64,000 bases of DNA from Halobellus rarus. GTDB taxonomy: Archaea > Halobacteriota > Halobacteria > Halobacteriales > Haloferacaceae. The notes beneath the pieces are model-generated. The model was not told the DNA's origin. It saw only the letters and a program-made list of their open reading frames with translations, and ran no database searches. Shown here in pieces: positions 1-64,000 of this stretch (within the stretch, counting starts at the first letter, position 1; each line of letters begins with the position of its first letter). Where the stretch lies: positions 434,001 to 498,000 of the forward strand of contig NZ_JANHDI010000001.1 of the NCBI RefSeq assembly GCF_024494595.1. Reading direction: 5' to 3'. A program made the position numbers and the translations under genes.

Positions 1-371
1 TAGGCGCTCCCGAGAACGAGATACAGGACCCCGACCGCGAGGATCGACGCAGCCGTGGGTCGACGGCCGGCGGCCCGCGCCGGTGCCAGGTGGTCGACCG
101 CGCCGTGCGGCAGGCCGAAGACCGCCAGGCTCACCGCCAGCGGGCCGTATCGGAGCCACCGCGGGAGCGTCTGCGATCCGGTGAACGCGGTCGCGATCGC
201 CCAGACAAGCGTGATCCCCCCGATGACGACCCAGGCCGGCCGGACGCCGACGCGCCGCATCACTGACGCGGCGATCGAGCCGCGGCTCCCCGGGGTTTCG
301 ACGGCGCGTGACGGCATCGACTCGCCGCGTCCGACCGACCCGTTCTCGCCGTGTCCGGTCGGCTCGTCCAT
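1..371 (-). CDS. blh: Brp/Blh family beta-carotene 15,15'-dioxygenase (partial, C-terminus off window)
   Basis: The ATG at 371 lies 4 bases after the crtY stop, and the frame runs open to the left edge, giving about 123 residues. After a polar N-terminus of about 45 residues come membrane segments and the motif FGLPHGAVDHL (about residues 86-96), the hallmark of Brp/Blh proteins. The family cleaves beta-carotene into two retinal molecules inside the membrane. Directly following crtY, which makes beta-carotene, it completes a lycopene-to-retinal cassette, so the cell probably makes a rhodopsin encoded elsewhere. The family is clear from the motif plus context; brp and blh paralogues cannot be told apart from this fragment. 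Confidence 0.85.
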   Translation of the reverse strand, partial: MDEPTGHGENGSVGRGESMPSRAVETPGSRGSIAASVMRRVGVRPAWVVIGGITLVWAIATAFTGSQTLPRWLRYGPLAVSLAVFGLPHGAVDHLAPARAAGRRPTAASILAVGVLYLVLGSA

Positions 372-375
372 TTTC

Positions 376-1194
376 TCAGTCGCCGCGGTCGACTGTCGCT
401 TCGGATCTGTTCGTCGATCGATGACTCGCCGTCGAATCGCCGTCGAGCCGGGTCACCACCAGTCGGTAGAGCACGAGCCCCTGCACGACGAAGAGGTTCG
501 TCACGAGGAAGAACGTCGCCTCCTCGACCGGGAGGCCGGCGACGGTGATCCCGGTCGTGTACTGCCCCGAGAGCACCCAGATGCCGTACTCGATGGCGAT
601 CCGGTCGACGACACACAGATACAGTGTCGGGAGCAGCGTCCCGAGGGCGACCGTCCGCCGTCGCGCCCACAACTGCGGCGCGCCGACGACCCACTGCAGC
701 GCCAACACCGGCGCGGCCCACGCGAGTATCGCGCCGAGGTAGAACGTCCCGTCGGCACCGAGTGACTGCCACCCGACGAGGCCGAGCACCGCCGCGACCA
801 CCAGCGCACCCCCTCGCCACGCGACGGGCCTCGAAGCCTTGGGCCACCCCGTCGGGAAGTCGAGGTGTGCGAGCCACAGCGCCGTGATCCACGGCTGTAC
901 CAAGATGAACAGGTACTCCTCGATCGGGGCGTGTCCCAGCGTCAGGAGCGTCGTTCCGTCGCCGTACCACCACACGCCGCGGGCGATGAGGTAGTTGTCC
1001 CACGGCGTCGTGTACGCCAGCGCGACGACTGTGATGATTACTACTCCCGCCCAGTAATTCCGCCATCCCTCGCCGAGCGCCGCGCTGCTCTCCGCGACCC
1101 GCGTCCGACTCACGAAGCCCGTCGCACACAGAAACAGCACGGCGGGGAGCAGGAACGCGAGGTGGAACTGTAGGTACGTGAACTGGATAGTCAT
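376..1194 (-). CDS. crtY: lycopene beta-cyclase, fused CrtYc-CrtYd type
   Basis: A 272-residue polytopic membrane protein with the two repeat halves typical of archaeal lycopene cyclases. The first carries PIEEYLFILVQPWITALW (PIEE at 90-93) and the second GLPVEEATFFLVTNLF; the PxE(E/D) signatures mark heterodimeric CrtYc/CrtYd subunits fused into one chain. The enzyme cyclises both ends of lycopene to beta-carotene in the cytoplasmic membrane. It sits 4 bases upstream of blh in the same direction, so the two are almost certainly cotranscribed for retinal synthesis. The tail after about residue 245 is charged and poorly conserved. The ATG at 1194 is the natural start. Confidence 0.92.
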   Translation of the reverse strand: MTIQFTYLQFHLAFLLPAVLFLCATGFVSRTRVAESSAALGEGWRNYWAGVVIITVVALAYTTPWDNYLIARGVWWYGDGTTLLTLGHAPIEEYLFILVQPWITALWLAHLDFPTGWPKASRPVAWRGGALVVAAVLGLVGWQSLGADGTFYLGAILAWAAPVLALQWVVGAPQLWARRRTVALGTLLPTLYLCVVDRIAIEYGIWVLSGQYTTGITVAGLPVEEATFFLVTNLFVVQGLVLYRLVVTRLDGDSTASHRSTNRSEATVDRGD

Positions 1195-1509
1195 CGGTTG
1201 TCTCCGCGGAGTCGCCCGGTCCCGTGCTCCGGATACGATACCGGCAGTCTCCGTGCCGTTCGTCGAGCGCGGCTCGCGCCGTGCCGTTTCGGGTAGGTCC
1301 GAACGCTCCGATCAAAGAGGTTGCGGCCGCGACGATCAGTCGGTCGGTTCCGGATCGGGACTCACCGAGCCGGCGGCGTCGAGCACTTCGCGGCTCGACA
1401 GCAGGATGATACCGAATCCGACCTTCGCGACCAGGTTCAGTATCTTAAACCCCGGCCGTCTCGACACACTGCAGGACGATCTGCCGTCACAAAACGCGTG
1501 TGCCTCCTC
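1195..1509. other. intergenic region, no gene recognised
   Basis: This stretch between the crtY start and the stop of the next minus-strand gene must hold the crtY promoter. I see no convincing coding frame; the open frames crossing it are extensions or shadows of neighbours. The only AT-rich patch is around 1438-1450 (TATCTTAAAC), which could be a promoter or a terminator. Confidence 0.5.
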
Positions 1510-2208
1510 TCACAACCGTCGCCACCCGGCGTAGCCGAGGAGAGCGACGAGCCCCGTCGCGAGCACCGACGCGAGCGGCGTGGGGAGCGACCCGCTCGTG
1601 GTCGCCCCGCCGACCGCCTCGCTCGGCGCGAGCGTGGCGGAGAACCCCGTCAGATCCGTGCCGACGCCCCACTCGGCGACGGCACCCTCCGTGCTGTCGG
1701 CCGGGATCGCCGTGTCGGCCAACGCGTAGCCGTCGGGCGCGACGAGCACGAACGGGCGATCGGGTCGGAAGCCGCTCGCGAACGGTTCCTCGACGACGAG
1801 GCGGTCGCCGTCGACAATCGCGAGGTTCGACCACGACGCCGACAGCGTGACGACGCCGACGCCGTCGGCCGTCGTGACCTCGGCGTCGGCGTCGGAGACG
1901 GACATCTCACGGCCGATCTCGCTCGCCGTTCGATTCGCGACCCGGGACAGCCGCTCGTCGAACCGCTCGGTCACGTTCCCCGTCTCCCCGCGGAGTCGGT
2001 CGAACGCGGCCTGGTCGCTCTCGTCTTCGAGGTCGTAGGTGAGCGAGAGCGACACCGTCGCGTCGCCGTCGTTCTCCAGTTCGACGACGAACGCAGACCG
2101 ATCCTCGGCGACCGCGTCCTGCGCGCCGACCGCGGCCGGCACGACGGCCGTTCCGATCAGCAGCGCCGCGACGACGCCCGCGACGAGTCGTCCCCGTTCG
2201 GCGATCAC
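1510..2208 (-). CDS. short DUF7345-like surface protein without DNA-binding domain
   Basis: A 232-residue protein with an N-terminal signal peptide (about 1-29), an ectodomain of about 170 residues and a C-terminal membrane segment (about 206-228) ending in the basic WRRL. The ectodomain matches in layout those of the two membrane winged-helix proteins in this window (4422-5663 and 16957-18327): a strand and helix rich N-terminal half, then a patch of the form FxxxW-(S/T)-x-(F/L), then APDGYALADT near the end. I assign it to the same family (DUF7345, from memory). It starts with GTG overlapping the previous stop by 4 bases (GTGA, 2205-2208), so it is translationally coupled to the acidic secreted protein upstream. 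Function is unknown; a decoy or partner of the sensor is possible. Confidence 0.7.
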   Translation of the reverse strand: MIAERGRLVAGVVAALLIGTAVVPAAVGAQDAVAEDRSAFVVELENDGDATVSLSLTYDLEDESDQAAFDRLRGETGNVTERFDERLSRVANRTASEIGREMSVSDADAEVTTADGVGVVTLSASWSNLAIVDGDRLVVEEPFASGFRPDRPFVLVAPDGYALADTAIPADSTEGAVAEWGVGTDLTGFSATLAPSEAVGGATTSGSLPTPLASVLATGLVALLGYAGWRRL

Positions 2209-4262
2209 TCGTCTCCCTCCCGGTCGTCGTCTTCGTCAGCCTCCTCGCTGTCGTCCGATTCGTCACCGTCGGTTTCCTCGGAGCCGTCGTCCGCGTCGCT
2301 CTCGTCGAACTCGAACTCCAGTTCGCCCTCGCGGTCACCGTCTTCGACAACGATCTCGACCTCGTCGGCGTCGGGCAGGGTCACCGTGAGCTGCCCGTCC
2401 ACGTCGGTCGATCCGACACCCTCGTCGTCGATCTCGACGTCGGCCCCGGCGACGGCACCGTCGCCGTCGGTCACTTCGAGCGTCACCGTCGCGCCCGGGG
2501 CGAGATTACCGGAGACGACGTCGATGCCGAGCGTCTCTTCCCCGTCCTCGACGCCGTCGGTGTCGTCAGCGTCGTCTTCCGCATCGTCGGCGTCTTCCGC
2601 ATCATCGCCGTCTTCTGCATCACCTTCCGCATCGCCGGTGTCGTCAGCGTCGTCCTCCGCATCGCCGGTGTCGTCAGCGTCGTCCTCCGCATCGCCGCCG
2701 TCTTCCGCATCATCTTCTTCGTCGTCCTCCCGCTCCCGGTCGTCGACGTCACGCTCCTCGACGTCGACCTCATCGAGTGCGAGTGCACCGTCCGCACCGA
2801 CCTCGAACTCCAGTTCAGCCTCGAACGCGCCCTTCACGAGGGTCACGTCCAGTTCGTCGTCGCCGGTCGACGGCGCGGCGAACGACAGCGTCCCGTTCTC
2901 GCCGGTAGTGCCGACTCGCTCGCCGCCGGCCAACACCGTCACGTCGGCGACGCCCTCGCCGTCGTAACCGACTGACACGGTGACGGTTCCGTTATCGACG
3001 GACCCGTCCACGGTGAGTCGTTCACGGATCTCCGCGTCCGCCCGTTCCTCGGCGGAGATCGAACGGAGTCGCAGTTCCAGTTCGCCCTCGCGCTCTCCGT
3101 CCTCAATCTCGATCTCGACCTCCTCGTCGTCCGGCAGCGTTACCGTGATCCGGCCGTCCGCGTCGGTCGTCCCGACGGTCCGGTCGCCGAGTTCGACCGT
3201 CGCGCCTTCGACCGGTTCGCCGGCGGCGGTCACCGCGAGCGTCACGTTCGCGCCTGGCTCGGCCGCCCCGTCGACGATACCGATCGAGAGCGGTGTCTCG
3301 TCGGCTTCGTCGTCTTCATCGTCGTCACGCTCGCGGGGCTCCAGTTCCTCCTCGAGTTCGAACACCTCGCCGGTCTCTCCGTCGACGCTCACCTCGGCCT
3401 CGCCGGTCGTCTCGTTGCCGACGAAGGCGAACTCGAACTCGAAGTAGCCGTCGTCCTCGTCGCGGTCGACGGAGCGGAGCGTCCACTCCCCGTCGACGTC
3501 AGTCGAGAGCGACGCGGTCGCCGCCGCGAGCGCGTCGCTCTGATTCACCAGGAACGTCCCGTCGCCGGGCTGGTCGCGCTCGAACTCGCGTGAGCGCTCG
3601 CCGTCCTCGTTCTCGACTTCGATCGAGAGCCCGTTCTCGGTTTCGAGCGTGAACTCGCCGCGCTGCACGCCGGAGTACTGGGCGAGCAGCGCGCTGGCAC
3701 CGACGCTCGTCAGGTCGGCCAGTCGGTCGCGGGCGGCCTCGTTACCGCTCCGGTCGTAGCCGACCGCTCGAAGTTCCAACGCGGAGACGTCCACGGCGCG
3801 ATCGTCGAGCCACTCGAAGCCGCGGTCGATCGTGTTCGCCCGCGAGGAGAGCACGGCGAGCCGCTGTGCGTACGCCGTGCGCGAGAGGTCTCCCGCGTCG
3901 TAGGCGGCCGTCGCTTCGCGCTGTGCCGTCACGGTCTCGTTCGCCTGCTCGCGGAGCGAGGCGGCCCGCTCGGCGAGCAACTCGGCGCGCTCGGACTCGT
4001 TGGCGTCCTCGAACGCCGCCTCCAGCGAGGCGGCCTCGACGTCACCGCTCACCTCGTCGTCGGTGATCTCGATGATCGTCGCGAGCTGTTGGCCCGTCGT
4101 CGCCGATCCGTTCGACGTCGCCGATTCGTTTCCGTCCGCCTGTGCGACTACGCCCGCCCCGCCGCCGAGGTCCGCCGCCCCGACGGCGAGTGCCGCGCCC
4201 GGAACCGAACCCACGGCGAGTCCGACCGCCACGAGTATGGCGAGTAGCTGTGTCCGTTTCAT
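2205..4262 (-). CDS. secreted acidic protein with Ig-like repeats and D/E-rich linker
   Basis: The start is set at the ATG at 4262, which gives the signal peptide MKRTQLLAILVAVGLAVGSV; a longer upstream frame has no such signal. The 685-residue product has a helical N-terminal part (DUF7096-like, from memory) and a PepSY-like stretch in the middle. Several carboxypeptidase-regulatory or Ig-like repeats follow, each with the pattern GATVxxxDxxVGTTDADGxxTVTLPDxxEVEI. They are separated by a nearly pure D/E/A linker encoded around 2540-2740 and the protein ends in an acidic tail. No C-terminal membrane anchor is visible. It is coupled to the DUF7345-like gene downstream and faces the winged-helix gene at 4422. 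It likely works at the cell surface; its role is unknown. Confidence 0.7.
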   Translation of the reverse strand: MKRTQLLAILVAVGLAVGSVPGAALAVGAADLGGGAGVVAQADGNESATSNGSATTGQQLATIIEITDDEVSGDVEAASLEAAFEDANESERAELLAERAASLREQANETVTAQREATAAYDAGDLSRTAYAQRLAVLSSRANTIDRGFEWLDDRAVDVSALELRAVGYDRSGNEAARDRLADLTSVGASALLAQYSGVQRGEFTLETENGLSIEVENEDGERSREFERDQPGDGTFLVNQSDALAAATASLSTDVDGEWTLRSVDRDEDDGYFEFEFAFVGNETTGEAEVSVDGETGEVFELEEELEPRERDDDEDDEADETPLSIGIVDGAAEPGANVTLAVTAAGEPVEGATVELGDRTVGTTDADGRITVTLPDDEEVEIEIEDGEREGELELRLRSISAEERADAEIRERLTVDGSVDNGTVTVSVGYDGEGVADVTVLAGGERVGTTGENGTLSFAAPSTGDDELDVTLVKGAFEAELEFEVGADGALALDEVDVEERDVDDREREDDEEDDAEDGGDAEDDADDTGDAEDDADDTGDAEGDAEDGDDAEDADDAEDDADDTDGVEDGEETLGIDVVSGNLAPGATVTLEVTDGDGAVAGADVEIDDEGVGSTDVDGQLTVTLPDADEVEIVVEDGDREGELEFEFDESDADDGSEETDGDESDDSEEADEDDDREGDE
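2637..2696. repeat. two perfect tandem copies of a 30-bp coding repeat
   Basis: The unit begins GGTGTCGTCAGCGTCGTCCT and occurs at 2637-2666 and 2667-2696 without change. It encodes part of the D/A/E linker of the secreted protein and is flanked by more diverged copies, so the linker has grown by in-frame slippage. Confidence 0.85.
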
Positions 4263-4421
4263 CGATTGTCGGAAGGATCGCCTGGGGGATATAGGAGGCA
4301 GATCGTGGCGGTGTGTTGCGGTCGATTGCAGCCGTTTCCGGGACCGTTTCGGACCGTTGCAGCGAGTTTCACGCGGCGGGATGTGTGGATTTAATCCCCT
4401 CGAGGGGAGACCCCCCACGTA

Positions 4422-5663
4422 ATGCGACCGAGGCTCCTGGCGGCGCTCCTGCTCGCTCTCGTACTCGTCGCGCCCGCGGGCTCGAATCTCGCCGCCGGTG
4501 CGAACGGAGTGGTGACCGACGCGAACGAGGCCGTGACCAATTCGGACGCCGCCGTGACCGATACGGACGCCGCCGTGACCGATACGGACGCCGCCGTGAC
4601 CGATACGGACGCGGCCGATCCCCGACCACAGGTCGGCGGACTCGCGCTGGTGCAGGGCCAACCCGACCCCGACAACACGATCACTCGGATCGACCTCGCT
4701 GCCGACGGCGCCGCGACGTGGGAACTCACGCTCCGCACGCGCCTCGAAACCGACGCTGATCTCGAAGAGTACGAGCGGTTTCAGGCGTCGTTTCGCTCGA
4801 ACACCAGCCGGTATCTCGACCCCTTCGCCGAACGGATGAGCGGCGTGGTCGCCCGCGCGAACGAATCGTACGACCGCGAGATGCGCGCGGGTGACTTCAC
4901 GGCGACCACGACGATCCAGGAGGTCCCCCGCCGCTGGGGCGTCGTGACGTTCCGGTTCTCCTGGACGGGCTTCGCCGCCGTCGACGGCGAAACCGTCGTC
5001 GTCGGCGACGTCTTCGACGGCGGGTTCTACATCGGCGAGGACGACGTCCTCGAAATCGCAGCTCCTGACGGGTTCGTCCTCAGCGAGACGGACCCGGCGC
5101 CGGACGGCACTGCCGAGGGCGTCGCCGAGTGGCGCGGCCGCGAGGACTTCGACGACGGCCGCCCGCGCGTCGTCGCGACGCCCGCGAGCGACGGGGCGGC
5201 GAGTCCGGCCGGTGACGGCACCCTCGGGGGCGGCGGCACGCTCGCCGCGCTCGCGGGAGTGCTCGTGATTGTGGCCCTGGTCGCCGCCTACGCGGTCAGA
5301 ACGGGACGGATCGCTGCCTTCGGATCAGGCGACGACCTCGCGGTGTCGGCAGTCGACAGGGGATCGGCACCTCCCGACGAAGCGTCTGCGGACGTCGGTT
5401 CGAGCGCGGACGGGGGTGCCGCTACCGACGCCGCGGCCGGTTCCGCCGGAACTGCGCCACCGATCCTGACCGACGAGGACCGCGTCCGCCGGGCGCTCCG
5501 GGAGCGCGGCGGCCGAATGAAGCAGTCCGTCGTCGCCGAGGAACTCGGCTGGTCGAAGTCGAAGACCTCCCGCGTGCTTTCGGGGATGGCCGACGAGGGA
5601 ACCGTCGAGAAACTCCGCATCGGCCGCGAGAACGTGATCGACCTGATCGAAGACGACGACTGA
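4422..5663 (+). CDS. membrane-anchored winged-helix regulator with DUF7345-like ectodomain (locus 1)
   Basis: A 413-residue one-component regulator. It has a signal peptide (about 1-26), a short low-complexity stretch of three AVTDTDA units, an ectodomain (about 75-255), a Gly-rich hinge, one membrane helix (about 273-292), a cytoplasmic linker, and a C-terminal winged helix (about 346-410) containing GRMKQSVVAEELGWSKSK and ending in the DxLRIGRENVI wing. The family name DUF7343 for the winged helix is from memory. The design puts a sensor outside and DNA binding inside. It is divergent from the secreted acidic protein at 2205-4262, which is the obvious first target. It is also convergent with the atp operon. 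The paralogue at 16957-18327 has the same architecture. Confidence 0.8.
   Translation: MRPRLLAALLLALVLVAPAGSNLAAGANGVVTDANEAVTNSDAAVTDTDAAVTDTDAAVTDTDAADPRPQVGGLALVQGQPDPDNTITRIDLAADGAATWELTLRTRLETDADLEEYERFQASFRSNTSRYLDPFAERMSGVVARANESYDREMRAGDFTATTTIQEVPRRWGVVTFRFSWTGFAAVDGETVVVGDVFDGGFYIGEDDVLEIAAPDGFVLSETDPAPDGTAEGVAEWRGREDFDDGRPRVVATPASDGAASPAGDGTLGGGGTLAALAGVLVIVALVAAYAVRTGRIAAFGSGDDLAVSAVDRGSAPPDEASADVGSSADGGAATDAAAGSAGTAPPILTDEDRVRRALRERGGRMKQSVVAEELGWSKSKTSRVLSGMADEGTVEKLRIGRENVIDLIEDDD
4548..4610 (+). repeat. three perfect tandem copies of a 21-bp coding repeat
   Basis: The unit GCCGCCGTGACCGATACGGA plus C occurs at 4548-4568, 4569-4589 and 4590-4610. It lies just after the signal peptide of the winged-helix regulator and adds AAVTDTD units without shifting the frame. 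Confidence 0.9.
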
Positions 5664-5775
5664 CGATCTGAGCGAACGGCGCTTCGCAGTCTCGGCTCCG
5701 AGGAGACTCTCGCACAGGCCAGCCTACAGAAACGAACCGGTTGCGACGAGACCCACACGGCGCTATGCGTTCGGT

Positions 5776-5808
5776 GTCACCGACAAAAAAGTCGCCGTCT
5801 GCGGTGAC
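5776..5808 (-). terminator. putative terminator of the atp operon
   Basis: Just past the atpB stop, an inverted repeat GTCACCG (5776-5782) / CGGTGAC (5802-5808) encloses a run of six T on the minus strand (5785-5790). It could end transcription from the atp side and also protect against read-through from the convergent gene. Confidence 0.4.
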
Positions 5809-5811
5809 CGA

Positions 5812-7245
5812 TCAGTCGGCCGTCGCTTCCGTCTCGGCCTCGTCGGCGTCGGCGGAGACGTCCTCGCGGTAGTACTTCTCGATGAACTCCTCGTCGACGC
5901 GGTTGAGCTCCTCCGTCGGCAGCATCGAGAGGAGGTCCCAGCCGATGTCGAGGGTCTCTTCGAGGCCGCGGTTCGTGTCGAAGCCCTGGTCGATGAACTC
6001 CTCTTCGAACCGGTCGGCGAAGTCGAGGTACTTGTTGTCGCGCTCCGACAGCGCCTCGCGACCGACGATGTTCACGAGGTCGCGCAGGTCCTCACCCTCG
6101 GCGTACGCCGCGTACATCTGGTCGGAGACGTCGGCGTGGTCCTCGCGGGTGAGCCCCTCGCCGATGCCGTCGTCCATCAGCCGAGACAGGCTCGGCAGGA
6201 CGTTCACCGGTGGTTCCAGCCCCTGGCTGTTGAGGTCGGGGTCGACGTAGATCTGCCCCTCGGTGATGTAGCCGGTCAGGTCCGGGATCGGGTGAGTGTC
6301 GTCGTCGCCGGGCATCGTGAGGATCGGGATCTGCGTGACCGATCCCTCACGGCCCTGAATCCGGCCGGCGCGCTCGTAGAGCTGCGCCAGGTCGGTGTAC
6401 ATATATCCGGGGTAGCCCCGTCGGCCCGGGACCTCCTCGCGGGCGGCACCGATCTCGCGGAGCGCCTCGCAGTAGTTGGTCATGTCCGTCAGGATGACGA
6501 GGACGTGGTAGTCCTTCTCGAAGGCCAGGTACTCGGCCGTCGTGAGGACCATCCGCGGGGTGACCGTCCGCTCGACGGCGGGGTCGTCCGCGAGGTTCAT
6601 GAAGACCACGGAGCGCTCCAGCGCACCGGTGCGCTCGAAGTCCTCCATGAACTCGTTGGCCTCCTCGGCCGTGATCCCCATCGCGCCGAAGATGACGGCG
6701 AACTCGGATCCTTCGTCGTCCTCTCCCGCTTCCTCCTCGGGGACGGACGCCTGGCGGGCGATCTGCATCGCCAGTTCGCTGTGCGGCTGCCCCGAACTCG
6801 AGAAGATCGGGAGCTTCTGGCCGCGCACGAGCGTGTTCATCCCGTCGATGGCGGAGACGCCCGTCTCGATGAACTCCTCGGGATACTCCCGGGAGTAGGG
6901 GTTGATCGCCGCGCCGACGATGTCCTGTCGCTCCTCGGGGACGATGTCCGGGCCGCCGTCGATCGGCCGGCCGGAACCGTCGAGCACCCGTCCGAGCAGA
7001 TCCTCGGTGACGGGCATCTTCATCGTCTCGCCGAGGAAGCGGACCGATGCCTTCTGGTCGATACCGCTGGTGCCCTCGAACACTTGGATGGCGACCACGC
7101 CCTCCGAGGATTCGAGCACCTGGCCGCGCAGGGTCTCGCCCTGGGCCGTCTCGATCTCGACGATCTCGTCGTACCCGATGGCCTCGTCGACCTCGGCGAA
7201 CACCAGCGGACCGCTGATCTCGGTGATGGTTTGGTACTCTTTCAT
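5812..7245 (-). CDS. atpB: A-type ATP synthase subunit B
   Basis: The 477-residue regulatory, non-catalytic nucleotide-binding subunit of the A1 head, which alternates with subunit A in the A3B3 hexamer. The N-terminal barrel starts [14 protein letters not shown]. In place of a P-loop it has the degenerate [10 protein letters not shown] (148-157), as usual for subunit B. The family blocks [12 protein letters not shown] and [18 protein letters not shown] are intact, and length is normal. It is the last gene of the atp operon, separated by only 1 base from atpA. The atpD gene that often follows in haloarchaea is not here; the next gene is the convergent winged-helix regulator. Confidence 0.97.
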
Positions 7246-7246
7246 A

Positions 7247-9016
7247 TTAGTAGAGACTCCGGAGTTCCTCTGTGATCTCCGATTTGAGTTCGTCGACGTA
7301 CTCCTCGTAGTCCTCCTGGACGCCGATCCGGTTGATCTTCGGCGCGGAGTCGATGTCGATGATCTCCTCGATCGGGACGCCGGCTTCGAGCGCGTCGAAC
7401 GCCTCGTCGTTGAGCGTCTCGATCGTCGTCAGCATCAGGTACGTCTTCGCCGGCGGACAGTAGGTGTCGACCGGGTGGAACGCGTTCTGCTGGAGGTACG
7501 CCTCGCGCAGGTAGCGCGCGACCTCGAGGGTCAGCTGCTGGTCCTCGGGCAGCGCGTCCTTGCCGACGAGCTGAACGATCTCCTGTAACTCGGTCTCCTC
7601 GTCGAGGACGTCGACCGCCCACTGGCGCTTCTCGGGCCAGTCGTCGGCGACCTCCTCCTGGAACCAGGGATCGAGCTGATCCTTGTAGAGGGAGTACGAC
7701 TCGTTCCAGTTGATCGAGGGGAAGTGCCGACGCTCGGCGAGGTCGGCGTCGAGCGCCCAGAACGTCTTCACGATGCGCAGCGTGTTCTGGGTGACCGGCT
7801 CCGAGAAGTCGCCGCCGGGCGGGCTGACCGCGCCGATCGCGGAAACGGATCCCTCCGTGCCGTTGATGTTGTCGAAGTAGCCGGCGCGCTCGTAGAACTG
7901 CGAGAGCCGCGCGGCGAGGTAGGCCGGGTAGCCCTCCTCGCCGGGCATCTCCTCCAGTCGGGAGGAGATCTCTCGCATCGCCTCGGCCCACCGCGAGGTG
8001 GAGTCGGCCATCAGCGCGACGTCGTAGCCCATGTCGCGGTAGAACTCCGCGATGGTGATCCCCGTGTAGACGCACGACTCGCGCGCGGCGACGGGCATGT
8101 TCGACGTGTTCGCGATGAGCGACGTCCGGGCCATCAGCGGGTTCCCGGTCGCGGGGTCTTCGAGCTCCGGGAAGTCGTCGATGACCTCGGTCATCTCGTT
8201 CCCGCGCTCGCCGCAGCCGACGTAGATGATGATGTCGGCGTCGGCGTACTTCGCGAGCTGGTGCTGGGTGACCGTCTTCCCGGAGCCGAACGGCCCCGGA
8301 ATCGCGGCCGTCCCGCCCTTCGCGATCGGGAACAGGCCGTCGAGGATCCGCTGCCCCGAGACGAGCGGCGTCCGCGGGGTCTTCTTCTCGACGGTGGGAC
8401 GGGCCTCGCGGACCGGCCACTCCTGTCGCATCCGGATCTCGACGCCGGTGTCGAGTTCGGCCACCGTCTCCTCGACGGTGAACGAACCGGATTTGACGTC
8501 GACGACCTCCGCGGTCTCGCCCTCGTCGAGGGCGTCCGGCGGGACCATGACCTTGTGGTCGATGGTGACCGTCTCCTCGACGACGCCGACGACGTCGCCG
8601 CGGCCGACCTCGTCGCCCTCCTCGACGGCGGGCTCGAACTCCCATTTCTTGTCGAGTTCGATCCCCGGCGCGTCGACGCCGCGGTCGAGGTAGGGGCTGC
8701 CCATCTTGTCCTCGAGGACGTCCAGCGGGCGCTGGACGCCGTCGTAGATGGTGTCCAGTAACCCCGGACCGAGGTCGACGCTCAGGGGTTCGCCCGTGTT
8801 CTCGACGGGTTCCCCGGGGCTGATCCCCGAGGTCTCTTCGTACACTTGAATCGTCGTCGTGTCGTCCTCGATCTCGATGACTTCGCCCATCAGGCCTTCC
8901 TCGCCCACGTAGACGACGTCGTTCATTCGGGCGTCGAGATTGCGGGCGACCACGACGGGACCACTCACGCTCGCGATGACACCGTCCTCGCGGACGGTCT
9001 GTGCTGTCTGACTCAT
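7247..9016 (-). CDS. atpA: A-type ATP synthase catalytic subunit A
   Basis: The 589-residue catalytic subunit that binds and hydrolyses or forms ATP in the A1 head. Domain order is an N-terminal barrel (about 10-75), the A-specific non-homologous insertion (about 115-200), the nucleotide-binding domain with P-loop GPFGSGKT (241-248), then the GCGERGNEM block and [24 protein letters not shown], and a helical C-terminus. No intein interrupts the P-loop, although inteins occur there in some archaeal atpA genes. It lies between atpF (4 bases upstream) and atpB (1 base downstream). Confidence 0.98.
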
Positions 9017-9019
9017 GTA

Positions 9020-9346
9020 TTAGTTGTCCTCCTCCATCAGGTCGATTCCGATGGCTCGTTTGATCTGGTCGCGGAGGCCGCCCGCGCCCGCGCCGCCGCC
9101 GAGGGTGACCAGCGTCGGTTCGATGCTGGTCTCGACGGCCTCGCGGACCGATCGGGAGAGGTGATCGAGGTCGTCGTCGTGCATCACTACGATGCCGACG
9201 TCCTCGTCTTCGAGCACCTCGGTGACGGCCTCGTCGAGCTGTTCGTCCTTCTGTTCGTCGGCGACGGTCTCGAACTTCCGGACGCCCGCGAGGCGGAACC
9301 CGGTGGTGAAGTCCGAACTGCCGACGACGGCGATCTCCTGGCTCAT
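9020..9346 (-). CDS. atpF: A-type ATP synthase subunit F
   Basis: A 108-residue central-stalk subunit with the Rossmann-like fold of the family. It begins EIAVVGSSDFTTGFRLAGV and has the acidic helix and VVMHDDDLDHL segment typical of subunit F. The protein ends in the usual C-terminal amphipathic helix (RDQIKRAIGIDLM). Its ATG overlaps the atpC stop by 4 bases (9343-9346), so the two are translationally coupled. Confidence 0.93.
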   Translation of the reverse strand: MSQEIAVVGSSDFTTGFRLAGVRKFETVADEQKDEQLDEAVTEVLEDEDVGIVVMHDDDLDHLSRSVREAVETSIEPTLVTLGGGAGAGGLRDQIKRAIGIDLMEEDN

Positions 9347-10389
9347 AGGATCACCAGCTCCTGTTCGATCTGCTCCTCGGAGAGCCCCGCTTCGCGCCCC
9401 CGGGCGATCGCCCGGATGTTGTCGACCTCCCGTTCCTTCGCGAGGATGTAGGAGGCGATCGGCGTGATCGAGAGCGGGAACACGTGTCCGAGCGCGTCCG
9501 TGTACTCCAAGAGCGCGATGTCGAGCGCGCGCTCGAAGTTGATCAGGCTCTCCGCGGTTTCGAGTTCGTCGAGCGCCGCCGAGAGGTCGTCGCCGTACTT
9601 CGACTCCCGGATCGCCGTCACGAGCTCGTCGCGGTTCTGCGCCAGGGTCGCCAGTTCGCTCGCCGAGAACAGCGAACCGCCGTCGATGTAGTACTCGGCG
9701 GGGTCGATGTCCGCGCCGCTCTGTGCGAGCCGCAGCGCGTTCCGGGCGTTACGGAAGTCGATCTCGGCCTCCAGGAACTCGCGGTACTGCTGGGTGGCCT
9801 CGTCGACGACGAGGTCCTCCAGCAAGTGCTCGTAGTACGTCCTGTCGATGGCGTTTTCCAGGGGGACGAGCACGCCGGTCTCCTCGTAGTCGTCGTAGGC
9901 GTCCTCCAGACCGGGACCGAAGATCGTCCCCGAGAGGCGGTCGACGACGTCCTCGATGCTCGGCGCGTCGAGCAACTGATCGAGCAGTTCCTCGTCGAAC
10001 TCGCCGGCCCGGATGAGGTCGTCCGATATCGCCTCGCGGTCCGCCTCGGAGTAGATGCCGCGGATGACCGTCTTGACGTTCCAGGCGTCGAACTTCCGGA
10101 GGTACCGCGCGATCAGGTCGTAGAGCCGACCGTCGGCCCAGCGGAGGAGGTCGTCGAACTGCTTCGCGAGGTTCCGATTGAGCGCGTATTCGATGAGGTC
10201 GACGCCCGAGTGACGCGCACCGAGCGCGTTGATCTCGGTCTCGTAATCGGACTCCTCCATGAACCGCGAGATCTCGGCCGGCCCCATCCGAATCAGCTTG
10301 CGGTACTCCTCGTCCCCGTACAGGACGCTCTTGCGCGCCCGGACGCGGGCTGTCACGTACTCGGGATTGGAACCGCCGGCGCTACTCAT
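9343..10389 (-). CDS. atpC: A-type ATP synthase subunit C
   Basis: A 348-residue subunit that connects the A1 central stalk to the membrane rotor (homologous to V-type subunit d). It is almost all helical, with the family blocks YVTARVRARKSVLYGDEEY at the N-terminus, RKFDAWNVKTVIRGIYS in the middle and IASYILAKEREVDNIRAIARG at the C-terminus. Length is normal. It overlaps atpE by 4 bases upstream and atpF by 4 bases downstream. Confidence 0.96.
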   Translation of the reverse strand: MSSAGGSNPEYVTARVRARKSVLYGDEEYRKLIRMGPAEISRFMEESDYETEINALGARHSGVDLIEYALNRNLAKQFDDLLRWADGRLYDLIARYLRKFDAWNVKTVIRGIYSEADREAISDDLIRAGEFDEELLDQLLDAPSIEDVVDRLSGTIFGPGLEDAYDDYEETGVLVPLENAIDRTYYEHLLEDLVVDEATQQYREFLEAEIDFRNARNALRLAQSGADIDPAEYYIDGGSLFSASELATLAQNRDELVTAIRESKYGDDLSAALDELETAESLINFERALDIALLEYTDALGHVFPLSITPIASYILAKEREVDNIRAIARGREAGLSEEQIEQELVIL

Positions 10390-10967
10390 TGGTCGAACAG
10401 TCTCTGGCTCACGTCCTTGAGGTTGTCCTCCCAGACGCCCTCAAGCACGGAGTCGAAGGTGTTGTTCACTCGAACCCGGGAGCCCTCTCCCTCGACGACG
10501 ACGCCGCCGAGACAGTCGTACTCGCCGGCGTACTCGAGGTCGTCGTACTCCGCACAGAGGGATTCGAGCAGGTCGGCGTCGTCGTCGCGACCGTAGACCG
10601 ACACCGACTCTTCCCCGTCGAACTCCGACGTCGCGTCCTCCAAGAGCGCGCCCGTCAGCTCCTCGCGCTTCTCCGCGGGGAGGTCGACGAGTTCCGCTTC
10701 GACCCGACTGCGGACGTCTTCGAGGACGTCGCGGCGGGCCTCGAGCCGTTCCTGTTTCGATTCGAGCTTCGCGGAGGAGAGCGCCCGCTCGCGCTCCTGG
10801 GCGATCTGGCGCTCGACGTCTTCCTCGCGCGCCTCGCGGAGTTCCTCGGCGTCTTTCTCTGCCGTCTCGACGATCTCCTCGGCGCGACGTTCACCCTGCT
10901 CGCGAATCTCCTCCGCACGCGCGCGGGCTTCGTCTCGGATGTCTTCGACGACGTTGTCCAAACTCAT
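10386..10967 (-). CDS. atpE: A-type ATP synthase subunit E
   Basis: A 193-residue peripheral-stalk subunit. Its N-terminal half is a charged coiled coil (about 5-100, rich in Glu, Arg and Ala) that pairs with subunit H, and its C-terminal half is the globular domain that caps the A3B3 head, ending in the VRVNNTFDSVLEGVWEDNL block. It follows atpK after 20 bases and overlaps atpC by 4 bases. Confidence 0.94.
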   Translation of the reverse strand: MSLDNVVEDIRDEARARAEEIREQGERRAEEIVETAEKDAEELREAREEDVERQIAQERERALSSAKLESKQERLEARRDVLEDVRSRVEAELVDLPAEKREELTGALLEDATSEFDGEESVSVYGRDDDADLLESLCAEYDDLEYAGEYDCLGGVVVEGEGSRVRVNNTFDSVLEGVWEDNLKDVSQRLFDQ

Positions 10968-10987
10968 TGATGGAAAGAAGCGGGCGG

Positions 10988-11227
10988 TTAGATCAGGAAG
11001 AACCCGACGAGCGCGAGAATGACGAGCGTCTCCGGCAGGACGGTCAGGATCAGACCGTTGACGAAGAGACTGTCGTCCTCCGCGATGGCACCCATCGCGG
11101 CTGCGCCGATTCCGCGTTCTGCGTAACCTGCCCCGAAGGCCGCGAGGCCCAACGCGAGCGCGGCGGCGGCGGGCGGTTCAATAGCTGGTGCGGCTGACTG
11201 GGTCTGCTGTAGGAGTGCTTCGAACAT
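10988..11227 (-). CDS. atpK: A-type ATP synthase rotor-ring subunit K (proteolipid)
   Basis: A 79-residue hairpin of two membrane helices that forms the rotor ring. Helix 1 is Ala/Gly rich (about 18-48) and helix 2 (about 55-78) carries the ion-binding carboxylate Glu66 in TVLPETLVILAL. This is the single-hairpin form, as in other haloarchaea. It begins the second atp transcript, because a 219-base gap with a TATA-like box separates it from atpI. Confidence 0.95.
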   Translation of the reverse strand: MFEALLQQTQSAAPAIEPPAAAALALGLAAFGAGYAERGIGAAAMGAIAEDDSLFVNGLILTVLPETLVILALVGFFLI

Positions 11228-11285
11228 TGTCTTAGGTGTGTTGACCGGATAGTCGTCTCCGAACGTGCGTAATTGAACCCACGCA

Positions 11286-11297
11286 TCTCATAAAGCT
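11286..11297 (-). promoter_or_regulatory. TATA-like box upstream of atpK
   Basis: On the minus strand GCTTTATGAGAT sits 59-70 bases upstream of the atpK start, in the only sizeable gap inside the atp cluster. It suggests a separate promoter for atpK-E-C-F-A-B, with a leader of roughly 30-40 bases. Confidence 0.4.
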
Positions 11298-11446
11298 TCC
11301 CAAACTGGCTCGCCGTATCGGGTGTGAAGCGGCCGGACTCGCCCGTATTCGTCGGATTTGCGAACGAGTCCCACGGCTCTCACGATGGCTGCACGGCGAA
11401 TCAACCGTCGAAACGGCGGCGAACGTCGAGGTGCCGTCGGTCTCTG

Positions 11447-13714
11447 TCAGTCCTCGGTCGTGAAGCGACGCTCGTAGCCGAACGGCTCGTACTCGCGACC
11501 GCCGCCCTCGAAGAACTTGTTGAAGAACTCGACGTACTCGAGACGCACCGCCTGCAGGCCGGCGCTCGTGACGCCGAGCGCGAGCACGAGCACGTGACCG
11601 AACACGAGCACGAGGAGTCCGATCAGAATCGTCGCGGCGTCGCCGTGGACGAGCCCGCCGAACATAATCTCGGTCACTTCGTAGCCGTGGTAGCTGAGCG
11701 TCTCGCCCGGCCCGAGTGCCGCGATGGCATCGGCGTCCGGCATTCCCCCGAGGCCGAAGTGCCAGCCGCCGTGGTCGTCGACGTAGACGCCGAAGAACAG
11801 CAGGTTGACCGTGAAGGCCATCCCCGCCTTCGCGAGCAGCACTGCGGCGAGCCGGGTGTACGAGAGCACGTTCACGAGCACGTTCAGGAACTCGACGGCC
11901 TCGATCGGCTCGCCGTAGGCGAGGAGCACGAGACCGACGATGAACACCAGAAGCGGCAGCGTGAACGGGCCGACGCCGGGGATGGTGAACAGTTCCATCG
12001 CCGGGAACCCGTTGAACCCGAGCGGGATGACGCCCTCGCTGGAGAACGTCGTGTAGATGAACTCGGGAGCGACGCTACTGAGGGCGTCGCTGAACACCCA
12101 GATCCAGAGTCCGTTCATCATCAGGATCCACGAGATGTTCTCGTAGACGGCGTGCTTCATATCGTGGAGTTGGAGGTCCTCGAAGAATCCGAAGATCCAC
12201 GCCACGTTGAGGTGGAAGATCCCGATCAGCACGCTCACGACGAGCCAGCCGCGGGCCCAGTCGATGCCGGCGGGCGAGAGCCCCTTCTCGATGGGCGGGT
12301 GAGCCATCCCGAGTGCGCCCTCCCAGAAGTACGTCGAGATCACGTGGAGCCCGAATAGCTCGCCAAAGAGGATGCCGAAGATTATCGTGAAGATCCCCGC
12401 GGCGATGGTCACGCCGCCCATACTCCGGAACGCCGGGCGGTCGGCGAAGTTGGTGTAGAGGAAGTACCCGATCGCGGTGTAGATGATCCCGTAGCCGAGG
12501 TCGCCGATCATGAACCCGAAGAACGCCGGGAACGTCAGGAACAGGATAACCGTTGGATCGAACTCGTAGTAGCTCGGCCGATTGACCGCCTGCACCAGGA
12601 GCTCGAAGGGCTTGACCGCTCCCGGGTTGTCCTGGACCGTCGGTGGTTCGTCGTCCGCCATCACGACGGCGCTGCCGCCGTCGGCGCGGGCCGTCTCCGA
12701 ACCGCCGTCAGCGGCCGCGGCGGTTCCGCCGTTGCCGCCGGAGGGAACCTCCTCGCGAACGTGGTCGGTGCCGTCCTTCGAGAACGTCGCGCGCTCTAAC
12801 TCTTCGATATCGGCGCGCTCGCCGACGGCGTCCTTGAGCGCGCCCTTGAACTCGGTGTACTGCTCGCTCGGGATCCACCCCTCGGCGATGAAGGCGTTCT
12901 CCGTCGTCGCGAAGGAGAGCGGAGCCTCCGTCTTCTGGACGTCGATCGAGAGCTTCTCCTCGGCGGCGAGCAGGAACCCCGCGGCGTCCATCTTCTCGGC
13001 TTCGAGCTCGTTCTCGACGGTCGCGAGCTTCGACTCAAGTTGCTGTTTCTCGTGTTCGAGCTCCCGCTTGTACTCGGTCGGGGTGCCCTCGGCGTCCGGC
13101 ACCTCGAAGGCGGTGAAGTCGGCGCTGACTAGCGCGTCCGTGAGCGCCGACTCGTCGGCGTCCGCCGTCGGGTACGCGAAGACGCCCAAGACGTCCTCGC
13201 CGGCAAAGATCTCGTGCGAGCGGATGTCGTCGACGTCGATGACTGCACGCTCGATCGCGTCGCGGTCGCCCTCACCGACCGCGACCTGCAGCGTGTCGTA
13301 GCCCGACAGCAGGTCGAGGTCGATCCCGAGATCGACGAACGGGTCGATCGCGTCGATCCGATCCTCGATATCTCTGATGTCCTGACGGAGGTCCTGTCGA
13401 CGGTCGTCGAGTTCGTTGACCCGCGTGCGGATCTCTTCTAATTCCTCGTCGAGCGCCTCGTCGGTGACGATGCGCGTCGGGCCGGCGTCCTCGGCGTCGA
13501 CGTCGAGGATGCTCTCCAGCGAGCGGACCGTGACCAGCCGATCGGAGGACTCCTCGGCACCCTCGACCGGATTGCCGGGCTCGAAGCCGTCCCAGGACCC
13601 GTCGTACTCGGTGACGTGCAGGAGGTTCAGGCCGTGTGCGGTCTCGATGACCTCGTCCATCACGGCCTTCGATCCCGTCACCGAGACCTTGCTCATCTGT
13701 TCAGGTCTGAGCAT
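11447..13714 (-). CDS. atpI: A-type ATP synthase subunit I (membrane stator, a-like)
   Basis: A 755-residue protein. The N-terminal cytoplasmic half (about 1-390) contains coiled coils and binds the peripheral stalks. The C-terminal half holds about seven to eight membrane helices with the ion half-channel, including FPAFFGFMIGDLGYGI and the SYTRLAAVLLAKAGMAF block bearing the essential Arg. A Gly/Ala/Ser-rich insertion (about 320-350) before the membrane half varies between species. The start is set at ATG 13714 (MLRPEQMSKV), which overlaps atpH by 14 bases. The ATG at 13696 is possible, but the family usually keeps the MLRPE start. Confidence 0.93.
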   Translation of the reverse strand: MLRPEQMSKVSVTGSKAVMDEVIETAHGLNLLHVTEYDGSWDGFEPGNPVEGAEESSDRLVTVRSLESILDVDAEDAGPTRIVTDEALDEELEEIRTRVNELDDRRQDLRQDIRDIEDRIDAIDPFVDLGIDLDLLSGYDTLQVAVGEGDRDAIERAVIDVDDIRSHEIFAGEDVLGVFAYPTADADESALTDALVSADFTAFEVPDAEGTPTEYKRELEHEKQQLESKLATVENELEAEKMDAAGFLLAAEEKLSIDVQKTEAPLSFATTENAFIAEGWIPSEQYTEFKGALKDAVGERADIEELERATFSKDGTDHVREEVPSGGNGGTAAAADGGSETARADGGSAVVMADDEPPTVQDNPGAVKPFELLVQAVNRPSYYEFDPTVILFLTFPAFFGFMIGDLGYGIIYTAIGYFLYTNFADRPAFRSMGGVTIAAGIFTIIFGILFGELFGLHVISTYFWEGALGMAHPPIEKGLSPAGIDWARGWLVVSVLIGIFHLNVAWIFGFFEDLQLHDMKHAVYENISWILMMNGLWIWVFSDALSSVAPEFIYTTFSSEGVIPLGFNGFPAMELFTIPGVGPFTLPLLVFIVGLVLLAYGEPIEAVEFLNVLVNVLSYTRLAAVLLAKAGMAFTVNLLFFGVYVDDHGGWHFGLGGMPDADAIAALGPGETLSYHGYEVTEIMFGGLVHGDAATILIGLLVLVFGHVLVLALGVTSAGLQAVRLEYVEFFNKFFEGGGREYEPFGYERRFTTED

Positions 13715-14033
13715 GTACCGCCTCCTCGAACTGACTGATCGCGTATTCGACCGCCTCGTCGGCGTTCTCCTCGGCCGCTGCGACCAGTTTCTTGCGCGCT
13801 TCCTGGCCCTCCTCGAGGAGTTCCTCCCGCTCCTCCTCGATCTCCTCGCGGGCCTCGGCGAGCCGCTCTTTCTCGTACTCGTCGGCCGCCCGTTCTGCGT
13901 CGGTGCGGATCTCCTCGGCCTCGCGTCGCGCCTCCTCGATGCGCTCGTCGCGGTCCTCCTCGGCCTCCTGCACGATGTCGTCGGCCTCGGATTCTGCCGT
14001 TTTGATCCGTTCGAGAACCTCTGGTCTCGGCAT
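13701..14033 (-). CDS. atpH: A-type ATP synthase subunit H (peripheral stalk)
   Basis: A 110-residue, nearly continuous charged coiled coil (about 8-95) rich in Glu, Arg and Ala, which forms the peripheral stalk with subunit E. It is the first gene of the cluster. Its length and position before atpI fit the family. A TATA-like box lies 33-39 bases upstream of the start. Confidence 0.9.
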   Translation of the reverse strand: MPRPEVLERIKTAESEADDIVQEAEEDRDERIEEARREAEEIRTDAERAADEYEKERLAEAREEIEEEREELLEEGQEARKKLVAAAEENADEAVEYAISQFEEAVHAQT

Positions 14034-14065
14034 ATTCGTATCACCGAAACGTAGCGCAAGCGCCG

Positions 14066-14072
14066 TATAAGG
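14066..14072 (-). promoter_or_regulatory. TATA-like box upstream of atpH
   Basis: The minus strand reads CTTATAC at 33-39 bases before the atpH ATG, the spacing expected for a haloarchaeal promoter giving a very short leader. Confidence 0.45.
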
Positions 14073-14165
14073 TGTTTGCGGAACGCTCTCGCGAGCCCCT
14101 CTCGGCTGGGGCGGAGCCGACCCGGATCCGCAGCGTTATGATTCTCCCGTCCTAACCGCCGCGCG

Positions 14166-14789
14166 ATGGGTGTCCTCGAAGACAAGGCCAACGCGCGCCT
14201 GTTCTACAAGTACCTCTCGCAGGTGTACGACCGGATCAACCCCTTCATCTGGAACGAGGAGATGCGCGACGAGGCCCTGGAGTGGCTCGCGATCGGGGAG
14301 GGCGACCGCGTCCTCGACGTCGGCTGCGGCACCGGCTTCGCCACGGAGGGGCTGCTCCGCTACACCGACGACGTCCACGGCCTCGACCAGAGCCGCCACC
14401 AGATGGAGAAGGCGTTCGCGAAGTTCGGCACCGGAGACCGCGTCCGGTTCTACCGCGGCGACGCCGAGCGGCTCCCGTTCGCCGACGACTCCTTCGACGT
14501 CGTCTGGTCCTCGGGGTCGATCGAGTACTGGCCGAACCCCGTCGCGGCCCTCGAAGAGTTCCGCCGGGTCGTCAAGCCGGGACGCCGCGTCCTCGTCGTC
14601 GGCCCCGACTACCCGAACAACTCGCTCTTTCAGCGCCTCGCGGACGCGATTATGCTCTTCTACGACGAGGAAGAGGCCCAGCGGATGTTCGAGGCGGCCG
14701 GCTTCGTCGACATCGAACACCACATCCAGCAGGCGTATCCGGGCAGTCCGAGAGCGATCACGACCATCGCGCGCGCACCCGAGGAGTGA
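14166..14789 (+). CDS. class I SAM-dependent methyltransferase, quinone-methylase-like
   Basis: A 207-residue Rossmann-fold methyltransferase with motif I VLDVGCGTGFATEG (about 48-61), motif II GDAERLPFADDSFDVVWS and motif III VVKPGRRVLVVGPDYPN. The N-terminus (NARLFYKYLSQVYDRINPF) and overall pattern resemble enzymes that methylate quinone rings (MPBQ/MSBQ and MenG/UbiE relatives). A role in menaquinone methylation is therefore likely, although the substrate cannot be read from the sequence. It is divergent from atpH. Confidence 0.75.
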   Translation: MGVLEDKANARLFYKYLSQVYDRINPFIWNEEMRDEALEWLAIGEGDRVLDVGCGTGFATEGLLRYTDDVHGLDQSRHQMEKAFAKFGTGDRVRFYRGDAERLPFADDSFDVVWSSGSIEYWPNPVAALEEFRRVVKPGRRVLVVGPDYPNNSLFQRLADAIMLFYDEEEAQRMFEAAGFVDIEHHIQQAYPGSPRAITTIARAPEE

Positions 14790-14856
14790 GGGCCCTCCTC
14801 GTTCGTTTCGGTCAGTCCGTCCCGTCCGCTTCGATCGCCCGGCGTTCGGATCGACG

Positions 14857-15354
14857 TCAATCGACCGTTCCGCGCACTCGACTCACCCTGTCCGTGTCGA
14901 CGTAGACCGTGACCGACACCGTTCGTCCGGGTTTCAACGTCGGAGAATTCGTCGCTGCGACCCGGAACGATCCGGTTTCCCCGACGGACCAGACCCCGTC
15001 GCTCGCGAGGTTGAACGGCCCCGTCGGTCCGCCGCGGAAGCCCCTGGCGGCGAAGAACGGGACCGGCGGCTGATGGCGGAGTTCCGCGCCGTCGATCGCG
15101 ACGGCGATCCGCGTCTCCGAGAGCTCCAACGGGGGTCCGGCCTCGTGCGTCAGGGCGACCGCGTCGCCGTCGAGTCTGAGCGACAGCGCGACCGTCTCGC
15201 TCGTCGGGTCGTCGTCCGCGTCGCTGGCAAACCCCGGCTCACCTGCCGCCGCCGCGACTGCCTCGGCACCGGCGGCGACGACACCACCCAGTACGACGCC
15301 GAAGAGAAGCAGGAGCACGACACCGATGACCGACGCCGATGCACGGGCTGTCAC
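14857..15354 (-). CDS. type IV pilin-like secreted protein
   Basis: A 165-residue protein starting with GTG at 15354. Its N-terminus, TARASASVIGVVLLLLFGVV, matches the pattern of haloarchaeal pilin N-terminal domains: a short basic or polar leader, then SxVIGVxL and one hydrophobic helix. A beta-rich ectodomain follows that ends KPGRTVSVTVYVDT. It could be a minor pilin or pseudopilin, but the family is diverse and no pilus genes lie nearby. It is on the same strand as and 62 bases downstream of the secreted protein at 15417-16787. Confidence 0.6.
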   Translation of the reverse strand: MTARASASVIGVVLLLLFGVVLGGVVAAGAEAVAAAAGEPGFASDADDDPTSETVALSLRLDGDAVALTHEAGPPLELSETRIAVAIDGAELRHQPPVPFFAARGFRGGPTGPFNLASDGVWSVGETGSFRVAATNSPTLKPGRTVSVTVYVDTDRVSRVRGTVD

Positions 15355-15416
15355 GGGGCGTCTGGTGCGCGATGGCTTATGAACCTACGGTCCCCGGTCG
15401 AACCGCCTACCGGCCG

Positions 15417-16787
15417 CTACTCGGTCGGGGTGATCGTCTCCATTCCTTCTTCGCCCGAACTCTCGTTCACTCCGCCGTAGACGAACGGCGTCCTCGTCGG
15501 TTCCACCGAGAGCACGACGACCGAACTCCCGTCGATGGCCGTCACCTGGTAGGTGCTGCCGGGAGCGAGCGTCCACAGCGAACCGTCCTCACCGGTCTCG
15601 CCGACGACGGAACTCCGGCCGCCGGCCGGTCCGACCGTGATCCGCGCGTCGACGGGCTCGTCGTCCGAGGTGGCGTTGAGTTGCAACCGCACGGGACCGC
15701 CCGGATACGTCCGGTGCGCGGTGAGTTCCAGCCCGTCTTTGATCGCCGACGTCGACGACGTCGTCGTCACCTGATCGATCGGCCGGTACTGGTGCTCTTT
15801 GAACACGCGCCGGCTCCCGCTGTCGACGAACGCGACGAGGCGTCCCCGCTCGTGTTCGATCGTTACCCGCGTACTGTCGCTGTCGGGGTTGCCGACGATG
15901 TCGTCGCGGAGGCGCAGCTCCGTGATCGTCGGGTACGCCACCTCGGTTGCGTTCATCGCGTCGGCGAGCGAGAACGAACCGTCTTCTCCCACACGGAGTG
16001 CCCCGCGGTACGACTCGCGGACGTACGTTCCGCCTCGGATGACGCCGAGGACGACGCTGTCTTCGCCCGACTGGACGAAGAACCGCGCCGAATCGGCCTC
16101 ACCGTTGAGGACCGACGCCGCGTGTCCGCGGACCGGGCCGGTGAGGGTGTTCAGTTCGAGTTCGACGTTCCCGAACCGCGAAGAGGAGATGCTGAACCCC
16201 GGGGTCGACTGGACGAGCGACTCGATCCGGTCGCGGCGCTGCTGGAGCTCCCGCGCCTCGGCGTCGATCAGTGCGAGTTCGTAGAGCAGTCGCCGCGGCG
16301 TGAGTTCGTCGCGGCCGTAGGCACCGACGGCCTGCCGCTGTCGCGTCCGGAGCGTGATGACCTGTTGTTCGACCGCGCTGAGCTCCTGTAAGAGGTACTG
16401 CTGGCGTTTCTCCGGCGACTCGGCGGACTCGATCCGCTCGACCACCGCCTCCGTCTCCAAGCGTGCGTCCGTCGTCGCCGAGGAGAACGCGAGTCCGCTC
16501 CCGAGTTCGACGTATTCGGTTTCGAGCGTGCTCCGCGTCGTCTCTCCGGGAGGGATCCCGAGGACGTTGATCGAGCCCGCCGCTGTGTCGTTCGATGCCG
16601 AGACCTGCATCGACGGGCCTTCGGTGAGCGGAGACGGGTGTATCGAGGCTGCCGATTCCGCTGGGAGGGACGTCGGCGTGGTCGACGTGGAGACCGAGTC
16701 CGACTCCCCGTCCGGAAGCGCCGGCACCGCTCCGGCGACCGCCGAGAGGACCAAGAGGAGGGCGAGCGAGAGGGCGACAGCGCGCAT
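15417..16787 (-). CDS. secreted coiled-coil/beta protein, partner of the divergent regulator (DUF7094-like)
   Basis: A 456-residue exported protein with signal peptide (about 1-20), a Ser/Thr-rich stretch, a helical region with probable coiled coil (about 100-185), then beta-rich domains. The C-terminal part has a CARDB- or carboxypeptidase-regulatory-like layout with ITVGPAGGRSSVVGETGEDG. I see no membrane anchor. It is divergent from the membrane winged-helix gene at 16957, which mirrors the arrangement at 2205-5663. The DUF number is from memory. Its function is unknown, and the context suggests a surface protein whose expression is controlled by its neighbour. Confidence 0.6.
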   Translation of the reverse strand: MRAVALSLALLLVLSAVAGAVPALPDGESDSVSTSTTPTSLPAESAASIHPSPLTEGPSMQVSASNDTAAGSINVLGIPPGETTRSTLETEYVELGSGLAFSSATTDARLETEAVVERIESAESPEKRQQYLLQELSAVEQQVITLRTRQRQAVGAYGRDELTPRRLLYELALIDAEARELQQRRDRIESLVQSTPGFSISSSRFGNVELELNTLTGPVRGHAASVLNGEADSARFFVQSGEDSVVLGVIRGGTYVRESYRGALRVGEDGSFSLADAMNATEVAYPTITELRLRDDIVGNPDSDSTRVTIEHERGRLVAFVDSGSRRVFKEHQYRPIDQVTTTSSTSAIKDGLELTAHRTYPGGPVRLQLNATSDDEPVDARITVGPAGGRSSVVGETGEDGSLWTLAPGSTYQVTAIDGSSVVVLSVEPTRTPFVYGGVNESSGEEGMETITPTE

Positions 16788-16956
16788 ACGAGGAGCGTAT
16801 CGCCGTGGCGTTATTAAAGTCGCGCCATCCCCTGTGGTGGCGTTCCACCGGATCGAAACGGGCGACCTCCCGCTGTACTGGAACGGGCACAGTTCTGCCG
16901 GGCAGAGACCACACCGATGGAAAGCGTTTTGAGCGTTCCACGTACACTCCCATCAA

Positions 16957-18327
16957 ATGCGGACGTCCGCGCTGTGGCTCGCCCTCCTCCTCGTCTTCGC
17001 TGCTGTCGCCCCAGCGACGGCACTCGCCGTCGACGACCACCCCGCGCCGCGAGCGGAGCTCTCGACGGACTCCGGGGGTACTGCCACGGTCACCTCCCAG
17101 CGCGGTGTCTCAGATCGGATCGACGCCCTCCGCTCCCCGGAGGTTCCCCAGCAGGTCGACGGCGAGACGCCCCCACGAACGTCGGTCGAGATCTCGCTCC
17201 AGCCGGACCGGAGCGCCGAGTGGCGCGTCGAGGCCCGCTACGTGCTCGAGAACGAGAACGAGACGCGCGCGTTTCGAACCCTCGCCTCGCGCTACGAGTC
17301 CGGTGACGCCGACGTCGGTCCGAACGCCGCGCTGTTCGAGTCGCTCCAGCGACAGGCCAGCGAGTCGACCGGGCGATCGATGGGAATCGAGAACGTCACC
17401 TACCACAGTTCGGTCGACGAGTCCGCCGGGAGCGGTACGCTCGCCGTTACGTTCCGGTGGACGAACTTCCTCCGAGAGGGCGCAAACGAGACGCTCGTCC
17501 TCGACGACGCGTTCACGCTGCCGACCGCCGAGAGCGACGAGCGACGGACGTGGCTCTCGATCTTCGACGCCGATCAGGAGATCCTCATCCGCCCGCCCGA
17601 GGGCTACACCGTGACCGGGACGAGCATCGCCGTCCAGCAGCGCGAGAGTGCGATCGTCCTCGCGGAGCCGTCCGATTTCGAGGGAGCGGAGGCCGAACTT
17701 CGCGTCACGTATTCGCCGGTCGGCCCCGCGGATCAGCTCCCGGTCGGGATCCTCGCGGGCGGCGGGATCCTCGCGCTCGCCGTCCTCGCCGCCGTCTGGA
17801 TGATGCGAAACCGGTCCGACGGTGCCGGTTTCCCAGGGGGGTCGTCGTCGGACGACGGAAGCCCACCGACGACAGTGGCCGGGGCTGACGGGGAGCGCGA
17901 CGCTCCGCGGGCGGGAGCGGCCGGGACGGGCGGTCCGGACGGCTCCACCGGAGCGGCTCGAACGCCGTCCGAGGCGGGGCAGTCCGTCTCCGCCGACGCA
18001 GGCGCTCCTTCCGGCGCGGAGGCCCCGGAAAACGCCGTGGCGGGAGGCGAAGCCGACCTCTCGCTGCTGTCGGACGAGGAACGGGTCGAACGCCTCCTCG
18101 AACGGAACGGCGGACGGATGAAGCAGGCGACGATCGTCGACGAGACCGACTGGTCCGACGCGAAGGTGTCGCAGTTACTGTCGGCGATGGCCGAGGAGGG
18201 GCGCGTCGACAAGCTCCGACTCGGACGCGAGAACCTCATCTCGCTCCCCGACGACGTCGAGGACCGAGACGACGAGACTCGGGACGGCGAGAACAGCGGG
18301 CAGGACGGCTCGGGTCAGGGGTCGTAG
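16957..18327 (+). CDS. membrane-anchored winged-helix regulator with DUF7345-like ectodomain (locus 2)
   Basis: A 456-residue paralogue of the protein at 4422-5663. It has a signal peptide (about 1-25), an ectodomain (about 70-250), one membrane helix (about 262-285), a long Gly/Ala/Asp/Ser-rich cytoplasmic linker and a winged helix (about 372-432). The winged helix contains GGRMKQATIVDETDWSDAK and ends in the wing DKLRLGRENLISL. Compared with locus 1 the recognition region differs, so the DNA targets may differ. The tail is acidic. It is divergent from the secreted protein at 15417-16787. Confidence 0.8.
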   Translation: MRTSALWLALLLVFAAVAPATALAVDDHPAPRAELSTDSGGTATVTSQRGVSDRIDALRSPEVPQQVDGETPPRTSVEISLQPDRSAEWRVEARYVLENENETRAFRTLASRYESGDADVGPNAALFESLQRQASESTGRSMGIENVTYHSSVDESAGSGTLAVTFRWTNFLREGANETLVLDDAFTLPTAESDERRTWLSIFDADQEILIRPPEGYTVTGTSIAVQQRESAIVLAEPSDFEGAEAELRVTYSPVGPADQLPVGILAGGGILALAVLAAVWMMRNRSDGAGFPGGSSSDDGSPPTTVAGADGERDAPRAGAAGTGGPDGSTGAARTPSEAGQSVSADAGAPSGAEAPENAVAGGEADLSLLSDEERVERLLERNGGRMKQATIVDETDWSDAKVSQLLSAMAEEGRVDKLRLGRENLISLPDDVEDRDDETRDGENSGQDGSGQGS

Positions 18328-18479
18328 AGGTCCTCGAAACCCCGGGGCTGCTCGGGTTCGAGTCGAGCGCCGCGTCGCGGGTGGCGCTGCTCGGGACCGA
18401 CCCGTGCGAGCCGTGATCGGCACCCGATCGGATGTGGTTTCCGGAACCTCTTTTGCCGCGCCATCCTCAGCGAGGGGTA

Positions 18480-19322
18480 ATGGAGTATCTGGAGCGTCGC
18501 GTTTCGATGGTCGAAGAGCGCCTCGAGGCGGTCATCGAGGCGGTCGACCCTCCGGAGCTATCCGACGAGGTCGCACACGTCGCCCTGGCCGGCGGCAAAC
18601 GGGTCCGCCCGGCGGTCACGATCCTCGCCTGCGAAGCGTGCGGCGGCGACCCCGACGACGCGGTCGACTTCGCCGTCGCGATCGAACTCGTCCACAACGC
18701 CTCGCTCGTCATCGACGACATCATCGACCGCTCGGACGTCCGCCGCGGGACGACGAGCGCGTGGGCCGAGTACGGGTACGGGCCCGCGATCATCGCCTCC
18801 GACGGCCTGCTGGGCGAGGCGTTCGCGCTGCTGTCGCGGAACGATCACGCGACCCAGATCGTCGCCGAATCGATGGTCGAACTCGGGGAGGGCGAAGCCA
18901 CCGAGCTCGTCGCCCGCCCCACGGACGAGGGCGAGTACATGGGTCTCGCCCGACGGAAGACCGGGGCGCTGTTCCGCGCCGCGGCCGAACTCGGCGCGGT
19001 CGCCGCCGACGCGGACCCGTTCACGATCGAGGCGTTCGGCGAGTACGCCGAGCGGGTCGGCGTCGCCTTCCAGATCCGCGACGACGTCCTCGACGCGACG
19101 GCCGACGCCGACGACCTCGGGAAGCCGACCGGCCAGGACGCGGAGATGGGTCGCCCGTCGCTGGTGCAGGTCACCGGGCTCTCCGCGGAGGAGGCGAACC
19201 AGCGGGCGCACGACCAGTCGGAACAGGCGCTCGACGCGCTTGCGGCCTCGAACGTCGACGACAGCGAGCCGCTGGGCTACCTCCAGGACCTCGCGGAGTT
19301 CGTCGTCGTCCGCGAGCGGTAG
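18480..19322 (+). CDS. isoprenyl diphosphate synthase (polyprenyl synthetase family)
   Basis: A 280-residue all-helical prenyltransferase that condenses isopentenyl diphosphate with allylic primers. It has GGKRVRP (38-44), the first Asp-rich motif DDIID (79-83) and the second Asp-rich motif in QIRDDVLD. The start is set at ATG 18480, which removes 16 unlikely residues of a longer frame. The chain is short for the family and lacks the usual LVHDDxxD wording (here NASLVIDDIID), so it is probably a lineage-specific paralogue. Chain length of the product cannot be inferred safely. It is convergent with the DUF373 gene. Confidence 0.88.
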   Translation: MEYLERRVSMVEERLEAVIEAVDPPELSDEVAHVALAGGKRVRPAVTILACEACGGDPDDAVDFAVAIELVHNASLVIDDIIDRSDVRRGTTSAWAEYGYGPAIIASDGLLGEAFALLSRNDHATQIVAESMVELGEGEATELVARPTDEGEYMGLARRKTGALFRAAAELGAVAADADPFTIEAFGEYAERVGVAFQIRDDVLDATADADDLGKPTGQDAEMGRPSLVQVTGLSAEEANQRAHDQSEQALDALAASNVDDSEPLGYLQDLAEFVVVRER

Positions 19323-19331
19323 TCGGTTTTA

Positions 19332-20462
19332 CTATCCCTGCGTCGCCTCCGCGGCCGTCGGGAACCGCGACTCCGCGATCGCGAACGCGAGCGTGCTGAA
19401 CACGCCGAGCAGCGTCCCGGCCGTGAGCCCGATCGCCAGTTGCGTCATCGAGAACGACTGGACGCCGGCGATCCCGTCGGGGAGGAAGAAGCCCGAGACG
19501 ACGTAGAGGACGACGGCGATGGCGACGACGTAGAAGGGCGCGTTGAGGTAGCGCCACTTGAAGCGGTCCGCGAGGTACTCGTCGGTCACCTGTCCGAGAC
19601 TGGAGGTGACGCCGGCCGCCGCGAACCACTGGACGGCCCCGTGGACCAGCGCCGCGAGGGCGATGAGCGGCGGGGTCGGGTCGCTGACGCTCGCGCGCGC
19701 GGTCTCGAAGAGCGCGTATCCGCGGAAGCCGCCGACGACGATGAGCGCGGCGGCGGCGACGTAGGTGATGAGCGTGACCCGGCCCTCGTAGAGGACGTCG
19801 CGGATCCGACTCGCGGTGTCGTCGACGGCGTCTTCGAGCCCGAGCCCGCGAAAGAGCGTGTAGAGGCCGAGAAGCGCCGAGATGATGCCGAGCACCACCG
19901 CCCCGGGCACGTCGAAGAAGCTCGCGATGGTGACGAACGGGTAGATGAGGAGGAGAATGCCGAGCGGGACCAGGATCGTCCCGCGGGTCTCCGGATCTGC
20001 GAGGACCTGCTTCATCGTGTAGTAGATCGATTCGAGGTCCTGCGCCTGCCGGACGACCACCCGCCGGACGCTGTCGATGGGGACGCGCGAGCGGACGATC
20101 GGCAGGACCGACTCGTCCTGTGCGCCGTCGGTGATGACGATGGCGCTGACGTTCTCGCCGGTCGAGAGCCCCGCGAGCACCCGATCGATTTCCTCGCCGA
20201 TCGCGCGGTTGGCCTTCACGTCACCGCCCTGGGTGCCGGTGACGGCCGCGACGGTCACCTCCTCTTCGACGTCGGGGTCGGCGTCGAGTTCGTCGTACTC
20301 GTGAATCCCCTGGAACAACACGTTGACGTCGGAGTCCTCCGGGTCCGCGGTCGCCAGCGAGACCGCGGCCGACTCGACGGCGTCGCGGCCGACGACGGGC
20401 GTCTCCAGTCCCGTCTTGCGGCCGAGGTCGTCGTCGAGGTCGACGCAGAGGACCAGAAGCAT
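19332..20462 (-). CDS. DUF373 family membrane protein
   Basis: A 376-residue protein with an N-terminal cytosolic domain (about 1-160) that begins MLLVLCVDLDDDLGRKTG and contains VVGRDAVESAAVSLATADPEDSDVN, the signature of archaeal DUF373. About six membrane helices follow. The ATG at 20462 is chosen because it gives the conserved MLLVLCVDxDDDLG start. The family is widespread in archaea and has no proven function. It is divergent from the radical SAM gene. Confidence 0.85.
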   Translation of the reverse strand: MLLVLCVDLDDDLGRKTGLETPVVGRDAVESAAVSLATADPEDSDVNVLFQGIHEYDELDADPDVEEEVTVAAVTGTQGGDVKANRAIGEEIDRVLAGLSTGENVSAIVITDGAQDESVLPIVRSRVPIDSVRRVVVRQAQDLESIYYTMKQVLADPETRGTILVPLGILLLIYPFVTIASFFDVPGAVVLGIISALLGLYTLFRGLGLEDAVDDTASRIRDVLYEGRVTLITYVAAAALIVVGGFRGYALFETARASVSDPTPPLIALAALVHGAVQWFAAAGVTSSLGQVTDEYLADRFKWRYLNAPFYVVAIAVVLYVVSGFFLPDGIAGVQSFSMTQLAIGLTAGTLLGVFSTLAFAIAESRFPTAAEATQG

Positions 20463-20602
20463 CTGCGGGGACGTACGCCGTCGGAGTATATCTGTTTTCG
20501 GGAGCGTCGGAGGTGGAGGCGAACCCGCCCATCGGCGGTTCGACGCGCGCCGTCCCAAGTAGCACGACTTTTGAGTCTCCGGCCGGTATCGCTTACAACG
20601 AA

Positions 20603-21598
20603 ATGATCTCGAAGGGCTGTGAGCAGTGCGCGAAAGGAGGGAAGATGGTCCTCTTCGTCTACGGTTACTGCGACCAGCGAGACTGCTTCTACTGCCCGCT
20701 CGGCGAGAACCGCAAGAACGTCACCGACGTCTACGCCAACGAGCGCCTCGTCGAGTCCGACGACGACGTCCTCGAGGAGGCCCACCGGATGAACGCCCTC
20801 GGCACCTCGATCACGGGCGGCGAGCCCCAGGAGGCTCTCGATCGGACCTGCCACTACCTCTCGCTGCTGAAAGACGAGTTCGGCGAGGACCACCACACGC
20901 ACCTCTACACCGGGATCACCGGCGGCCGGGAGAACATGCGACGGCTCTCGGAGGCCGGCCTCGACGAGATCCGCTTCCACCCGCCGTACGAACTGTGGGG
21001 CGACCTCCACGGCACCGAGTGGGAGGACATCCTCCACATCGCTCGCGAGGAGGGGCTCACCCCGGCGTTCGAGATCCCCGGAATCCGCGCCGAAGAGGAG
21101 TTCCTCGAGTTCCTCGACGAGGGCGCGGCCGAGTTCTGTAACATAAACGAGTTCGAGATGAGCGACGGCAACTACCGTCGGATGCAGGAGCAGGGCTACG
21201 AACTCCAGGAGGGCCACATGTCCGCCGTCGACGGCTCGAAGGAGGAGATCCTCGACGCGATGGGCGACCACGAGCGCGTGTACTTCTGTACCTCGGTGTT
21301 CAAAGACGCCGCCCAGCACCGGAACAGACTGAAGCGGATGGCGCGGACGATTCAGCGCCCGTTCGACGAGGTGACCGACGACGGCACGCTCGTCTACGGC
21401 AAGACGTGGGTCGGGTCCGAGAAACTCGACGCCCTCGGCGTCTCCGAGGAGTTCTATTCGGTCAAGTCCGAGCACGTCGAGGTCGCGTGGTGGCTCCTCG
21501 AAGAGATGATCGAGGAGGGCGACGTCCCCGAGGGCGAGATCGTCGAGCAGTACCCGACCGCCGATAGAACTGTCGTCGAGCGGACGCCGCTGGCTTGA
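20603..21598 (+). CDS. radical SAM protein (COG2108-like)
   Basis: A 331-residue radical SAM enzyme with an N-terminal CxxC (Cys6, Cys9) and the cluster motif GYCDQRDCFYCP, which is CX4CX2C (Cys23, Cys28, Cys31) rather than the usual CX3CX2C. TSITGGEPQEALD, a TGGEP SAM-binding block, follows. The family is related to pyruvate formate-lyase activating enzymes and is found in archaea (COG2108, from memory), with unknown substrate. The start MISKGCEQCAKG is chosen over the upstream frame because it begins the conserved region. No partner gene is evident. Confidence 0.85.
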   Translation: MISKGCEQCAKGGKMVLFVYGYCDQRDCFYCPLGENRKNVTDVYANERLVESDDDVLEEAHRMNALGTSITGGEPQEALDRTCHYLSLLKDEFGEDHHTHLYTGITGGRENMRRLSEAGLDEIRFHPPYELWGDLHGTEWEDILHIAREEGLTPAFEIPGIRAEEEFLEFLDEGAAEFCNINEFEMSDGNYRRMQEQGYELQEGHMSAVDGSKEEILDAMGDHERVYFCTSVFKDAAQHRNRLKRMARTIQRPFDEVTDDGTLVYGKTWVGSEKLDALGVSEEFYSVKSEHVEVAWWLLEEMIEEGDVPEGEIVEQYPTADRTVVERTPLA

Positions 21599-21628
21599 GA
21601 CCGCGACCCGAGCCTGCTCACCTCTGTC

Positions 21629-22318
21629 CTATCGTCCGGTGCTCCCGACTCTGTCGAGCGTCAGCGCCGCGTAGAGGCTCGGAACGAGCGCGATCCCCGT
21701 GCCGACGAGGAGCCACTCGCCGAGCGGGCCGCCGCTGACGACGCCGACCCCGACGATTCCGAGGCCGAGCAGGCCGCCGACGGCCGCCCCGAGTCGTTTC
21801 GTCCGCGGATCGAAGTCGACGCCGCGAGCGGTGCCGTAGAGGGCGCTGCCGAGCGCCGCGGTGCCGCCCGCGGCGACGCCGACGAGCGGTTGTTCGACGA
21901 CCAGTCCGAACACGACGAGCGCGAGGCCGACGGCGGCACCGGCGAGCACCGTCGCTCGGGGCGAGAACGGGTTGACGTCCGCGCCGTGTCGGGTCGCGTA
22001 ACTCGCGGGCGGCGCGCCGAGAACCAGGCCGACGAGGACGCCGCGGAGCACGCCGCCGGGCGTCGGGTCGTCGAGGAGGACGCCGAACGCGCCGCCGAGG
22101 GCGACGACGACGCCGGCGGCCAGGAGCCAGCGCGGGCGGATCGTCGCCGCGGGGTCGTCGTCTCGGACGATGCCGAAGCCGACGAACGGGTAGGAGACGA
22201 GCGCGCCGATCACGACGGTCGCGTAGAGCCCCCAGCCGAGCGTGACGCCGGTCACCACGACCGAGAGGCCGAGGAAGACGCCCGTGACGACGGCGAACTC
22301 GGGGACGCGGCGGCTCAT
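21629..22318 (-). CDS. hypothetical polytopic membrane protein
   Basis: A 229-residue Gly/Ala/Val-rich protein with about six or seven membrane helices and a short loop with APPASYATRHGADVNPFSPRATV. The ATG at 22318 gives a compact start (MSRRVPEFAVVTGVF). I do not recognise the family. It is convergent with the radical SAM gene and divergent from the TRAM gene, with no operon partner. Confidence 0.6.
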   Translation of the reverse strand: MSRRVPEFAVVTGVFLGLSVVVTGVTLGWGLYATVVIGALVSYPFVGFGIVRDDDPAATIRPRWLLAAGVVVALGGAFGVLLDDPTPGGVLRGVLVGLVLGAPPASYATRHGADVNPFSPRATVLAGAAVGLALVVFGLVVEQPLVGVAAGGTAALGSALYGTARGVDFDPRTKRLGAAVGGLLGLGIVGVGVVSGGPLGEWLLVGTGIALVPSLYAALTLDRVGSTGR

Positions 22319-22517
22319 ACCGTCCGTCGGGACGAGACGGCAGAAAGCGTTGCGGTCGGCGTCGGTTTCGCGGTAGGCGCGAGGGACGGGCACGCGCCCG
22401 TTCCGTCGCGTCAGGCCACCACGAACCAACGCCGTGGCAGACCCGTAGCATACCTCCGCGTAGCAACCCTATGGCAGACCCGCAAGCGTTTAGACACGCG
22501 GTGGAGTAGTTCACGCT

Positions 22518-23018
22518 ATGTCTGACTGTCCGCTGGCCGACGACTGTCCCCGGTATTCGGAGCGAATAGACGGGATGGGATGTCAGTACTACGGCGACCG
22601 CGGCGGCGCGGAGTGGTGTAACAACTACGATCAGCCGATCCGCGACCTGAAGGCCCAGCCAGTCAAACCCGGCGAGGAGGTCGTCGTCGACGTCGACGAC
22701 ATCCACGAGAGCGGTGCCGGCGTCGGTCGGACCGACGACGGCTTCATCGTCCTCGTCGACGGACTCCTCCCGGAAGCGCGCGCGGTCGTCCGCATCGACC
22801 GCGTGAAGTCCAACCACGCCACCGCGAAGACGGTCGTCGAACGGCTGCCGCTCGACGGCGAGGAGGAGACGGACGGCGAGGGCGAGAGCGAGTCCGTCGA
22901 CGGCGACGAGGACGAGAGTTCCGACGCGAGCGATGACTCGGGATCGGAGAGCGAGGAGACGTCCGGCCCCGGGCGTCCGACCGCGCTCGGCAGCCGAGAC
23001 AACTTCTGGGGCGGCTGA
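22518..23018 (+). CDS. TRAM-domain protein with N-terminal Cys cluster
   Basis: A 166-residue protein. The N-terminal segment carries Cys4, Cys10, Cys22 and Cys34, a likely zinc site. It is followed by a TRAM domain (about 46-112: VKPGEEVVVDVDDIHESGAG, GFIVLVDGLLPEARAVVRI, SNHATAKTVVERL) and a highly acidic Ser-rich tail ending RDNFWGG. TRAM is a beta-barrel RNA-binding domain found in tRNA modification enzymes and as small archaeal RNA chaperones. A role in RNA binding is likely. A run of six T follows at 23070-23075 as a possible terminator. Confidence 0.82.
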   Translation: MSDCPLADDCPRYSERIDGMGCQYYGDRGGAEWCNNYDQPIRDLKAQPVKPGEEVVVDVDDIHESGAGVGRTDDGFIVLVDGLLPEARAVVRIDRVKSNHATAKTVVERLPLDGEEETDGEGESESVDGDEDESSDASDDSGSESEETSGPGRPTALGSRDNFWGG

Positions 23019-23099
23019 GCCCCCGCAGTCGCCGGGGCGAGACCGAACGGACAGTCGTTCTTCTGTAGCTTTTTTGCAGCGGACTCCCAACGGACCGGT

Positions 23100-23612
23100 A
23101 TGGACAACGTCGAGGACGCCGGCGGCGAGACCACGGAGTCGGAGGATGCCGAGGAGTTCGACGTCGACGAGGCCCTCTCGGAAGTGGGGTTCGACGCCGA
23201 CCAGAGCGTCCTGACCCGCCGGCAGGCGGAAGTACTCGTGCTCCGCGAGCGGGGCGTCCGACAGTCGCGGATCGCGTCGATGCTCGGGACCTCCCGGGCG
23301 AACGTTTCGAGCGTCGAGTCGAGCGCCCGGCGGAACGTCGAGAAGGCCCGCGAGACCGTCGCCTTCGCCGAGGCGCTCACCGCGCCGGTCCAAGTCTCTG
23401 TCGACGTCGGGACCGACCTCTACGACGTCCCGAAGAAAGTGTACGACGCCTGTGACGAGTCGGGCGTGAAGGTGAACCGGACGGCCCCCGAACTGATGAA
23501 GATCGTCTCCGACGCCGCCGGCGACGCGATCCAGGGCCGCGAGGTTCGCGAATCGCTGCTCGTCGGCGTGACGACCGGCGGACGCGTACAGGTCCGGCGC
23601 TCAGCGGAGTGA
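23100..23612 (+). CDS. tfx: Tfx family DNA-binding protein
   Basis: A 170-residue regulator. After an acidic leader come the Tfx helix-turn-helix (about 38-84: LTRRQAEVLVLRERGVRQ, IASMLGTSRANVSSVESSAR) and the C-terminal Tfx domain (about 95-165). The founding member binds downstream of the molybdenum formylmethanofuran dehydrogenase promoter in a methanogen. Haloarchaea lack that pathway, so the target here is different and unknown. The start ATG at 23100 follows a T-rich tract and is well supported. Confidence 0.9.
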   Translation: MDNVEDAGGETTESEDAEEFDVDEALSEVGFDADQSVLTRRQAEVLVLRERGVRQSRIASMLGTSRANVSSVESSARRNVEKARETVAFAEALTAPVQVSVDVGTDLYDVPKKVYDACDESGVKVNRTAPELMKIVSDAAGDAIQGREVRESLLVGVTTGGRVQVRRSAE

Positions 23613-23643
23613 GCGGGCGCGCCGTTCCGAACTGACTCGGTTC

Positions 23644-24855
23644 TCAGAACTCCCCTCGATCCTCCAGCGATCGAACGAGCGACTTGACTTCTTGGGCGCG
23701 TTCCTTCGGAACGACGAGCACGCGGTCGTCCCACGCGACGACCGCGAGATCCGAAACCCCGATCAGCGAGACGTGCCGATCGTCGGCGGCCACGACGTTG
23801 TCGGCGGCATCGAGCGTCCGGAGCGCGACGTCGCCGGCGGTCACGTTTCCGTCTTCGTCGGCGTCGAGGACGCGTTCGAGCGCGTCCCAGGAGCCGACGT
23901 CGTCCCACGGGAACGAGACGGGCACGACGGCGACGTCGGCGGCCCGCTCGAAGACCGCGTTGTCGACGCTCACAGGATCGATCGATTCGAACGCCGCGGT
24001 CGCTCTCGGATCCGCCGAGCCCGAGGCACCCCCGGACTCGTCGGATTCGTCGAGCGCGTCGAGCAGCGGAGCCAGCGGCGACGACGCCGCGGCGTCGACG
24101 AAGACGTCCGGCCGCCACGCGAACAGGCCGGCGTTCCAGTAGTGCCCGGCCTCGACGTACCGTGCCGCGGTCTCGGCGTCCGGCTTCTCGTGGAACGACT
24201 CGACCGGTTTCCAGTCGGCATCGAGCGCGGGTTGCGTCGGGCCGTTGAGCGCGGATTCCGCCGGGCCGTCGGGCGCGGATCCCGCCGGATCGTCGGGCGC
24301 GGATCCCGCCGGTTCGATGTACCCGTAGCCCGTCTCCGGCCGGGTCGGTTCGACGCCGAACGTGACGAGGCGGTCCTCGGACGCGGCGACGGCAGCGCCG
24401 CGGCGGACGGCGGCCGCGAAACCGTCGCCGACGAGGTGGTCGCTCGGAAGCGCGAGGACGACGCAGTCGTCGTATTCGCGGGCGATTCTGTGGGTCGCAT
24501 ACAGGAGCGCCGGTCCGGTGTCGCGACCGGCGGGTTCGACGAGCACCTCGGCGTCCGGAACGCGGTCTCTGACGCCTTCCGCGTACGAACCGCGGGTGAC
24601 GACGACGACCTCGTCGGCCGCCTCCCGGGCGCGGGAGACGGTCCGTTCGAGCAGCGATTCGTCGCCCGCGCCGGTCAACGGGAGGAACTGCTTCGGCCGA
24701 TGCGACCGGCTCGCGGGGTAGAGCCGGGTCCCGGTTCCGCCCGCGAGCACGACGGCGACGATTGGGAGCGGGACGTCAGCCATCGGCGTCGAGGCGTGGT
24801 CGTGCCCGTCAACGTCGGTCTCGTAAGTCGAGTCGTCGGGATCGGTTCCGGGCAT
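23644..24855 (-). CDS. mannose-1-phosphate guanylyltransferase-like sugar nucleotidyltransferase
   Basis: A 403-residue GT-A fold enzyme expected to make GDP-mannose for glycosylation. Visible are VVLAGGTGTRLYPASR (35-50), RPKQFLPL, the EPAGRDTGPA block, ALPSDHLV, ETGYGYIEPAG, FHEKPD and the WNAGLF block, all typical of ManC-type enzymes without the C-terminal isomerase domain. A low-complexity insert of GSAPDDPA-like units lies after GYIEPA. ATG 24855 makes a TGATG overlap with the gene upstream; the internal ATG 24783 (MADVPLP) is the alternative. Confidence 0.88.
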   Translation of the reverse strand: MPGTDPDDSTYETDVDGHDHASTPMADVPLPIVAVVLAGGTGTRLYPASRSHRPKQFLPLTGAGDESLLERTVSRAREAADEVVVVTRGSYAEGVRDRVPDAEVLVEPAGRDTGPALLYATHRIAREYDDCVVLALPSDHLVGDGFAAAVRRGAAVAASEDRLVTFGVEPTRPETGYGYIEPAGSAPDDPAGSAPDGPAESALNGPTQPALDADWKPVESFHEKPDAETAARYVEAGHYWNAGLFAWRPDVFVDAAASSPLAPLLDALDESDESGGASGSADPRATAAFESIDPVSVDNAVFERAADVAVVPVSFPWDDVGSWDALERVLDADEDGNVTAGDVALRTLDAADNVVAADDRHVSLIGVSDLAVVAWDDRVLVVPKERAQEVKSLVRSLEDRGEF

Positions 24856-25157
24856 CACCACGTCTCCACGATGCCGTCTCCGACGTCCTCGACGCAGCCC
24901 TCGCAGTCGGGGTGTCCCGGCTCGAAACAGGCCGGGTGCCCTTCGTCGTCGACGGCGACGGCCCGTCGTTCAGCGTGGCGGCGGCAGACGATTCGGAGGC
25001 GTCCGTCGTCGTCGCGGGGGAGCGACTCCGGAACGGCATCGCGTCCGCGACCGGTGCTCGATTCGCGGCCCTCGCGGTAGGCGTCGCGAGCGCGGGCGTA
25101 CTGTCGCCCCGCCTCGCGGAACTTCTGTCTGACGAGACGTTCGAGACGGTCGTCCAT
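24855..25157 (-). CDS. small conserved haloarchaeal protein with Cys/His cluster (DUF7091-like)
   Basis: A 100-residue protein starting at ATG 25157 (MDDRLERLVRQKFREAG). Its N-terminal half is helical and basic-acidic. Its C-terminal half carries a His/Cys-rich patch, IVCRRHAERRAVAVDDEGHP then CFEPGHPDCEGCVED, which suggests a metal site. The DUF number is from memory and the function is unknown. Its stop overlaps the next start as TGATG, so it is coupled to the nucleotidyltransferase. Confidence 0.6.
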   Translation of the reverse strand: MDDRLERLVRQKFREAGRQYARARDAYREGRESSTGRGRDAVPESLPRDDDGRLRIVCRRHAERRAVAVDDEGHPACFEPGHPDCEGCVEDVGDGIVETW

Positions 25158-25312
25158 CGGCCGAATATGTGGCTGCGAATGTGATAAGGACTGCTGGTGC
25201 GTCCGAACAGTGCTGGCCGTTCGCACCGGCCACCTCCCCGTTCGGTAACCGACCGCGCTCGCCTTTCACGCCGCCCCTCTGCCCACGGGTATCCACTTTC
25301 ACTCCGCTTACG

Positions 25313-25323
25313 ATACTTTATTA
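25313..25323 (+). promoter_or_regulatory. TATA-like box upstream of rpa3
   Basis: ATACTTTATTA lies about 63-73 bases before the rpa3 start in the AT-rich part of a 228-base intergenic gap. It would give a leader of roughly 40 bases. Confidence 0.35.
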
Positions 25324-25385
25324 GCTATCGCGCACCAAACGCCCTGTGCCTCCCAACGGAAAACAAGGCGGAGGCGAGTGAAACT

Positions 25386-26315
25386 ATGTCAGACCTGCGA
25401 ACACACGCAGCGGAGATAGCCGAACAGTTCTCGGACCACCTAGACGTCGACGAAGACGAGGTCGCGGAGCGACTGGAGAACCTCGTCGAGGAGTACCGCG
25501 TGCCCGTCGACGAGGCGCGCCGGTCGGTCGTCAACAGCTACCTCGAAGAGGCTGGTCTCGAACGCGACGAGATCGGCCGCGGCGGCAACGACGAGGTTCT
25601 CCTGGCCGACATCGACCAGGACGAACAGTGGATCGACGTAACGGCGAAAGTCGTCGAACTGTGGGAGCCCCGGAGCGACTCGATCGCACAGGTGGGGCTC
25701 CTCGGCGACGAGTCGGGCCGCACGAAGTTCGTCGCCTTCGAGACCTCTGACCTCCCGAAACTCGAAGCGGGCGCAGTCTACCGGCTCGGGAACGTCGTCA
25801 CCGACGAGTACCAGGGTAACTTCTCGGTGAAACTGAACAAGACGACGTCGATCGAGGAACTCGACGAGGACATCGAAGTCGGCGACGACTCGGTCACCGT
25901 CGAGGGCGCGCTCGTCGACATCCAGTCCGGAAGCGGCCTCATCAAGCGCTGTCCCGAGGAGGGCTGTACGCGCGTCCTCCAGAACGGCCGCTGCTCGGAG
26001 CACGGCGACGTCGAGGGCGAGTTCGACCTGCGGATCAAGGGCGTCCTCGACGACGGCGAGGAGGTCTACGAGGTGATATTCGGCCGCGACGTCACCGAAG
26101 AGCTCACCGGCGTCACGCTCGAGGAGGCCCAGCAGATGGCGAAGGACGCTCTCGACACGACCGTCGTCGTCGAGGAGATGCGCGAGGACCTCCTCGGCAC
26201 CTACTACCGCGTCTCCGGCCCCGAACTGGGACGCTACGTCCTGGCCGACGACGTCGAACGGCTCACCGAACCGGCGGATCCCGAAGCGGTGCTGATCAAA
26301 GCGAGGTCGATCTGA
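25386..26315 (+). CDS. rpa3: replication protein A homologue with zinc finger (Rpa3 type)
   Basis: A 309-residue single-stranded-DNA binding protein. It has an N-terminal helical region (1-60), an OB fold (about 70-165), and a second OB-like fold with an embedded zinc finger CPEEGC..RCSEH (Cys189, Cys194, Cys203, His206). Size, zinc finger and the following COG3390 gene match the haloarchaeal Rpa3 operon (known in Haloferax volcanii) rather than the larger multi-OB Rpa1. The stop TGA is one base before the next ATG, so the pair is cotranscribed. It protects ssDNA in replication and repair. Confidence 0.92.
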   Translation: MSDLRTHAAEIAEQFSDHLDVDEDEVAERLENLVEEYRVPVDEARRSVVNSYLEEAGLERDEIGRGGNDEVLLADIDQDEQWIDVTAKVVELWEPRSDSIAQVGLLGDESGRTKFVAFETSDLPKLEAGAVYRLGNVVTDEYQGNFSVKLNKTTSIEELDEDIEVGDDSVTVEGALVDIQSGSGLIKRCPEEGCTRVLQNGRCSEHGDVEGEFDLRIKGVLDDGEEVYEVIFGRDVTEELTGVTLEEAQQMAKDALDTTVVVEEMREDLLGTYYRVSGPELGRYVLADDVERLTEPADPEAVLIKARSI

Positions 26316-26316
26316 G

Positions 26317-26976
26317 ATGAGCGCAAACGAGATTCCGTCCCGAGAGGTCGCCCGGCGCGTGTTCGCAGACGAGTTCAACGACGCCGCCTTCACGTTCAAA
26401 GAGTCCGACGACGACCGCGCCCCGGTCTACCTGCTGCTGCCGACGGGCGCGAAGGCCAACCGAGTGTTCTTCGTCGGGACGTTAACTGAAAAGGACGACG
26501 TCGGCGAGGACAACGAGTACTGGCGCGGTCGCATCGTCGACCCGACGGGGACGTTCTTCGTCTACGCGGGGCAGTACCAGCCCGAGGCCGCGAGCACGCT
26601 CCGGGACCTGGAACCGCCCGCGTACGTCGCGGTCGTCGGCAAGCCCCGGACGTACGAGACCGACGACGGGAACGTCAACGTCTCCGTCAGACCGGAGTCG
26701 ATCCAGGTCGTCGACGCCGCGACCCGAGACCGGTGGGTCGTCGAGACCGCCGAGCGGACGCTCGACCGGATCGACGCCTTCGACGACGAGGGCAACGAGT
26801 ACGCGCGGATGGCCCGCGAGGAGTACGACCTCCCGATCGACCGATACACCGAATCGGCGGTTTCAGCGCTGGAGAGTCTCGAAGAGGGCGACGGCGACGA
26901 GCTCGGATTCGACGGCGGGAAGGCGAGCGGATCCGGCGACAGTGCGGCGGATGCGGACCTCCAACCCGAACCGTAG
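26317..26976 (+). CDS. rpap3: RPA-associated protein (COG3390, Rpap3 type)
   Basis: A 219-residue protein with an OB fold (about 25-140; LLPTGAKANRVFFVGTLTEK, YWRGRIVDPTGTFFVYAGQ, PPAYVAVVGKPRTYE), a helical region and an acidic, Ser/Gly-rich tail. It is always paired with a cognate rpa gene in haloarchaea and works with it as part of the ssDNA-binding complex. It starts 1 base after the rpa3 stop. Confidence 0.9.
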   Translation: MSANEIPSREVARRVFADEFNDAAFTFKESDDDRAPVYLLLPTGAKANRVFFVGTLTEKDDVGEDNEYWRGRIVDPTGTFFVYAGQYQPEAASTLRDLEPPAYVAVVGKPRTYETDDGNVNVSVRPESIQVVDAATRDRWVVETAERTLDRIDAFDDEGNEYARMAREEYDLPIDRYTESAVSALESLEEGDGDELGFDGGKASGSGDSAADADLQPEP

Positions 26977-27110
26977 GGTCGTCGGCCACGTCGGGGGGGT
27001 CAGCGACCGCGAAAATCCGTGCCCGAAATACGGGACACTGACCGCCGCGCTCCGTGGGACCGTCTGACGAACGCTTAAGTGGGTCGGCCGACGAACGTCG
27101 AGACGAGCCA

Positions 27111-27521
27111 ATGGGCAACAAAAACAAGACCATCTCGTTCCGCGTCAACGAGGACGCGTTCGAGACGCTGCGGGAGATCGCCGAAGAGCGTGACATCTCG
27201 CTGTCGGCCGTCTTCCGCGACTACGTCGACACGCTCGTTGCCCACGACGGCCAGGTCCAGGTCGTCCCCGAGCACGAACTCGAACAGCTCCGCAACGGCG
27301 AGGACGAGAGCTTCCCGCCGAAGGTGAAAGTCCCGAAGAGCTTCGTCCGCGAGCACGAGCGTCTCGAACTGGAGGCCGAGCACCTCCGCGAGCAACTGGA
27401 GGAGCACAAACAGTACGTGAACTACCTCCGCGAGCAACTCGAAGCCGAGAGCGAGGAGGTCATCCAGCTGGAGGACCTCGACGCCAGCGAGGCCGACGAA
27501 CCGTCGTTCCGACTCGGGTAG
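27111..27521 (+). CDS. ribbon-helix-helix protein with C-terminal coiled coil
   Basis: A 136-residue protein. The N-terminal CopG/Arc-like ribbon-helix-helix (about 5-45: NKTISFRVNEDAFETLREIA then DISLSAVFRDYVDTLV) binds DNA as a dimer. It is followed by a linker (PPKVKVPKSFVREHERLELE) and a coiled coil (about 82-120) ending in an acidic tail. The ATG at 27111 is chosen over an upstream frame because it begins the ribbon. A TATA-like CTTAAG lies about 35 bases upstream. The target is unknown. Confidence 0.82.
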   Translation: MGNKNKTISFRVNEDAFETLREIAEERDISLSAVFRDYVDTLVAHDGQVQVVPEHELEQLRNGEDESFPPKVKVPKSFVREHERLELEAEHLREQLEEHKQYVNYLREQLEAESEEVIQLEDLDASEADEPSFRLG

Positions 27522-27554
27522 CCAGCCGGTCCGGTCACTCCACGCGGCGAAGCG

Positions 27555-28010
27555 CTATCCCGAGAGCGCCTTCCGAGCGCGGTGCATCTTCTGCTCCATT
27601 TTCTGATTCCCCTCGACCTCGGCGAGCGTCTCCGCCGCCTCCAGCGTTCGCACCGCGTTGTCCAGAAACGAGAGGATGTCGCCCGGATAGGCATACAACA
27701 TGTACTCGTCGCCCATCACGTCGACGATGGCGTCGGGACCGAGCCCCTGCGCGCGCAGTTCCAGGAGGTAGCGGACGAACTGCCGCTCGGGATAGCCCGT
27801 GTAGAGGTCGTCGGGGTTCTCCGGGTCGAGGAAGTCCTCCGCGAAGTCGAGGAGCCGGTCTCGCGTCGCGTCGTCGACCTTCGTGAGTCCCTCGCCGGAG
27901 TAGAGCACGTCCATCGTCGCTCCTTTGAACGCCCCTTTCGGGATATTGACGTCCAGCTGGGAGACGATCTGGCGGTGGTTCTTGAGGTAGATCTTGTCCG
28001 TGATAGCCAC
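27555..28010 (-). CDS. conserved haloarchaeal protein of unknown function
   Basis: A 151-residue, mostly helical protein that begins MAITDKIYLKNHRQIVSQLD and contains LLDFAEDFLDPENPDDLYTG and RYLLELRAQGLGPDAIVDVM. The pattern looks well conserved, and I recall a similar stretch as a DUF5814-like segment in larger haloarchaeal helicase proteins, but I am not sure of that link. There is no signal peptide, membrane helix or obvious catalytic motif. It is convergent with the ribbon-helix-helix gene. Confidence 0.65.
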   Translation of the reverse strand: MAITDKIYLKNHRQIVSQLDVNIPKGAFKGATMDVLYSGEGLTKVDDATRDRLLDFAEDFLDPENPDDLYTGYPERQFVRYLLELRAQGLGPDAIVDVMGDEYMLYAYPGDILSFLDNAVRTLEAAETLAEVEGNQKMEQKMHRARKALSG

Positions 28011-28183
28011 GGTTGCCCGAGTGTACGATACTGTGAGCGAAAAGCGTCCCGGTCTGCGGTGTTTCGTGCCGCGAGAGCCGATCGCGGCGTCCGTTCGGAT
28101 CGGGAGTGCTCCGTGTGACGTCGGCGCACCCCGCTGCAGAGTCGTAACGTATTTGACTTCGACGGGGATAGCTGAAGGTGCGT

Positions 28184-28257
28184 GTCCGGGTTAGGGTAGT
28201 GGACTATCCTTCAGCCTTGTGGAGGCTGAGACGCGGGTTCGATTCTCGCACCCGGAC
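28184..28257 (+). tRNA. tRNA-His (anticodon GTG)
   Basis: The 74-base gene folds as a tRNA: acceptor TCCGGGT pairs with ACCCGGA, an encoded extra G at -1 (28184) faces C73 (28257), which is the identity mark of histidine tRNA. The anticodon stem is CAGCC/GGCTG with loop TTGTGGA, giving anticodon GTG at 28219-28221. The T arm is GCGGG-TTCGATT-CTCGC. The CCA end is not encoded. No intron is seen. A TATA-like GTATTTG lies about 30-37 bases upstream. Confidence 0.95.
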
Positions 28258-28533
28258 CTTCTTCGACGCGCTACTCTCGGGAGCGTTCGCTCCGTCAGGA
28301 GCGACGCGAGCGAACACGTACGCGAGTTGCAGTCCGCACAGAGAATCGAACTCTATCAGTCGCGCGCAGCGAGCGAAGCGAGCGAGCACGTCTGATTCCA
28401 GTTCGATTCTCGCACCCGGACCTTTCTGTCTGCGAACGACGTGAGCAGACGAAAGTCCGCGCGAAGAGAATTGAATCAGCGAGCAACTGAGCGCAGCGAA
28501 GTTGCGAGTGAGGTTCGATTCTCGCACCGGACC
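28237..28533 (+). repeat. three copies of the tRNA-His 3' end in tandem palindromic units
   Basis: GTTCGATTCTCGCACCCGGA with its following CCTT occurs inside the tRNA (28237-28260) and perfectly again at 28401-28424. A third copy at 28513-28533 lacks one C. Ahead of copy 2 lies the inverted sequence GAGAATCGAACT (28341-28352), a 12-base perfect complement to 28400-28411. Ahead of copy 3 lies GAGAATTGAA (28466-28475), complementary to 28514-28523. Each unit therefore folds as a long hairpin around a GCGCAGCGA(GC)GAAG core. No open frame of quality is present. Candidate origins are old attachment-site duplications or a palindromic element at the tRNA end. Confidence 0.85.
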
Positions 28534-28563
28534 CTCTCCAGAGCGCTACCGGTGAGCGACCGC

Positions 28564-29874
28564 TCACAACGAATCGACGAACGCGTCGAAAGCGCCGCTG
28601 TCGGGATGGACGTGGCAGTAGGTCCCGAGCGTTACGTACTCGGTGAGACCGTCCCGACCGTCGTCGATGCCGTCGCCGCGCTCGACGTCGAACGCGAACC
28701 GGGCGTCCGCCGCCGCGTCGGTACTGGAGTAGTGGAACTCGTGGCCGCGGAGGCGACTCCCCGAATCGGCGGTGAGCGCCCCGCGGCGGGCCCGGAGTTC
28801 GACGTGATCCAGCGCCTGATACCGGTCGTGCATCCGCACGTCCGCCGGGAGAACGCCGGCCATTTGGTGCGTGTCCCCGTCGGCGGTCGTCAGTGACTCC
28901 GAAAGCGCCATCAGCCCGCCGCACTCCCCGAGAACCGGGAGGCCGTCGGCTGCCGCGGTTCCGATCTGGCGTATCGCGGGACTGTCCGCCAGCGCCTCGG
29001 TGTGTAGTTCCGGGTACCCGCCGGGGAGGTAGACGCCGTCGCAGTCGGGCAGGTCGTCCCCCGCCGTCGGCGCGAACGGGATCACCTCGGCGCGCTCGCG
29101 GAGGCGTTCGATCGTCGCCGGGTAACAGAACCGGAACGCCTCGTCGCGGGCGACCGCGACGCGCTTGTCGGTCTTCGAAGAACCCGGATCGGCGTCCGCT
29201 CGGGGGTCCGGTCGTGGCGGTCGCCGAGCGAGGTCGAGGAGTCGGTCGGCACGGATACGCTCGGCCACTTCGTCGAGCACCCCGGGTTCGAGCGGCGCTT
29301 CCGTCCCCAGATGCAGTCCCAGGTGTCGGTCGGGTATTTCGAGGTCGTCGCGCGGCGGGACGCGACCCAGGTATTCCAGACCCTCGGGCAGGGCGTCGCG
29401 GACGCCGCGTTCGTGACGGCCGCCGTGGGCGCGCTGGGCGATGACCCCCGCGACGTCGACGTCGCGGGCGGCGTGCTCGGCGTACCGCTGGAACCCCACC
29501 GCAGTCGCGGCGACGCTCTCCATTCCGGCCTTCGCGTCGACGACGAGGACGACCGGGAGGTCGAGCGCCTCGGCGACCATCGCGGTGCTGGATCCGTCGC
29601 CGTCGTACAGCCCCATCACGCCCTCGACGACGCAGACGTCGCCCTCGCCGCGGAAGTAGTTCCGTCGGAGCCCCGCCTCGCCCTGGAGCCAGCGGTCGAG
29701 CGTCCGCGACGGCCGTCCCGCCACGCGCTCGTGGTGGCTGGGATCGATGAAGTCGGGGCCGGCCTTCGCGGGCTGAACCGTCCGGCCCGCCCGTTCGAGG
29801 GCCCGAACGACGGCGAGCGTGGCGACGGTCTTGCCGACGCCGGATCGGGTCCCACCGACGACGAACCCTCTCAT
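28564..29874 (-). CDS. cbiA: cobyrinate a,c-diamide synthase
   Basis: A 436-residue glutamine-dependent enzyme that amidates the a and c side chains of cobyrinate. The N-terminal DTBS-like ATPase domain has the P-loop GGTRSGVGKT (7-16), AGPDFIDPSHH and VVEGVMGLYDG. The C-terminal class I glutamine amidotransferase domain has the nucleophile Cys in LGECGGLMA and RGHEFHYS. The start ATG 29874 gives the canonical MRGFVVGGTRSGVGKT. It overlaps the 31-codon ORF upstream by 4 bases (ATGA), and both follow cbiX2. Confidence 0.95.
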   Translation of the reverse strand: MRGFVVGGTRSGVGKTVATLAVVRALERAGRTVQPAKAGPDFIDPSHHERVAGRPSRTLDRWLQGEAGLRRNYFRGEGDVCVVEGVMGLYDGDGSSTAMVAEALDLPVVLVVDAKAGMESVAATAVGFQRYAEHAARDVDVAGVIAQRAHGGRHERGVRDALPEGLEYLGRVPPRDDLEIPDRHLGLHLGTEAPLEPGVLDEVAERIRADRLLDLARRPPRPDPRADADPGSSKTDKRVAVARDEAFRFCYPATIERLRERAEVIPFAPTAGDDLPDCDGVYLPGGYPELHTEALADSPAIRQIGTAAADGLPVLGECGGLMALSESLTTADGDTHQMAGVLPADVRMHDRYQALDHVELRARRGALTADSGSRLRGHEFHYSSTDAAADARFAFDVERGDGIDDGRDGLTEYVTLGTYCHVHPDSGAFDAFVDSL

Positions 29875-29966
29875 AGCTCCGGATCGGCCGTCCACTCTGC
29901 GAGTCGTTCGGAGAACGAAGCGAACCGCTCGCGCCCGGACGACGCCGGTTCCCGCTCTGCAGTCAC
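29871..29966 (-). CDS. 31-codon ORF coupled between cbiX2 and cbiA
   Basis: A GTG-started frame of 31 codons overlaps the cbiX2 stop by 4 bases (GTGA, 29963-29966) and the cbiA start by 4 bases (ATGA, 29871-29874). It exactly fills the gap between two enzymes. The product is hydrophilic and mildly acidic, with a probable amphipathic helix RERFASFSERLAEWTADPEL. The two coupling overlaps are what argues for translation. It could be a real small protein, a leftover domain of a neighbour, or a translational bridge that keeps ribosomes moving from cbiX2 into cbiA. Confidence 0.5.
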   Translation of the reverse strand: MTAEREPASSGRERFASFSERLAEWTADPEL

Positions 29967-30751
29967 CGTGGGGCCCCCTCGCCGTCCGTCGCGACCGGCC
30001 GTTTCGTTCGGGTGAGCCGCGCCTCGAACGAGGTCCCGCCCGACGCATCGTCGCCTCCGAGCGCGCGCTGCTTCGCCACTTCCGCGTGGATCGCGTCCGT
30101 GATCCGCGGGTGTGTCCCGAGCGGATCCGCGTACTCCACGCCGCCGCGGCCGAGTTCCAGTTCCGCCGGAATCCGCTCCTCCGTCGCCTCCGTCCGCGAG
30201 AAGAAGAGCGGCACGGCGACGGACCGATCACCGGTCGCGTTGTACCGAACGCACTCGACGGCGGGGTTCTGGAGGAGATAGCACGTCAACACCTCGCCGT
30301 ATTCCGACTGCTCGCGGAGGCGAGCCGCGTGGTAGTCGACCGTCTGTCGGTGGTACGGCTTCGAGCTGCTGCCGAACCCGACGAGAACGAGGGAGACGTC
30401 CTCGGAGACGGGGCGCAACTCGGCGCTCCGCGCTTCGATCACCTCGGTGACGGCGGGACTCCGCCCGATCGGTTCACAGTAGCGGACGTCTCCGGCGACG
30501 TACGAAAGGGCGGCGGGAACGGCGTCGATCGTCTCGTGGGTGTGTGCGGCACATATCGGGACCGCGTACACGACGTCGGCGGCGATCCGCTCGAACCGCC
30601 CGCGGAGTTCGCGGACCGGTTCGCTCTCGTAGGTCGCCACCTCCACGGCGTCGACGACGGCGCGGCGACGGAGCCGGTCGGCGTGTTCTTCGAGCACTTC
30701 GCGGGCGTTTCTCGTCTGGCGGGCGATGAGGAGGATTGCTTCGGATGTCAT
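29963..30751 (-). CDS. cbiX2: CbiX-like cobalamin cluster protein (second copy)
   Basis: A 262-residue cytosolic protein of the CbiX/sirohydrochlorin chelatase superfamily, first gene of the cbiX2-ORF31-cbiA unit. The first half has LLIARQTRNAREVLEEH where CbiX normally reads GHGSR, and AAHTHETID with candidate metal-binding His. The second half has LVGFGSSSKPYHRQTVDYHA, which resembles a complete CbiX start. The N-terminal catalytic His is therefore not in the usual place, unlike in cbiX1 (40551-41795). It may be a diverged chelatase or a partner in cobalt handling. The operator pair at 30768-30799 lies just upstream. Confidence 0.75.
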   Translation of the reverse strand: MTSEAILLIARQTRNAREVLEEHADRLRRRAVVDAVEVATYESEPVRELRGRFERIAADVVYAVPICAAHTHETIDAVPAALSYVAGDVRYCEPIGRSPAVTEVIEARSAELRPVSEDVSLVLVGFGSSSKPYHRQTVDYHAARLREQSEYGEVLTCYLLQNPAVECVRYNATGDRSVAVPLFFSRTEATEERIPAELELGRGGVEYADPLGTHPRITDAIHAEVAKQRALGGDDASGGTSFEARLTRTKRPVATDGEGAPR

Positions 30752-30767
30752 AGATCGTCCATTAGAT

Positions 30768-30799
30768 CAAGTTTGATTTATCTATCCCAATTTGGGTTG
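30768..30799. promoter_or_regulatory. putative tandem operator upstream of cbiX2
   Basis: Two 12-bp sites start exactly 20 bp apart: CAAGTTTGATTT (30768-30779) and CAATTTGGGTTG (30788-30799). Both fit CAA-N6-TT[G/T]. They lie 17-28 and 37-48 bases before the cbiX2 start, over the expected TATA/transcription-start region. The first is centred on the perfect inverted repeat ATCAA-GT-TTGAT. The same arrangement occurs before cbtB and cbiT. Confidence 0.6.
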
Positions 30800-30948
30800 A
30801 CTTATGCGTGGAGACGAATTATAAAATAAGTTGTGGTGGCTCCGAGACGGGCCGAATCCGGCCGTCTTTCGGAGGCGAGGAGAACTACCCAGAGACCGGG
30901 AATCACCGCTCTGTCGCCGCGGGACGACGCGGACGTCGGATCCGCGAC

Positions 30949-31713
30949 TCAGTCGGACCGAACCGCGAGCACGGAGAGGTCCGAGAACGGCGACTCGTCG
31001 GCGGTCGATTCGGCTGTACGCGCTCCGAGCGCTCCCAGCGTCGTCCGCGTCACCGATTCGTCGGGATGGGTCAATCGTTCCAGGACGAGTGCGTCGAGCG
31101 ACTCCGACGCGCCGGATTCGAGCAGAGCGGCTGCAACGTCCGCCGGCATCCAGTCGTAGGGGCGCGGGAGCACCAGGAGGTGCCGATCACCGACGTTGGT
31201 CCGGAGCCGCGCCAGATCCGCCGTGATGTCCCCGCTCTTGTGCAGCGTCACGAAGCAGACATCCTCCATCGGCGTCCGCGCCCTGCTGGCTGCCACCTGT
31301 AGCGACGAGATCCCGGGAACCACCCGGACGTCGGCCGCGACGGCGGCCTCGACTTTCCCGACGAACTGGTAGCCCGAGTGGTTCGGATCGCCCATCAGGA
31401 CCGCCGTCCCCCGTTCCCCGTCGGCGACGCGGTCGGCGAACGCTGCGAGCGTCTCGTCCTCGTCGCGGTATCCGCAGGTGAGGAGATCGGCGTCGGTCAC
31501 TTCCTCGACGAACTCGACGACCGTCTCGAAGCCGACGACGACGTCGGCCTCGCGGATCGCCCGCTCGGCTCTCGGCGTGAGATAGTCGAGGTTCCCCGGA
31601 CCGATCCCGACGGCGTACACTGGATTTTTCTCCCTGTCCAGGTCTAGTTCCGGCTCCGAGGCCGCGAACGTCGCCGGGTCGGTACCTGCATCTAGTTCGT
31701 AGTCGTCGCTCAC
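30949..31713 (-). CDS. cbiE: cobalt-precorrin-7 (C5)-methyltransferase
   Basis: A 254-residue SAM-dependent tetrapyrrole methylase that adds the C5 methyl group in corrin ring synthesis. After an acidic leader of 30 residues come VYAVGIGPGNLDYLTPRAER (SAM loop), GDPNHSGYQF (the GDPxx(S/F)GY block), VVPGISSLQVAASR and FVTLHKSGD. The decarboxylating partner CbiT is encoded separately at 47702-48322. Its ATG overlaps the cbiC stop by 4 bases, so it is third in the cobN-cbiC-cbiE unit. Confidence 0.92.
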   Translation of the reverse strand: MSDDYELDAGTDPATFAASEPELDLDREKNPVYAVGIGPGNLDYLTPRAERAIREADVVVGFETVVEFVEEVTDADLLTCGYRDEDETLAAFADRVADGERGTAVLMGDPNHSGYQFVGKVEAAVAADVRVVPGISSLQVAASRARTPMEDVCFVTLHKSGDITADLARLRTNVGDRHLLVLPRPYDWMPADVAAALLESGASESLDALVLERLTHPDESVTRTTLGALGARTAESTADESPFSDLSVLAVRSD

Positions 31714-32420
31714 GGGAGGTCGACCTCGCCGTTCCGGACGTCGCTCGCGACGTGGACGAGTTCGTTCGTCAGGCCCGCGGCCAGCCCGCTCCCGCCCCGG
31801 CGGCCGACGTTCGTGATCGCCGGGACGCCGTGGGCCGCGGCGACCTCGCGGAGACGCCCGCGGCTCTCGGCGGCCTTGACGAACCCGACCGGCGTGGCGA
31901 CCACGACGGCGGGGCGGGTCCCGTCTTCGATGCAGTCCGCGAGCGCGAGCGCCGCGGTCGGCGCGTTGCCGACGACGGCGACGGCGCCGTCGTAGACGCC
32001 CTCGCTGTCGAGTTCGAGGACGGACGCGGCCGTCCGCGTCATCCCGGTTCGCTTCGCCAACTCCGCGCCGTTCCCGATGGCCTTCCGCACGGGACAGTCG
32101 TGACCGCGGCCGGTGATCCCCTCCTTTACCATCGTGATGTCGGTGACGATCGGTCGCTCGTCGAGGACCGCCCGCGCGCCGGCGACGACCGGGGCGTCCT
32201 CGGTCTCGCCGGTGAACCGCACGAGGTGCTGGAACTCGGGGTCGCCGGTCGCGTGGACGCTCTTCTGTCGGATGCGGTCGGCGAGCGTCTCGTCGGGGAC
32301 GAGTTCGCGCACGCGGTCCATACTCGTCGCCGCGATGTCCATCGCGTTCTCGGTGGTCGCGCCGAGGTCGGCGTACGCCTCGGCGTCGTCAGACCCGGTT
32401 TCTACGCCCTCAGTCGTCAT
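31710..32420 (-). CDS. cbiC: cobalt-precorrin-8 methylmutase
   Basis: A 236-residue enzyme that moves the C11 methyl group to C12 and so forms cobyrinate. It carries the catalytic-His motif KSVHATGDPEF, the ITDITMVKEGI block, the GNAPTAAL motif and TPVGFVKAAESR. ATG 32420 is preferred over a longer frame of 12 arginine-rich residues. It overlaps cobN by 11 bases and cbiE by 4 bases. Confidence 0.94.
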   Translation of the reverse strand: MTTEGVETGSDDAEAYADLGATTENAMDIAATSMDRVRELVPDETLADRIRQKSVHATGDPEFQHLVRFTGETEDAPVVAGARAVLDERPIVTDITMVKEGITGRGHDCPVRKAIGNGAELAKRTGMTRTAASVLELDSEGVYDGAVAVVGNAPTAALALADCIEDGTRPAVVVATPVGFVKAAESRGRLREVAAAHGVPAITNVGRRGGSGLAAGLTNELVHVASDVRNGEVDLP

Positions 32421-35400
32421 CGCTCGGCACCTCCGGGGCGTCCGCGCTTCCCGCACGCGCTTCGAGGTCGCCGTCGACGCGGAGGTTGAGGTTCCGGAGC
32501 CGATCGGCCGTCGCCTCGTCGGCCTCCCACAGCCCTCGGCCGATGGCTTCGAGCAGGGTGTCGGTGATGCTCTCTAAGGCCCACGGGTTCACGTCCCGCA
32601 GCCACTCCTGTCGGTCCTCGTCGAAGGCGTACCTCTCGGCGACGTCGCGCCAGAGGGTGTCGCTCACGACGCCGGTGGTCGCGTCCCAGCCGAGGACGAC
32701 GTCGACGGTCGTCGAGAGGTCGCCGGCCCCCTTGTAGTCGTGTTCCTCCATACTGTCGAGCCAGTCGGGGTTGAGCACGCGGGCGCGCATCGCTTTCCTG
32801 ACCTTCTCCTCGTTCGTGTAGACGGAGACGTTGTCGGGATCGCTGGAGTCACCGACGTAGGAGGCCGGCTCCTCGCCCGATATCTCCGAGACGGCGGTGA
32901 TGAACCCGCCGTGGAACGCGTACCAATCGGAGCTGTCGAACTCGTCCTGCTCGGCGGTGTCCTCGATCTTGACCGTGGCGTCGACGCCGCTCAGCCGGCG
33001 CTCGAAGGCGTCGTGCGCCTCGGAGACGCGGCCGCGACTCCCCAGAGCGTATCCGCCCCACTGGACGTACACGTCGGCCAGATCGGATCGATCCTCCCAG
33101 TTGCCCTCGTCGACGGCCTTGTTCGTGCCCGCGCCGTACCCGCCGGGGCGGGTCGTGAACACGCGGTGTCTGGCGGCCGTCTCGGGATCGTCGACGCCGG
33201 CCTCATCGAGCCGTTCGGTCTCCTCCTCGACGTGCTTCTTCACGTAGTTCATCTCGTGTGGCTCGTCGAGGTCGACGACCGCGTCGACGGCGTCGTGGAC
33301 GACGCTCGCGGCCTGGGGGAAGGCGTCGCGGAACAGCCCCGAGACGCGGGTCGTGACGTCGATGCGCGGCCGGTCGAGTTCGTCGAGGGGAATCGGCGAG
33401 ACGCCGTCGACGCGCCCGGCGTCGGTCCACTCGGGTTCGACGCCCATCAGCGCGAGCACCTGCGCGATGGTCTCGCCGCGGGTCCGCACGGTGGGCGTTC
33501 CCCACGCGACCACGCCGACCGCTTCGGGATACTCGCCGTGCTCGTCGGCGTGGCGGTCGGCGGTGCCCTCCGCGACCTCCCGGCCGACGCGCCAGGCGCT
33601 CCGCGCGGGCACCTTCCTGGGATCGAGGGTGTAGAAGTTCCGCGCGGTCGGCAGCAGGTCGACTCCCCCCCGTGTGGGCGCGCCGCTGCCGCCCGGCGGC
33701 ACGTACTCGCCGGCCAGTGCGTCCGCGGTTCGCGGGATCTCCTCGGACGCGCCCCGCACGCGCGGGGCCACCGCCTCGCAGATGAAATTCAGCGCCGCCC
33801 GGAGGTCCTCGTGCGCCCCCGACTGCACCCGCGCGTCCCCGAGCGGGTCGATATCGCCGGCTTCGCCGGCTGCTCGAGACATCTCCGATGCCTCGCTGTC
33901 GACGACGAGCAGATTCAGGTTCACCTCGTCGTCCGGCCCGGCGTCGACCGCCGACGCCGGCGGATCGAAGTCGTGCTCGGCCAGCGCCCGCACGAGGTCG
34001 AGGCTCGTCTCGTACACCTCGTCGGCCGCCTCCGAGAGCGTCATCCCGAGTTCCTCGTCGTAGTGGCCGGGGTCGTCGAGCATCCGCTCGTAGTCGACGC
34101 CGAGCGCGCCGGCGACGCTCTCTCGGAGGCTCGGTCCGCCGGAATTCTCCAGTCGCGTAAGCGCGACCAGGTACTCGGTCAACCGCTCGCCCTCGGGCGG
34201 TTCGCCCATCGTGTGGAGCCCCATCCGGATCTGGGTCGTCTTCACGTCCGTCAGGTACGCGTGGACGCGCTCGACGAGTTCGTCGATGCCGACCTCGTCG
34301 CCCTCGACTTCGCCCTCGGCAAGGGTTGTCCCCGCCTCGCCTCGCGGTTCGCGCTGCTCACCGCTCGGCCGATCCGAGGCGCTCCGCGCCTCGCGCTCCG
34401 GTCCGCGGAGTTCGGCCTTCTCGTCGATCTCGCCACCGATTCCCAACTCCACCGCGAGATCGAGGTCGTCGACCGTCTCGCGGAGGAGGGCTTCGAGGTG
34501 CTCGCCGTCGTCGGTACGGGCGTCCTCCATGCCGGCCTCGCGGTACCGGTCGGCGAGTTCCTCCAACTCGGACAGCTCGTCGTAGGTCCCGGCGTTACGC
34601 ATCACCGGCGTGAGGTAGTCGACGACCGCGGCGTATGAGCGCCGCTTCGCCTGCGTCCCCTCGCCGGGGTTGTTGACGATGTACGGATAGACGTTCGGGA
34701 CGTCGTCGATGAGTTGGTCCGGAGCGCTCTCGCCGTTCAGTCCGACCGTCTTGCCGGGGAGCCACTCCAGGCTGCCGTGCGTGCCGAGGTGGACGACGGC
34801 GTCGGCCTCGAAGGCGTTCCGGAGCCAGCCGTAGAACGCCACGTAGTCGTGGGGCGGCTGGAGGTCCGAGTCGTGGTAGACCTTCGAGGGGTCCACCCCG
34901 AACCCGCGCGGCGGCTGGACGGTGACGAGGACGTTCCCGAACTCCACGCCCGGGATCGCGAACGGTCGGTCGGGGGCCTCGCCCCACTCGTCGAGGACGT
35001 TCTCCCGAAAGCGCTCGTCAGTCGCCTCGAACCACTCGCGGTACTGGTCCGGAGCGACGACGTCGACGCTCAGGTCGCGGACGTCCTCGGGGGCGACCCA
35101 GCGGTCGTCGAGCGTCAGCTGGGCGGTCAGTTCCTCGATGAGTTCCTGACCGGTATCGGGGAGCGGCGTCGATCCCTCGGCTGCCTCGCCCAGGTCGTAT
35201 CCCCGCCCGTCCAGTTCGTCGAGCAGATTGACGGTGCTCTCGGGGCTGTCGAGCCCGAAGGCGGTGCCGATGCCGTCGTCGCTCGGCGGGTAGTTGTGCA
35301 GGACGACCGCGACGTCCTTCTCCGCGTTCGGGACGTGTCGCAGCCGCGCCCAGTTGACCGCGAGCCGCGCGGCGTGGTCGACGCGGTCGTCGATCGGGAA

Positions 35401-36432
35401 GTGCTGCTTCGGGGCGCTCCCGATGCCCGCCTCGTCGTCGGTGCGCTCCTTCCCGCTGATCGGGTGGGTGACGACGTTTCCGTCGAACTCCGGGAGCGCG
35501 ACCGAGAGGGCGAGCTCGAAGCCCATCACGCCCGTGTCGCTCGACTCGTATCGGGGGCGAGAGCGCATCGTCGTGACGGTCTGGATCACTGGCACGCCCA
35601 GTCTGTCCAGGAAGACGTCCTCCGCGCGCTCTCCCTCGCCGTCCGCCGCTCGCCCGCGCTCGTCCATCGACAGCGAGAACATAAATGAAGAGAGGACGGC
35701 GTCGACGAGGGGCTCCCCGCCGTCGAGGAGCCACTCCTCGGTCACCCGCTCGGCGTCCCACCGCTCGTCGGTGTCGGTCGCCGGGTTACAGAAGATCGGC
35801 AGGGCGTCCGCGCCCTGGGCCTCGACGGCCCGCACCTGCGCGTCGACGTAGCGCGTGTTCTCGTGGGTCCAGTGAGACTCGTAGAACCAGATCGCGACGG
35901 TCGGCGTCGACGGATCGAGTTCCGACACTAGCTCTTCGTACGATGCGCCGGGGTGGTCGGGGTGGTAGACGCCTTCGGTCGGGAGCGCCACGGGATCGTC
36001 GTACTCGCAGTCGACTCCGCCGTCCTCGCGACCGACGTCTCCGTACTCGTCGGCGAGAAAGCGGAGGCAGTTCGCGACGTTGGCGGTCCCGCCTCGCTCT
36101 AAGTACTCGTAGACGCGGTCGCGGTCGTCCGCGGCGACGGACGTGTCGTCGAGGGCGTAAGCGTCCCCGGTCGATTTGACGACGAGCGGAACGCCGGCGT
36201 CGCGCAGCCGCTCGACGGCGTGGTCGTACCCCGGCATACTCTCCTCTGCGCCGTGGAGCCAGAAGACCGCCGCCGTTGCCTCCTTGATCTCGTCGAGGAA
36301 CGCGTCGACGTCGGTCCCGTCTTCGAGGTCGCTCTCCGAACGGACCACCAGGTCGACGTCCGTCCGGGTCGCGGCGCGCTGGACGGCCCCGAGTTCGTTT
36401 TCGGTCGCGGTGTACAGGCCGATTGTTGGCAT
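32410..36432 (-). CDS. cobN: cobaltochelatase subunit CobN
   Basis: A 1340-residue ATP-dependent metal chelatase large subunit, homologous to BchH/ChlH. It holds the tetrapyrrole and inserts cobalt. The family motif HLGTHGSLEWLPGKTVGLN (about 545-563), the NNPGEGTQAKRRSYA block and the C-terminal WGGYALGSRGR and DYKGAGDLSTTVDVVLGWDA blocks are intact. An Asp/Glu-rich insert with EREARSASDRPSGEQREPR-like repeats lies mid-protein (about 680-715). It normally acts with AAA+ and VWA subunits; here these are one fused gene, chlID, divergent by 34 bases. The operator-like site at 36462-36473 lies 30-41 bases upstream. Confidence 0.96.
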   Translation of the reverse strand: MPTIGLYTATENELGAVQRAATRTDVDLVVRSESDLEDGTDVDAFLDEIKEATAAVFWLHGAEESMPGYDHAVERLRDAGVPLVVKSTGDAYALDDTSVAADDRDRVYEYLERGGTANVANCLRFLADEYGDVGREDGGVDCEYDDPVALPTEGVYHPDHPGASYEELVSELDPSTPTVAIWFYESHWTHENTRYVDAQVRAVEAQGADALPIFCNPATDTDERWDAERVTEEWLLDGGEPLVDAVLSSFMFSLSMDERGRAADGEGERAEDVFLDRLGVPVIQTVTTMRSRPRYESSDTGVMGFELALSVALPEFDGNVVTHPISGKERTDDEAGIGSAPKQHFPIDDRVDHAARLAVNWARLRHVPNAEKDVAVVLHNYPPSDDGIGTAFGLDSPESTVNLLDELDGRGYDLGEAAEGSTPLPDTGQELIEELTAQLTLDDRWVAPEDVRDLSVDVVAPDQYREWFEATDERFRENVLDEWGEAPDRPFAIPGVEFGNVLVTVQPPRGFGVDPSKVYHDSDLQPPHDYVAFYGWLRNAFEADAVVHLGTHGSLEWLPGKTVGLNGESAPDQLIDDVPNVYPYIVNNPGEGTQAKRRSYAAVVDYLTPVMRNAGTYDELSELEELADRYREAGMEDARTDDGEHLEALLRETVDDLDLAVELGIGGEIDEKAELRGPEREARSASDRPSGEQREPRGEAGTTLAEGEVEGDEVGIDELVERVHAYLTDVKTTQIRMGLHTMGEPPEGERLTEYLVALTRLENSGGPSLRESVAGALGVDYERMLDDPGHYDEELGMTLSEAADEVYETSLDLVRALAEHDFDPPASAVDAGPDDEVNLNLLVVDSEASEMSRAAGEAGDIDPLGDARVQSGAHEDLRAALNFICEAVAPRVRGASEEIPRTADALAGEYVPPGGSGAPTRGGVDLLPTARNFYTLDPRKVPARSAWRVGREVAEGTADRHADEHGEYPEAVGVVAWGTPTVRTRGETIAQVLALMGVEPEWTDAGRVDGVSPIPLDELDRPRIDVTTRVSGLFRDAFPQAASVVHDAVDAVVDLDEPHEMNYVKKHVEEETERLDEAGVDDPETAARHRVFTTRPGGYGAGTNKAVDEGNWEDRSDLADVYVQWGGYALGSRGRVSEAHDAFERRLSGVDATVKIEDTAEQDEFDSSDWYAFHGGFITAVSEISGEEPASYVGDSSDPDNVSVYTNEEKVRKAMRARVLNPDWLDSMEEHDYKGAGDLSTTVDVVLGWDATTGVVSDTLWRDVAERYAFDEDRQEWLRDVNPWALESITDTLLEAIGRGLWEADEATADRLRNLNLRVDGDLEARAGSADAPEVPSDDD

Positions 36433-36441
36433 AACGTTGTT

Positions 36442-36473
36442 AAACCTCTATTGCGCTAATTCAAGTATGATTG
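36442..36473. promoter_or_regulatory. putative operator between cobN and chlID
   Basis: CAAGTATGATTG at 36462-36473 is the core of the perfect inverted repeat ATTCAA-N6-TTGAAT (36459-36476), which covers the chlID start codon. A weak partner AAACCTCTATTG starts exactly 20 bp away at 36442. The gap between the two divergent starts is only 34 bases, so one protein bound here would affect both genes. Confidence 0.55.
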
Positions 36474-38731
36474 AATACAGTGAACGCAAAAAAGCTTCGC
36501 ACGACAGGGAGTCGGGGCTCTCTTTCTCCGGGATCGTCGGTCAGGAGGAGCTCAAGCGAGCTTTACTCGCCGTCGCGGCGAACGACGGACTGGACGGCCT
36601 CTTGATCCGGGGCGAGAAGGGGACGGCGAAGTCGACGGCGGTGCGGGCGCTGACGGACCTGCTTCCCCGACAGGCGGTCGTCGCGGACTGTCCGTACGGC
36701 TGTCCGCCCGACGCGCCCGAACGCCAGTGCGAGCGGTGTCGCGAGCGGACCGATCCGCCGAGCACCGAGCGGCCGGTCCCGCTCGTGACGCTCCCGCTGG
36801 GCGCGACCCGCGAGCGGGTCGTCGGGACGCTCTCGGTGTCGGACGCCCTGGCCGGCGAGTACGAGTTCGATCCCGGCCTTCTCGCCCGCGCGAACCGCGG
36901 CATCCTCTACGTCGACGAGGTGAACCTCCTCGACGACCACCTCGTCGACGTGCTGCTAGACGCGGCGGCGAGCGGGGTCAACCGGGTCGAGCGCGACGGC
37001 GTCAGCGTCTCTCATCCGGCCGATTTCACGCTCGTCGGCACGATGAACCCCGAGGAGGGCGATCTCCGTCCCCAGTTGCGGGACCGCTTCGCGCTCCAGG
37101 CGACGGTGACGGCCTGCGAGGGCGTCGATCAACGAGTCAGGGTTCTGAACCGAGCGATCGGCTCGGGGGGCCACGACGCTCCAACGTCGGAGCCGCCGGA
37201 CGGGGGAGACAGGACGGCGGGGTCCTCGAACGCGGAAGACGGGTCGGCGACGCGACGGGAACAGCTTCGGACAGCCCGCGAACTGCTCCCGGGGGTCGAA
37301 CTGTCGACGGAGTTCAAGCGAGAGATCGCGGAGCTGTGCCGGGACTCGGGGACGGAGGGACACCGCGCCGATATCGCCACGGCGCGCGCCGCGATGACCT
37401 TCGCCGCTCTCGACGGACGTTCGAAGGTGATCGAACCCGACGTCCGGCAGGCGGCGGAGCTCGCGCTTCCGCATCGACTCCGATCACGCCCGTTCGAGGA
37501 CGCGCCCGATCCAGAGGAGCTCGTCGACGACCACTTCGACGGCGAGGGTGAGGGGGGCCACGAGGATGAGGGTGAAGCGGACGGAGAACACTCCGAAGAC
37601 GGAGCGGGAAGCGAAGCAGCGGGCGAGACCGGCGACCCGATAGACGGGAGCGACGACTCGACGGGAGAGACCGAAGGCCCCGGTGGTCGAGACGGCGGAG
37701 ACGCGTCGGAGTCATCGACGGACCCTGAATCGTTGGAGGGGAGAAACGACCCCGATGAGGCGAGAGAGGGACCGCCATCGGAGGCTCGAAGCGGCGGCAG
37801 CGACCTCAATGGCACAGGATCATCGGCGGCGAACGGGGATCTGGAAACGGAATCCGACAGTTCCGACGCGGGCGCCGACGGTGAAGGCCCGGCGGACGAC
37901 CCCGACGATGCGACGGAGGCCAGTCCGCTCGTTCCGGGGCAGTCGCCCGTCGAGATCGGAGCGGGGCGCGCTCCCGACCTGACCGCGCCGAAGGCCGTCG
38001 AGGGGGCGAGGACGAGCGGTGGTACCCGGGCGCAGACCGGTCCGGACGTCGATAGTGAGGGCGTCCGGATACGGACTCAGCGTACCGACTCAGCGGCGGA
38101 CGTCGACGCCGCCGCCTCGGTCCGCGCGGCGGCCGCCCGCGGGGCGTCGTCCGTCGAGTCGCGGGACCTCCGGCAGTCGGTCCGCCGGAGCGACGCTGCC
38201 GCCCTGGTGCTCTTCGTCGTGGACGCCAGCGCGTCGATGCGGCCGGCGATGCGCGCAGCGAAGGGAGCCGTGCTCGAACTGCTGAAGGACGCCTACCGGC
38301 AGCGCGACGAGGTCGGGTTCGTCGCGTTCGCCGGCGACGGGGCGGACGTCCTCCTCCCGCCCACGAACAGCGTCACGCTCGCGGCGCGACACCTCAAGGA
38401 GCTGCCGACCGGCGACCGGACCCCGCTCCCCGCGGGGCTCCGGACCGCGGGCGACGTCCTCGACCGAGCCGAACCGGCCGCCGCCGTCGTCGTCGTGGTG
38501 ACAGACGGCCGCGCGAACGTCGCCGAGGGGAGCCCGGTCGGTGAGACCCGCGCGGCCGCTCGGCGACTGGCCGAACTCGGCGCGCACGTGATCGTCGTCG
38601 ACGCGGGCGGCGGCGGGAAAGCCGGGGTGTCCGGGCTAATCGCCGACGAAACAGACGGGACGCGCGTTCCGCTTTCCGCGCTCTCCGCCGAGCGGATCGA
38701 CGCGGCCGTCGGTGCCGCGCGCGAAAGCTGA
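36467..38731 (+). CDS. chlID: fused AAA+/VWA chelatase subunit (ChlI-ChlD type, partner of CobN)
   Basis: A 754-residue fusion of the ATPase and VWA subunits of magnesium/cobalt chelatases. The AAA+ domain (about 10-345) has Walker A GEKGTAKS (49-56), a four-Cys patch CPYGC..QCERC (about 76-92) and Walker B ILYVDEVNLL (146-155). A D/E/S/G-rich linker (about 355-525) with hardly any structure joins it to the VWA domain (about 575-750), which has the MIDAS motif DASAS (586-590) and VVTDGRANV. It powers metal insertion by CobN. The start ATG 36467 lies within an operator-like palindrome and suggests a leaderless message. Confidence 0.92.
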   Translation: MIEYSERKKASHDRESGLSFSGIVGQEELKRALLAVAANDGLDGLLIRGEKGTAKSTAVRALTDLLPRQAVVADCPYGCPPDAPERQCERCRERTDPPSTERPVPLVTLPLGATRERVVGTLSVSDALAGEYEFDPGLLARANRGILYVDEVNLLDDHLVDVLLDAAASGVNRVERDGVSVSHPADFTLVGTMNPEEGDLRPQLRDRFALQATVTACEGVDQRVRVLNRAIGSGGHDAPTSEPPDGGDRTAGSSNAEDGSATRREQLRTARELLPGVELSTEFKREIAELCRDSGTEGHRADIATARAAMTFAALDGRSKVIEPDVRQAAELALPHRLRSRPFEDAPDPEELVDDHFDGEGEGGHEDEGEADGEHSEDGAGSEAAGETGDPIDGSDDSTGETEGPGGRDGGDASESSTDPESLEGRNDPDEAREGPPSEARSGGSDLNGTGSSAANGDLETESDSSDAGADGEGPADDPDDATEASPLVPGQSPVEIGAGRAPDLTAPKAVEGARTSGGTRAQTGPDVDSEGVRIRTQRTDSAADVDAAASVRAAAARGASSVESRDLRQSVRRSDAAALVLFVVDASASMRPAMRAAKGAVLELLKDAYRQRDEVGFVAFAGDGADVLLPPTNSVTLAARHLKELPTGDRTPLPAGLRTAGDVLDRAEPAAAVVVVVTDGRANVAEGSPVGETRAAARRLAELGAHVIVVDAGGGGKAGVSGLIADETDGTRVPLSALSAERIDAAVGAARES

Positions 38732-38754
38732 GTTTCTCTCACACGCAAGATTTA

Positions 38755-38786
38755 CAATCTAACTTGTCTTTGTCCAAGTGTGATTT
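38755..38786. promoter_or_regulatory. putative tandem operator upstream of cbtB
   Basis: Two sites start exactly 20 bp apart: CAATCTAACTTG (38755-38766, which reads CAAGTTAGATTG on the other strand) and CAAGTGTGATTT (38775-38786). They end 4 bases before the cbtB start. The first is nearly identical to the site at 48373-48384 before cbiT. Confidence 0.6.
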
Positions 38787-38789
38787 AGA

Positions 38790-38978
38790 ATGCCGGCAAC
38801 CACCGACACCGTCCACGGCCGAATCGAAGGGGCCCGAATCGAACTGACGCCGACGCAGGCCGCCGTCGGGTTCGCACTCGTCGCAGCCCTCGGGTTCGCG
38901 CTCCTGTTCGTTCAGGAACCGATGCTGCACGACTCGATGCACAACTTCCGTCACGCCGCGGGCATCACCTGCCACTGA
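38790..38978 (+). CDS. cbtB: cobalt transporter subunit CbtB
   Basis: A 62-residue single-helix membrane protein (helix about 24-42) followed by a metal-binding tail with His47, His51, His55 and a terminal Cys61-His62. This is the CbtB layout. CbtA and CbtB form a proposed cobalt uptake system found beside B12 genes and often under B12 control. Two bases separate it from cbtA. The two operator-like sites lie immediately upstream. Confidence 0.93.
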   Translation: MPATTDTVHGRIEGARIELTPTQAAVGFALVAALGFALLFVQEPMLHDSMHNFRHAAGITCH

Positions 38979-38980
38979 CG

Positions 38981-39820
38981 ATGCTCACTTCCCATCTGAA
39001 GCGGGGCGTGAAAGCCGGCGTCGTCGCCGGACTGGCGTTCGGCCTCCTCCTCGCGCTGGTCGCCAACCCGCTCGTCGCGTTCGCCGACGAACTCGGCCAC
39101 GAGGGCGGCGATATCGACGGCGGGATTGCCGAGTCCGGGACCGGCGAGCACCACGAGACAGACGGTGGTCACCACCACGGGGCGGACGGCGGCCACCACG
39201 GCGGAGCAGGTGACGGACCCCACGAGAGCGTCGTCTCCTCGACGGTGACAAACGGCGTGAGTGTCCTCTCCGGCGTGCTCTGGGGGATCCTCCTCGGCGG
39301 CGTCGTCTTCGGTTTCGCCTTCTACCTCCTCGAACCCGCGATTCCGGGGACCGAGGGTACGAAGAGCTACCTCCTGGCGGCGGCCGGGTTCGTCACCGTC
39401 TCGGGCGCGCCGTGGCTCGTCCTCCCTCCGCGGCCGCCCGGGGTCTCGCAATCGCTGCCCACGGAGACCCGAACGCTCCTCTACGGCGGGATGATGGCCG
39501 TCGGCGCGCTGGCCTGTCTGCTCTCCGGATACGCGTACCAGCGGCTCCGGGAGCGACGCGGACGGGGGGCCGCCGTCCTCGCGGCCGCGCTCCCGTTCGG
39601 CCTCCTGGCCGTCCCCACTGCGTTCGCCCCCGCAAACTCGGTCGAGAGCGCGCTTCCCCCCGACCTGGCGACGGGGCTCGTCGGGATGACCGTGTTCGGC
39701 CAGGCGCTGCTGTGGGTGCTCCTCGCGGGCGCCCACGCGCGGCTCAGTCATCACTCGGTCGAAGACCGTCCCTCCGACGTCGCCAGCGACCGTTCCGACG
39801 TCTCTGTCACGGCGGACTGA
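38981..39820 (+). CDS. cbtA: cobalt transporter subunit CbtA
   Basis: A 279-residue polytopic membrane protein with about five or six helices. The loop after the first helix is very His-rich (three HH or HHH clusters within about residues 50-77), a likely cobalt-binding segment facing outside. It follows cbtB directly and its stop overlaps the next ATG as TGATG (39818-39822). Together they would supply cobalt to the chelatases encoded around them. Confidence 0.92.
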   Translation: MLTSHLKRGVKAGVVAGLAFGLLLALVANPLVAFADELGHEGGDIDGGIAESGTGEHHETDGGHHHGADGGHHGGAGDGPHESVVSSTVTNGVSVLSGVLWGILLGGVVFGFAFYLLEPAIPGTEGTKSYLLAAAGFVTVSGAPWLVLPPRPPGVSQSLPTETRTLLYGGMMAVGALACLLSGYAYQRLRERRGRGAAVLAAALPFGLLAVPTAFAPANSVESALPPDLATGLVGMTVFGQALLWVLLAGAHARLSHHSVEDRPSDVASDRSDVSVTAD

Positions 39821-40155
39821 TGCGGTCGAGAACCGATGACGTCGTCGACGGAGGGTTTTCCGCCCACGTGCTCGTCTGCACGCACGCGCGGGACTCGGAG
39901 TACGCCTGCTGTGCGGAGGCACACGGTCGAGACGTGTACGAGGCGGTCAGAACGTGGCTGCGCGACCGCGACGTCTTCTGGTCGCGCGTTCGCGTCGCCG
40001 AGACGAGCTGTCTCGGCCTCTGCAGCGCCGGGGGGACCGCGGTCGCGATCCACCCGCGGAACCGCTGGTACTCCGACGTGGTTCCCGAAGACGTGCCGGA
40101 ACTACTCGAAGGCGAGTTCGGCGCGGACGCGTCGAAGTTGGGAGAAACGCGATAG
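39820..40155 (+). CDS. [2Fe-2S] thioredoxin-like ferredoxin
   Basis: A 111-residue protein of the thioredoxin-fold [2Fe-2S] ferredoxin type (COG3411-like). Candidate ligands are Cys20, Cys30 or Cys31, Cys64 and Cys68 in CTHARDSEYACC and SCLGLC, with the GTAVAIHPRNRWYSDV block after them. The same domain forms the C-terminus of cbiX1 (about residues 325-414) across the convergent junction. It is third in the cbtB-cbtA unit, coupled by a TGATG overlap. It likely supplies electrons in corrin synthesis, perhaps for cobalt reduction. Confidence 0.82.
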   Translation: MRSRTDDVVDGGFSAHVLVCTHARDSEYACCAEAHGRDVYEAVRTWLRDRDVFWSRVRVAETSCLGLCSAGGTAVAIHPRNRWYSDVVPEDVPELLEGEFGADASKLGETR

Positions 40156-40179
40156 CAGGCGGATGAGATCTTCTCCTCG

Positions 40180-40551
40180 CTACTCTTCGACGGGGAACGT
40201 CTCGTGCAGCACGTCGTGGGCCTCGCCCAGTCCCTCGAGGACGCTTTCTCCCTGATCGGTCAGCCGGTGCACCGCCCGTTCGGCGTCGCGGACGGCCACG
40301 AGCCGTCCGCGGACGTAGCCGTACTCCGGATCCTCGGCGTCGGTCGCGGCGACTTCCGCTTCGAGGTCCACGAGCGCCGCGTCGAGATGTCGCTCGATCT
40401 CCGAGAGCGTCTCCGCGTTCGCGAGGGCCTCGATCGGGCCGTCCAGACGGCCCTCCAGTTCCTTCTCCGCGTGTTCGCGCACGCTTCGGTCTTCGGTGCC
40501 GAGCACGTTCATCAGTCCGAGTCGTAGGGCTTCGATTTCGTAACAGCTCAT
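40180..40551 (-). CDS. DUF3209 family protein of the cobalamin cluster
   Basis: A 123-residue helical protein that begins MSCYEIEALRLGLMNVLG, the DUF3209 start. It has a conserved Cys3 and an acidic helical remainder. DUF3209 genes occur in haloarchaeal cobalamin clusters, but I know of no assigned reaction. Its ATG overlaps the cbiX1 stop as TAATG, so it is the last gene of the long cbiT operon. The position beside cbiX1 suggests work in cobalt or electron delivery. Confidence 0.8.
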   Translation of the reverse strand: MSCYEIEALRLGLMNVLGTEDRSVREHAEKELEGRLDGPIEALANAETLSEIERHLDAALVDLEAEVAATDAEDPEYGYVRGRLVAVRDAERAVHRLTDQGESVLEGLGEAHDVLHETFPVEE

Positions 40552-41795
40552 TATAGTATTTGACCGACGAGGTCCGAGACGATGCGGTCCCGATCGAGGT
40601 GGGACGAGACGATCCGCTCCGCGTCGCTCCCGTCGACGTCGCCGTACCAGACGCCGTCTGGGTAGACGGCCACCATCGGGCCGTCTCCGCAGCGCCCGAG
40701 ACACGACGAACGCGTGATCCGGGCGTCGCAGGCGTCGGAGTCGCGTGCGGCCTGCCGCAACCCTTCGAGCACGGCCGGCGCGCCGTCGGCGGCGCAGGTC
40801 TGGTTCGTACAGACCGCGACGTGCTTCGCCGGCGCGTCGTGCGCGTGGGGCTCGTCGTCTATGTCGTCGCGGTCGGCGTGTGACTCCTGGTGGGTGAGCG
40901 CGCGCAGCGTCGCTCTCGCGCCGCCGACGTCCTCCTCGTAGCCGTCGATTTCGACCTTGTACTTGCAGGTGTCACACGACATATCGACGCTCTCCGTCCG
41001 GGCCTCCTGCCAGCGGTCGCCGAGGACGTCCAAGAGCCGGTTGTCGGTTCCCAGCGGATCGCCGGCGGCCGCGTCGACGTACGGGTACTCGCCGTCGAAC
41101 TCGGCGGTCCCCTCGCGGATCCGGCCGGTGAGGACGCCGTCGCCCAGCATGTACGGGAGCACGACGACGGCGTCCGGTCGGTGTTTGGCGGTCGCGTGCA
41201 GCGTCTCCTCCAACCGCGGCTCGGTGACCCCGATGAACGACGTCTCCACGCGGTCGAAGGCGCGCCCCTCGTACAGCAACCGGGCGAGTTTGTGCGCGTC
41301 GGCGTTGGCGTCCGGGTCACTGGAGCCGCGTGCGCAAAGTACGACCGCGACCTCGTCGGTCTCGCGGTCGACGCCTAACTCGGACTCGACGGCCGCCGCC
41401 CGGTCGTCGAGCAGGTCGACGAGCGCGGGGTGGACCCCGAGGTGCGCGCCGTTGTGGACGGTGACGCCGGGGTGATCGCTCCTGGCTCGCTGGACCGCCA
41501 GCGGGACGTCGTTCTTGACGTGGCTCGCGGCGAACAGCGACAGTTGGACGACGGTGATCCGCGAGACCGTCGCCGCGAGCCCCGCGATCGCGTCGGGGAT
41601 AGAGGGCTTCGCGAGTTCCAGAAAGCCGGCATCGACCGGAAGACCGAGCCGGCCCTCCAGGTCGGCCGCGAGGGCCCGGACCTGTTCGTTCGACTTCTCG
41701 CGGCGGGAGCCGTGGCCCACCAGCAGCACGGCCTCGTCGTCGAGCAGACTGCTGTCGTCTCGCGCGCCCGGAGCGGATTTCGTGTTCGTGGTCAT
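40551..41795 (-). CDS. cbiX1: sirohydrochlorin cobaltochelatase CbiX fused to Cys/His linker and [2Fe-2S] domain
   Basis: A 414-residue fusion. Residues 20-130 form the first CbiX domain with GHGSRREKS (His28) and FAASHVKND (His92), the two catalytic His. Residues 145-265 form a second CbiX-like half. A linker holds CDTC (274-277) and a His-rich stretch (about 302-325). The C-terminal domain (about 325-390) is a thioredoxin-like [2Fe-2S] ferredoxin with Cys329, Cys334, Cys365 and Cys369. The enzyme inserts cobalt early, into sirohydrochlorin. The extra domains suggest cobalt delivery and redox control within one chain. Confidence 0.93.
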   Translation of the reverse strand: MTTNTKSAPGARDDSSLLDDEAVLLVGHGSRREKSNEQVRALAADLEGRLGLPVDAGFLELAKPSIPDAIAGLAATVSRITVVQLSLFAASHVKNDVPLAVQRARSDHPGVTVHNGAHLGVHPALVDLLDDRAAAVESELGVDRETDEVAVVLCARGSSDPDANADAHKLARLLYEGRAFDRVETSFIGVTEPRLEETLHATAKHRPDAVVVLPYMLGDGVLTGRIREGTAEFDGEYPYVDAAAGDPLGTDNRLLDVLGDRWQEARTESVDMSCDTCKYKVEIDGYEEDVGGARATLRALTHQESHADRDDIDDEPHAHDAPAKHVAVCTNQTCAADGAPAVLEGLRQAARDSDACDARITRSSCLGRCGDGPMVAVYPDGVWYGDVDGSDAERIVSSHLDRDRIVSDLVGQIL

Positions 41796-42508
41796 CTGGA
41801 GAGCGTCCCCACCTCGCTAGCCGTGGCGCGTTCGACGCTCCGGCGGAGTTTTTCCCGGCGCGCCGCCGAGTACAGCCCGGAGTCGTCGCTGCCGGCGTAG
41901 GTCCACCGCGCGAAGGCCGCGATGTCTGCGTCGTCGGCAAGCCCGAACCAGTAGCCGCCCGAAGACGTCTCGGAGAGATCGTCGGTCGGGACGTCGGGCG
42001 CTGCGGAAGCGAGTAGCGACCGGACCGCCCGGAGCAGCGCCTCGTCGTCGTGGACGAACGAGACGCCGACCGACTCCGAGGACTCCCGGAAGCAGACGGT
42101 GCCGCAGGCTTCGAGGACGCCTCGAACGAGTTGCGGTCGGTGATCGGCGAACGCGCCGAAACGATAGCCGCCGGGCTGGCCGTCGATCGGCAGCCCGAGG
42201 GCCGCGCCCGCACGCTCGGCGGGCGCGCCGAACACTTGCAACTCGTACTCGTCCTCGAAGCGGACGATCGAGGCGTCGTGTGCCGACTCGCGGGCCGCGA
42301 CCCGGTGGTCGTGATCGACGCGGACGGTCCCGGCGACCGCGGCCAGCGCGTCGGCCGATGTCTCATCCTCCACACGGACGGTCACGCAGTCGCGCGTCAG
42401 TTCGCCGTCGCCGGCGACGCGCCCCCAGAAGTACGCCGTCGCTGGCGTCGCCGCGAGCAGGTCCTCGACGGGATCCGGCGTCCCCGACTCTCGCTCCGTG
42501 CTACTCAT
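41792..42508 (-). CDS. LAGLIDADG-fold-like protein in the cobalamin operon
   Basis: A 238-residue protein with a layout I read as a two-repeat LAGLIDADG fold. A helix ATAYFWGRVAGDGEL (23-37) resembles the first LAGLIDADG helix. RPQLVRGVLEACGTVCF (124-140) resembles the second, but lacks the acidic residue. RWTYAGSDDSGLYSAARREK (201-220) resembles the C-terminal LY...RK block of homing endonucleases. One catalytic acid is therefore missing, which suggests a protein that binds but does not cut DNA or has a new role. It overlaps cbiX1 by 4 bases and the ferredoxin gene upstream by 8, so it belongs firmly to the operon. No function is known to me. Confidence 0.7.
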   Translation of the reverse strand: MSSTERESGTPDPVEDLLAATPATAYFWGRVAGDGELTRDCVTVRVEDETSADALAAVAGTVRVDHDHRVAARESAHDASIVRFEDEYELQVFGAPAERAGAALGLPIDGQPGGYRFGAFADHRPQLVRGVLEACGTVCFRESSESVGVSFVHDDEALLRAVRSLLASAAPDVPTDDLSETSSGGYWFGLADDADIAAFARWTYAGSDDSGLYSAARREKLRRSVERATASEVGTLSR

Positions 42509-42809
42509 TTTCTGCCCCCGGTAGCACGTCGATGGCATCGACCGGACAGGCTCGGGCGGCCTGCCTGGCGTCTTCCAGGCGCTCGTCGGCGAACGAGACG
42601 AGGAGTTCGCCGCTCTCGTCAGCCTCACCGGCGGCGACGTCGCTTCCGTCACCGCCGCCCCGTCCACCGGCGACGGTAGCCGGGCTGTCTGACGCCTCGA
42701 CTGTCGCCAACCCGTCCGACGCCTCGACGAACCGGTCGTCGCGCACGAGGCAGGCGAAGACGCCCTCGCAGGCCTCACGGTCGAGACGAACTCGGTACTC
42801 AGTAGTCAT
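42501..42809 (-). CDS. ferredoxin ([3Fe-4S]/[4Fe-4S] type) of the cobalamin operon
   Basis: A 102-residue ferredoxin-like protein with Cys14 and Cys20 in REACEGVFACLV and Cys88 in ACPVDAI. Only three Cys are present, which fits a [3Fe-4S] cluster or a [4Fe-4S] cluster with a non-Cys ligand. Between the halves lies a low-complexity insert (about 30-65). It overlaps cbiH1 by 11 bases and the LAGLIDADG-like gene by 8. It probably provides electrons to a reductive step of the pathway. Confidence 0.82.
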   Translation of the reverse strand: MTTEYRVRLDREACEGVFACLVRDDRFVEASDGLATVEASDSPATVAGGRGGGDGSDVAAGEADESGELLVSFADERLEDARQAARACPVDAIDVLPGAENE

Positions 42810-43899
42810 ACTTGGACTCGTAGCCGCGGGGGGTCACCATCCGATCGTCCCAGACGTACGTCTCCTCGTTCCCGACGAGGATGGTCGTCGTCATATCGAC
42901 GAGGTCGGTCTCGCCGAGTCCCTCTAACTCCCCGAGTTCGACGATGTCCACCGCCTCGTCGTCGCGACCCGCACCGTGCACGATCCCGACCGGCGTGTCC
43001 GCCGGGCGGTGTTCCAAGAGGATTTCACAGCACTTCCGGAAGTTCTCCCGGCGCTTGCGACTCCAGGGGTTGTAGATCGCGATGGTGAACCCCTCCTTCG
43101 CGGCGGCGTGGAGCCGCGACTCGATGGTCGGCATCGACGTCAGGTGATCCGACAGCGAGATGCTGACGGTGTCGTTCACGAGCGGCGCGCCCAGGCGCGC
43201 TCCGCAGGACTGGGCGGCCGGGACGCCGGGGACGACCTCGAAGTCCACCATACTCGCGGTCGCGCCCTTCGATTCCAGAATCTCCAGCGCCAGTCCGGCC
43301 AGCGCGTAGACGTTCGGGTCCCCGCTTCCGATAATAGCGACGTCGTTGCCGGCGAGCGCCCGATCGATCGCCTCCTCGGTCCGTGTCACCTCGCCGCACA
43401 TCGGCGTGTCGTACAGCTCCTCGGCCGAGTCGGTGACCTCCTGCGGGAGGAGATCGACGTACGTGGTGTAGCCGACGACGTGCTCGGCCTCCAAGAGCGC
43501 CCCGCGGGCGCGCTGGGTCATCCCCTCGGGCTGTCCGGGTCCGAGTCCGACCGCGACGAGGCGTCCGGGGTCGGCCTCGAAGTCGTCGACGGTGGATTCG
43601 ACCTTCTCGTCGGTCGTCGCTCGCTTCGATCCGCCGCACTTCGAGTCGGACGGGGAGTCGGATCCGGACGCCAGGTCGGAGCCCGAAGCCCCGCAGGCCG
43701 ATTCGTTCTCGTCGATCGAGGTGGACGCCCCGCACTTCGACCCGGAACTGGTCTGGGTCACGGCGTCGGCCGCACTCGAATCGGTCGACGCGCCGCAGGT
43801 CGTTTCGGTGTCTGTACTCGGCTCTGTGCCTGTACTCGGCTCTGTGTCTGTACTCGGCTCTGTGTCTGTACTCGTCTCGGTGGTTTCGTCAGTGCTCAT
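42799..43899 (-). CDS. cbiH1: cobalt-precorrin-3 (C17)-methyltransferase, copy 1, with Cys-repeat N-terminus
   Basis: A 366-residue tetrapyrrole methylase that methylates C17 and contracts the ring. The enzyme domain (about 112-366) has AVGLGPGQPEGMTQRA, GSGDPNVYALAG, VVPGVPAAQSCGARLGAP and NPWSRKRRENF, which are CbiH features. Ahead of it is a unique 110-residue extension with TDTEPS repeats and four CG(A/G)S motifs at Cys35, Cys56, Cys69 and Cys88. It follows cbiH2 after 2 bases. The N-terminal Cys array may bind cobalt or an Fe-S cluster. Confidence 0.9.
   Translation of the reverse strand: MSTDETTETSTDTEPSTDTEPSTGTEPSTDTETTCGASTDSSAADAVTQTSSGSKCGASTSIDENESACGASGSDLASGSDSPSDSKCGGSKRATTDEKVESTVDDFEADPGRLVAVGLGPGQPEGMTQRARGALLEAEHVVGYTTYVDLLPQEVTDSAEELYDTPMCGEVTRTEEAIDRALAGNDVAIIGSGDPNVYALAGLALEILESKGATASMVDFEVVPGVPAAQSCGARLGAPLVNDTVSISLSDHLTSMPTIESRLHAAAKEGFTIAIYNPWSRKRRENFRKCCEILLEHRPADTPVGIVHGAGRDDEAVDIVELGELEGLGETDLVDMTTTILVGNEETYVWDDRMVTPRGYESKYDY
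43811..43882 (-). repeat. four tandem 18-bp coding repeats in the cbiH1 N-terminus
   Basis: Near-identical copies of TCTGTACTCGGCTCTGTG start at 43811, 43829, 43847 and 43865. They encode the STDTEP repeats of cbiH1 on the minus strand, and each copy is in frame. Confidence 0.85.
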
Positions 43900-43901
43900 T
43901 G

Positions 43902-44951
43902 TCAGAAGTCGTCGACGTCACGCCCGCCGCGCGGGGTGACGAGGTGCTTTTTGTACTCGTTCTCCCAGACCGTCGTCTCGTGGGTACCGATCAGGATGGA
44001 CGTCCCCATCCCGCCGACCTCGTCCTCGTGCCCTTCGGCCTCGCCGAGGGTGGTGATCGTGTGGGTCTCGTCCTCCAGGTTCCGGCCGGCGTCGCCCCTG
44101 CCGGCGTCGTTGAAAATCCCCACCGGAACGTCGTCGGCGCGTTCCTCCCGCACCACGTCGATGGCGCGCTGGTAGTCGCGCCAGCAGTTGTACAGGACGA
44201 TCACGAACCCGCTGATCGCCCCCGCGCGCAGTTTCTCCTCGATCTCGTCCCACCCGCGCCACTTGTCCGACAGCGAGACGGTGCAGAAGTCGTTCGACAG
44301 CGGCGCGCCGAGGTTCGCCGCGCCGCCGAGCGCCGCCGTCACGCCGGGGACGACTTCGATCGGAACGTCGTCGGCGTCCTCGGCCTCGGCCATCGTGAAC
44401 AGCAGGTCGCTCTTGCCGTAGACGTTCGGATCGCCGCCGGAGACGTGGGCGACGTCCTCGCCCGCGCGGACGCGCTCGAACGCCTCGCGGGCCAGTTCGA
44501 TCTGCCGACCCATCGACGAGCGGACGAGCGTCTGGCGGGTGCCGTTGGGACGTTCGAGGACGGTTCCCGACTCGTTTCCCGCCGTCGTCATCGCGTCCGC
44601 GCCGTCCTTTGTCGCCGCTCCCCCGTCGGGCGCGGCGTCCCCCGTCCCCGCCGTATCGACCTCCGCGCTCTCCGGCGGGAGCGTCCCGTCGCGTCGGAGA
44701 AACTCCTGATAGAGGTTCGAGGCGATCACGCAGTCGGCGGTCGCGACGACGTCCTTCGCCCGCTGGGTCATCGCGTGGGGCAGTCCGGGACCGATGCCGA
44801 CGACGTAGAGCGTCCCCAGCGAGTCGCCGTTGCCGTCGTCGCCGTCCCGGACCGCGTCATCGGCGCTGTCGCCCCCGTTCGGGGCCGTGTCATCGCTGTC
44901 CCCGCCGCTCGGGTCCGCGCCGCCGGCAGCGGAGCCGTCCATCCCCGCCAT
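43902..44951 (-). CDS. cbiH2: cobalt-precorrin-3 (C17)-methyltransferase, copy 2
   Basis: A 349-residue paralogue of cbiH1. It has VVGIGPGLPHAMTQRAKDV (about 50-68), GGDPNVYGKSDLL, VVPGVTAALGGAANLGAP and NDFCTVSLSDKW. The Asp/Gly leader (1-45) and an Ala/Thr/Gly-rich insert (about 95-130) are low complexity. Both CbiH-type enzymes follow each other in the operon, so one may methylate and the other catalyse ring contraction or a different position. Copies in tandem are common in haloarchaeal clusters. Confidence 0.88.
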   Translation of the reverse strand: MAGMDGSAAGGADPSGGDSDDTAPNGGDSADDAVRDGDDGNGDSLGTLYVVGIGPGLPHAMTQRAKDVVATADCVIASNLYQEFLRRDGTLPPESAEVDTAGTGDAAPDGGAATKDGADAMTTAGNESGTVLERPNGTRQTLVRSSMGRQIELAREAFERVRAGEDVAHVSGGDPNVYGKSDLLFTMAEAEDADDVPIEVVPGVTAALGGAANLGAPLSNDFCTVSLSDKWRGWDEIEEKLRAGAISGFVIVLYNCWRDYQRAIDVVREERADDVPVGIFNDAGRGDAGRNLEDETHTITTLGEAEGHEDEVGGMGTSILIGTHETTVWENEYKKHLVTPRGGRDVDDF

Positions 44952-44952
44952 C

Positions 44953-45975
44953 TCACTGCCCCACCGCGACGGTCACGGCGTCGTCGAAGCGCTCTTTTTC
45001 CCTTACGAGGTCGTGCTCGCGACCGCCCGCGATGGCCGACGCCTCGGCGATTCCGGGCCAGCCGATGAGCTCTTTCGACCGCGAGGGCGAGGGCCCCTCG
45101 AACGCGTCGAGGGTCTCCTTCTCGAACAGGACGACGCCGGCACCGATCTCCCGGGCGGCCTCGTAGAGGCCCTCCTCGCCCTCCTTTCGGGTGCCGGTCG
45201 CGACGAAGTCGACGTCGGAAAAGTCCGCTCCGAGATCGTCGAGGGCGGTCGCCCAGGCGTCGAGCACCTGGGACTTCTTCACCCCCGAGACGGTCCCGGT
45301 TCCGAGGACGACTCCGTCGTCCGCGTTCCGCTCGAGAACGGTCACGTCGTCGTCGACGAGGACGGCACGGGGGCCGTCCAGGCGCGCGACGGGACCGAGT
45401 TCCCCGTTCAGGACGGCGAGGTTCGTCGCGACCGTGGAGTCGCCGTTGACGACGTGTGCGTCCAGCGCCTTCGCCTTGCTCTCGACGCCCTGTTTGCCCG
45501 CGGCCTCGCTGGCGGTCGTCATCGCGGGCACCGCGCCCAACTGCGAGAGGTCACCCGCGACTTGGTTCGCGCCGTGATGACCCCCCGTGATCGGGATGGC
45601 CCAGGTGAGTTCCTCGTCGACGACGACGATCGCGGGGTCGTCCCACTTGTCGTCGAGCAGCGGCGCGGTCTTCCGCATCGCGATGCCGGAGGCCATCAAT
45701 CCGACGAAGCAGTCGTACTCGCCCCAGTGCTCGGCGAAGACGTCGCCGTGGTACTCGATTATGTCCACCCGATCGTAGCCGTCACCGATCCCCGCCGCGA
45801 TCTCCTCGGCGGTGTCGAGTTTCCGCTCGAAACTGACGATCGCGATCTCCTCGGCCACCTCCCCGTCGGAGTCGGGCGTGGAACAGTGGCCGTTCGATCC
45901 GCCCGATGCGTTTGATTCGTCCGGTTCGGTCTCTTTGCCGTCCGTCGTGTCCGCGTCGGTAGTGTCGGTGCTCAT
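44953..45975 (-). CDS. cbiG: cobalt-precorrin-5A hydrolase
   Basis: A 340-residue enzyme that opens the lactone of cobalt-precorrin-5A and releases acetaldehyde. It shows the CbiG signature GLMASGIAMRKTAPLL (92-107), ITGGHHGANQ and the C-terminal domain with GTGTVSGVKKSQVL and ATGTRKEGEEGL. A Thr/Asp/Ser-rich leader carries a single Cys in SNGHCSTPDSD. It lies between cbiF and cbiH2 with gaps of 1-3 bases. Confidence 0.94.
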   Translation of the reverse strand: MSTDTTDADTTDGKETEPDESNASGGSNGHCSTPDSDGEVAEEIAIVSFERKLDTAEEIAAGIGDGYDRVDIIEYHGDVFAEHWGEYDCFVGLMASGIAMRKTAPLLDDKWDDPAIVVVDEELTWAIPITGGHHGANQVAGDLSQLGAVPAMTTASEAAGKQGVESKAKALDAHVVNGDSTVATNLAVLNGELGPVARLDGPRAVLVDDDVTVLERNADDGVVLGTGTVSGVKKSQVLDAWATALDDLGADFSDVDFVATGTRKEGEEGLYEAAREIGAGVVLFEKETLDAFEGPSPSRSKELIGWPGIAEASAIAGGREHDLVREKERFDDAVTVAVGQ

Positions 45976-45978
45976 CGT

Positions 45979-46845
45979 TCAGTCGTCGGCCTCGCTCTCG
46001 GTCCCGCCTCGGTTCGCCCAGCCGTCGTACAGGTACGAGCGCTCGTAGCCCGCCTTCCGCGCGGCGTCGCCGATGACGACGAGCGCGGAGGCGCGGTAGC
46101 CCGCCGCCTCCAGCCGCCCGCCGATCGTCCCGATCGTCCCCTCGATGACCTCCTCGTCCGGCCACGACGCGTGATAGACGACGGCGACCGGTGTATCGGG
46201 ATCGTGGCCGTCCTCGAGGAGCCGATCCATCGTCTCGCCGACCGCGTGGGTACCGAGGTAGACGCAAGTCGTCACGTCGCCCATCCCGACGAACTCGCCG
46301 ATGTGGTCGTCCTCGGGATCGAGCGTCTTCCCCTGCGGGCGCGTGAACGCGACGTGGTTCGACACGCCGTTCAGGGTGAGCTGGGTCCGGAGCGTCGCGC
46401 TGGCGGCGAACGCCGAGGTCACCCCCGGGACGATGTAGGTCGGAATGCCCTCGTATTCCAGCGCGTCCATCTGCTCTACGGCCGCTCCGTAAATCGCTGG
46501 ATCGCCGCTGTGGAGTCGGACCACGCTCCGGCCGGACTCGTGGGCGTCCCGCATCAGCGGCACGAGTTCTTCCAGGTCCTTGCCGATGCTCGACACCTGC
46601 TCGGCGTCCTCGCAGTGCTCCTCCAGAAGTTCGCTGTTGACCAGCGACCCGGCGTGAACCACGAGATCCGCGGACTCGACGAGTTCCTTTCCGGTGACGG
46701 TGAGCAGCCCCGGATCGCCCGGGCCGGCCCCGACGAACGGGATCCCCTCCTGCACCTCGCCGGCGGTCCGCGCGTCGATTCGGGGGTCGCGTTCGCTCGC
46801 TCGCGCGGCCGACTCCGCGTCGATGGCGTCCTGCGGGTCGGTCAT
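45979..46845 (-). CDS. cbiF: cobalt-precorrin-4 (C11)-methyltransferase
   Basis: A 288-residue tetrapyrrole methylase that adds the C11 methyl. Motifs are FVGAGPGDPGLLTVTGKEL, VRLHSGDPAIYGAAVEQM, YIVPGVTSAFAASATLRTQL and HVAFTRPQGKT, which identify CbiF/CobM. The ATG overlaps the cbiL stop by 4 bases and it is followed by cbiG after 3 bases. Confidence 0.95.
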   Translation of the reverse strand: MTDPQDAIDAESAARASERDPRIDARTAGEVQEGIPFVGAGPGDPGLLTVTGKELVESADLVVHAGSLVNSELLEEHCEDAEQVSSIGKDLEELVPLMRDAHESGRSVVRLHSGDPAIYGAAVEQMDALEYEGIPTYIVPGVTSAFAASATLRTQLTLNGVSNHVAFTRPQGKTLDPEDDHIGEFVGMGDVTTCVYLGTHAVGETMDRLLEDGHDPDTPVAVVYHASWPDEEVIEGTIGTIGGRLEAAGYRASALVVIGDAARKAGYERSYLYDGWANRGGTESEADD

Positions 46846-47705
46846 CGCGACGATCCCCCCCGGACCCCGTCACCGCAGGCCTCGCTCTCGGCGCGCTCGA
46901 CCGACGCGAGGTCGGAGGCATCCTCAACCCCCGGGGTCGATCCTACTCCCCCTTCGGTGTGCGCCGTCGACTCCACCCCTCCGTCGGTCTGCGCCGCGGG
47001 CTCGGGATCGGTCTCCGGTTCGCCGCCGAACGCCGCGGTGGCCGGCTGCAGATCCAGCCCGCGCTTCTCCGCGTACGCGAGGGTGTAGTAATCGCGGTCG
47101 GCGAGGGCCTCGGGATCGTCGGTCACGACGGTCTCGCCCTCATCCATGTACAGCCTGCGGCCGTACACGACGTCGTATCCGGCGTCGACGAGTCCCTCGT
47201 GAGTTGCGGGGACGTCGGTGACTTTGAACAGGACCAGTCGGTCCGGACCGGTGGGGGAGGCCCCGCGGGCGGCCTCGCGGAGCGCGATACTCGCCCCCGA
47301 TGCGATTTCGACGCCGAGAGCGGTGGTGAAGGCCGTCACGGCGCTCACTCCGGGGACGACCTCGACGTCGACGTCCGGGTGGAACGCCGCGAGCGTCCGA
47401 CGCAGGTGACCGAACGTCGAGTACACGTTCGGATCGCCGAGCGTGACGAACGCCGCGGTGCCGTCGCGGGCTCGCGGTGCGATCTCCGCGGCGGCCGCCT
47501 TCCAGGCGCGCCGGAGCTCGTCCTCGTCTCGGGTCATCGGGAAGTCGACGTCGCCGATCCGCGCCTCGGGGACGTGCTCGGTCGCCACGGAGCGAGAGAG
47601 GCGTCCGGGCGAGTACGCGACGTCGGCCCGTTCGAGGACGCGACGGCCGCGGACGGTCACGAGGTCGGCGTCGCCGGGGCCGAGTCCGACGCCGTACAGG
47701 GTCAT
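46842..47705 (-). CDS. cbiL: cobalt-precorrin-2 (C20)-methyltransferase
   Basis: A 287-residue tetrapyrrole methylase for the first committed methylation after cobalt insertion. The enzyme part (1-230) has YGVGLGPGDADLVTVRGRRV, VTLGDPNVYSTFGHLRR, VVPGVSAVTAFTTAL and LVLFKVTDVP. The C-terminal 55 residues are a low-complexity Thr/Gly/Glu tail with VESTAHTEGGVGST units. It overlaps cbiT upstream and cbiF downstream by 4 bases. Confidence 0.94.
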   Translation of the reverse strand: MTLYGVGLGPGDADLVTVRGRRVLERADVAYSPGRLSRSVATEHVPEARIGDVDFPMTRDEDELRRAWKAAAAEIAPRARDGTAAFVTLGDPNVYSTFGHLRRTLAAFHPDVDVEVVPGVSAVTAFTTALGVEIASGASIALREAARGASPTGPDRLVLFKVTDVPATHEGLVDAGYDVVYGRRLYMDEGETVVTDDPEALADRDYYTLAYAEKRGLDLQPATAAFGGEPETDPEPAAQTDGGVESTAHTEGGVGSTPGVEDASDLASVERAESEACGDGVRGGSSR

Positions 47706-48322
47706 CGCTGTCCCCCGTCGACGCCGCGCGACGGCGACCGCCGCGAATCGGTGCGGCGCTCCCCGCCGTCGGCTGCGGCCTCCTTCGCGCCGCCGACGAG
47801 CATATACACCGGGTTTTCGGAGTCGAAACTCGTCGCCCCGGCGAGTTCGTAGCCGTGGCTCACCTGGAACTGGACCACCTCGTCGAGGAGGCCACGTTCA
47901 CGGAAGGCCTCGGTGGCCGCCCCCGCGACCTCCAGCCGCGAGACGTTCATCACGACGCGGTCGACCCGGTGCTCGACCGCGTGGTCGAGCACGGCCTCGT
48001 AGTTTCGACTGCCGCCGAGGAACAGGGCGTCGGCGTCCGTCGGGAGCCCCTCCGGCGCTTCGGACTCCCGCAGTTCCACGTTGTCTGCGGCGTCGTTGGC
48101 TGCGAGGTTCTTTCTGCTCGTTTCGACCCGCTCGGGCTTCCGTTCCAGTGCGGTGACCCGCCCGGCGCGCCGTGCCGCTTCGACGGTGACCGCGCCGGTG
48201 CACGAACCGACCTCGGCGAAGTGATCGGTCGGTTCGAGATCGAGTTTGCTGAGAAGGACGGCCCGAACCTCGGGTTTCGTCGGACCGGCCTTCGCGTCGT
48301 GTGGAAGCGAGACGTGCGCCAT
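47702..48322 (-). CDS. cbiT: cobalt-precorrin-6B (C15)-methyltransferase, decarboxylating
   Basis: A 206-residue Rossmann methyltransferase that methylates C15 and decarboxylates the C12 acetate. It begins MAHVSLPHDAKAGPTKPEVR, has motif I FAEVGSCTGAVTVEAAR, and VDRVVMNVSRLEV. ATG 48322 is preferred over a TTG four codons upstream. It leads the ten-gene operon. Its upstream region holds a tandem operator and the divergent regulator gene. Confidence 0.92.
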   Translation of the reverse strand: MAHVSLPHDAKAGPTKPEVRAVLLSKLDLEPTDHFAEVGSCTGAVTVEAARRAGRVTALERKPERVETSRKNLAANDAADNVELRESEAPEGLPTDADALFLGGSRNYEAVLDHAVEHRVDRVVMNVSRLEVAGAATEAFRERGLLDEVVQFQVSHGYELAGATSFDSENPVYMLVGGAKEAAADGGERRTDSRRSPSRGVDGGQR

Positions 48323-48352
48323 CGCCGAACACAACTATCGTAGGCCGTAAAA

Positions 48353-48384
48353 CAATTTTGATTGTTTTAGAAAAAGTTAGATTG
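48353..48384. promoter_or_regulatory. putative tandem operator between cbiT and the divergent regulator
   Basis: Two sites start exactly 20 bp apart: CAATTTTGATTG (48353-48364), centre of the perfect inverted repeat AAAACAA-N6-TTGTTTT, and AAAGTTAGATTG (48373-48384). They lie 31-42 and 51-62 bases before the cbiT start, over its expected TATA/BRE region, and about 87-118 bases before the regulator start. This is the most AT-rich stretch nearby. Confidence 0.65.
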
Positions 48385-48470
48385 GTTAAATTGCCCGCTT
48401 GCCTCGTCGAAACTCAATTTCGCACGGATTAAGGCAAAATTACTTTACTTTCCGGTCCGGATTCCCGGCA

Positions 48471-49286
48471 ATGTCGAGGAACGCCGAGGACGCCGAGGAG
48501 TTCGGCGTCCTCCAGAGCAAACGGAACGCGACCCGCTATCAGATCCTGGTCCAGATCGCCGAGCGGCAGCCCGCGGTCAATCAGCAGGAGATCGCCGACG
48601 CGATCGGGATCACCGCCCAGGCGGTCAGCGACTACCTCCAGGACCTCGTCGAACACGGCTACGTCAACAAGCACGGTCGCGGCCGCTACGAGGTGACGAA
48701 AGAGGGCGTCGACTGGCTGATCTCCCAGACCGACGAGCTACGCGGGTTCGTCCGGCACGTCTCCGAGGACGTCATCGGCCAGGTCGAGATCGAGACGGCG
48801 ATCGCGACGACCGAGATCGAAGAGGGAGAGACCGTTACTCTGACGATGCGCGGCGGGACCCTCCGCGCGATGTCGGGTGATACCGGAAACGCAACCGCGG
48901 TTGCGGTGACGGACGCCGCGGCCGGAACGGACGTCGGGATCACGAACGTCGAGGGCGTCGTCGACTACGAACTGGGAACCGTGACGATCGTTTCGATCCC
49001 GCAGGTCCAAAACGGCGGCAGTTCAGAGGTGGATCCCGAGCGGATCTCGGACCTCGCCGAGAAACACGATCTGCTCGCCGTCGGCGGAGCCGAAGCCGTC
49101 GTCGCCGCCGAGGCGGCGGGCCTCGACCCGGACATCCGATTCGGCAGCAGTGCCGCCGTGCAGGAAGCGGCGACGAAGGGCCTCGATATTCTTCTTTTGA
49201 CCTCGACCGATCTGCTCTCGGCGCACACCGACAAACTCCGAGCGCAGAACCTCAGCTACGAGGTCGTCGACGCCGCCGACGCGTGA
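48471..49286 (+). CDS. winged-helix regulator, candidate controller of the cobalamin genes
   Basis: A 271-residue DNA-binding protein. The winged helix (about 13-85) has ATRYQILVQIAERQPAVNQQ, EIADAIGITAQAVSDYLQDL and HGYVNKHGRGRYEVT. A C-terminal domain of about 165 residues looks like a ligand-binding fold, with an Ala-rich EKHDLLAVGGAEAVVAAEAA stretch. The DUF7839/COG1497 label is from memory. It is divergent from cbiT with two operator-like sites between them. That makes it the best candidate for the protein that binds CAA-N6-TTG sites across the cluster. The ligand may be cobalamin, cobinamide or cobalt; this is inference. Confidence 0.75.
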   Translation: MSRNAEDAEEFGVLQSKRNATRYQILVQIAERQPAVNQQEIADAIGITAQAVSDYLQDLVEHGYVNKHGRGRYEVTKEGVDWLISQTDELRGFVRHVSEDVIGQVEIETAIATTEIEEGETVTLTMRGGTLRAMSGDTGNATAVAVTDAAAGTDVGITNVEGVVDYELGTVTIVSIPQVQNGGSSEVDPERISDLAEKHDLLAVGGAEAVVAAEAAGLDPDIRFGSSAAVQEAATKGLDILLLTSTDLLSAHTDKLRAQNLSYEVVDAADA

Positions 49287-49364
49287 GCGATCGCCGGTCG
49301 GCCGAGTTCCTCGCTCCGATCCCGCCGCTGGGCTTATCTCTCAGGAGTGTCTGAACCCGAAGCG

Positions 49365-50003
49365 ATGAACGACGGCGTCGGCGAATCTGGGGACTCGAGA
49401 CTGACCGACGTCGAAGACGTCCTCCAGCGGCTGTTCCGCGACGGCCGCACGAACGCCGTTCTCGCGTGGCTGCTGGTCGGCGTACTCGCGGCGGTGTTCG
49501 CCGACAGCGTCCTCGACGTCGACTACGGGTGGATCCTGTTCGTCGGCGTCGTGGGATTCGTCGTGCTGCTCCCGCCGGTCGCCTACCGCGAGTGGCGGGT
49601 GATGCTCCCCTGGGAACTGCTCGTCGTCGCGCTGTTTCCGATCCTCGTCCGCGGTCTCGTCGGCGGGACGGTCGGGACGTTCGCCACCTACCTCTCGCTC
49701 GCGGGGCTCGCACTGCTCGTCATCGTCGAACTCCACATGTTCACGACGCTGCGTGTCACCCACTGGTTCGCCGTCGGACTCGTCGTCCTGACGACGCTGG
49801 CCGCCGCGGCGGCCTGGACGATCTTCCGATGGAACGCCGACCGGTTTCTCGGAACGACGTTCCTCGTCGACAACGAGACGCTGATGATCGAGTGGCTGTA
49901 CGTCACCCTCGCCGGCCTCTCCGCGGGCTTGTTGTTCGACGGCTACTTCAGGCGACGCGACCGCCAACTCTGGCGGGTTCTCCGCTGGGTGATCCGCCGA
50001 TGA
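49365..50003 (+). CDS. hypothetical membrane protein
   Basis: A protein of about 212 residues with a polar N-terminus and five or six membrane helices, one loop ending FLGTTFLVDNETLMIEWLYV, and a basic C-terminus RRRDRQLWRVLRWVIRR. A GTG start at 49347 would add six residues (MSEPEA). Its stop overlaps the next ATG by 4 bases (50000-50003), so it forms an operon with the next membrane gene. I do not recognise the family. Confidence 0.65.
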   Translation: MNDGVGESGDSRLTDVEDVLQRLFRDGRTNAVLAWLLVGVLAAVFADSVLDVDYGWILFVGVVGFVVLLPPVAYREWRVMLPWELLVVALFPILVRGLVGGTVGTFATYLSLAGLALLVIVELHMFTTLRVTHWFAVGLVVLTTLAAAAAWTIFRWNADRFLGTTFLVDNETLMIEWLYVTLAGLSAGLLFDGYFRRRDRQLWRVLRWVIRR

Positions 50004-50632
50004 CGCTTCTCCCCCGTCCGTCGCTCCAGAACCAGCGGCGCATCACCCGCGGGATGCAGGTCGTGTTGGTCGCGCTCGTCGGCTACGGCTTCCTCGCCGG
50101 TCAGCCGAAGGCGATCACCAACGGCGGCATCGCCCTGCTCATTACCTTCTTCCCCGCGCTGTTGCGGCGAAACTACAACTTCACGCTGGACTCGTGGCTC
50201 GCGCTCTGGATCACGACTGCGGTGTTCCTGCACACGCTCGGATCCGCCGGTCTCTACGGCCAAATCGGCTGGTGGGACCACCTCACACACGCGATGTCGG
50301 CCTCGCTCGTCGCGGCCGCCGGATACACCGCGGCCCGCGCGATCGACCTCCACCACGACCAGATTCACATCCCGCGACGGTTCTTCTTCGTGTACATCTT
50401 CGTGATCGTGCTCTCGTTCGGCGTCATCTGGGAGCTGTTCGAGTTCGGTCTCGACATCGCGGCGGACGCGACGGGGCTGACGATGCCGCTCGCCCAGCAC
50501 GGCCTCGACGACACGGTTCGAGACACGATGTTCAACTCTCTCGGCGCGCTGCTCGTCGCCATCTTCGGACAGGTCCATCTGACCGGCGTCGCCGAGCGGA
50601 TCCGAGAGCGACTCGTCGCGACGGGGGAGTGA
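50000..50632 (+). CDS. DUF2238/YjdF-like membrane protein
   Basis: A 210-residue polytopic membrane protein. It has GWWDHLTHAMSASLVAAAGY and FGVIWELFEFGLD, which together match the WD..TH...(G/S) and W/YE..E pattern of YjdF (DUF2238) membrane proteins. The His and Glu residues inside helices suggest a buried polar site. The start ATG overlaps the upstream stop (ATGA). The function of the family is unknown. Confidence 0.65.
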   Translation: MTLLPRPSLQNQRRITRGMQVVLVALVGYGFLAGQPKAITNGGIALLITFFPALLRRNYNFTLDSWLALWITTAVFLHTLGSAGLYGQIGWWDHLTHAMSASLVAAAGYTAARAIDLHHDQIHIPRRFFFVYIFVIVLSFGVIWELFEFGLDIAADATGLTMPLAQHGLDDTVRDTMFNSLGALLVAIFGQVHLTGVAERIRERLVATGE

Positions 50633-50809
50633 TCGACCACCCGAACCACAGGGCTGCTGCTTCCGGAGCTGGCGGTCGAACGCTCGGGAGACAGGTCGAA
50701 CGGAGCGACGGTAGTATGGGAATAGTTCTCCCGATTTCTGAAAATTCGAGAACCATATCCCAGTTATAACCCCCGAGCGTGCAACTGTCCATCTGTAAGG
50801 TGAACGATT

Positions 50810-51358
50810 ATGTCCACGACCCCAACCACCCAGACCTCGGCCGCTGAGACGACATTCGGAAACGTCCTCGACTTCGACCTGCAGGGCACCCTCGCCGGCT
50901 ACTGGATCGTCGCGCTGCGCGTGATCACCGGCTACTGGTTCCTGCACGCCGGTTACACGAAGTTCAGCTTCGTCGCCGGCGAACCGTTCGACGCGAGCGG
51001 CTACCTCCTCAACGCCTCGGGAAGCCCGATCGCGGGCCTGTTCGCGTGGGTCGGTAGCACGCCGTGGATGCTCGAGTTCACGAACTTCATGATTCCGATG
51101 GGCGAGTTCCTGATCGGCCTCGGCCTGATCGTCGGCGCGCTCGTCAGGCTGGCCTCGTTCTTCGGGGGCGTCCTGATGGTGTTCTTCTACCTGGGCAACG
51201 CCGACTGGGCGCACGGCCTGGTCAACGGCGACCTGATGGGTCTGATGCTGTTCGTCACGCTCGGGATCCTCGGCGCGGGCCGCGTGCTCGGGATCGACGC
51301 GATCCTCGAAAAGACCGAACTCGGCAAGAAGCGCATCGCGAAGTTCCTCCTCGGGTAG
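50810..51358 (+). CDS. DoxX family membrane protein
   Basis: A 182-residue protein with a polar N-terminus and four membrane helices. It contains VITGYWFLHAGYTKFSF, a loop FTNFMIPMGEFLIGLGLIVG and the basic C-terminus KKRIAKFLLG. The layout and the G-W-x-F-x-x-x-G-x-x-K pattern place it in the DoxX family, whose members act in quinone-linked redox in some archaea. It stands alone. A second DoxX-like gene lies at 62142-62546. Confidence 0.85.
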   Translation: MSTTPTTQTSAAETTFGNVLDFDLQGTLAGYWIVALRVITGYWFLHAGYTKFSFVAGEPFDASGYLLNASGSPIAGLFAWVGSTPWMLEFTNFMIPMGEFLIGLGLIVGALVRLASFFGGVLMVFFYLGNADWAHGLVNGDLMGLMLFVTLGILGAGRVLGIDAILEKTELGKKRIAKFLLG

Positions 51359-51375
51359 CGCCCCGGGACTTCTAT

Positions 51376-51450
51376 CCGTTTCTGTCCGATCTGTTTCTGC
51401 CCGATCTGTTTCTGCCCGATCCGTTTCTGCACGGTCCACTTCTGTACCGC
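51376..51450. repeat. five tandem copies of a 15-bp repeat in an intergenic gap
   Basis: CTGTTTCTGCCCGAT occurs perfectly at 51391-51405 and 51406-51420. Diverged copies lie at 51376, 51421 and 51436. The block sits between the DoxX gene and the threonine aldolase-like gene. It is not in a credible reading frame, and on the top strand the T-rich copies could aid termination. Confidence 0.8.
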
Positions 51451-51506
51451 TCCGTATCGACGACTCCGATCCGCGGATATTTTGCTTCAGACGTCGAGCG
51501 TGAGAT

Positions 51507-52538
<1,032 letters not shown>

Positions 52539-52567
52539 CGCTCAGCTTTGACCGACCTCGGTCGGAA

Positions 52568-53509
52568 TCACACCTCGGGCTCGATGTAGACGTGTTGGAT
52601 CCGGTCGTCGGCCTTGATCAAGCGGTCCTCGATATCTGAAATGATCTCGTCGATGTCGCCCGCTTCCGTCTCCGGATCGAAACTCACGTCCATCGTGACG
52701 AGGACGGTCTGGGGACCGACGTAGACCGTCCGGAAGGCGTCGAGGTGGACGACGCGCGGGGTCTCGATGACGACGTCTCGCAGGTCGGCCTCGGCGTCCG
52801 CCGGGAGGCTCTCGCCGAGGATCAGCCGCTTGTTCTCCCAGGCCAGCGCGAGCGCGAATCCCATCAGCAGGATCCCGATGAGCACCGCGGCGATGGCGTC
52901 GTACACCTCGTTGCCCGTGGCCTTCGAGAGGAGGATCCCGACGAGCGCCAGGCCCGCCCCGAGGAGCGCGATCGTGTCCTCGGTGAACGCCGTCAGCGTC
53001 GTCACGTCGCTCATCTTGCCGAACGCCTCGCGGATCCCGCTCCACCCGTAGTGGTCGATCTGCCGTTGCATCTCCGCGTTCGCCTTCGCGAGCGCGTAGG
53101 CCTCGAAGGCGATCGCGGCGAGCAGCACGGCCACGTTCACGTACCACGAGGGGAACGTCGCGCCGGCGAACGTGATCGTCCCGGCGACGCCGTGACCGCC
53201 GTGGACGATCGCGTCGTAGCCGTGTTTGATCGACTCCCAGCCCGCGATGCCGAACAGGAGCACGGCGACGAGAAAGGAGTAGAAGAACTGCGCCTTCCCG
53301 TAGCCGAACGGGTGCTCGCGGCTCAGTTCCTTCTCGCTGTAGCGGATTCCGACCAGGAGGAAGACCTGATTGCCGGTGTCCGAGATCGAGTGGTACGTCT
53401 CCGAGAGCATCGAGGGGCTCCCGGTCAGGAGGAACCCGCCGAACTTCAGGATCGCGATAGCCCCGTTCGCGAACAGCGCGGCGAGGACGACGCCTTTGCT
53501 TCCGGCCAT
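52568..53509 (-). CDS. cation diffusion facilitator transporter
   Basis: A 313-residue metal/proton antiporter with about six membrane helices. Its first membrane metal site is visible in SETYHSISDTGNQ (Glu37, His40, Asp44), and the loop REHPFGYGKAQFF is typical. The C-terminal cytoplasmic domain has LGPQTV-like VYVGPQTVLVTMDVSFD and ends near RIQHVYIEPE. ATG 53509 starts the membrane part. Divalent metals such as zinc, iron or manganese are possible; I cannot tell which. Confidence 0.9.
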   Translation of the reverse strand: MAGSKGVVLAALFANGAIAILKFGGFLLTGSPSMLSETYHSISDTGNQVFLLVGIRYSEKELSREHPFGYGKAQFFYSFLVAVLLFGIAGWESIKHGYDAIVHGGHGVAGTITFAGATFPSWYVNVAVLLAAIAFEAYALAKANAEMQRQIDHYGWSGIREAFGKMSDVTTLTAFTEDTIALLGAGLALVGILLSKATGNEVYDAIAAVLIGILLMGFALALAWENKRLILGESLPADAEADLRDVVIETPRVVHLDAFRTVYVGPQTVLVTMDVSFDPETEAGDIDEIISDIEDRLIKADDRIQHVYIEPEV

Positions 53510-53633
53510 ACGGAAACCTCCGCAGACGGAGATAAAGTGGTTTCCACCGCGAGACGACCGCGGCCCGATCTGCGACAGCGACGGAAGCGGACAGTCGGAC
53601 GCTTCTTGGCTCCGGCCGTCGTAGGTCGTTCCG

Positions 53634-54164
53634 ATGCTCACAGTCGTCTCCGACACCCACAGCACCGATTCCCATCGCCTCTCCGGGCGGACGCTCCAGG
53701 CCGTCCGCGACGCCGACGTGGTCGCGCACGCGGGCGACTTTATGCGCGAGTCCGTCCTCGACGACTTCGAACGGGAGGCCTCCCGCTTCTTGGGCGTCAC
53801 CGGCAACAACGACGACGCCGCGATCAGGGCGCGCCTGCCCGAGGCCCGGAACTTCACCTTCGGCGGCCTCACGTTCGCGATGACCCACCGGCGACCCGGC
53901 GGCCCGACGGCGCTCCCGTTTTTCGGCCGCCAGCGCGGTGCCGACGTCGTCGTCTTCGGGCACAGTCACCGGCCGACCTACGAGGCGACCGACGACGTCG
54001 TGCTCCTCAACCCCGGAAGCCACGCGCAACCGCGAGGCAATCGGGCCGCACACGCCGAACTCGAAGCGCGCGAGGACGGCGGCGTCGAGGGGCGACTCGT
54101 CACCGTCGACGGCGACGTCTTCGAATCGTTCACTGTCGGTTCACCCGGCTCGACGAATCGGTAA
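53634..54164 (+). CDS. MJ0936/YfcE-type metallophosphoesterase
   Basis: A 176-residue phosphodiesterase with the two-metal site complete: Asp7 and His9 (SDTH), Asp35 (AGD), Asn58-Asn59 (GNND), His85 and the final GHSH (His110, His112). Homologues cleave phosphodiester bonds of small substrates. It is divergent from the transporter gene and monocistronic. Confidence 0.92.
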   Translation: MLTVVSDTHSTDSHRLSGRTLQAVRDADVVAHAGDFMRESVLDDFEREASRFLGVTGNNDDAAIRARLPEARNFTFGGLTFAMTHRRPGGPTALPFFGRQRGADVVVFGHSHRPTYEATDDVVLLNPGSHAQPRGNRAAHAELEAREDGGVEGRLVTVDGDVFESFTVGSPGSTNR

Positions 54165-54689
54165 CACGCAGCGGCCGAGGCGGCTCACGGCAGCAGATGG
54201 GGTACTGCTGTCCTCGAAAAATAGGGTCGCCGCCGATCCGCGTCGGCCCGGCGGGCGGATGTACGGCACCGAACTGCCTTCGACTGCCGACGGGTCGGTC
54301 TCGGGGGCAGGCGAGAGCGATGGTCGGTCGTCGGATGGGCTGTCCGATGAGACGTACCCGGGCAGGTGGCGGTGAGGCGTGCACCCGAGGAGACGTCGGC
54401 GGAGCGCACACTCGGGTTGTGGGTGGGGAGACGGGTCCGGGTGGAGGGCCGAGGCGGTGGCGGTGACCCTGCACATTGGCATTGGATCCGGTGAATAAAA
54501 TAGCCGACGTAGACTCAAAATCGCGTTTCAGCGTTCTCCGGTGTCTCCGCTCGGGGCCTGGATCGACGGCTCGGTTTCCCTCCGACGCGACCACAACCCG
54601 GAGGCTGTCGTCGGTGGTAACGACCATTGGTCGCTGACGTCGGAGACAACGATCATTGGTCGCTGACGCCGGAGGCGGCCGAAACTCGA
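54165..54689. other. 525-base intergenic region, no convincing gene
   Basis: Several open frames cross this stretch on the minus strand, but none shows haloarchaeal protein character. It holds a G-rich tract (about 54360-54475), an AT-rich patch near 54490-54510, and a 29-bp tandem duplication at 54619-54676. It may contain the terminators of both convergent neighbours and possibly an RNA gene I cannot recognise. Confidence 0.5.
54619..54676. repeat. 29-bp direct tandem repeat, two copies
   Basis: Copies at 54619-54647 and 54648-54676 share CATTGGTCGCTGACG and differ at three positions. They lie just past the stop of the minus-strand gene 54690-55607, in noncoding DNA. Confidence 0.8.
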
Positions 54690-55607
54690 CTACCGCCGCC
54701 AGACGAGCGCGACGAACGACAGCGCGACGACGCCGCCGAGGAAGAACAGCGCCCCGGGCGGGAGCGCCGCGACGGCCGCCGAGACGGCGTCCAGCGGACC
54801 GCCACCCGCGGCGGCTTCCGTTTCGATGGCAGTCTGTGCCGCGTCTGCGGCGGTTCGCGTGGCTTCCGCTACCGTCTCTGTCGCCGTCGACGGTGCTTCC
54901 GTAGGCGCGGGCGTCTGCTCCGGAACCGGCGTCTCAGTCGCCTCCGCGATCTGGATCCCGCCGCCGTCGTCGGGCGTCGGTGTCGTCTCCGGTGTGGCCG
55001 TCTCCGTCGGTGTCGCTCCCGGCGCGGGCGTCGCCGTCTCGGTTCCGGCAGGGGCGTCCGTCTCGGTCGCGCCGCTGACGTTCGCTCCGCCGTCCGCACT
55101 CCCGGCATCGCCCGAGGCGCTACCGCCGTCGCCGCCGGTCGAGCCGAGCGAGACGCCCGGTCCGGTTCCGGCTCTGGCGAGTCGGTCGACGGCGACGCTA
55201 CCGAGCGCGAGGACGCCGAGTCCGCCGAGTAACTGGGTCAGCGCCGACTGCAGCCCCGTCGTGTCGTCCTCGTTGCCCGCGACGACGACCAGCGCCTGGT
55301 CAGAGGGCGCATAGACGGTCATCTCTCGGCCCTTCTCGGAGTACGCCGTCCCGGCGGATTCGATCAGCCCCGCGGTTTCGAGTCGATCGAGGTGGTACTG
55401 CGCGTTCTGTATCGACGTGTCGACTCGGTCCGCGACGTCCGAGGGCGGCCCCGGTTCCTCGTGCAACTCCGCGAGGAGCTCTCTGGCCGTCGTCGAGGAG
55501 ATCGCCGCGAGCAGGTCGTCGACCTCCTCGCTATCGAGGCCGACGACGCGCGGCTCCTTGTCCTCGTCGTCGGGGAGGTCTGGCCGGGAGGGCAGGATGT
55601 CGGCCAT
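54690..55607 (-). CDS. membrane winged-helix protein with long T/P/A-rich linker
   Basis: A 305-residue protein starting at ATG 55607. The N-terminal winged helix of ArsR type (about 24-100) has STTARELLAELHEEPGPPSD, VDTSIQNAQYHLDRLETAGL and GREMTVYAPSDQAL. A membrane helix follows (about 118-140), then a 130-residue extracytoplasmic Thr/Pro/Ala/Glu-rich linker, and a second membrane helix at the C-terminus (about 282-302). It is a second architecture of membrane-tethered DNA-binding protein in this window, opposite in orientation to the DUF7345-type. Targets are unknown. Confidence 0.8.
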   Translation of the reverse strand: MADILPSRPDLPDDEDKEPRVVGLDSEEVDDLLAAISSTTARELLAELHEEPGPPSDVADRVDTSIQNAQYHLDRLETAGLIESAGTAYSEKGREMTVYAPSDQALVVVAGNEDDTTGLQSALTQLLGGLGVLALGSVAVDRLARAGTGPGVSLGSTGGDGGSASGDAGSADGGANVSGATETDAPAGTETATPAPGATPTETATPETTPTPDDGGGIQIAEATETPVPEQTPAPTEAPSTATETVAEATRTAADAAQTAIETEAAAGGGPLDAVSAAVAALPPGALFFLGGVVALSFVALVWRR

Positions 55608-55744
55608 CTCTCGCAGGGATTTCGGCGCGCGTGTGATGAGTCTTGCTTTCGTTCGTCGGAACGCGATGCCCGGATCCGGACCCCGGCCCCGCAACGCGCG
55701 CCGGCGGCGAAACGCATTTACTGACGCCGGGGAAAGCCCCGGCT

Positions 55745-55966
55745 ATGCTTGCCCGTCAGCCGGGAGTTGTCGGCCGGTCCCGAGCCCTGCGTCCGGACGG
55801 CGATCCCGCGCAGGTCGACGTCGTCGTCGACTTCGTCGCGTCCAACCCCGCGTTGATCGTGCTTCTCGTCTTCCTCTTGGGCTTCGTCTTCTTCGCGTAC
55901 CTCTTCGTCAGGCGGACGCTGACGGGGCTCCGCGACGGGTTCGACGAGGGGTACCGGGGGAAATAG
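55745..55966 (+). CDS. small membrane protein
   Basis: A 73-residue protein with one membrane helix (about 34-57, SNPALIVLLVFLLGFVFFAY) followed by a basic-acidic tail FVRRTLTGLRDGFDEGYRG. The ATG at 55745 is the most likely start. An internal GTG start near VDVVVDFVASNP would give a shorter protein. It lies 5 bases before the phosphate transporter gene and is probably cotranscribed. I do not recognise a function. Confidence 0.6.
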   Translation: MLARQPGVVGRSRALRPDGDPAQVDVVVDFVASNPALIVLLVFLLGFVFFAYLFVRRTLTGLRDGFDEGYRGK

Positions 55967-55970
55967 TCGG

Positions 55971-57161
55971 ATGGTCGTGGTCGCAACACTCGCCACTCTC
56001 GTCGTCGCCGCGCTCGCGAGTCTCTTCATGGCCTGGTCGATCGGCGCGGGCTCCTCGGGATCGACCCCGTTCGCCCCGGCGGTGGGTGCGAACGCGATCT
56101 CGGTGATGCGCGCCGGGTTCGTCGTCGGCGTGCTCGGCCTCTCCGGTGCCGTCCTGCAGGGCGCGAACGTCACGGAGGCCGTCGGGACGGAGCTCGTCGT
56201 CGGCTCCGTCCTCACCGCCACCGCCTCGACCGTCGCGCTCATCGTCGCCGCGGCCCTCGTCGCGATCGGCGTCTTCGCCGGGTACCCGATCGCGACGGCG
56301 TTCACCGTCACCGGCGCGGTCGTCGGCGTCGGCCTCGCGAACGGCGGCGGCCCCGCGGTCGCGAAGTACCAGGAGATCGTCGCCCTGTGGACGCTCACCC
56401 CGTTCGTCGGCGGCGGTATCGCCTACGGGACGGCGCGCTTTCTCCGCAACGAGTCCGTCCCCGAACGCGTGGCCGTTCCCGCCCTCGGCGGCGTCGTCGG
56501 ACTTCTCGTCGCGAACATCCGGTTCGCCGCGCTGGGCGGTGAATCCGGGCGCTCGCTGGCGGAAGTCGGCGCGGCCGCGACGCCCCCGCTCTCGGTCGCG
56601 GGCGTCGACGTCGGCGTCGTCGCCGTTTCCGCGCTGTTCGTCCTCGCCTCGGTCGCCGTCGTCCGCCGCGAGATAGTCGTCGATCCCGCTCGGGGACAGC
56701 GCCGGTTCCTGCTCGTCCTGGGCGGTCTCGTCGCCTTCTCCGCCGGCGGCAGCCAGGTCGGCCTCGCCATCGGGCCGCTCGTCCCGCTGTTGGACGAGGT
56801 GGCGGTCCCCCTCCCCACGCTGCTGGTCGGCGGCGGGCTGGGACTGCTCATCGGCTCGTGGACCGGTGCGCCGCGGATGATCAAGGCCATCTCGCAGGAC
56901 TACTCCTCGCTCGGTCCGCGGCGCTCGATCGCCGCGATGATCCCCTCCTTCGCCATCGCGCAGGCGGCTGTCGCGCTCGGCATTCCGGTCTCGTTCAACG
57001 AGATCATCGTCAGCGCGATCATCGGAAGCGGGTACGCCGCCGGCGGGGCGGGCGTCAGCCGCGAGAAGATGCTCAAGACGGTGCTCGCGTGGATCGGTTC
57101 GCTCGTGCTCGCCTTCGGCCTGGCCTACGGTGCGTTCACCGCGATCGACGCGGTTCTGTGA
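55971..57161 (+). CDS. pitA: PiT family inorganic phosphate transporter
   Basis: A 396-residue polytopic carrier with about ten membrane helices. The two PiT repeats show the signature: FAPAVGANAISVMRAG in the first and ISVSFNEIIVSAIIGSGYAA in the second, with a central GTLTP-like loop ALWTLTPFVGGG. It takes up phosphate by cation symport. It follows the small membrane gene after 4 bases and is convergent with the CNNM gene. Confidence 0.9.
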   Translation: MVVVATLATLVVAALASLFMAWSIGAGSSGSTPFAPAVGANAISVMRAGFVVGVLGLSGAVLQGANVTEAVGTELVVGSVLTATASTVALIVAAALVAIGVFAGYPIATAFTVTGAVVGVGLANGGGPAVAKYQEIVALWTLTPFVGGGIAYGTARFLRNESVPERVAVPALGGVVGLLVANIRFAALGGESGRSLAEVGAAATPPLSVAGVDVGVVAVSALFVLASVAVVRREIVVDPARGQRRFLLVLGGLVAFSAGGSQVGLAIGPLVPLLDEVAVPLPTLLVGGGLGLLIGSWTGAPRMIKAISQDYSSLGPRRSIAAMIPSFAIAQAAVALGIPVSFNEIIVSAIIGSGYAAGGAGVSREKMLKTVLAWIGSLVLAFGLAYGAFTAIDAVL

Positions 57162-57228
57162 GCCGGGAGCGCTCCTCGCTCGGGAGACGACTCCGATTCT
57201 TCCCCCCCTGCGTCGCGACTCCGACGCC

Positions 57229-58731
57229 TCACTCTTGGGTCGGCGACTCCGACTGTTCGGCTCCCTCCTCCGCCTCTGCGTCCTCCTCGTCGGCGTCGGG
57301 CTCCTCGGGAATCGTGATTCGCGCCTTCATGATGCGGGTGTTGTCGACCTGTTCGATGCGGATCGTGATCCCGTCGTAGGTGATCTCCTCGCCCTCCTCG
57401 ACGAGTCGCCCGGCGCGGTTGAAAATGAAGCCCGCGAGCGTCTCGAACTCCTCGCCCTCGGGGAGCTCCAAGCCGAGTTCTTCGTTGACCTCGTCGATGT
57501 TGACCTCGCCGCGGACGAGCGTCTCGCGGTCGTCGACGTACTCGAAGGACTCCTCCTCGTCGTCCTCGAGGATGTCGCCGACGATCTCCTCGACCATATC
57601 CTCGAGGGTCACGAGCCCCTCCGTGGTCCCGAACTCGTCGATGACGATGACCATCCGGAGGCGGTTGTCCTGGATCTCGGTGAGGAGTTCGTCGACGTTC
57701 TTCGACTCGGGGACGTGCAGCGTCGGCTGGACGAGATCCGTCAGCGCGGCGGTTCCGGAGCCGTAGTTCTTCTCGCGGACGAGATCCCGGATGGTGACGA
57801 TGCCGATGATGTTGTCGAGGTTGCCGTCGTAGACCGGCACGCGCTCGTGGTCGGAGTGGACGCACGTCTCGATCGCCTCGTCGATCGTCGAGTCCTTCGG
57901 AACGGCGGTCATATCGAGGCGCGGCGTCATCACCTCCTTGGCGATGGTCTGGTTGAAGCGGAAGATCCGATCGAGCATCTCTCTCTCCTCCTCCTCGATG
58001 ACGCCCTCGCGCTCGCCCGTCTGGATGAGGTCCTGGATCTCGTCGCGGGTGATGTAGGAGGTTTCGATCGCCGAGCGCCCGCCGGTCACCTTGTTGATGA
58101 CGCGGGTGAGGTAATCGAAGACGACGACCAGCGGCAGGAGGGCGTACTCGGAGTACTTCAGCGGGCGCGAGATGCGGAGCGCCCACGATTCGGTGTTCTC
58201 GACGGCGTAGGACTTCGGCGCGCTCTCGCCGAAGAGCAAGACGAGAGTGGTGATCCCGAACGTCGACGCCAGGACCGCCGTGCCCGGATCGAAGTAGAGG
58301 CTCACGATCGCCGTCGCGATCGAGGACATCGCGATGTTGACGATGTTGTTCCCGACGAGGATCGTGATCAGGAGGCGGTGGGGGTTCGACTTGAGTTCGC
58401 TGACGATCTCCGCGTTGGGAACGTTGTCCTCGACGAGCGAGTCGATGCGGTGCTTCGCGAGCGAGAACATCGCGATTTCCGAGGAGGAGAAGAAGGCCGA
58501 AAAGCCGATCAAGACGAGTATCGCGACCGCGCCGGCGACGGTCACCGTCGTGTCGTTGATCGGGACCGCCTGGAGAATCGAGGTCGAGTCGGTGAGAAGC
58601 GTCGCTGCGGAGGACGGGTCGACACCGGAGCCTCCCGCTTCGGCTCCGGAACTCGCCTCGAGCGCGGTCCGGTCGTCGATTCCGTTCGAACGTCGGGCGG
58701 CGAGAGACGCGAGTGGCGGAGACAAACCCAT
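57229..58731 (-). CDS. CNNM/CorC (HlyC) family protein with CBS pair
   Basis: A 500-residue membrane protein: a leader, the CNNM/DUF21 domain with three or four helices (about 60-225; FSAFFSSSEIAMFSLAKHRI), a CBS pair (about 260-385; EVMTPRLDM and RMVIVIDEFG), and the C-terminal CorC_HlyC FAD-like domain with TLAGFIFNRAGRLVEEGEEI. It ends in an acidic tail. The family is linked to magnesium or cobalt efflux. The start MGLSPPL sits just after a TATAACTACG stretch. It is in no operon. Confidence 0.9.
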   Translation of the reverse strand: MGLSPPLASLAARRSNGIDDRTALEASSGAEAGGSGVDPSSAATLLTDSTSILQAVPINDTTVTVAGAVAILVLIGFSAFFSSSEIAMFSLAKHRIDSLVEDNVPNAEIVSELKSNPHRLLITILVGNNIVNIAMSSIATAIVSLYFDPGTAVLASTFGITTLVLLFGESAPKSYAVENTESWALRISRPLKYSEYALLPLVVVFDYLTRVINKVTGGRSAIETSYITRDEIQDLIQTGEREGVIEEEEREMLDRIFRFNQTIAKEVMTPRLDMTAVPKDSTIDEAIETCVHSDHERVPVYDGNLDNIIGIVTIRDLVREKNYGSGTAALTDLVQPTLHVPESKNVDELLTEIQDNRLRMVIVIDEFGTTEGLVTLEDMVEEIVGDILEDDEEESFEYVDDRETLVRGEVNIDEVNEELGLELPEGEEFETLAGFIFNRAGRLVEEGEEITYDGITIRIEQVDNTRIMKARITIPEEPDADEEDAEAEEGAEQSESPTQE

Positions 58732-58889
58732 ATAACTACGTCACCTTGTCTGGCCCCGGAATTAAGAGTTACCCTCGACCGCCTCCGTGGGACGGTGGGT
58801 CGTCCGCGTCGTTCGCGAGACTTGGTCTCTCGTGTACGCCGCGGACGAATCTCCGACAGCCTTAGGAGCGTTTCGACCCTACCGCGTGT

Positions 58890-59153
58890 ATGAGCGATCG
58901 AGACCCGCAGATCACGCTGTATCGACTTCAGGCGTGTCCGTTCTGCGAGCGCGTCGTCCGAACCCTCGACGAACTCGACCTGTCGTACCGGTCGCGCTTC
59001 GTCGAACCGATGCACGCTGACCGGAACGTCGTCAAGCGCGTCTCGGGCAAGCGCAGCGTCCCGGCCATCGTCGACGAACACACCGGTGTCACGATGTCCG
59101 AGTCCGCGAACATCGTCGAGTACCTGACGAAGACCTACGGGGAGGGGGCGTAG
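58890..59153 (+). CDS. glutaredoxin-like protein (GST N-terminal type)
   Basis: An 87-residue thioredoxin-fold protein with the active-site CPFC (Cys16, Cys19) in LYRLQACPFCERV, the cis-Pro in SVPAIVDE and ESANIVEYL. It resembles the GST N-terminal/glutaredoxin domain found in haloarchaea. It is followed immediately, at 59154, by a redoxin gene without any Cys, and probably works with it. Confidence 0.88.
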   Translation: MSDRDPQITLYRLQACPFCERVVRTLDELDLSYRSRFVEPMHADRNVVKRVSGKRSVPAIVDEHTGVTMSESANIVEYLTKTYGEGA

Positions 59154-59666
59154 ATGGAACTCGACTTCGAGGTCGTCGAACTCGACGAGGCGGACCACCC
59201 GGACGTCGGCGATGTCGCGCCGGACTTCACGCGACCGCTCGTGAACGAGGAGTACTGGGAGGACGCGTCGCTGTCGGATCTCACGGAGGAGGGTCCGACG
59301 CTCCTGGTCTTTCACCCGATGGACGGCGCGTTCCCGACGACGTACATCTGGAACGAGATCGACGAGCGGGGGTTCGTCGACGACGTGCAGACCGTCGGCG
59401 TCTCCGTCTCCACGCCGTACGAGCACAAGGACCTCCTCGAGAAGCGTGCGGAAGACGTCCGCCTCTTTTCGGACCCCGCGGCCGACGTCGCGGCGACGTA
59501 CGGAATCGAGAACGACCTCGACGGGATGACCGGCGTGACCGAACACCGCCCCGCCGCGTTCCTCCTCGACGAGTCGCGGACGGTCCAGTACGCGTGGGCC
59601 GCCGCGGAGTGGCCGGCGTTCCCCGAGTACGACGAGATCGAGGCCGCGATCGACGACCTCGTCTGA
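59154..59666 (+). CDS. peroxiredoxin-like protein lacking Cys
   Basis: A 170-residue AhpC/TSA-type fold. It has VGDVAPDFTRPLVN, LLVFHPMDGAFPTTYIWNEI, SVSTPYEHKDLLEK and DPAADVAATYGIE in the family order. The position of the peroxidatic Cys (the C in TxxC after the FxP motif) is taken by Thr/Tyr in FPTTYIW, and the whole protein contains no Cys. It therefore cannot be a normal peroxidase. It starts directly after the stop of the glutaredoxin-like gene. It may be a scaffold, chaperone or redox-independent relative. Confidence 0.82.
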   Translation: MELDFEVVELDEADHPDVGDVAPDFTRPLVNEEYWEDASLSDLTEEGPTLLVFHPMDGAFPTTYIWNEIDERGFVDDVQTVGVSVSTPYEHKDLLEKRAEDVRLFSDPAADVAATYGIENDLDGMTGVTEHRPAAFLLDESRTVQYAWAAAEWPAFPEYDEIEAAIDDLV

Positions 59667-59729
59667 GCGCTCTCGTCCCGACTGCGGATCCGCCACGCTC
59701 TTTTCGACCCGCCGCGTCAGTCCGGACAG

Positions 59730-60488
59730 ATGACGGAGTTCGACGAGACGTCCGAAGCCGACGACGATGCGTCCGGGGTCGACCTCGACGAAACGTCCGG
59801 GGCCGACCTCGACGAGGCGTCAGGAACCCACTTCGACGACGCCAGCGATGCCGCTACCGACCGCGGCGTCGCCGACGCCATCGACGCCGCGGCCGCCGCG
59901 ATCGAGAACGGCCAGACTGTCGTCTACCCGACCGAGACGGTCTACGGCCTCGGCGCGGACGCCACCGACTCCGCGGCCGTCGAGCGCGTCTTCGAGGTGA
60001 AGGGCCGCGACCGGTCGAAGCCGCTCTCGCTCGGCGTCCCGACCGTCGACGCCGCGCTGCGCCACGCCCGGCCGAGCGACCGCGCGCTCCGGTTTATGCG
60101 CGCGTTCCTCCCCGGCCCGGTCACCGTCGTCGTCGACGCCGACCCGTCCCTCCCCGAGGCGCTCACCGCCGGCCGCGACCGGGTCGGGATCCGGATCCCG
60201 GATCACGAGGTGGCGCTCGCGCTGTTCGAGCGCGTCGCGCCGACGCCCGTGACGGCGACGAGCGCGAACGTCAGCGGGTCGCCGAGCGTCACCGACGTCG
60301 CGACGCTGGACGCCGCGGTCCGCGACGCCGTCGCGGTGGTCGTCGACGCCGGCCCGACGCCCGGCACCGAGAGCACGGTCGTCGATCCCGAGCGGAACGT
60401 CGTCCACCGACGCGGCGCGATGGCCGACGCCATCGCCGCGTGGCTGGAAGACGAGCGCGGAGCGGAACCGACCGTGGAAGGCAGCTGA
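59730..60488 (+). CDS. threonylcarbamoyl-AMP synthase (Sua5/YrdC)
   Basis: A 252-residue enzyme of the universal t6A tRNA pathway; it makes threonylcarbamoyl-AMP from threonine, bicarbonate and ATP. YPTETVYGLG (66-75), KGRDRSKPLSLG (91-102) and SANVSGSP are visible. The N-terminal 46 residues are a low-complexity Asp/Glu/Ser/Gly leader with DLDETSG repeats. It has only the YrdC domain, without the Sua5 extension. It is convergent with the Cas4-like gene. Confidence 0.9.
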   Translation: MTEFDETSEADDDASGVDLDETSGADLDEASGTHFDDASDAATDRGVADAIDAAAAAIENGQTVVYPTETVYGLGADATDSAAVERVFEVKGRDRSKPLSLGVPTVDAALRHARPSDRALRFMRAFLPGPVTVVVDADPSLPEALTAGRDRVGIRIPDHEVALALFERVAPTPVTATSANVSGSPSVTDVATLDAAVRDAVAVVVDAGPTPGTESTVVDPERNVVHRRGAMADAIAAWLEDERGAEPTVEGS

Positions 60489-60616
60489 TCGGCCGTCCCG
60501 ATCGCCATCGCCGTCGCCGGCCGTGTTGCTGTCGCTCCTACTGCGTCGCCGCCGCCGACCGCGCCCTCGTCGCTGCCACTACTGACCGCGTCGGCCGTGC
60601 GGCCGACGGCTGCCGC

Positions 60617-61483
60617 TCACCCGAGTCCGAGCAGCGTCTTCAGCGACCGCGTCTTCGTCCCGCAGGTGGTCCGGTAGTCGCAGGCGTCGCACTTCGACTC
60701 GTCGCGGATCCGGCTCGGAACGCCCCGCATCGATCTGATCGTCCACAGCGTGCGTCGGTACGCGCCCCGGTTCCGCGTCGTCAGTCGGACGGTCCGGACC
60801 ACGCCGTGAGCGGGGTATTCGACGAGCGCGCGAGGGACCCCGCGCTCGCGCTCCCACGCGAGCGCCTTCGCGACGGCGACGGCCCGCACTCGCTGCGGTT
60901 CCCAGACTCCCTGCGGCGGCGGATCGCCCGGCGAGACGACCGTCGGCGTGGGCGGTGCGGCGTCGTCGCGTCCAGCCGTTCCGTCGGTTTCGGCCGTCTC
61001 ATTGGTCTCGTCCGTTCCATCTGTTCCGTTGGCTCCGTCTCCTCCGCTCATCCCCGCTCCCCCGTTCGTCCCGTCCGCCGGTTCGAGCACCTTGTGTGCG
61101 ACGCCGTGGCAGTCGCGCCCGCGGAGGAACGCCTCGCGCGTCGCCGGGGCCGCGAGCCGATCGTAGTCGTCGCGCTCTGCGAGGGATGCCAGGTTCGATC
61201 GGTACTCCCCGGGAGTGACTGCGATCGGCAGGCGACGGAGTTCCTCGTCCGTCGCCGTCTGGTGTCGCTCGTACCGGAACGCGAGGTCGCGGACGTCCGC
61301 GACCGATGCCGGCGGTTCGTGGTCGCCGTCGCGCTCGGCGTAGTAGTACTGCCGCGGGCAGTACGCCGCGCGTCCGAGGTGTGAGATCGGGATCGTGTCG
61401 GCCAGTGGCGTGCTGTCGCCCCGCGACGCGCCGTCACTTCGAGTAGACCGCTCGGCTGGAGGTTCCACGGCCCCTCTGGTCAC
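60617..61483 (-). CDS. degenerate Cas4/Dna2-like protein (solo)
   Basis: A 288-residue protein starting with GTG. It has the Cas4-like cysteine layout: Cys42 in AAYCPRQYYYAE and Cys265, Cys268, Cys274 in CDACDYRTTCG, which would hold a [4Fe-4S] cluster. A low-complexity Gly/Thr/Asp insert (about 135-175) replaces the stretch where the RecB nuclease motifs (Asp, then ExK) normally lie, and I cannot find those residues. No CRISPR array or cas gene is near. It looks like a cluster-binding pseudo-nuclease. Confidence 0.75.
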   Translation of the reverse strand: MTRGAVEPPAERSTRSDGASRGDSTPLADTIPISHLGRAAYCPRQYYYAERDGDHEPPASVADVRDLAFRYERHQTATDEELRRLPIAVTPGEYRSNLASLAERDDYDRLAAPATREAFLRGRDCHGVAHKVLEPADGTNGGAGMSGGDGANGTDGTDETNETAETDGTAGRDDAAPPTPTVVSPGDPPPQGVWEPQRVRAVAVAKALAWERERGVPRALVEYPAHGVVRTVRLTTRNRGAYRRTLWTIRSMRGVPSRIRDESKCDACDYRTTCGTKTRSLKTLLGLG

Positions 61484-61535
61484 GTCTCCCTATTTGAACT
61501 CTCGGCGGATCGACGCGCCACCGCGCCCGACTCGC

Positions 61536-62024
61536 TCAGTCGGACCGATCGGGTTGGCGGTCGACGACTTCGATCTCGAAAACGAGCGTCCGCCCGGCGA
61601 GTTCGTGGTTGAAGTCCACCTCCACCGCGTCCTCGCGGACGGCGACGACGTCGCCGTGGAGGCCGTTCTGGGCGTGGACGTGGAGACCGACCTCGGGCTC
61701 CTCGCCGACCATTCCCTCGAACGTCTCGCGATCGTACTCGCGGACCCGATCCGATCGGACCTCGCCGTAGGCGGATTCCGGTGGCACGCGGACAGTGCGC
61801 TCCTCACCGACGGCCAGTCCTCGCACCGCCTCGTCGAGGCCGTCGATCACGTCACCGTCGCCCACCGTGAAGGCCAGCGGGCCGTAGTCGTCCGCGTCGC
61901 GATCCTGCGCCTCGTCGAGGCCGTGCTCGGTGGCGACGGCGTACTTCGAGGTTCCGAAGACCGTACCGTCTTCGAACCGGCCGACGTACTCGACGGCGAC
62001 GCGGTCGCCCCGTTCGATGGTCAT
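61536..62024 (-). CDS. FKBP-type peptidyl-prolyl isomerase (SlyD-like)
   Basis: A 162-residue isomerase that speeds protein folding. It starts MTIERGDRVAVEYVGRFEDG, has the FKBP ends PLAFTVGDGDVIDGLDEAVR and LVFEIEVVDRQ, with an insert-in-flap domain (about 90-135: ERETFEGMVG-like and LHVHAQNGLHGDVVAV) as in SlyD. The ATG at 62024 is chosen; the long upstream frame is antisense to other genes. It is divergent from the DoxX-like gene. Confidence 0.92.
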   Translation of the reverse strand: MTIERGDRVAVEYVGRFEDGTVFGTSKYAVATEHGLDEAQDRDADDYGPLAFTVGDGDVIDGLDEAVRGLAVGEERTVRVPPESAYGEVRSDRVREYDRETFEGMVGEEPEVGLHVHAQNGLHGDVVAVREDAVEVDFNHELAGRTLVFEIEVVDRQPDRSD

Positions 62025-62141
62025 ACGCGAGGTTGGCAGCGGAGCCGAAATAGCCTGTCGTCTGCGTTCGCTGCGGCAGCCGTCGCTCGACCCCGCGACC
62101 GGAGCCGAACGCTTATTGATCGTCCGCGAGTGTTCGCCAGT

Positions 62142-62546
62142 ATGACCGCGGACACCGACCACGACGACGCTTCCGAGGAGTCCGGCACCCTCTCGCGGCT
62201 CGGCCGGGTGCTGTTCGGCCTCGGCCTCGCCCTCCAGGCCTCCGAGGACTTTCGCGATATGGAGGACACGATCGAGTACGCCGAATCCGCGGGGGTCCCT
62301 CTCCCCGACCTCGCCGCGCCGTTCGCCTCCGGGATGATGTTCGTCGGCGGCCTCGGGATCGCGCTCTGGCGCGCGCCCCGGATCGCGACCGGCGCGGTCG
62401 TCACGTTCCTGGCCGTCGTGACGCCGACGATGCACGACTTCTGGAACGCCGAGGAGGGTTCGGGGAGCGGCGAACGGCTGGCGTTCTTCGGGAACCTGGC
62501 GATGTTCGGCGCGGCGCTCGCGTTCCTGCGCGAGGCGTACAAGTAG
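62142..62546 (+). CDS. DoxX-like membrane protein
   Basis: A 134-residue protein with an acidic N-terminus and four membrane helices: SRLGRVLFGLGLALQASEDF, the second around GVPLPDLAAPFASGMMFVGG, the third around ATGAVVTFLAVVTPTMHDFW and the last GNLAMFGAALAFLREAYK. The MHDFWN motif is typical of DoxX. It differs from the other DoxX gene at 50810. It is followed by the lipoprotein gene after 9 bases. Confidence 0.85.
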   Translation: MTADTDHDDASEESGTLSRLGRVLFGLGLALQASEDFRDMEDTIEYAESAGVPLPDLAAPFASGMMFVGGLGIALWRAPRIATGAVVTFLAVVTPTMHDFWNAEEGSGSGERLAFFGNLAMFGAALAFLREAYK

Positions 62547-62555
62547 CCGCACACC

Positions 62556-64000
62556 GTGACAGACACTAGCACGCGCTCCGACACGCGGAATCTGAACCGA
62601 CGGACGCTTCTCGCGACGCTCGCCAGTGCCGGCGTCGGCTCGCTCGCCGGCTGTTCGTTCGCCGAGCGTGAGTCCGACGAGGCGACGACCGAGACCGATC
62701 CCGAACTCGCCGAATCGCTGGCGCGGCGGTTCGCCCCGACGCTGTACTTCGACGCCGCGGAACCGTGGCTCCCGACGGACCCCAGACCGTACGAGAGCGA
62801 GCGGGACGGCGACCCGGTCGTCGACGGCTTCGACGCCCTCGACGGCTACCACGCGCGCGACGCCGACTCGGGGGGACCACCGGACCCGACGGTCTTCTAC
62901 AACGCCGTCGAGTACGACGACTCCCCGCTCGCAGTGGTTCAGTTCTGGCTGTACTCGGCGTTCGATCAGTTCACCACGAACTTCCACTGGCACGACTGGG
63001 AGGTGTTGCACGTCTTCGTCGACACCGAGACCGACCGACCGCAACTGTACGTCTCCAGTTCCCACTCCCGGCGGGTGCCGAACAACGAGTTCCTGGACCC
63101 CGACCCCGAGATGATCCCGCGGATCCTCGCGGAACTCGGCTCGCACTCCAGCGCGCTCTCGGTCAACGACGAGCCCGATCGGTTCCAGCGCCTCCCGGGC
63201 GCGGACCTCCTCGCCGACATCACCAACTCCGCCATCGAGAGCGTCGAGGCGCTCTCGGAGGTCCCGCTGGCCTACGGGCTCCCGCGGGACGAGGGCGCGC
63301 GACTGCCCTACGTCGTTCCCGAGTACGAGGGCGTGCCCGTGTACGACCACGAGCGACTGCCGAACGTCGAACGGACGTCGCTCGTCGACGAGGACCTGAC
63401 GGTGCGGTCGTTCGAGTCGCTCTCGTCGCCGCCGACCGACCTCCCGGGGCGTTCGACGGGCGTGGTGTTCCGTCACGGGGGGCGCGGGGACGCGGGGGCC
63501 GACGGTTCGTCTTCGGACGCTACGGAAGCGGTCGGCGGGGAATCGACCGACGCGGAATCGACCGACGGGGGAGCGGTCGACGGAACGACCGAGTACGCCT
63601 ACGAACTCGTTCCCACCGCGGAACTCGAACACATCACGGCGTTCACCGGACCGCAACTGAGCTTCGAGTTCTCCGTCCCCGAGTTCGCCGAGGACGCCAT
63701 CGCGGGCCACATCACGACGACCGGCGTCCCGTGGGAGCAACCCCGCTACGAGAACCCCGCGGCCGACATCACCGATCCCAACCACCGGGCCGCCCTGGCC
63801 GAGCGGTACGACGCCATCGGCGATGCGGCCCCGATCAACACCGTCGTGGCCGCGGTCACGGAGGCCGTATCGAGCGACGACGCACCCGACGGGGAGGGGC
63901 TGACGACGCAGACGCCGAACGTCGAGGCCGTCGCCCTCTTAGAGAGCGACCCGGCCGCCGTGCCGACGTTCGGCGGCGTCGCGGCGCTCCGCGACGTTCC
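62556..64000 (+). CDS. Tat lipoprotein with Vps62/NPP1-like domain (partial, C-terminus off window)
   Basis: A GTG-started frame open to the right edge, about 481 residues so far. Twin arginines 15-16 in NRRTLLATL and lipobox LAGC (Cys33) mark a Tat-exported lipoprotein. The first 150 residues have RFAPTLYFDAAEPWLPTDPR, then FHWHDWEVLHVFVD and YVSSSHSRRVPNNEF. The WHDWE and SSHS blocks match the conserved core of Vps62/NPP1-like proteins, which I infer as the domain. A Gly/Ser/Asp-rich insert follows (about 310-345). It has no orthologue I can name. Expected location is the outer face of the membrane. Confidence 0.7.
   Translation, partial: MTDTSTRSDTRNLNRRTLLATLASAGVGSLAGCSFAERESDEATTETDPELAESLARRFAPTLYFDAAEPWLPTDPRPYESERDGDPVVDGFDALDGYHARDADSGGPPDPTVFYNAVEYDDSPLAVVQFWLYSAFDQFTTNFHWHDWEVLHVFVDTETDRPQLYVSSSHSRRVPNNEFLDPDPEMIPRILAELGSHSSALSVNDEPDRFQRLPGADLLADITNSAIESVEALSEVPLAYGLPRDEGARLPYVVPEYEGVPVYDHERLPNVERTSLVDEDLTVRSFESLSSPPTDLPGRSTGVVFRHGGRGDAGADGSSSDATEAVGGESTDAESTDGGAVDGTTEYAYELVPTAELEHITAFTGPQLSFEFSVPEFAEDAIAGHITTTGVPWEQPRYENPAADITDPNHRAALAERYDAIGDAAPINTVVAAVTEAVSSDDAPDGEGLTTQTPNVEAVALLESDPAAVPTFGGVAALRDV

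Follow-up and report, generated by a model that had tools for sequence, protein, structure and literature searches.

A 32-bp DNA element composed of two 12-bp half-sites that start exactly 20 bp apart precedes the cobalamin (B12) operons of Halobellus rarus and recurs at B12-related genes of haloarchaea and some methanogens. The computational analysis establishes the element itself, its spacing, its target genes, its position relative to promoters and its conservation. The protein that binds it, the stacking of dimers, the ligand and repression are inferred. In the absence of binding, expression or ligand data, we consider it probable that this element is the operator of a conserved archaeal B12 regulon, bound by a DUF7839 protein and subjected to corrinoid-dependent repression. 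Somewhat less firmly, we lean towards a broader view, in which an ancient protein-based control of cobalamin, combining DUF7839, a new corrinoid-sensor domain and a fixed tandem operator, extends within Halobacteriota from methanogens to haloarchaea.

A tandem element at the B12 operons of Halobellus rarus

The window, i.e. the whole 64-kb stretch of DNA that was analysed, carries four tandem pairs of half-sites, all located where a preliminary description of this DNA had placed them and all with a spacing of exactly 20 bp (Table 1). There is one element per operon start, the one located between cobN and chlID being common to these two divergent genes. The half-site consensus proposed at that time, CAA-N6-TT[G/T], fits six of the eight half-sites; those at 36442 and 48373 start with AAA on the plus strand and correspond to CAA-N6-TTT when read on the minus strand. 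Because of these two half-sites, a consensus that accommodates the whole set has to be written MAA-N6-TTK, a motif identical to its reverse complement. The complete element thus reads MAA-N6-TTK, an 8-bp spacer usually with a central TA, and MAA-N6-TTK again, and forms a quasi-dyad built from two palindromes. Among 34 distinct copies, positions A2, A3, T10 and T11 of the half-site are fixed, as imposed by the construction of the search, and there is a preference for a pyrimidine at position 5 and a purine at position 8. The central TA, which was not imposed by the search, is found in about 90% of these copies.

Table 1. Elements and genes of the B12 cluster in the window (positions in the window)
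Feature	Position	Strand	Remarks
Operator, 32 bp	30768..30799		Upstream of cbiX2-cbiA; half-sites start at 30768 and 30788
Operator, 32 bp	36442..36473		Between cobN (-) and chlID (+); half-sites start at 36442 and 36462; overlaps chlID ATG 36467
Operator, 32 bp	38755..38786		Directly upstream of cbtB; half-sites start at 38755 and 38775; spacer without central TA
Operator, 32 bp	48353..48384		Between cbiT (-) and regulator gene (+); half-sites 48353-48364 and 48373-48384
cbiA, cobyrinic acid a,c-diamide synthase	28564..29874	-	NF010471, 2.9e-238; start ATG 29874
cbiX2	29963..30751	-	PF01903; start of cbiX2-cbiA operon
cobN	32410..36432	-	Followed by cbiC (31710-32456) and cbiE (30949-31713)
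chlID, cobaltochelatase ATPase subunit	36467..38731	+	
cbtB (38790-38978) and cbtA (38981-39820)	38790..39820	+	PF09489, PF09490; proposed cobalt transporter
cbiL, cbiF, cbiG, cbiH1, cbiH2, unknown gene (41792-42778), cbiX-ferredoxin	40551..47705	-	Rest of cbi operon
cbiT	47702..48322	-	TIGR02469; first gene of cbiT-cbiL-cbiF-cbiG-cbiH1-cbiH2-orf-cbiX operon
Candidate regulator, 271 aa	48471..49286	+	MarR_2 1.4e-8, DUF7839 4.7e-38 (Pfam)

No such pairs occur elsewhere in the window, as had been judged by eye: in a histogram of half-site spacings, 20 bp is found four times, and no other value up to 80 bp is found more than once. Peaks at 24 and 25 bp look like shifted readings of the cbiT element through an overlapping half-site match 4 bp off (e.g. 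48349/48353). No pair was obtained in 100 simulations with a first-order Markov model based on the window. When the AT-rich 120-bp regions around the four elements were shuffled by mononucleotide, between 5e-5 and 2.5e-4 of the trials produced a pair.

The preliminary description had called for a whole-genome search and had accepted that many equal pairs without any link to cobalt or B12 genes, or a lack of conservation in related genomes, would refute it. In the 3.66-Mb genome, MAA-N6-TTK-N8-MAA-N6-TTK occurs five times, always at B12 genes, vs no match for a reversed-pattern control. The fifth copy lies outside the window in a B12 import locus, between a btuF-like gene (TIGR04281) and btuC (NF007081), the latter being followed by a gene encoding a corrinoid ABC ATPase. 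In other genomes also, matches are almost all tied to cobalt or B12 genes, and both the sites and the 20-bp spacing are kept across many families. Since the pairs overlap TATA/BRE regions, they could be viewed as ordinary core-promoter sequences or chance AT-rich repeats, but the reversed pattern, with an identical base composition, hardly ever occurs, and the matches keep to a single metabolic theme and a single spacing. Chance or promoter composition is thus ruled out by the reversed-pattern controls, the genome-wide counts and the simulation, and we leave it practically no weight.

One gene of the cbi operon encodes a 328-aa protein without any NCBIfam match (41792-42778, minus strand). It is kept in other haloarchaeal clusters and is a candidate for a missing step of the cobalt-early pathway.

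Target genes in haloarchaea and methanogens

The element with a TA core was found in 272 of 293 Halobacteriales genomes, with about 745 sites vs 9 control matches (sums tallied by hand). Most of the sites that were checked are located at genes of the cbi, cobN/chlID, cbtAB, cbiM and btu groups; in regions from several families, the element was found at cbiT, cbiG, cobN/chlID, cbtB, cbiX2, cbiE, btuF/btuC, cbiM and a tetrapyrrole methylase gene. At cbiT, the pair lies next to the regulator gene in Halobacterium (including H. salinarum DSM 3754, locus L250), Haloarcula, Halorubrum, Halorientalis and others, and the exact pair is retained in 29 of the 37 named loci where cbiT adjoins the regulator gene. 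The initial assignment of the pairs to cobalamin transcription units holds for these units and proves too narrow, since further targets include btuF/btuC (B12 import), cbiM (cobalt uptake), a B12-independent ribonucleotide reductase and, in methanogens, cbiA and cobN-like genes.

Some haloarchaea, as indicated by a directed search, carry a class I (B12-independent) nrdA gene. In 21 of 30 such loci, the element, matched at 11 or more of 12 key positions, lies within 220 bp upstream of this gene (shuffle frequencies 0-0.01). The nine other loci do not have the pair. Nearly all haloarchaeal genomes searched also encode a larger and distant homologue (about 1050 residues), which we take to be the B12-dependent class II enzyme. 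Class I nrdAB genes with the element upstream are found at L232:6241-10816 and also in L237, L096 and L118; in Halalkalicoccus-type genomes (Halalkalicoccus, L232, and relatives), they form an nrdA-nrdB-regulator operon with the element before nrdA. An operator common to genes of B12 synthesis, B12 import and a B12-independent isozyme meets, at the sequence level, what is expected from a B12-responsive regulon, and this predicted co-control is the signature of a regulon responding to B12 status. It also speaks against a cobalt sensor. The targets do include cobaltochelatase genes, cbtAB and cbiM, and the winged helix of the candidate regulator weakly matches metal-dependent regulators, so that sensing of cobalt rather than cobalamin would be conceivable, but genes for B12 uptake and for a B12-independent reductase make best sense under corrinoid sensing. 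We therefore regard cobalt sensing as quite improbable.

Across a set of 20 genomes mixing methanogens with other Halobacteriota, the pattern hardly exceeds the control; therefore, only tests at cbiA and at genus level were used for methanogens. One methanogen genus (g58) has 32 pairs vs 1 control match (hand-summed); among 19 sites fetched from it, 13 are located at cbiA and one at a cobN-like gene. In another family (f25), the element lies 9 bp upstream of cbiA. The region upstream of cbiA carries a pair in 9 of 30 cases from lineages bearing DUF7839 (shuffle frequency <0.02), in none of ten from a methanogen family devoid of DUF7839, and in none of ten further methanogens that do encode DUF7839, nine of them from family f19. 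A search of methanogen CobN-like genes gave pairs only in family f20 and in one f19 genome, the other f19 members having none.

Several of the methanogen elements (L156, L157, L162, L195, L196 and L409) precede large CobN-like genes whose products have an N-terminal signal-like sequence, which suggests a corrinoid- or cobalt-related surface function. In two methanogen genomes (L399 and L405, position 1501), the element is found before a gene encoding a putative winged-helix protein of 194 aa, possibly a second regulator.

Candidate regulator and proposed mode of action

The gene across the element from cbiT encodes a protein with a MarR-like winged helix (residues ~17-75), a beta-rich middle domain and a DUF7839 domain (PF25211; 129.9 bits vs a curated cut-off of 27). 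The N-terminal winged helix matches MarR_2 and HTH_24, and MarR chains in Foldseek; over the whole length, only this HTH part aligns with MarR proteins (best TM-score by query 0.29) and the C-terminal domains differ. The AlphaFold model shows confident domains, with a pLDDT of 88.9 overall and 95.1 for the C-terminal 166 residues. Foldseek found no solved structure at E<0.001 for the C-terminal domains; their weak similarity in fold to a tetrapyrrole-methylase domain (3hh1, E=7e-3) can be taken as no more than a lead. Residues T48, Q50, A51 and S53 of the recognition helix are invariant across 49 homologues.

Of 148 Halobacteriota genomes, 116 encode DUF7839, nearly always as a single copy; it is also present in three named controls, Methanocaldococcus jannaschii, Methanosarcina acetivorans and Haloferax volcanii. 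Haloarchaea have two forms of the protein, which separate from each other in a FastTree tree, most genomes carrying one or the other. The first form is often linked to the B12 cluster and is ~54-81% identical to the window protein; the second is unlinked to it and ~43-50% identical. Both have the recognition helix T-x-QA[VI]S. Because of the recurrent adjacency, the shared phylogenetic range and this helix, the DUF7839 protein is most likely the binder of the element, although binding is inferred and no binding data are available. Many genomes have elements while their DUF7839 gene sits away from B12 genes, as would be the case if a different transcription factor bound the element and DUF7839 were a mere neighbour. 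However, the element and the DUF7839 gene are repeatedly neighbours both at cbiT and in nrdAB operons, DUF7839 is the obvious DNA-binding candidate shared by element-bearing haloarchaea and methanogens, and its recognition helix hardly varies. We hence judge the involvement of another factor unlikely.

In the window, the regulator gene starts ~86 nt from the element, which leaves autoregulation undecided. In Haloquadratum (L215:9878 and L217:9884), the element lies ~86 bp upstream of the regulator gene without any cbiT, a layout that hints at autoregulation. Halorubrum coriense has a second copy of the regulator gene (L266:8606-10771), with an element between this copy and a 404-aa ORF that belongs to no known family and is possibly in a wrong frame. 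In another genome, a divergent cobN-chlID-cbiE locus (L121:5687-12534) carries the element at 6478 and the regulator is encoded elsewhere.

Distances between the element and the ATG are near-constant for each gene: mostly 30 (±1) nt for cbiT (50 loci), 9 nt for cobN and -7 nt for chlID in most loci, 0-3 nt for cbtB (9 loci), 5-20 nt for cbiX2 (8 loci), 21-23 nt for btuF and 5-12 nt for btuC. In most of 37 cbiT loci, the proximal half-site CAACCAAAATTG adjoins a TATA box, TTTTA, at -30 to -26; it therefore overlaps the place where the BRE of a leaderless promoter would lie. The element spans about -4 to -41 at cobN, btuC and cbtB and covers the ATG at chlID, where it falls inside the second half-site, in agreement with the overlap with promoters or start codons reported previously. 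We infer from these positions the geometry expected for promoter occlusion.

One group of elements does not fit this scheme. In family f17, all 17 genomes have the element (16 exact copies, one with a single deviation), mostly without the central TA, before an operon encoding the methylmalonyl-CoA mutase small subunit and meaB (L362-L378 in f17; L117:4834-6380), and the exact element precedes this operon in none of 13 cases outside f17. Since the mutase is B12-dependent, these elements are not consistent with simple repression by a B12 co-repressor; promoter-dependent activation or demand-linked control is possible. The same operator and protein might indeed act as an activator or dual regulator that recruits TBP/TFB when B12 is lacking, only some promoters being blocked. 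This would suit the f17 operon better than repression, the position of the cbiT element just upstream of the TATA box is possible for archaeal activators, and a study of H. salinarum dynamics inferred a second, unidentified regulator of cob/cbi genes beside TrmB, modelled as an activator (PMC3794607). However, a protein bound to the element would block initiation at chlID, cobN, cbtB and btuC, where the element lies over the start codon or over positions -10 to -40. Activation thus remains an improbable reading that still deserves to be kept in mind.

Under the repression that we favor, one DUF7839 homodimer would bind each 12-bp palindrome, and the two dimers would sit on the same face of DNA, two helical turns apart, meeting around the central TA. 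The C-terminal domains may hold a corrinoid, probably adenosylcobalamin, and the corrinoid-bound protein would occlude the BRE/TATA or the start site of leaderless promoters. Hence, when B12 is plentiful, the cell would switch off its synthesis of B12, its import of cobalt and B12, and its B12-independent ribonucleotide reductase; it would release them when B12 is short. Support for this reading as a whole, from operator to DUF7839 regulator, comes from the restriction of the genomic pairs to B12 genes, their presence in most Halobacteriales, the fixed ATG distances, the TATA abutment at cbiT, the nrdA elements and the nrdA-nrdB-regulator operon, the adjacency at cbiT, the distribution of DUF7839, the pairs of the methanogen genus and their absence upstream of cbiA in the methanogens lacking DUF7839. 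Against it stand the ten DUF7839-bearing methanogens without a cbiA pair, the f17 mutase operon and the class I nrdA loci without the pair; moreover, the less similar homologues encoded away from B12 genes must act where the cluster-linked form is absent.

Relationship to known regulatory systems

To our knowledge, archaea mostly lack a bacterial-type B12 riboswitch, and a protein B12 switch would fill this gap. If our interpretation is correct, the DUF7839 system does in Halobacteriota what B12 riboswitches do in bacteria, B12 status in archaea is linked to which ribonucleotide reductase they use, and an uncharacterised family present in most Halobacteriota gains a likely function. The analysis provides a precise operator, a candidate regulator and a list of targets, and H. 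salinarum is a tractable species for tests. The literature searched does not mention DUF7839; since subscription literature and RegPrecise were outside its scope, novelty is provisional.

The bacterial cobalamin riboswitch RF00174 governs the same genes, and in some bacteria its targets also comprise the B12-independent ribonucleotide reductase. It is an RNA element, whereas the signal of the window is a DNA dyad overlapping promoters; Rfam detected only a tRNA and no RF00174 match in the window, which agrees with the preliminary description. The candidate regulator shares with MarR-type repressors the winged-helix fold and a palindromic site near the promoter, and differs from them in having additional C-terminal domains and in the tandem layout, at a fixed 20-bp spacing, of its proposed operator. 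RbkR and ThiR are archaeal HTH proteins with a C-terminal sensor domain that repress vitamin pathways. The control proposed for the DUF7839 protein is similar, with an archaeal HTH and a C-terminal sensor-like domain acting on a vitamin pathway, but its C-terminal part consists of DUF7839 and a beta-rich domain. In regulators of the RbkR and ThiR type, the sensor domain derives from a pathway enzyme; for the DUF7839 protein, the weak tetrapyrrole-methylase match is a mere lead in this direction.

The available passages of a Haloferax annotation review cite work on the ThiN repressor and describe the cobalamin cluster, without discussing any regulator (PMC8305020). The H. salinarum dynamics study reported little evidence for a riboswitch (PMC3794607). 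TrmB affects the same cob/cbi genes in this species, but its site, TACT-N7-8-GAGTA, is absent from both strands of the window. In Pyrococcus, a 'CblR' cobalamin regulon has been predicted, its regulator being unknown (PMC10746257); like the regulon described here, it corresponds to a predicted transcriptional control of archaeal cobalamin genes.
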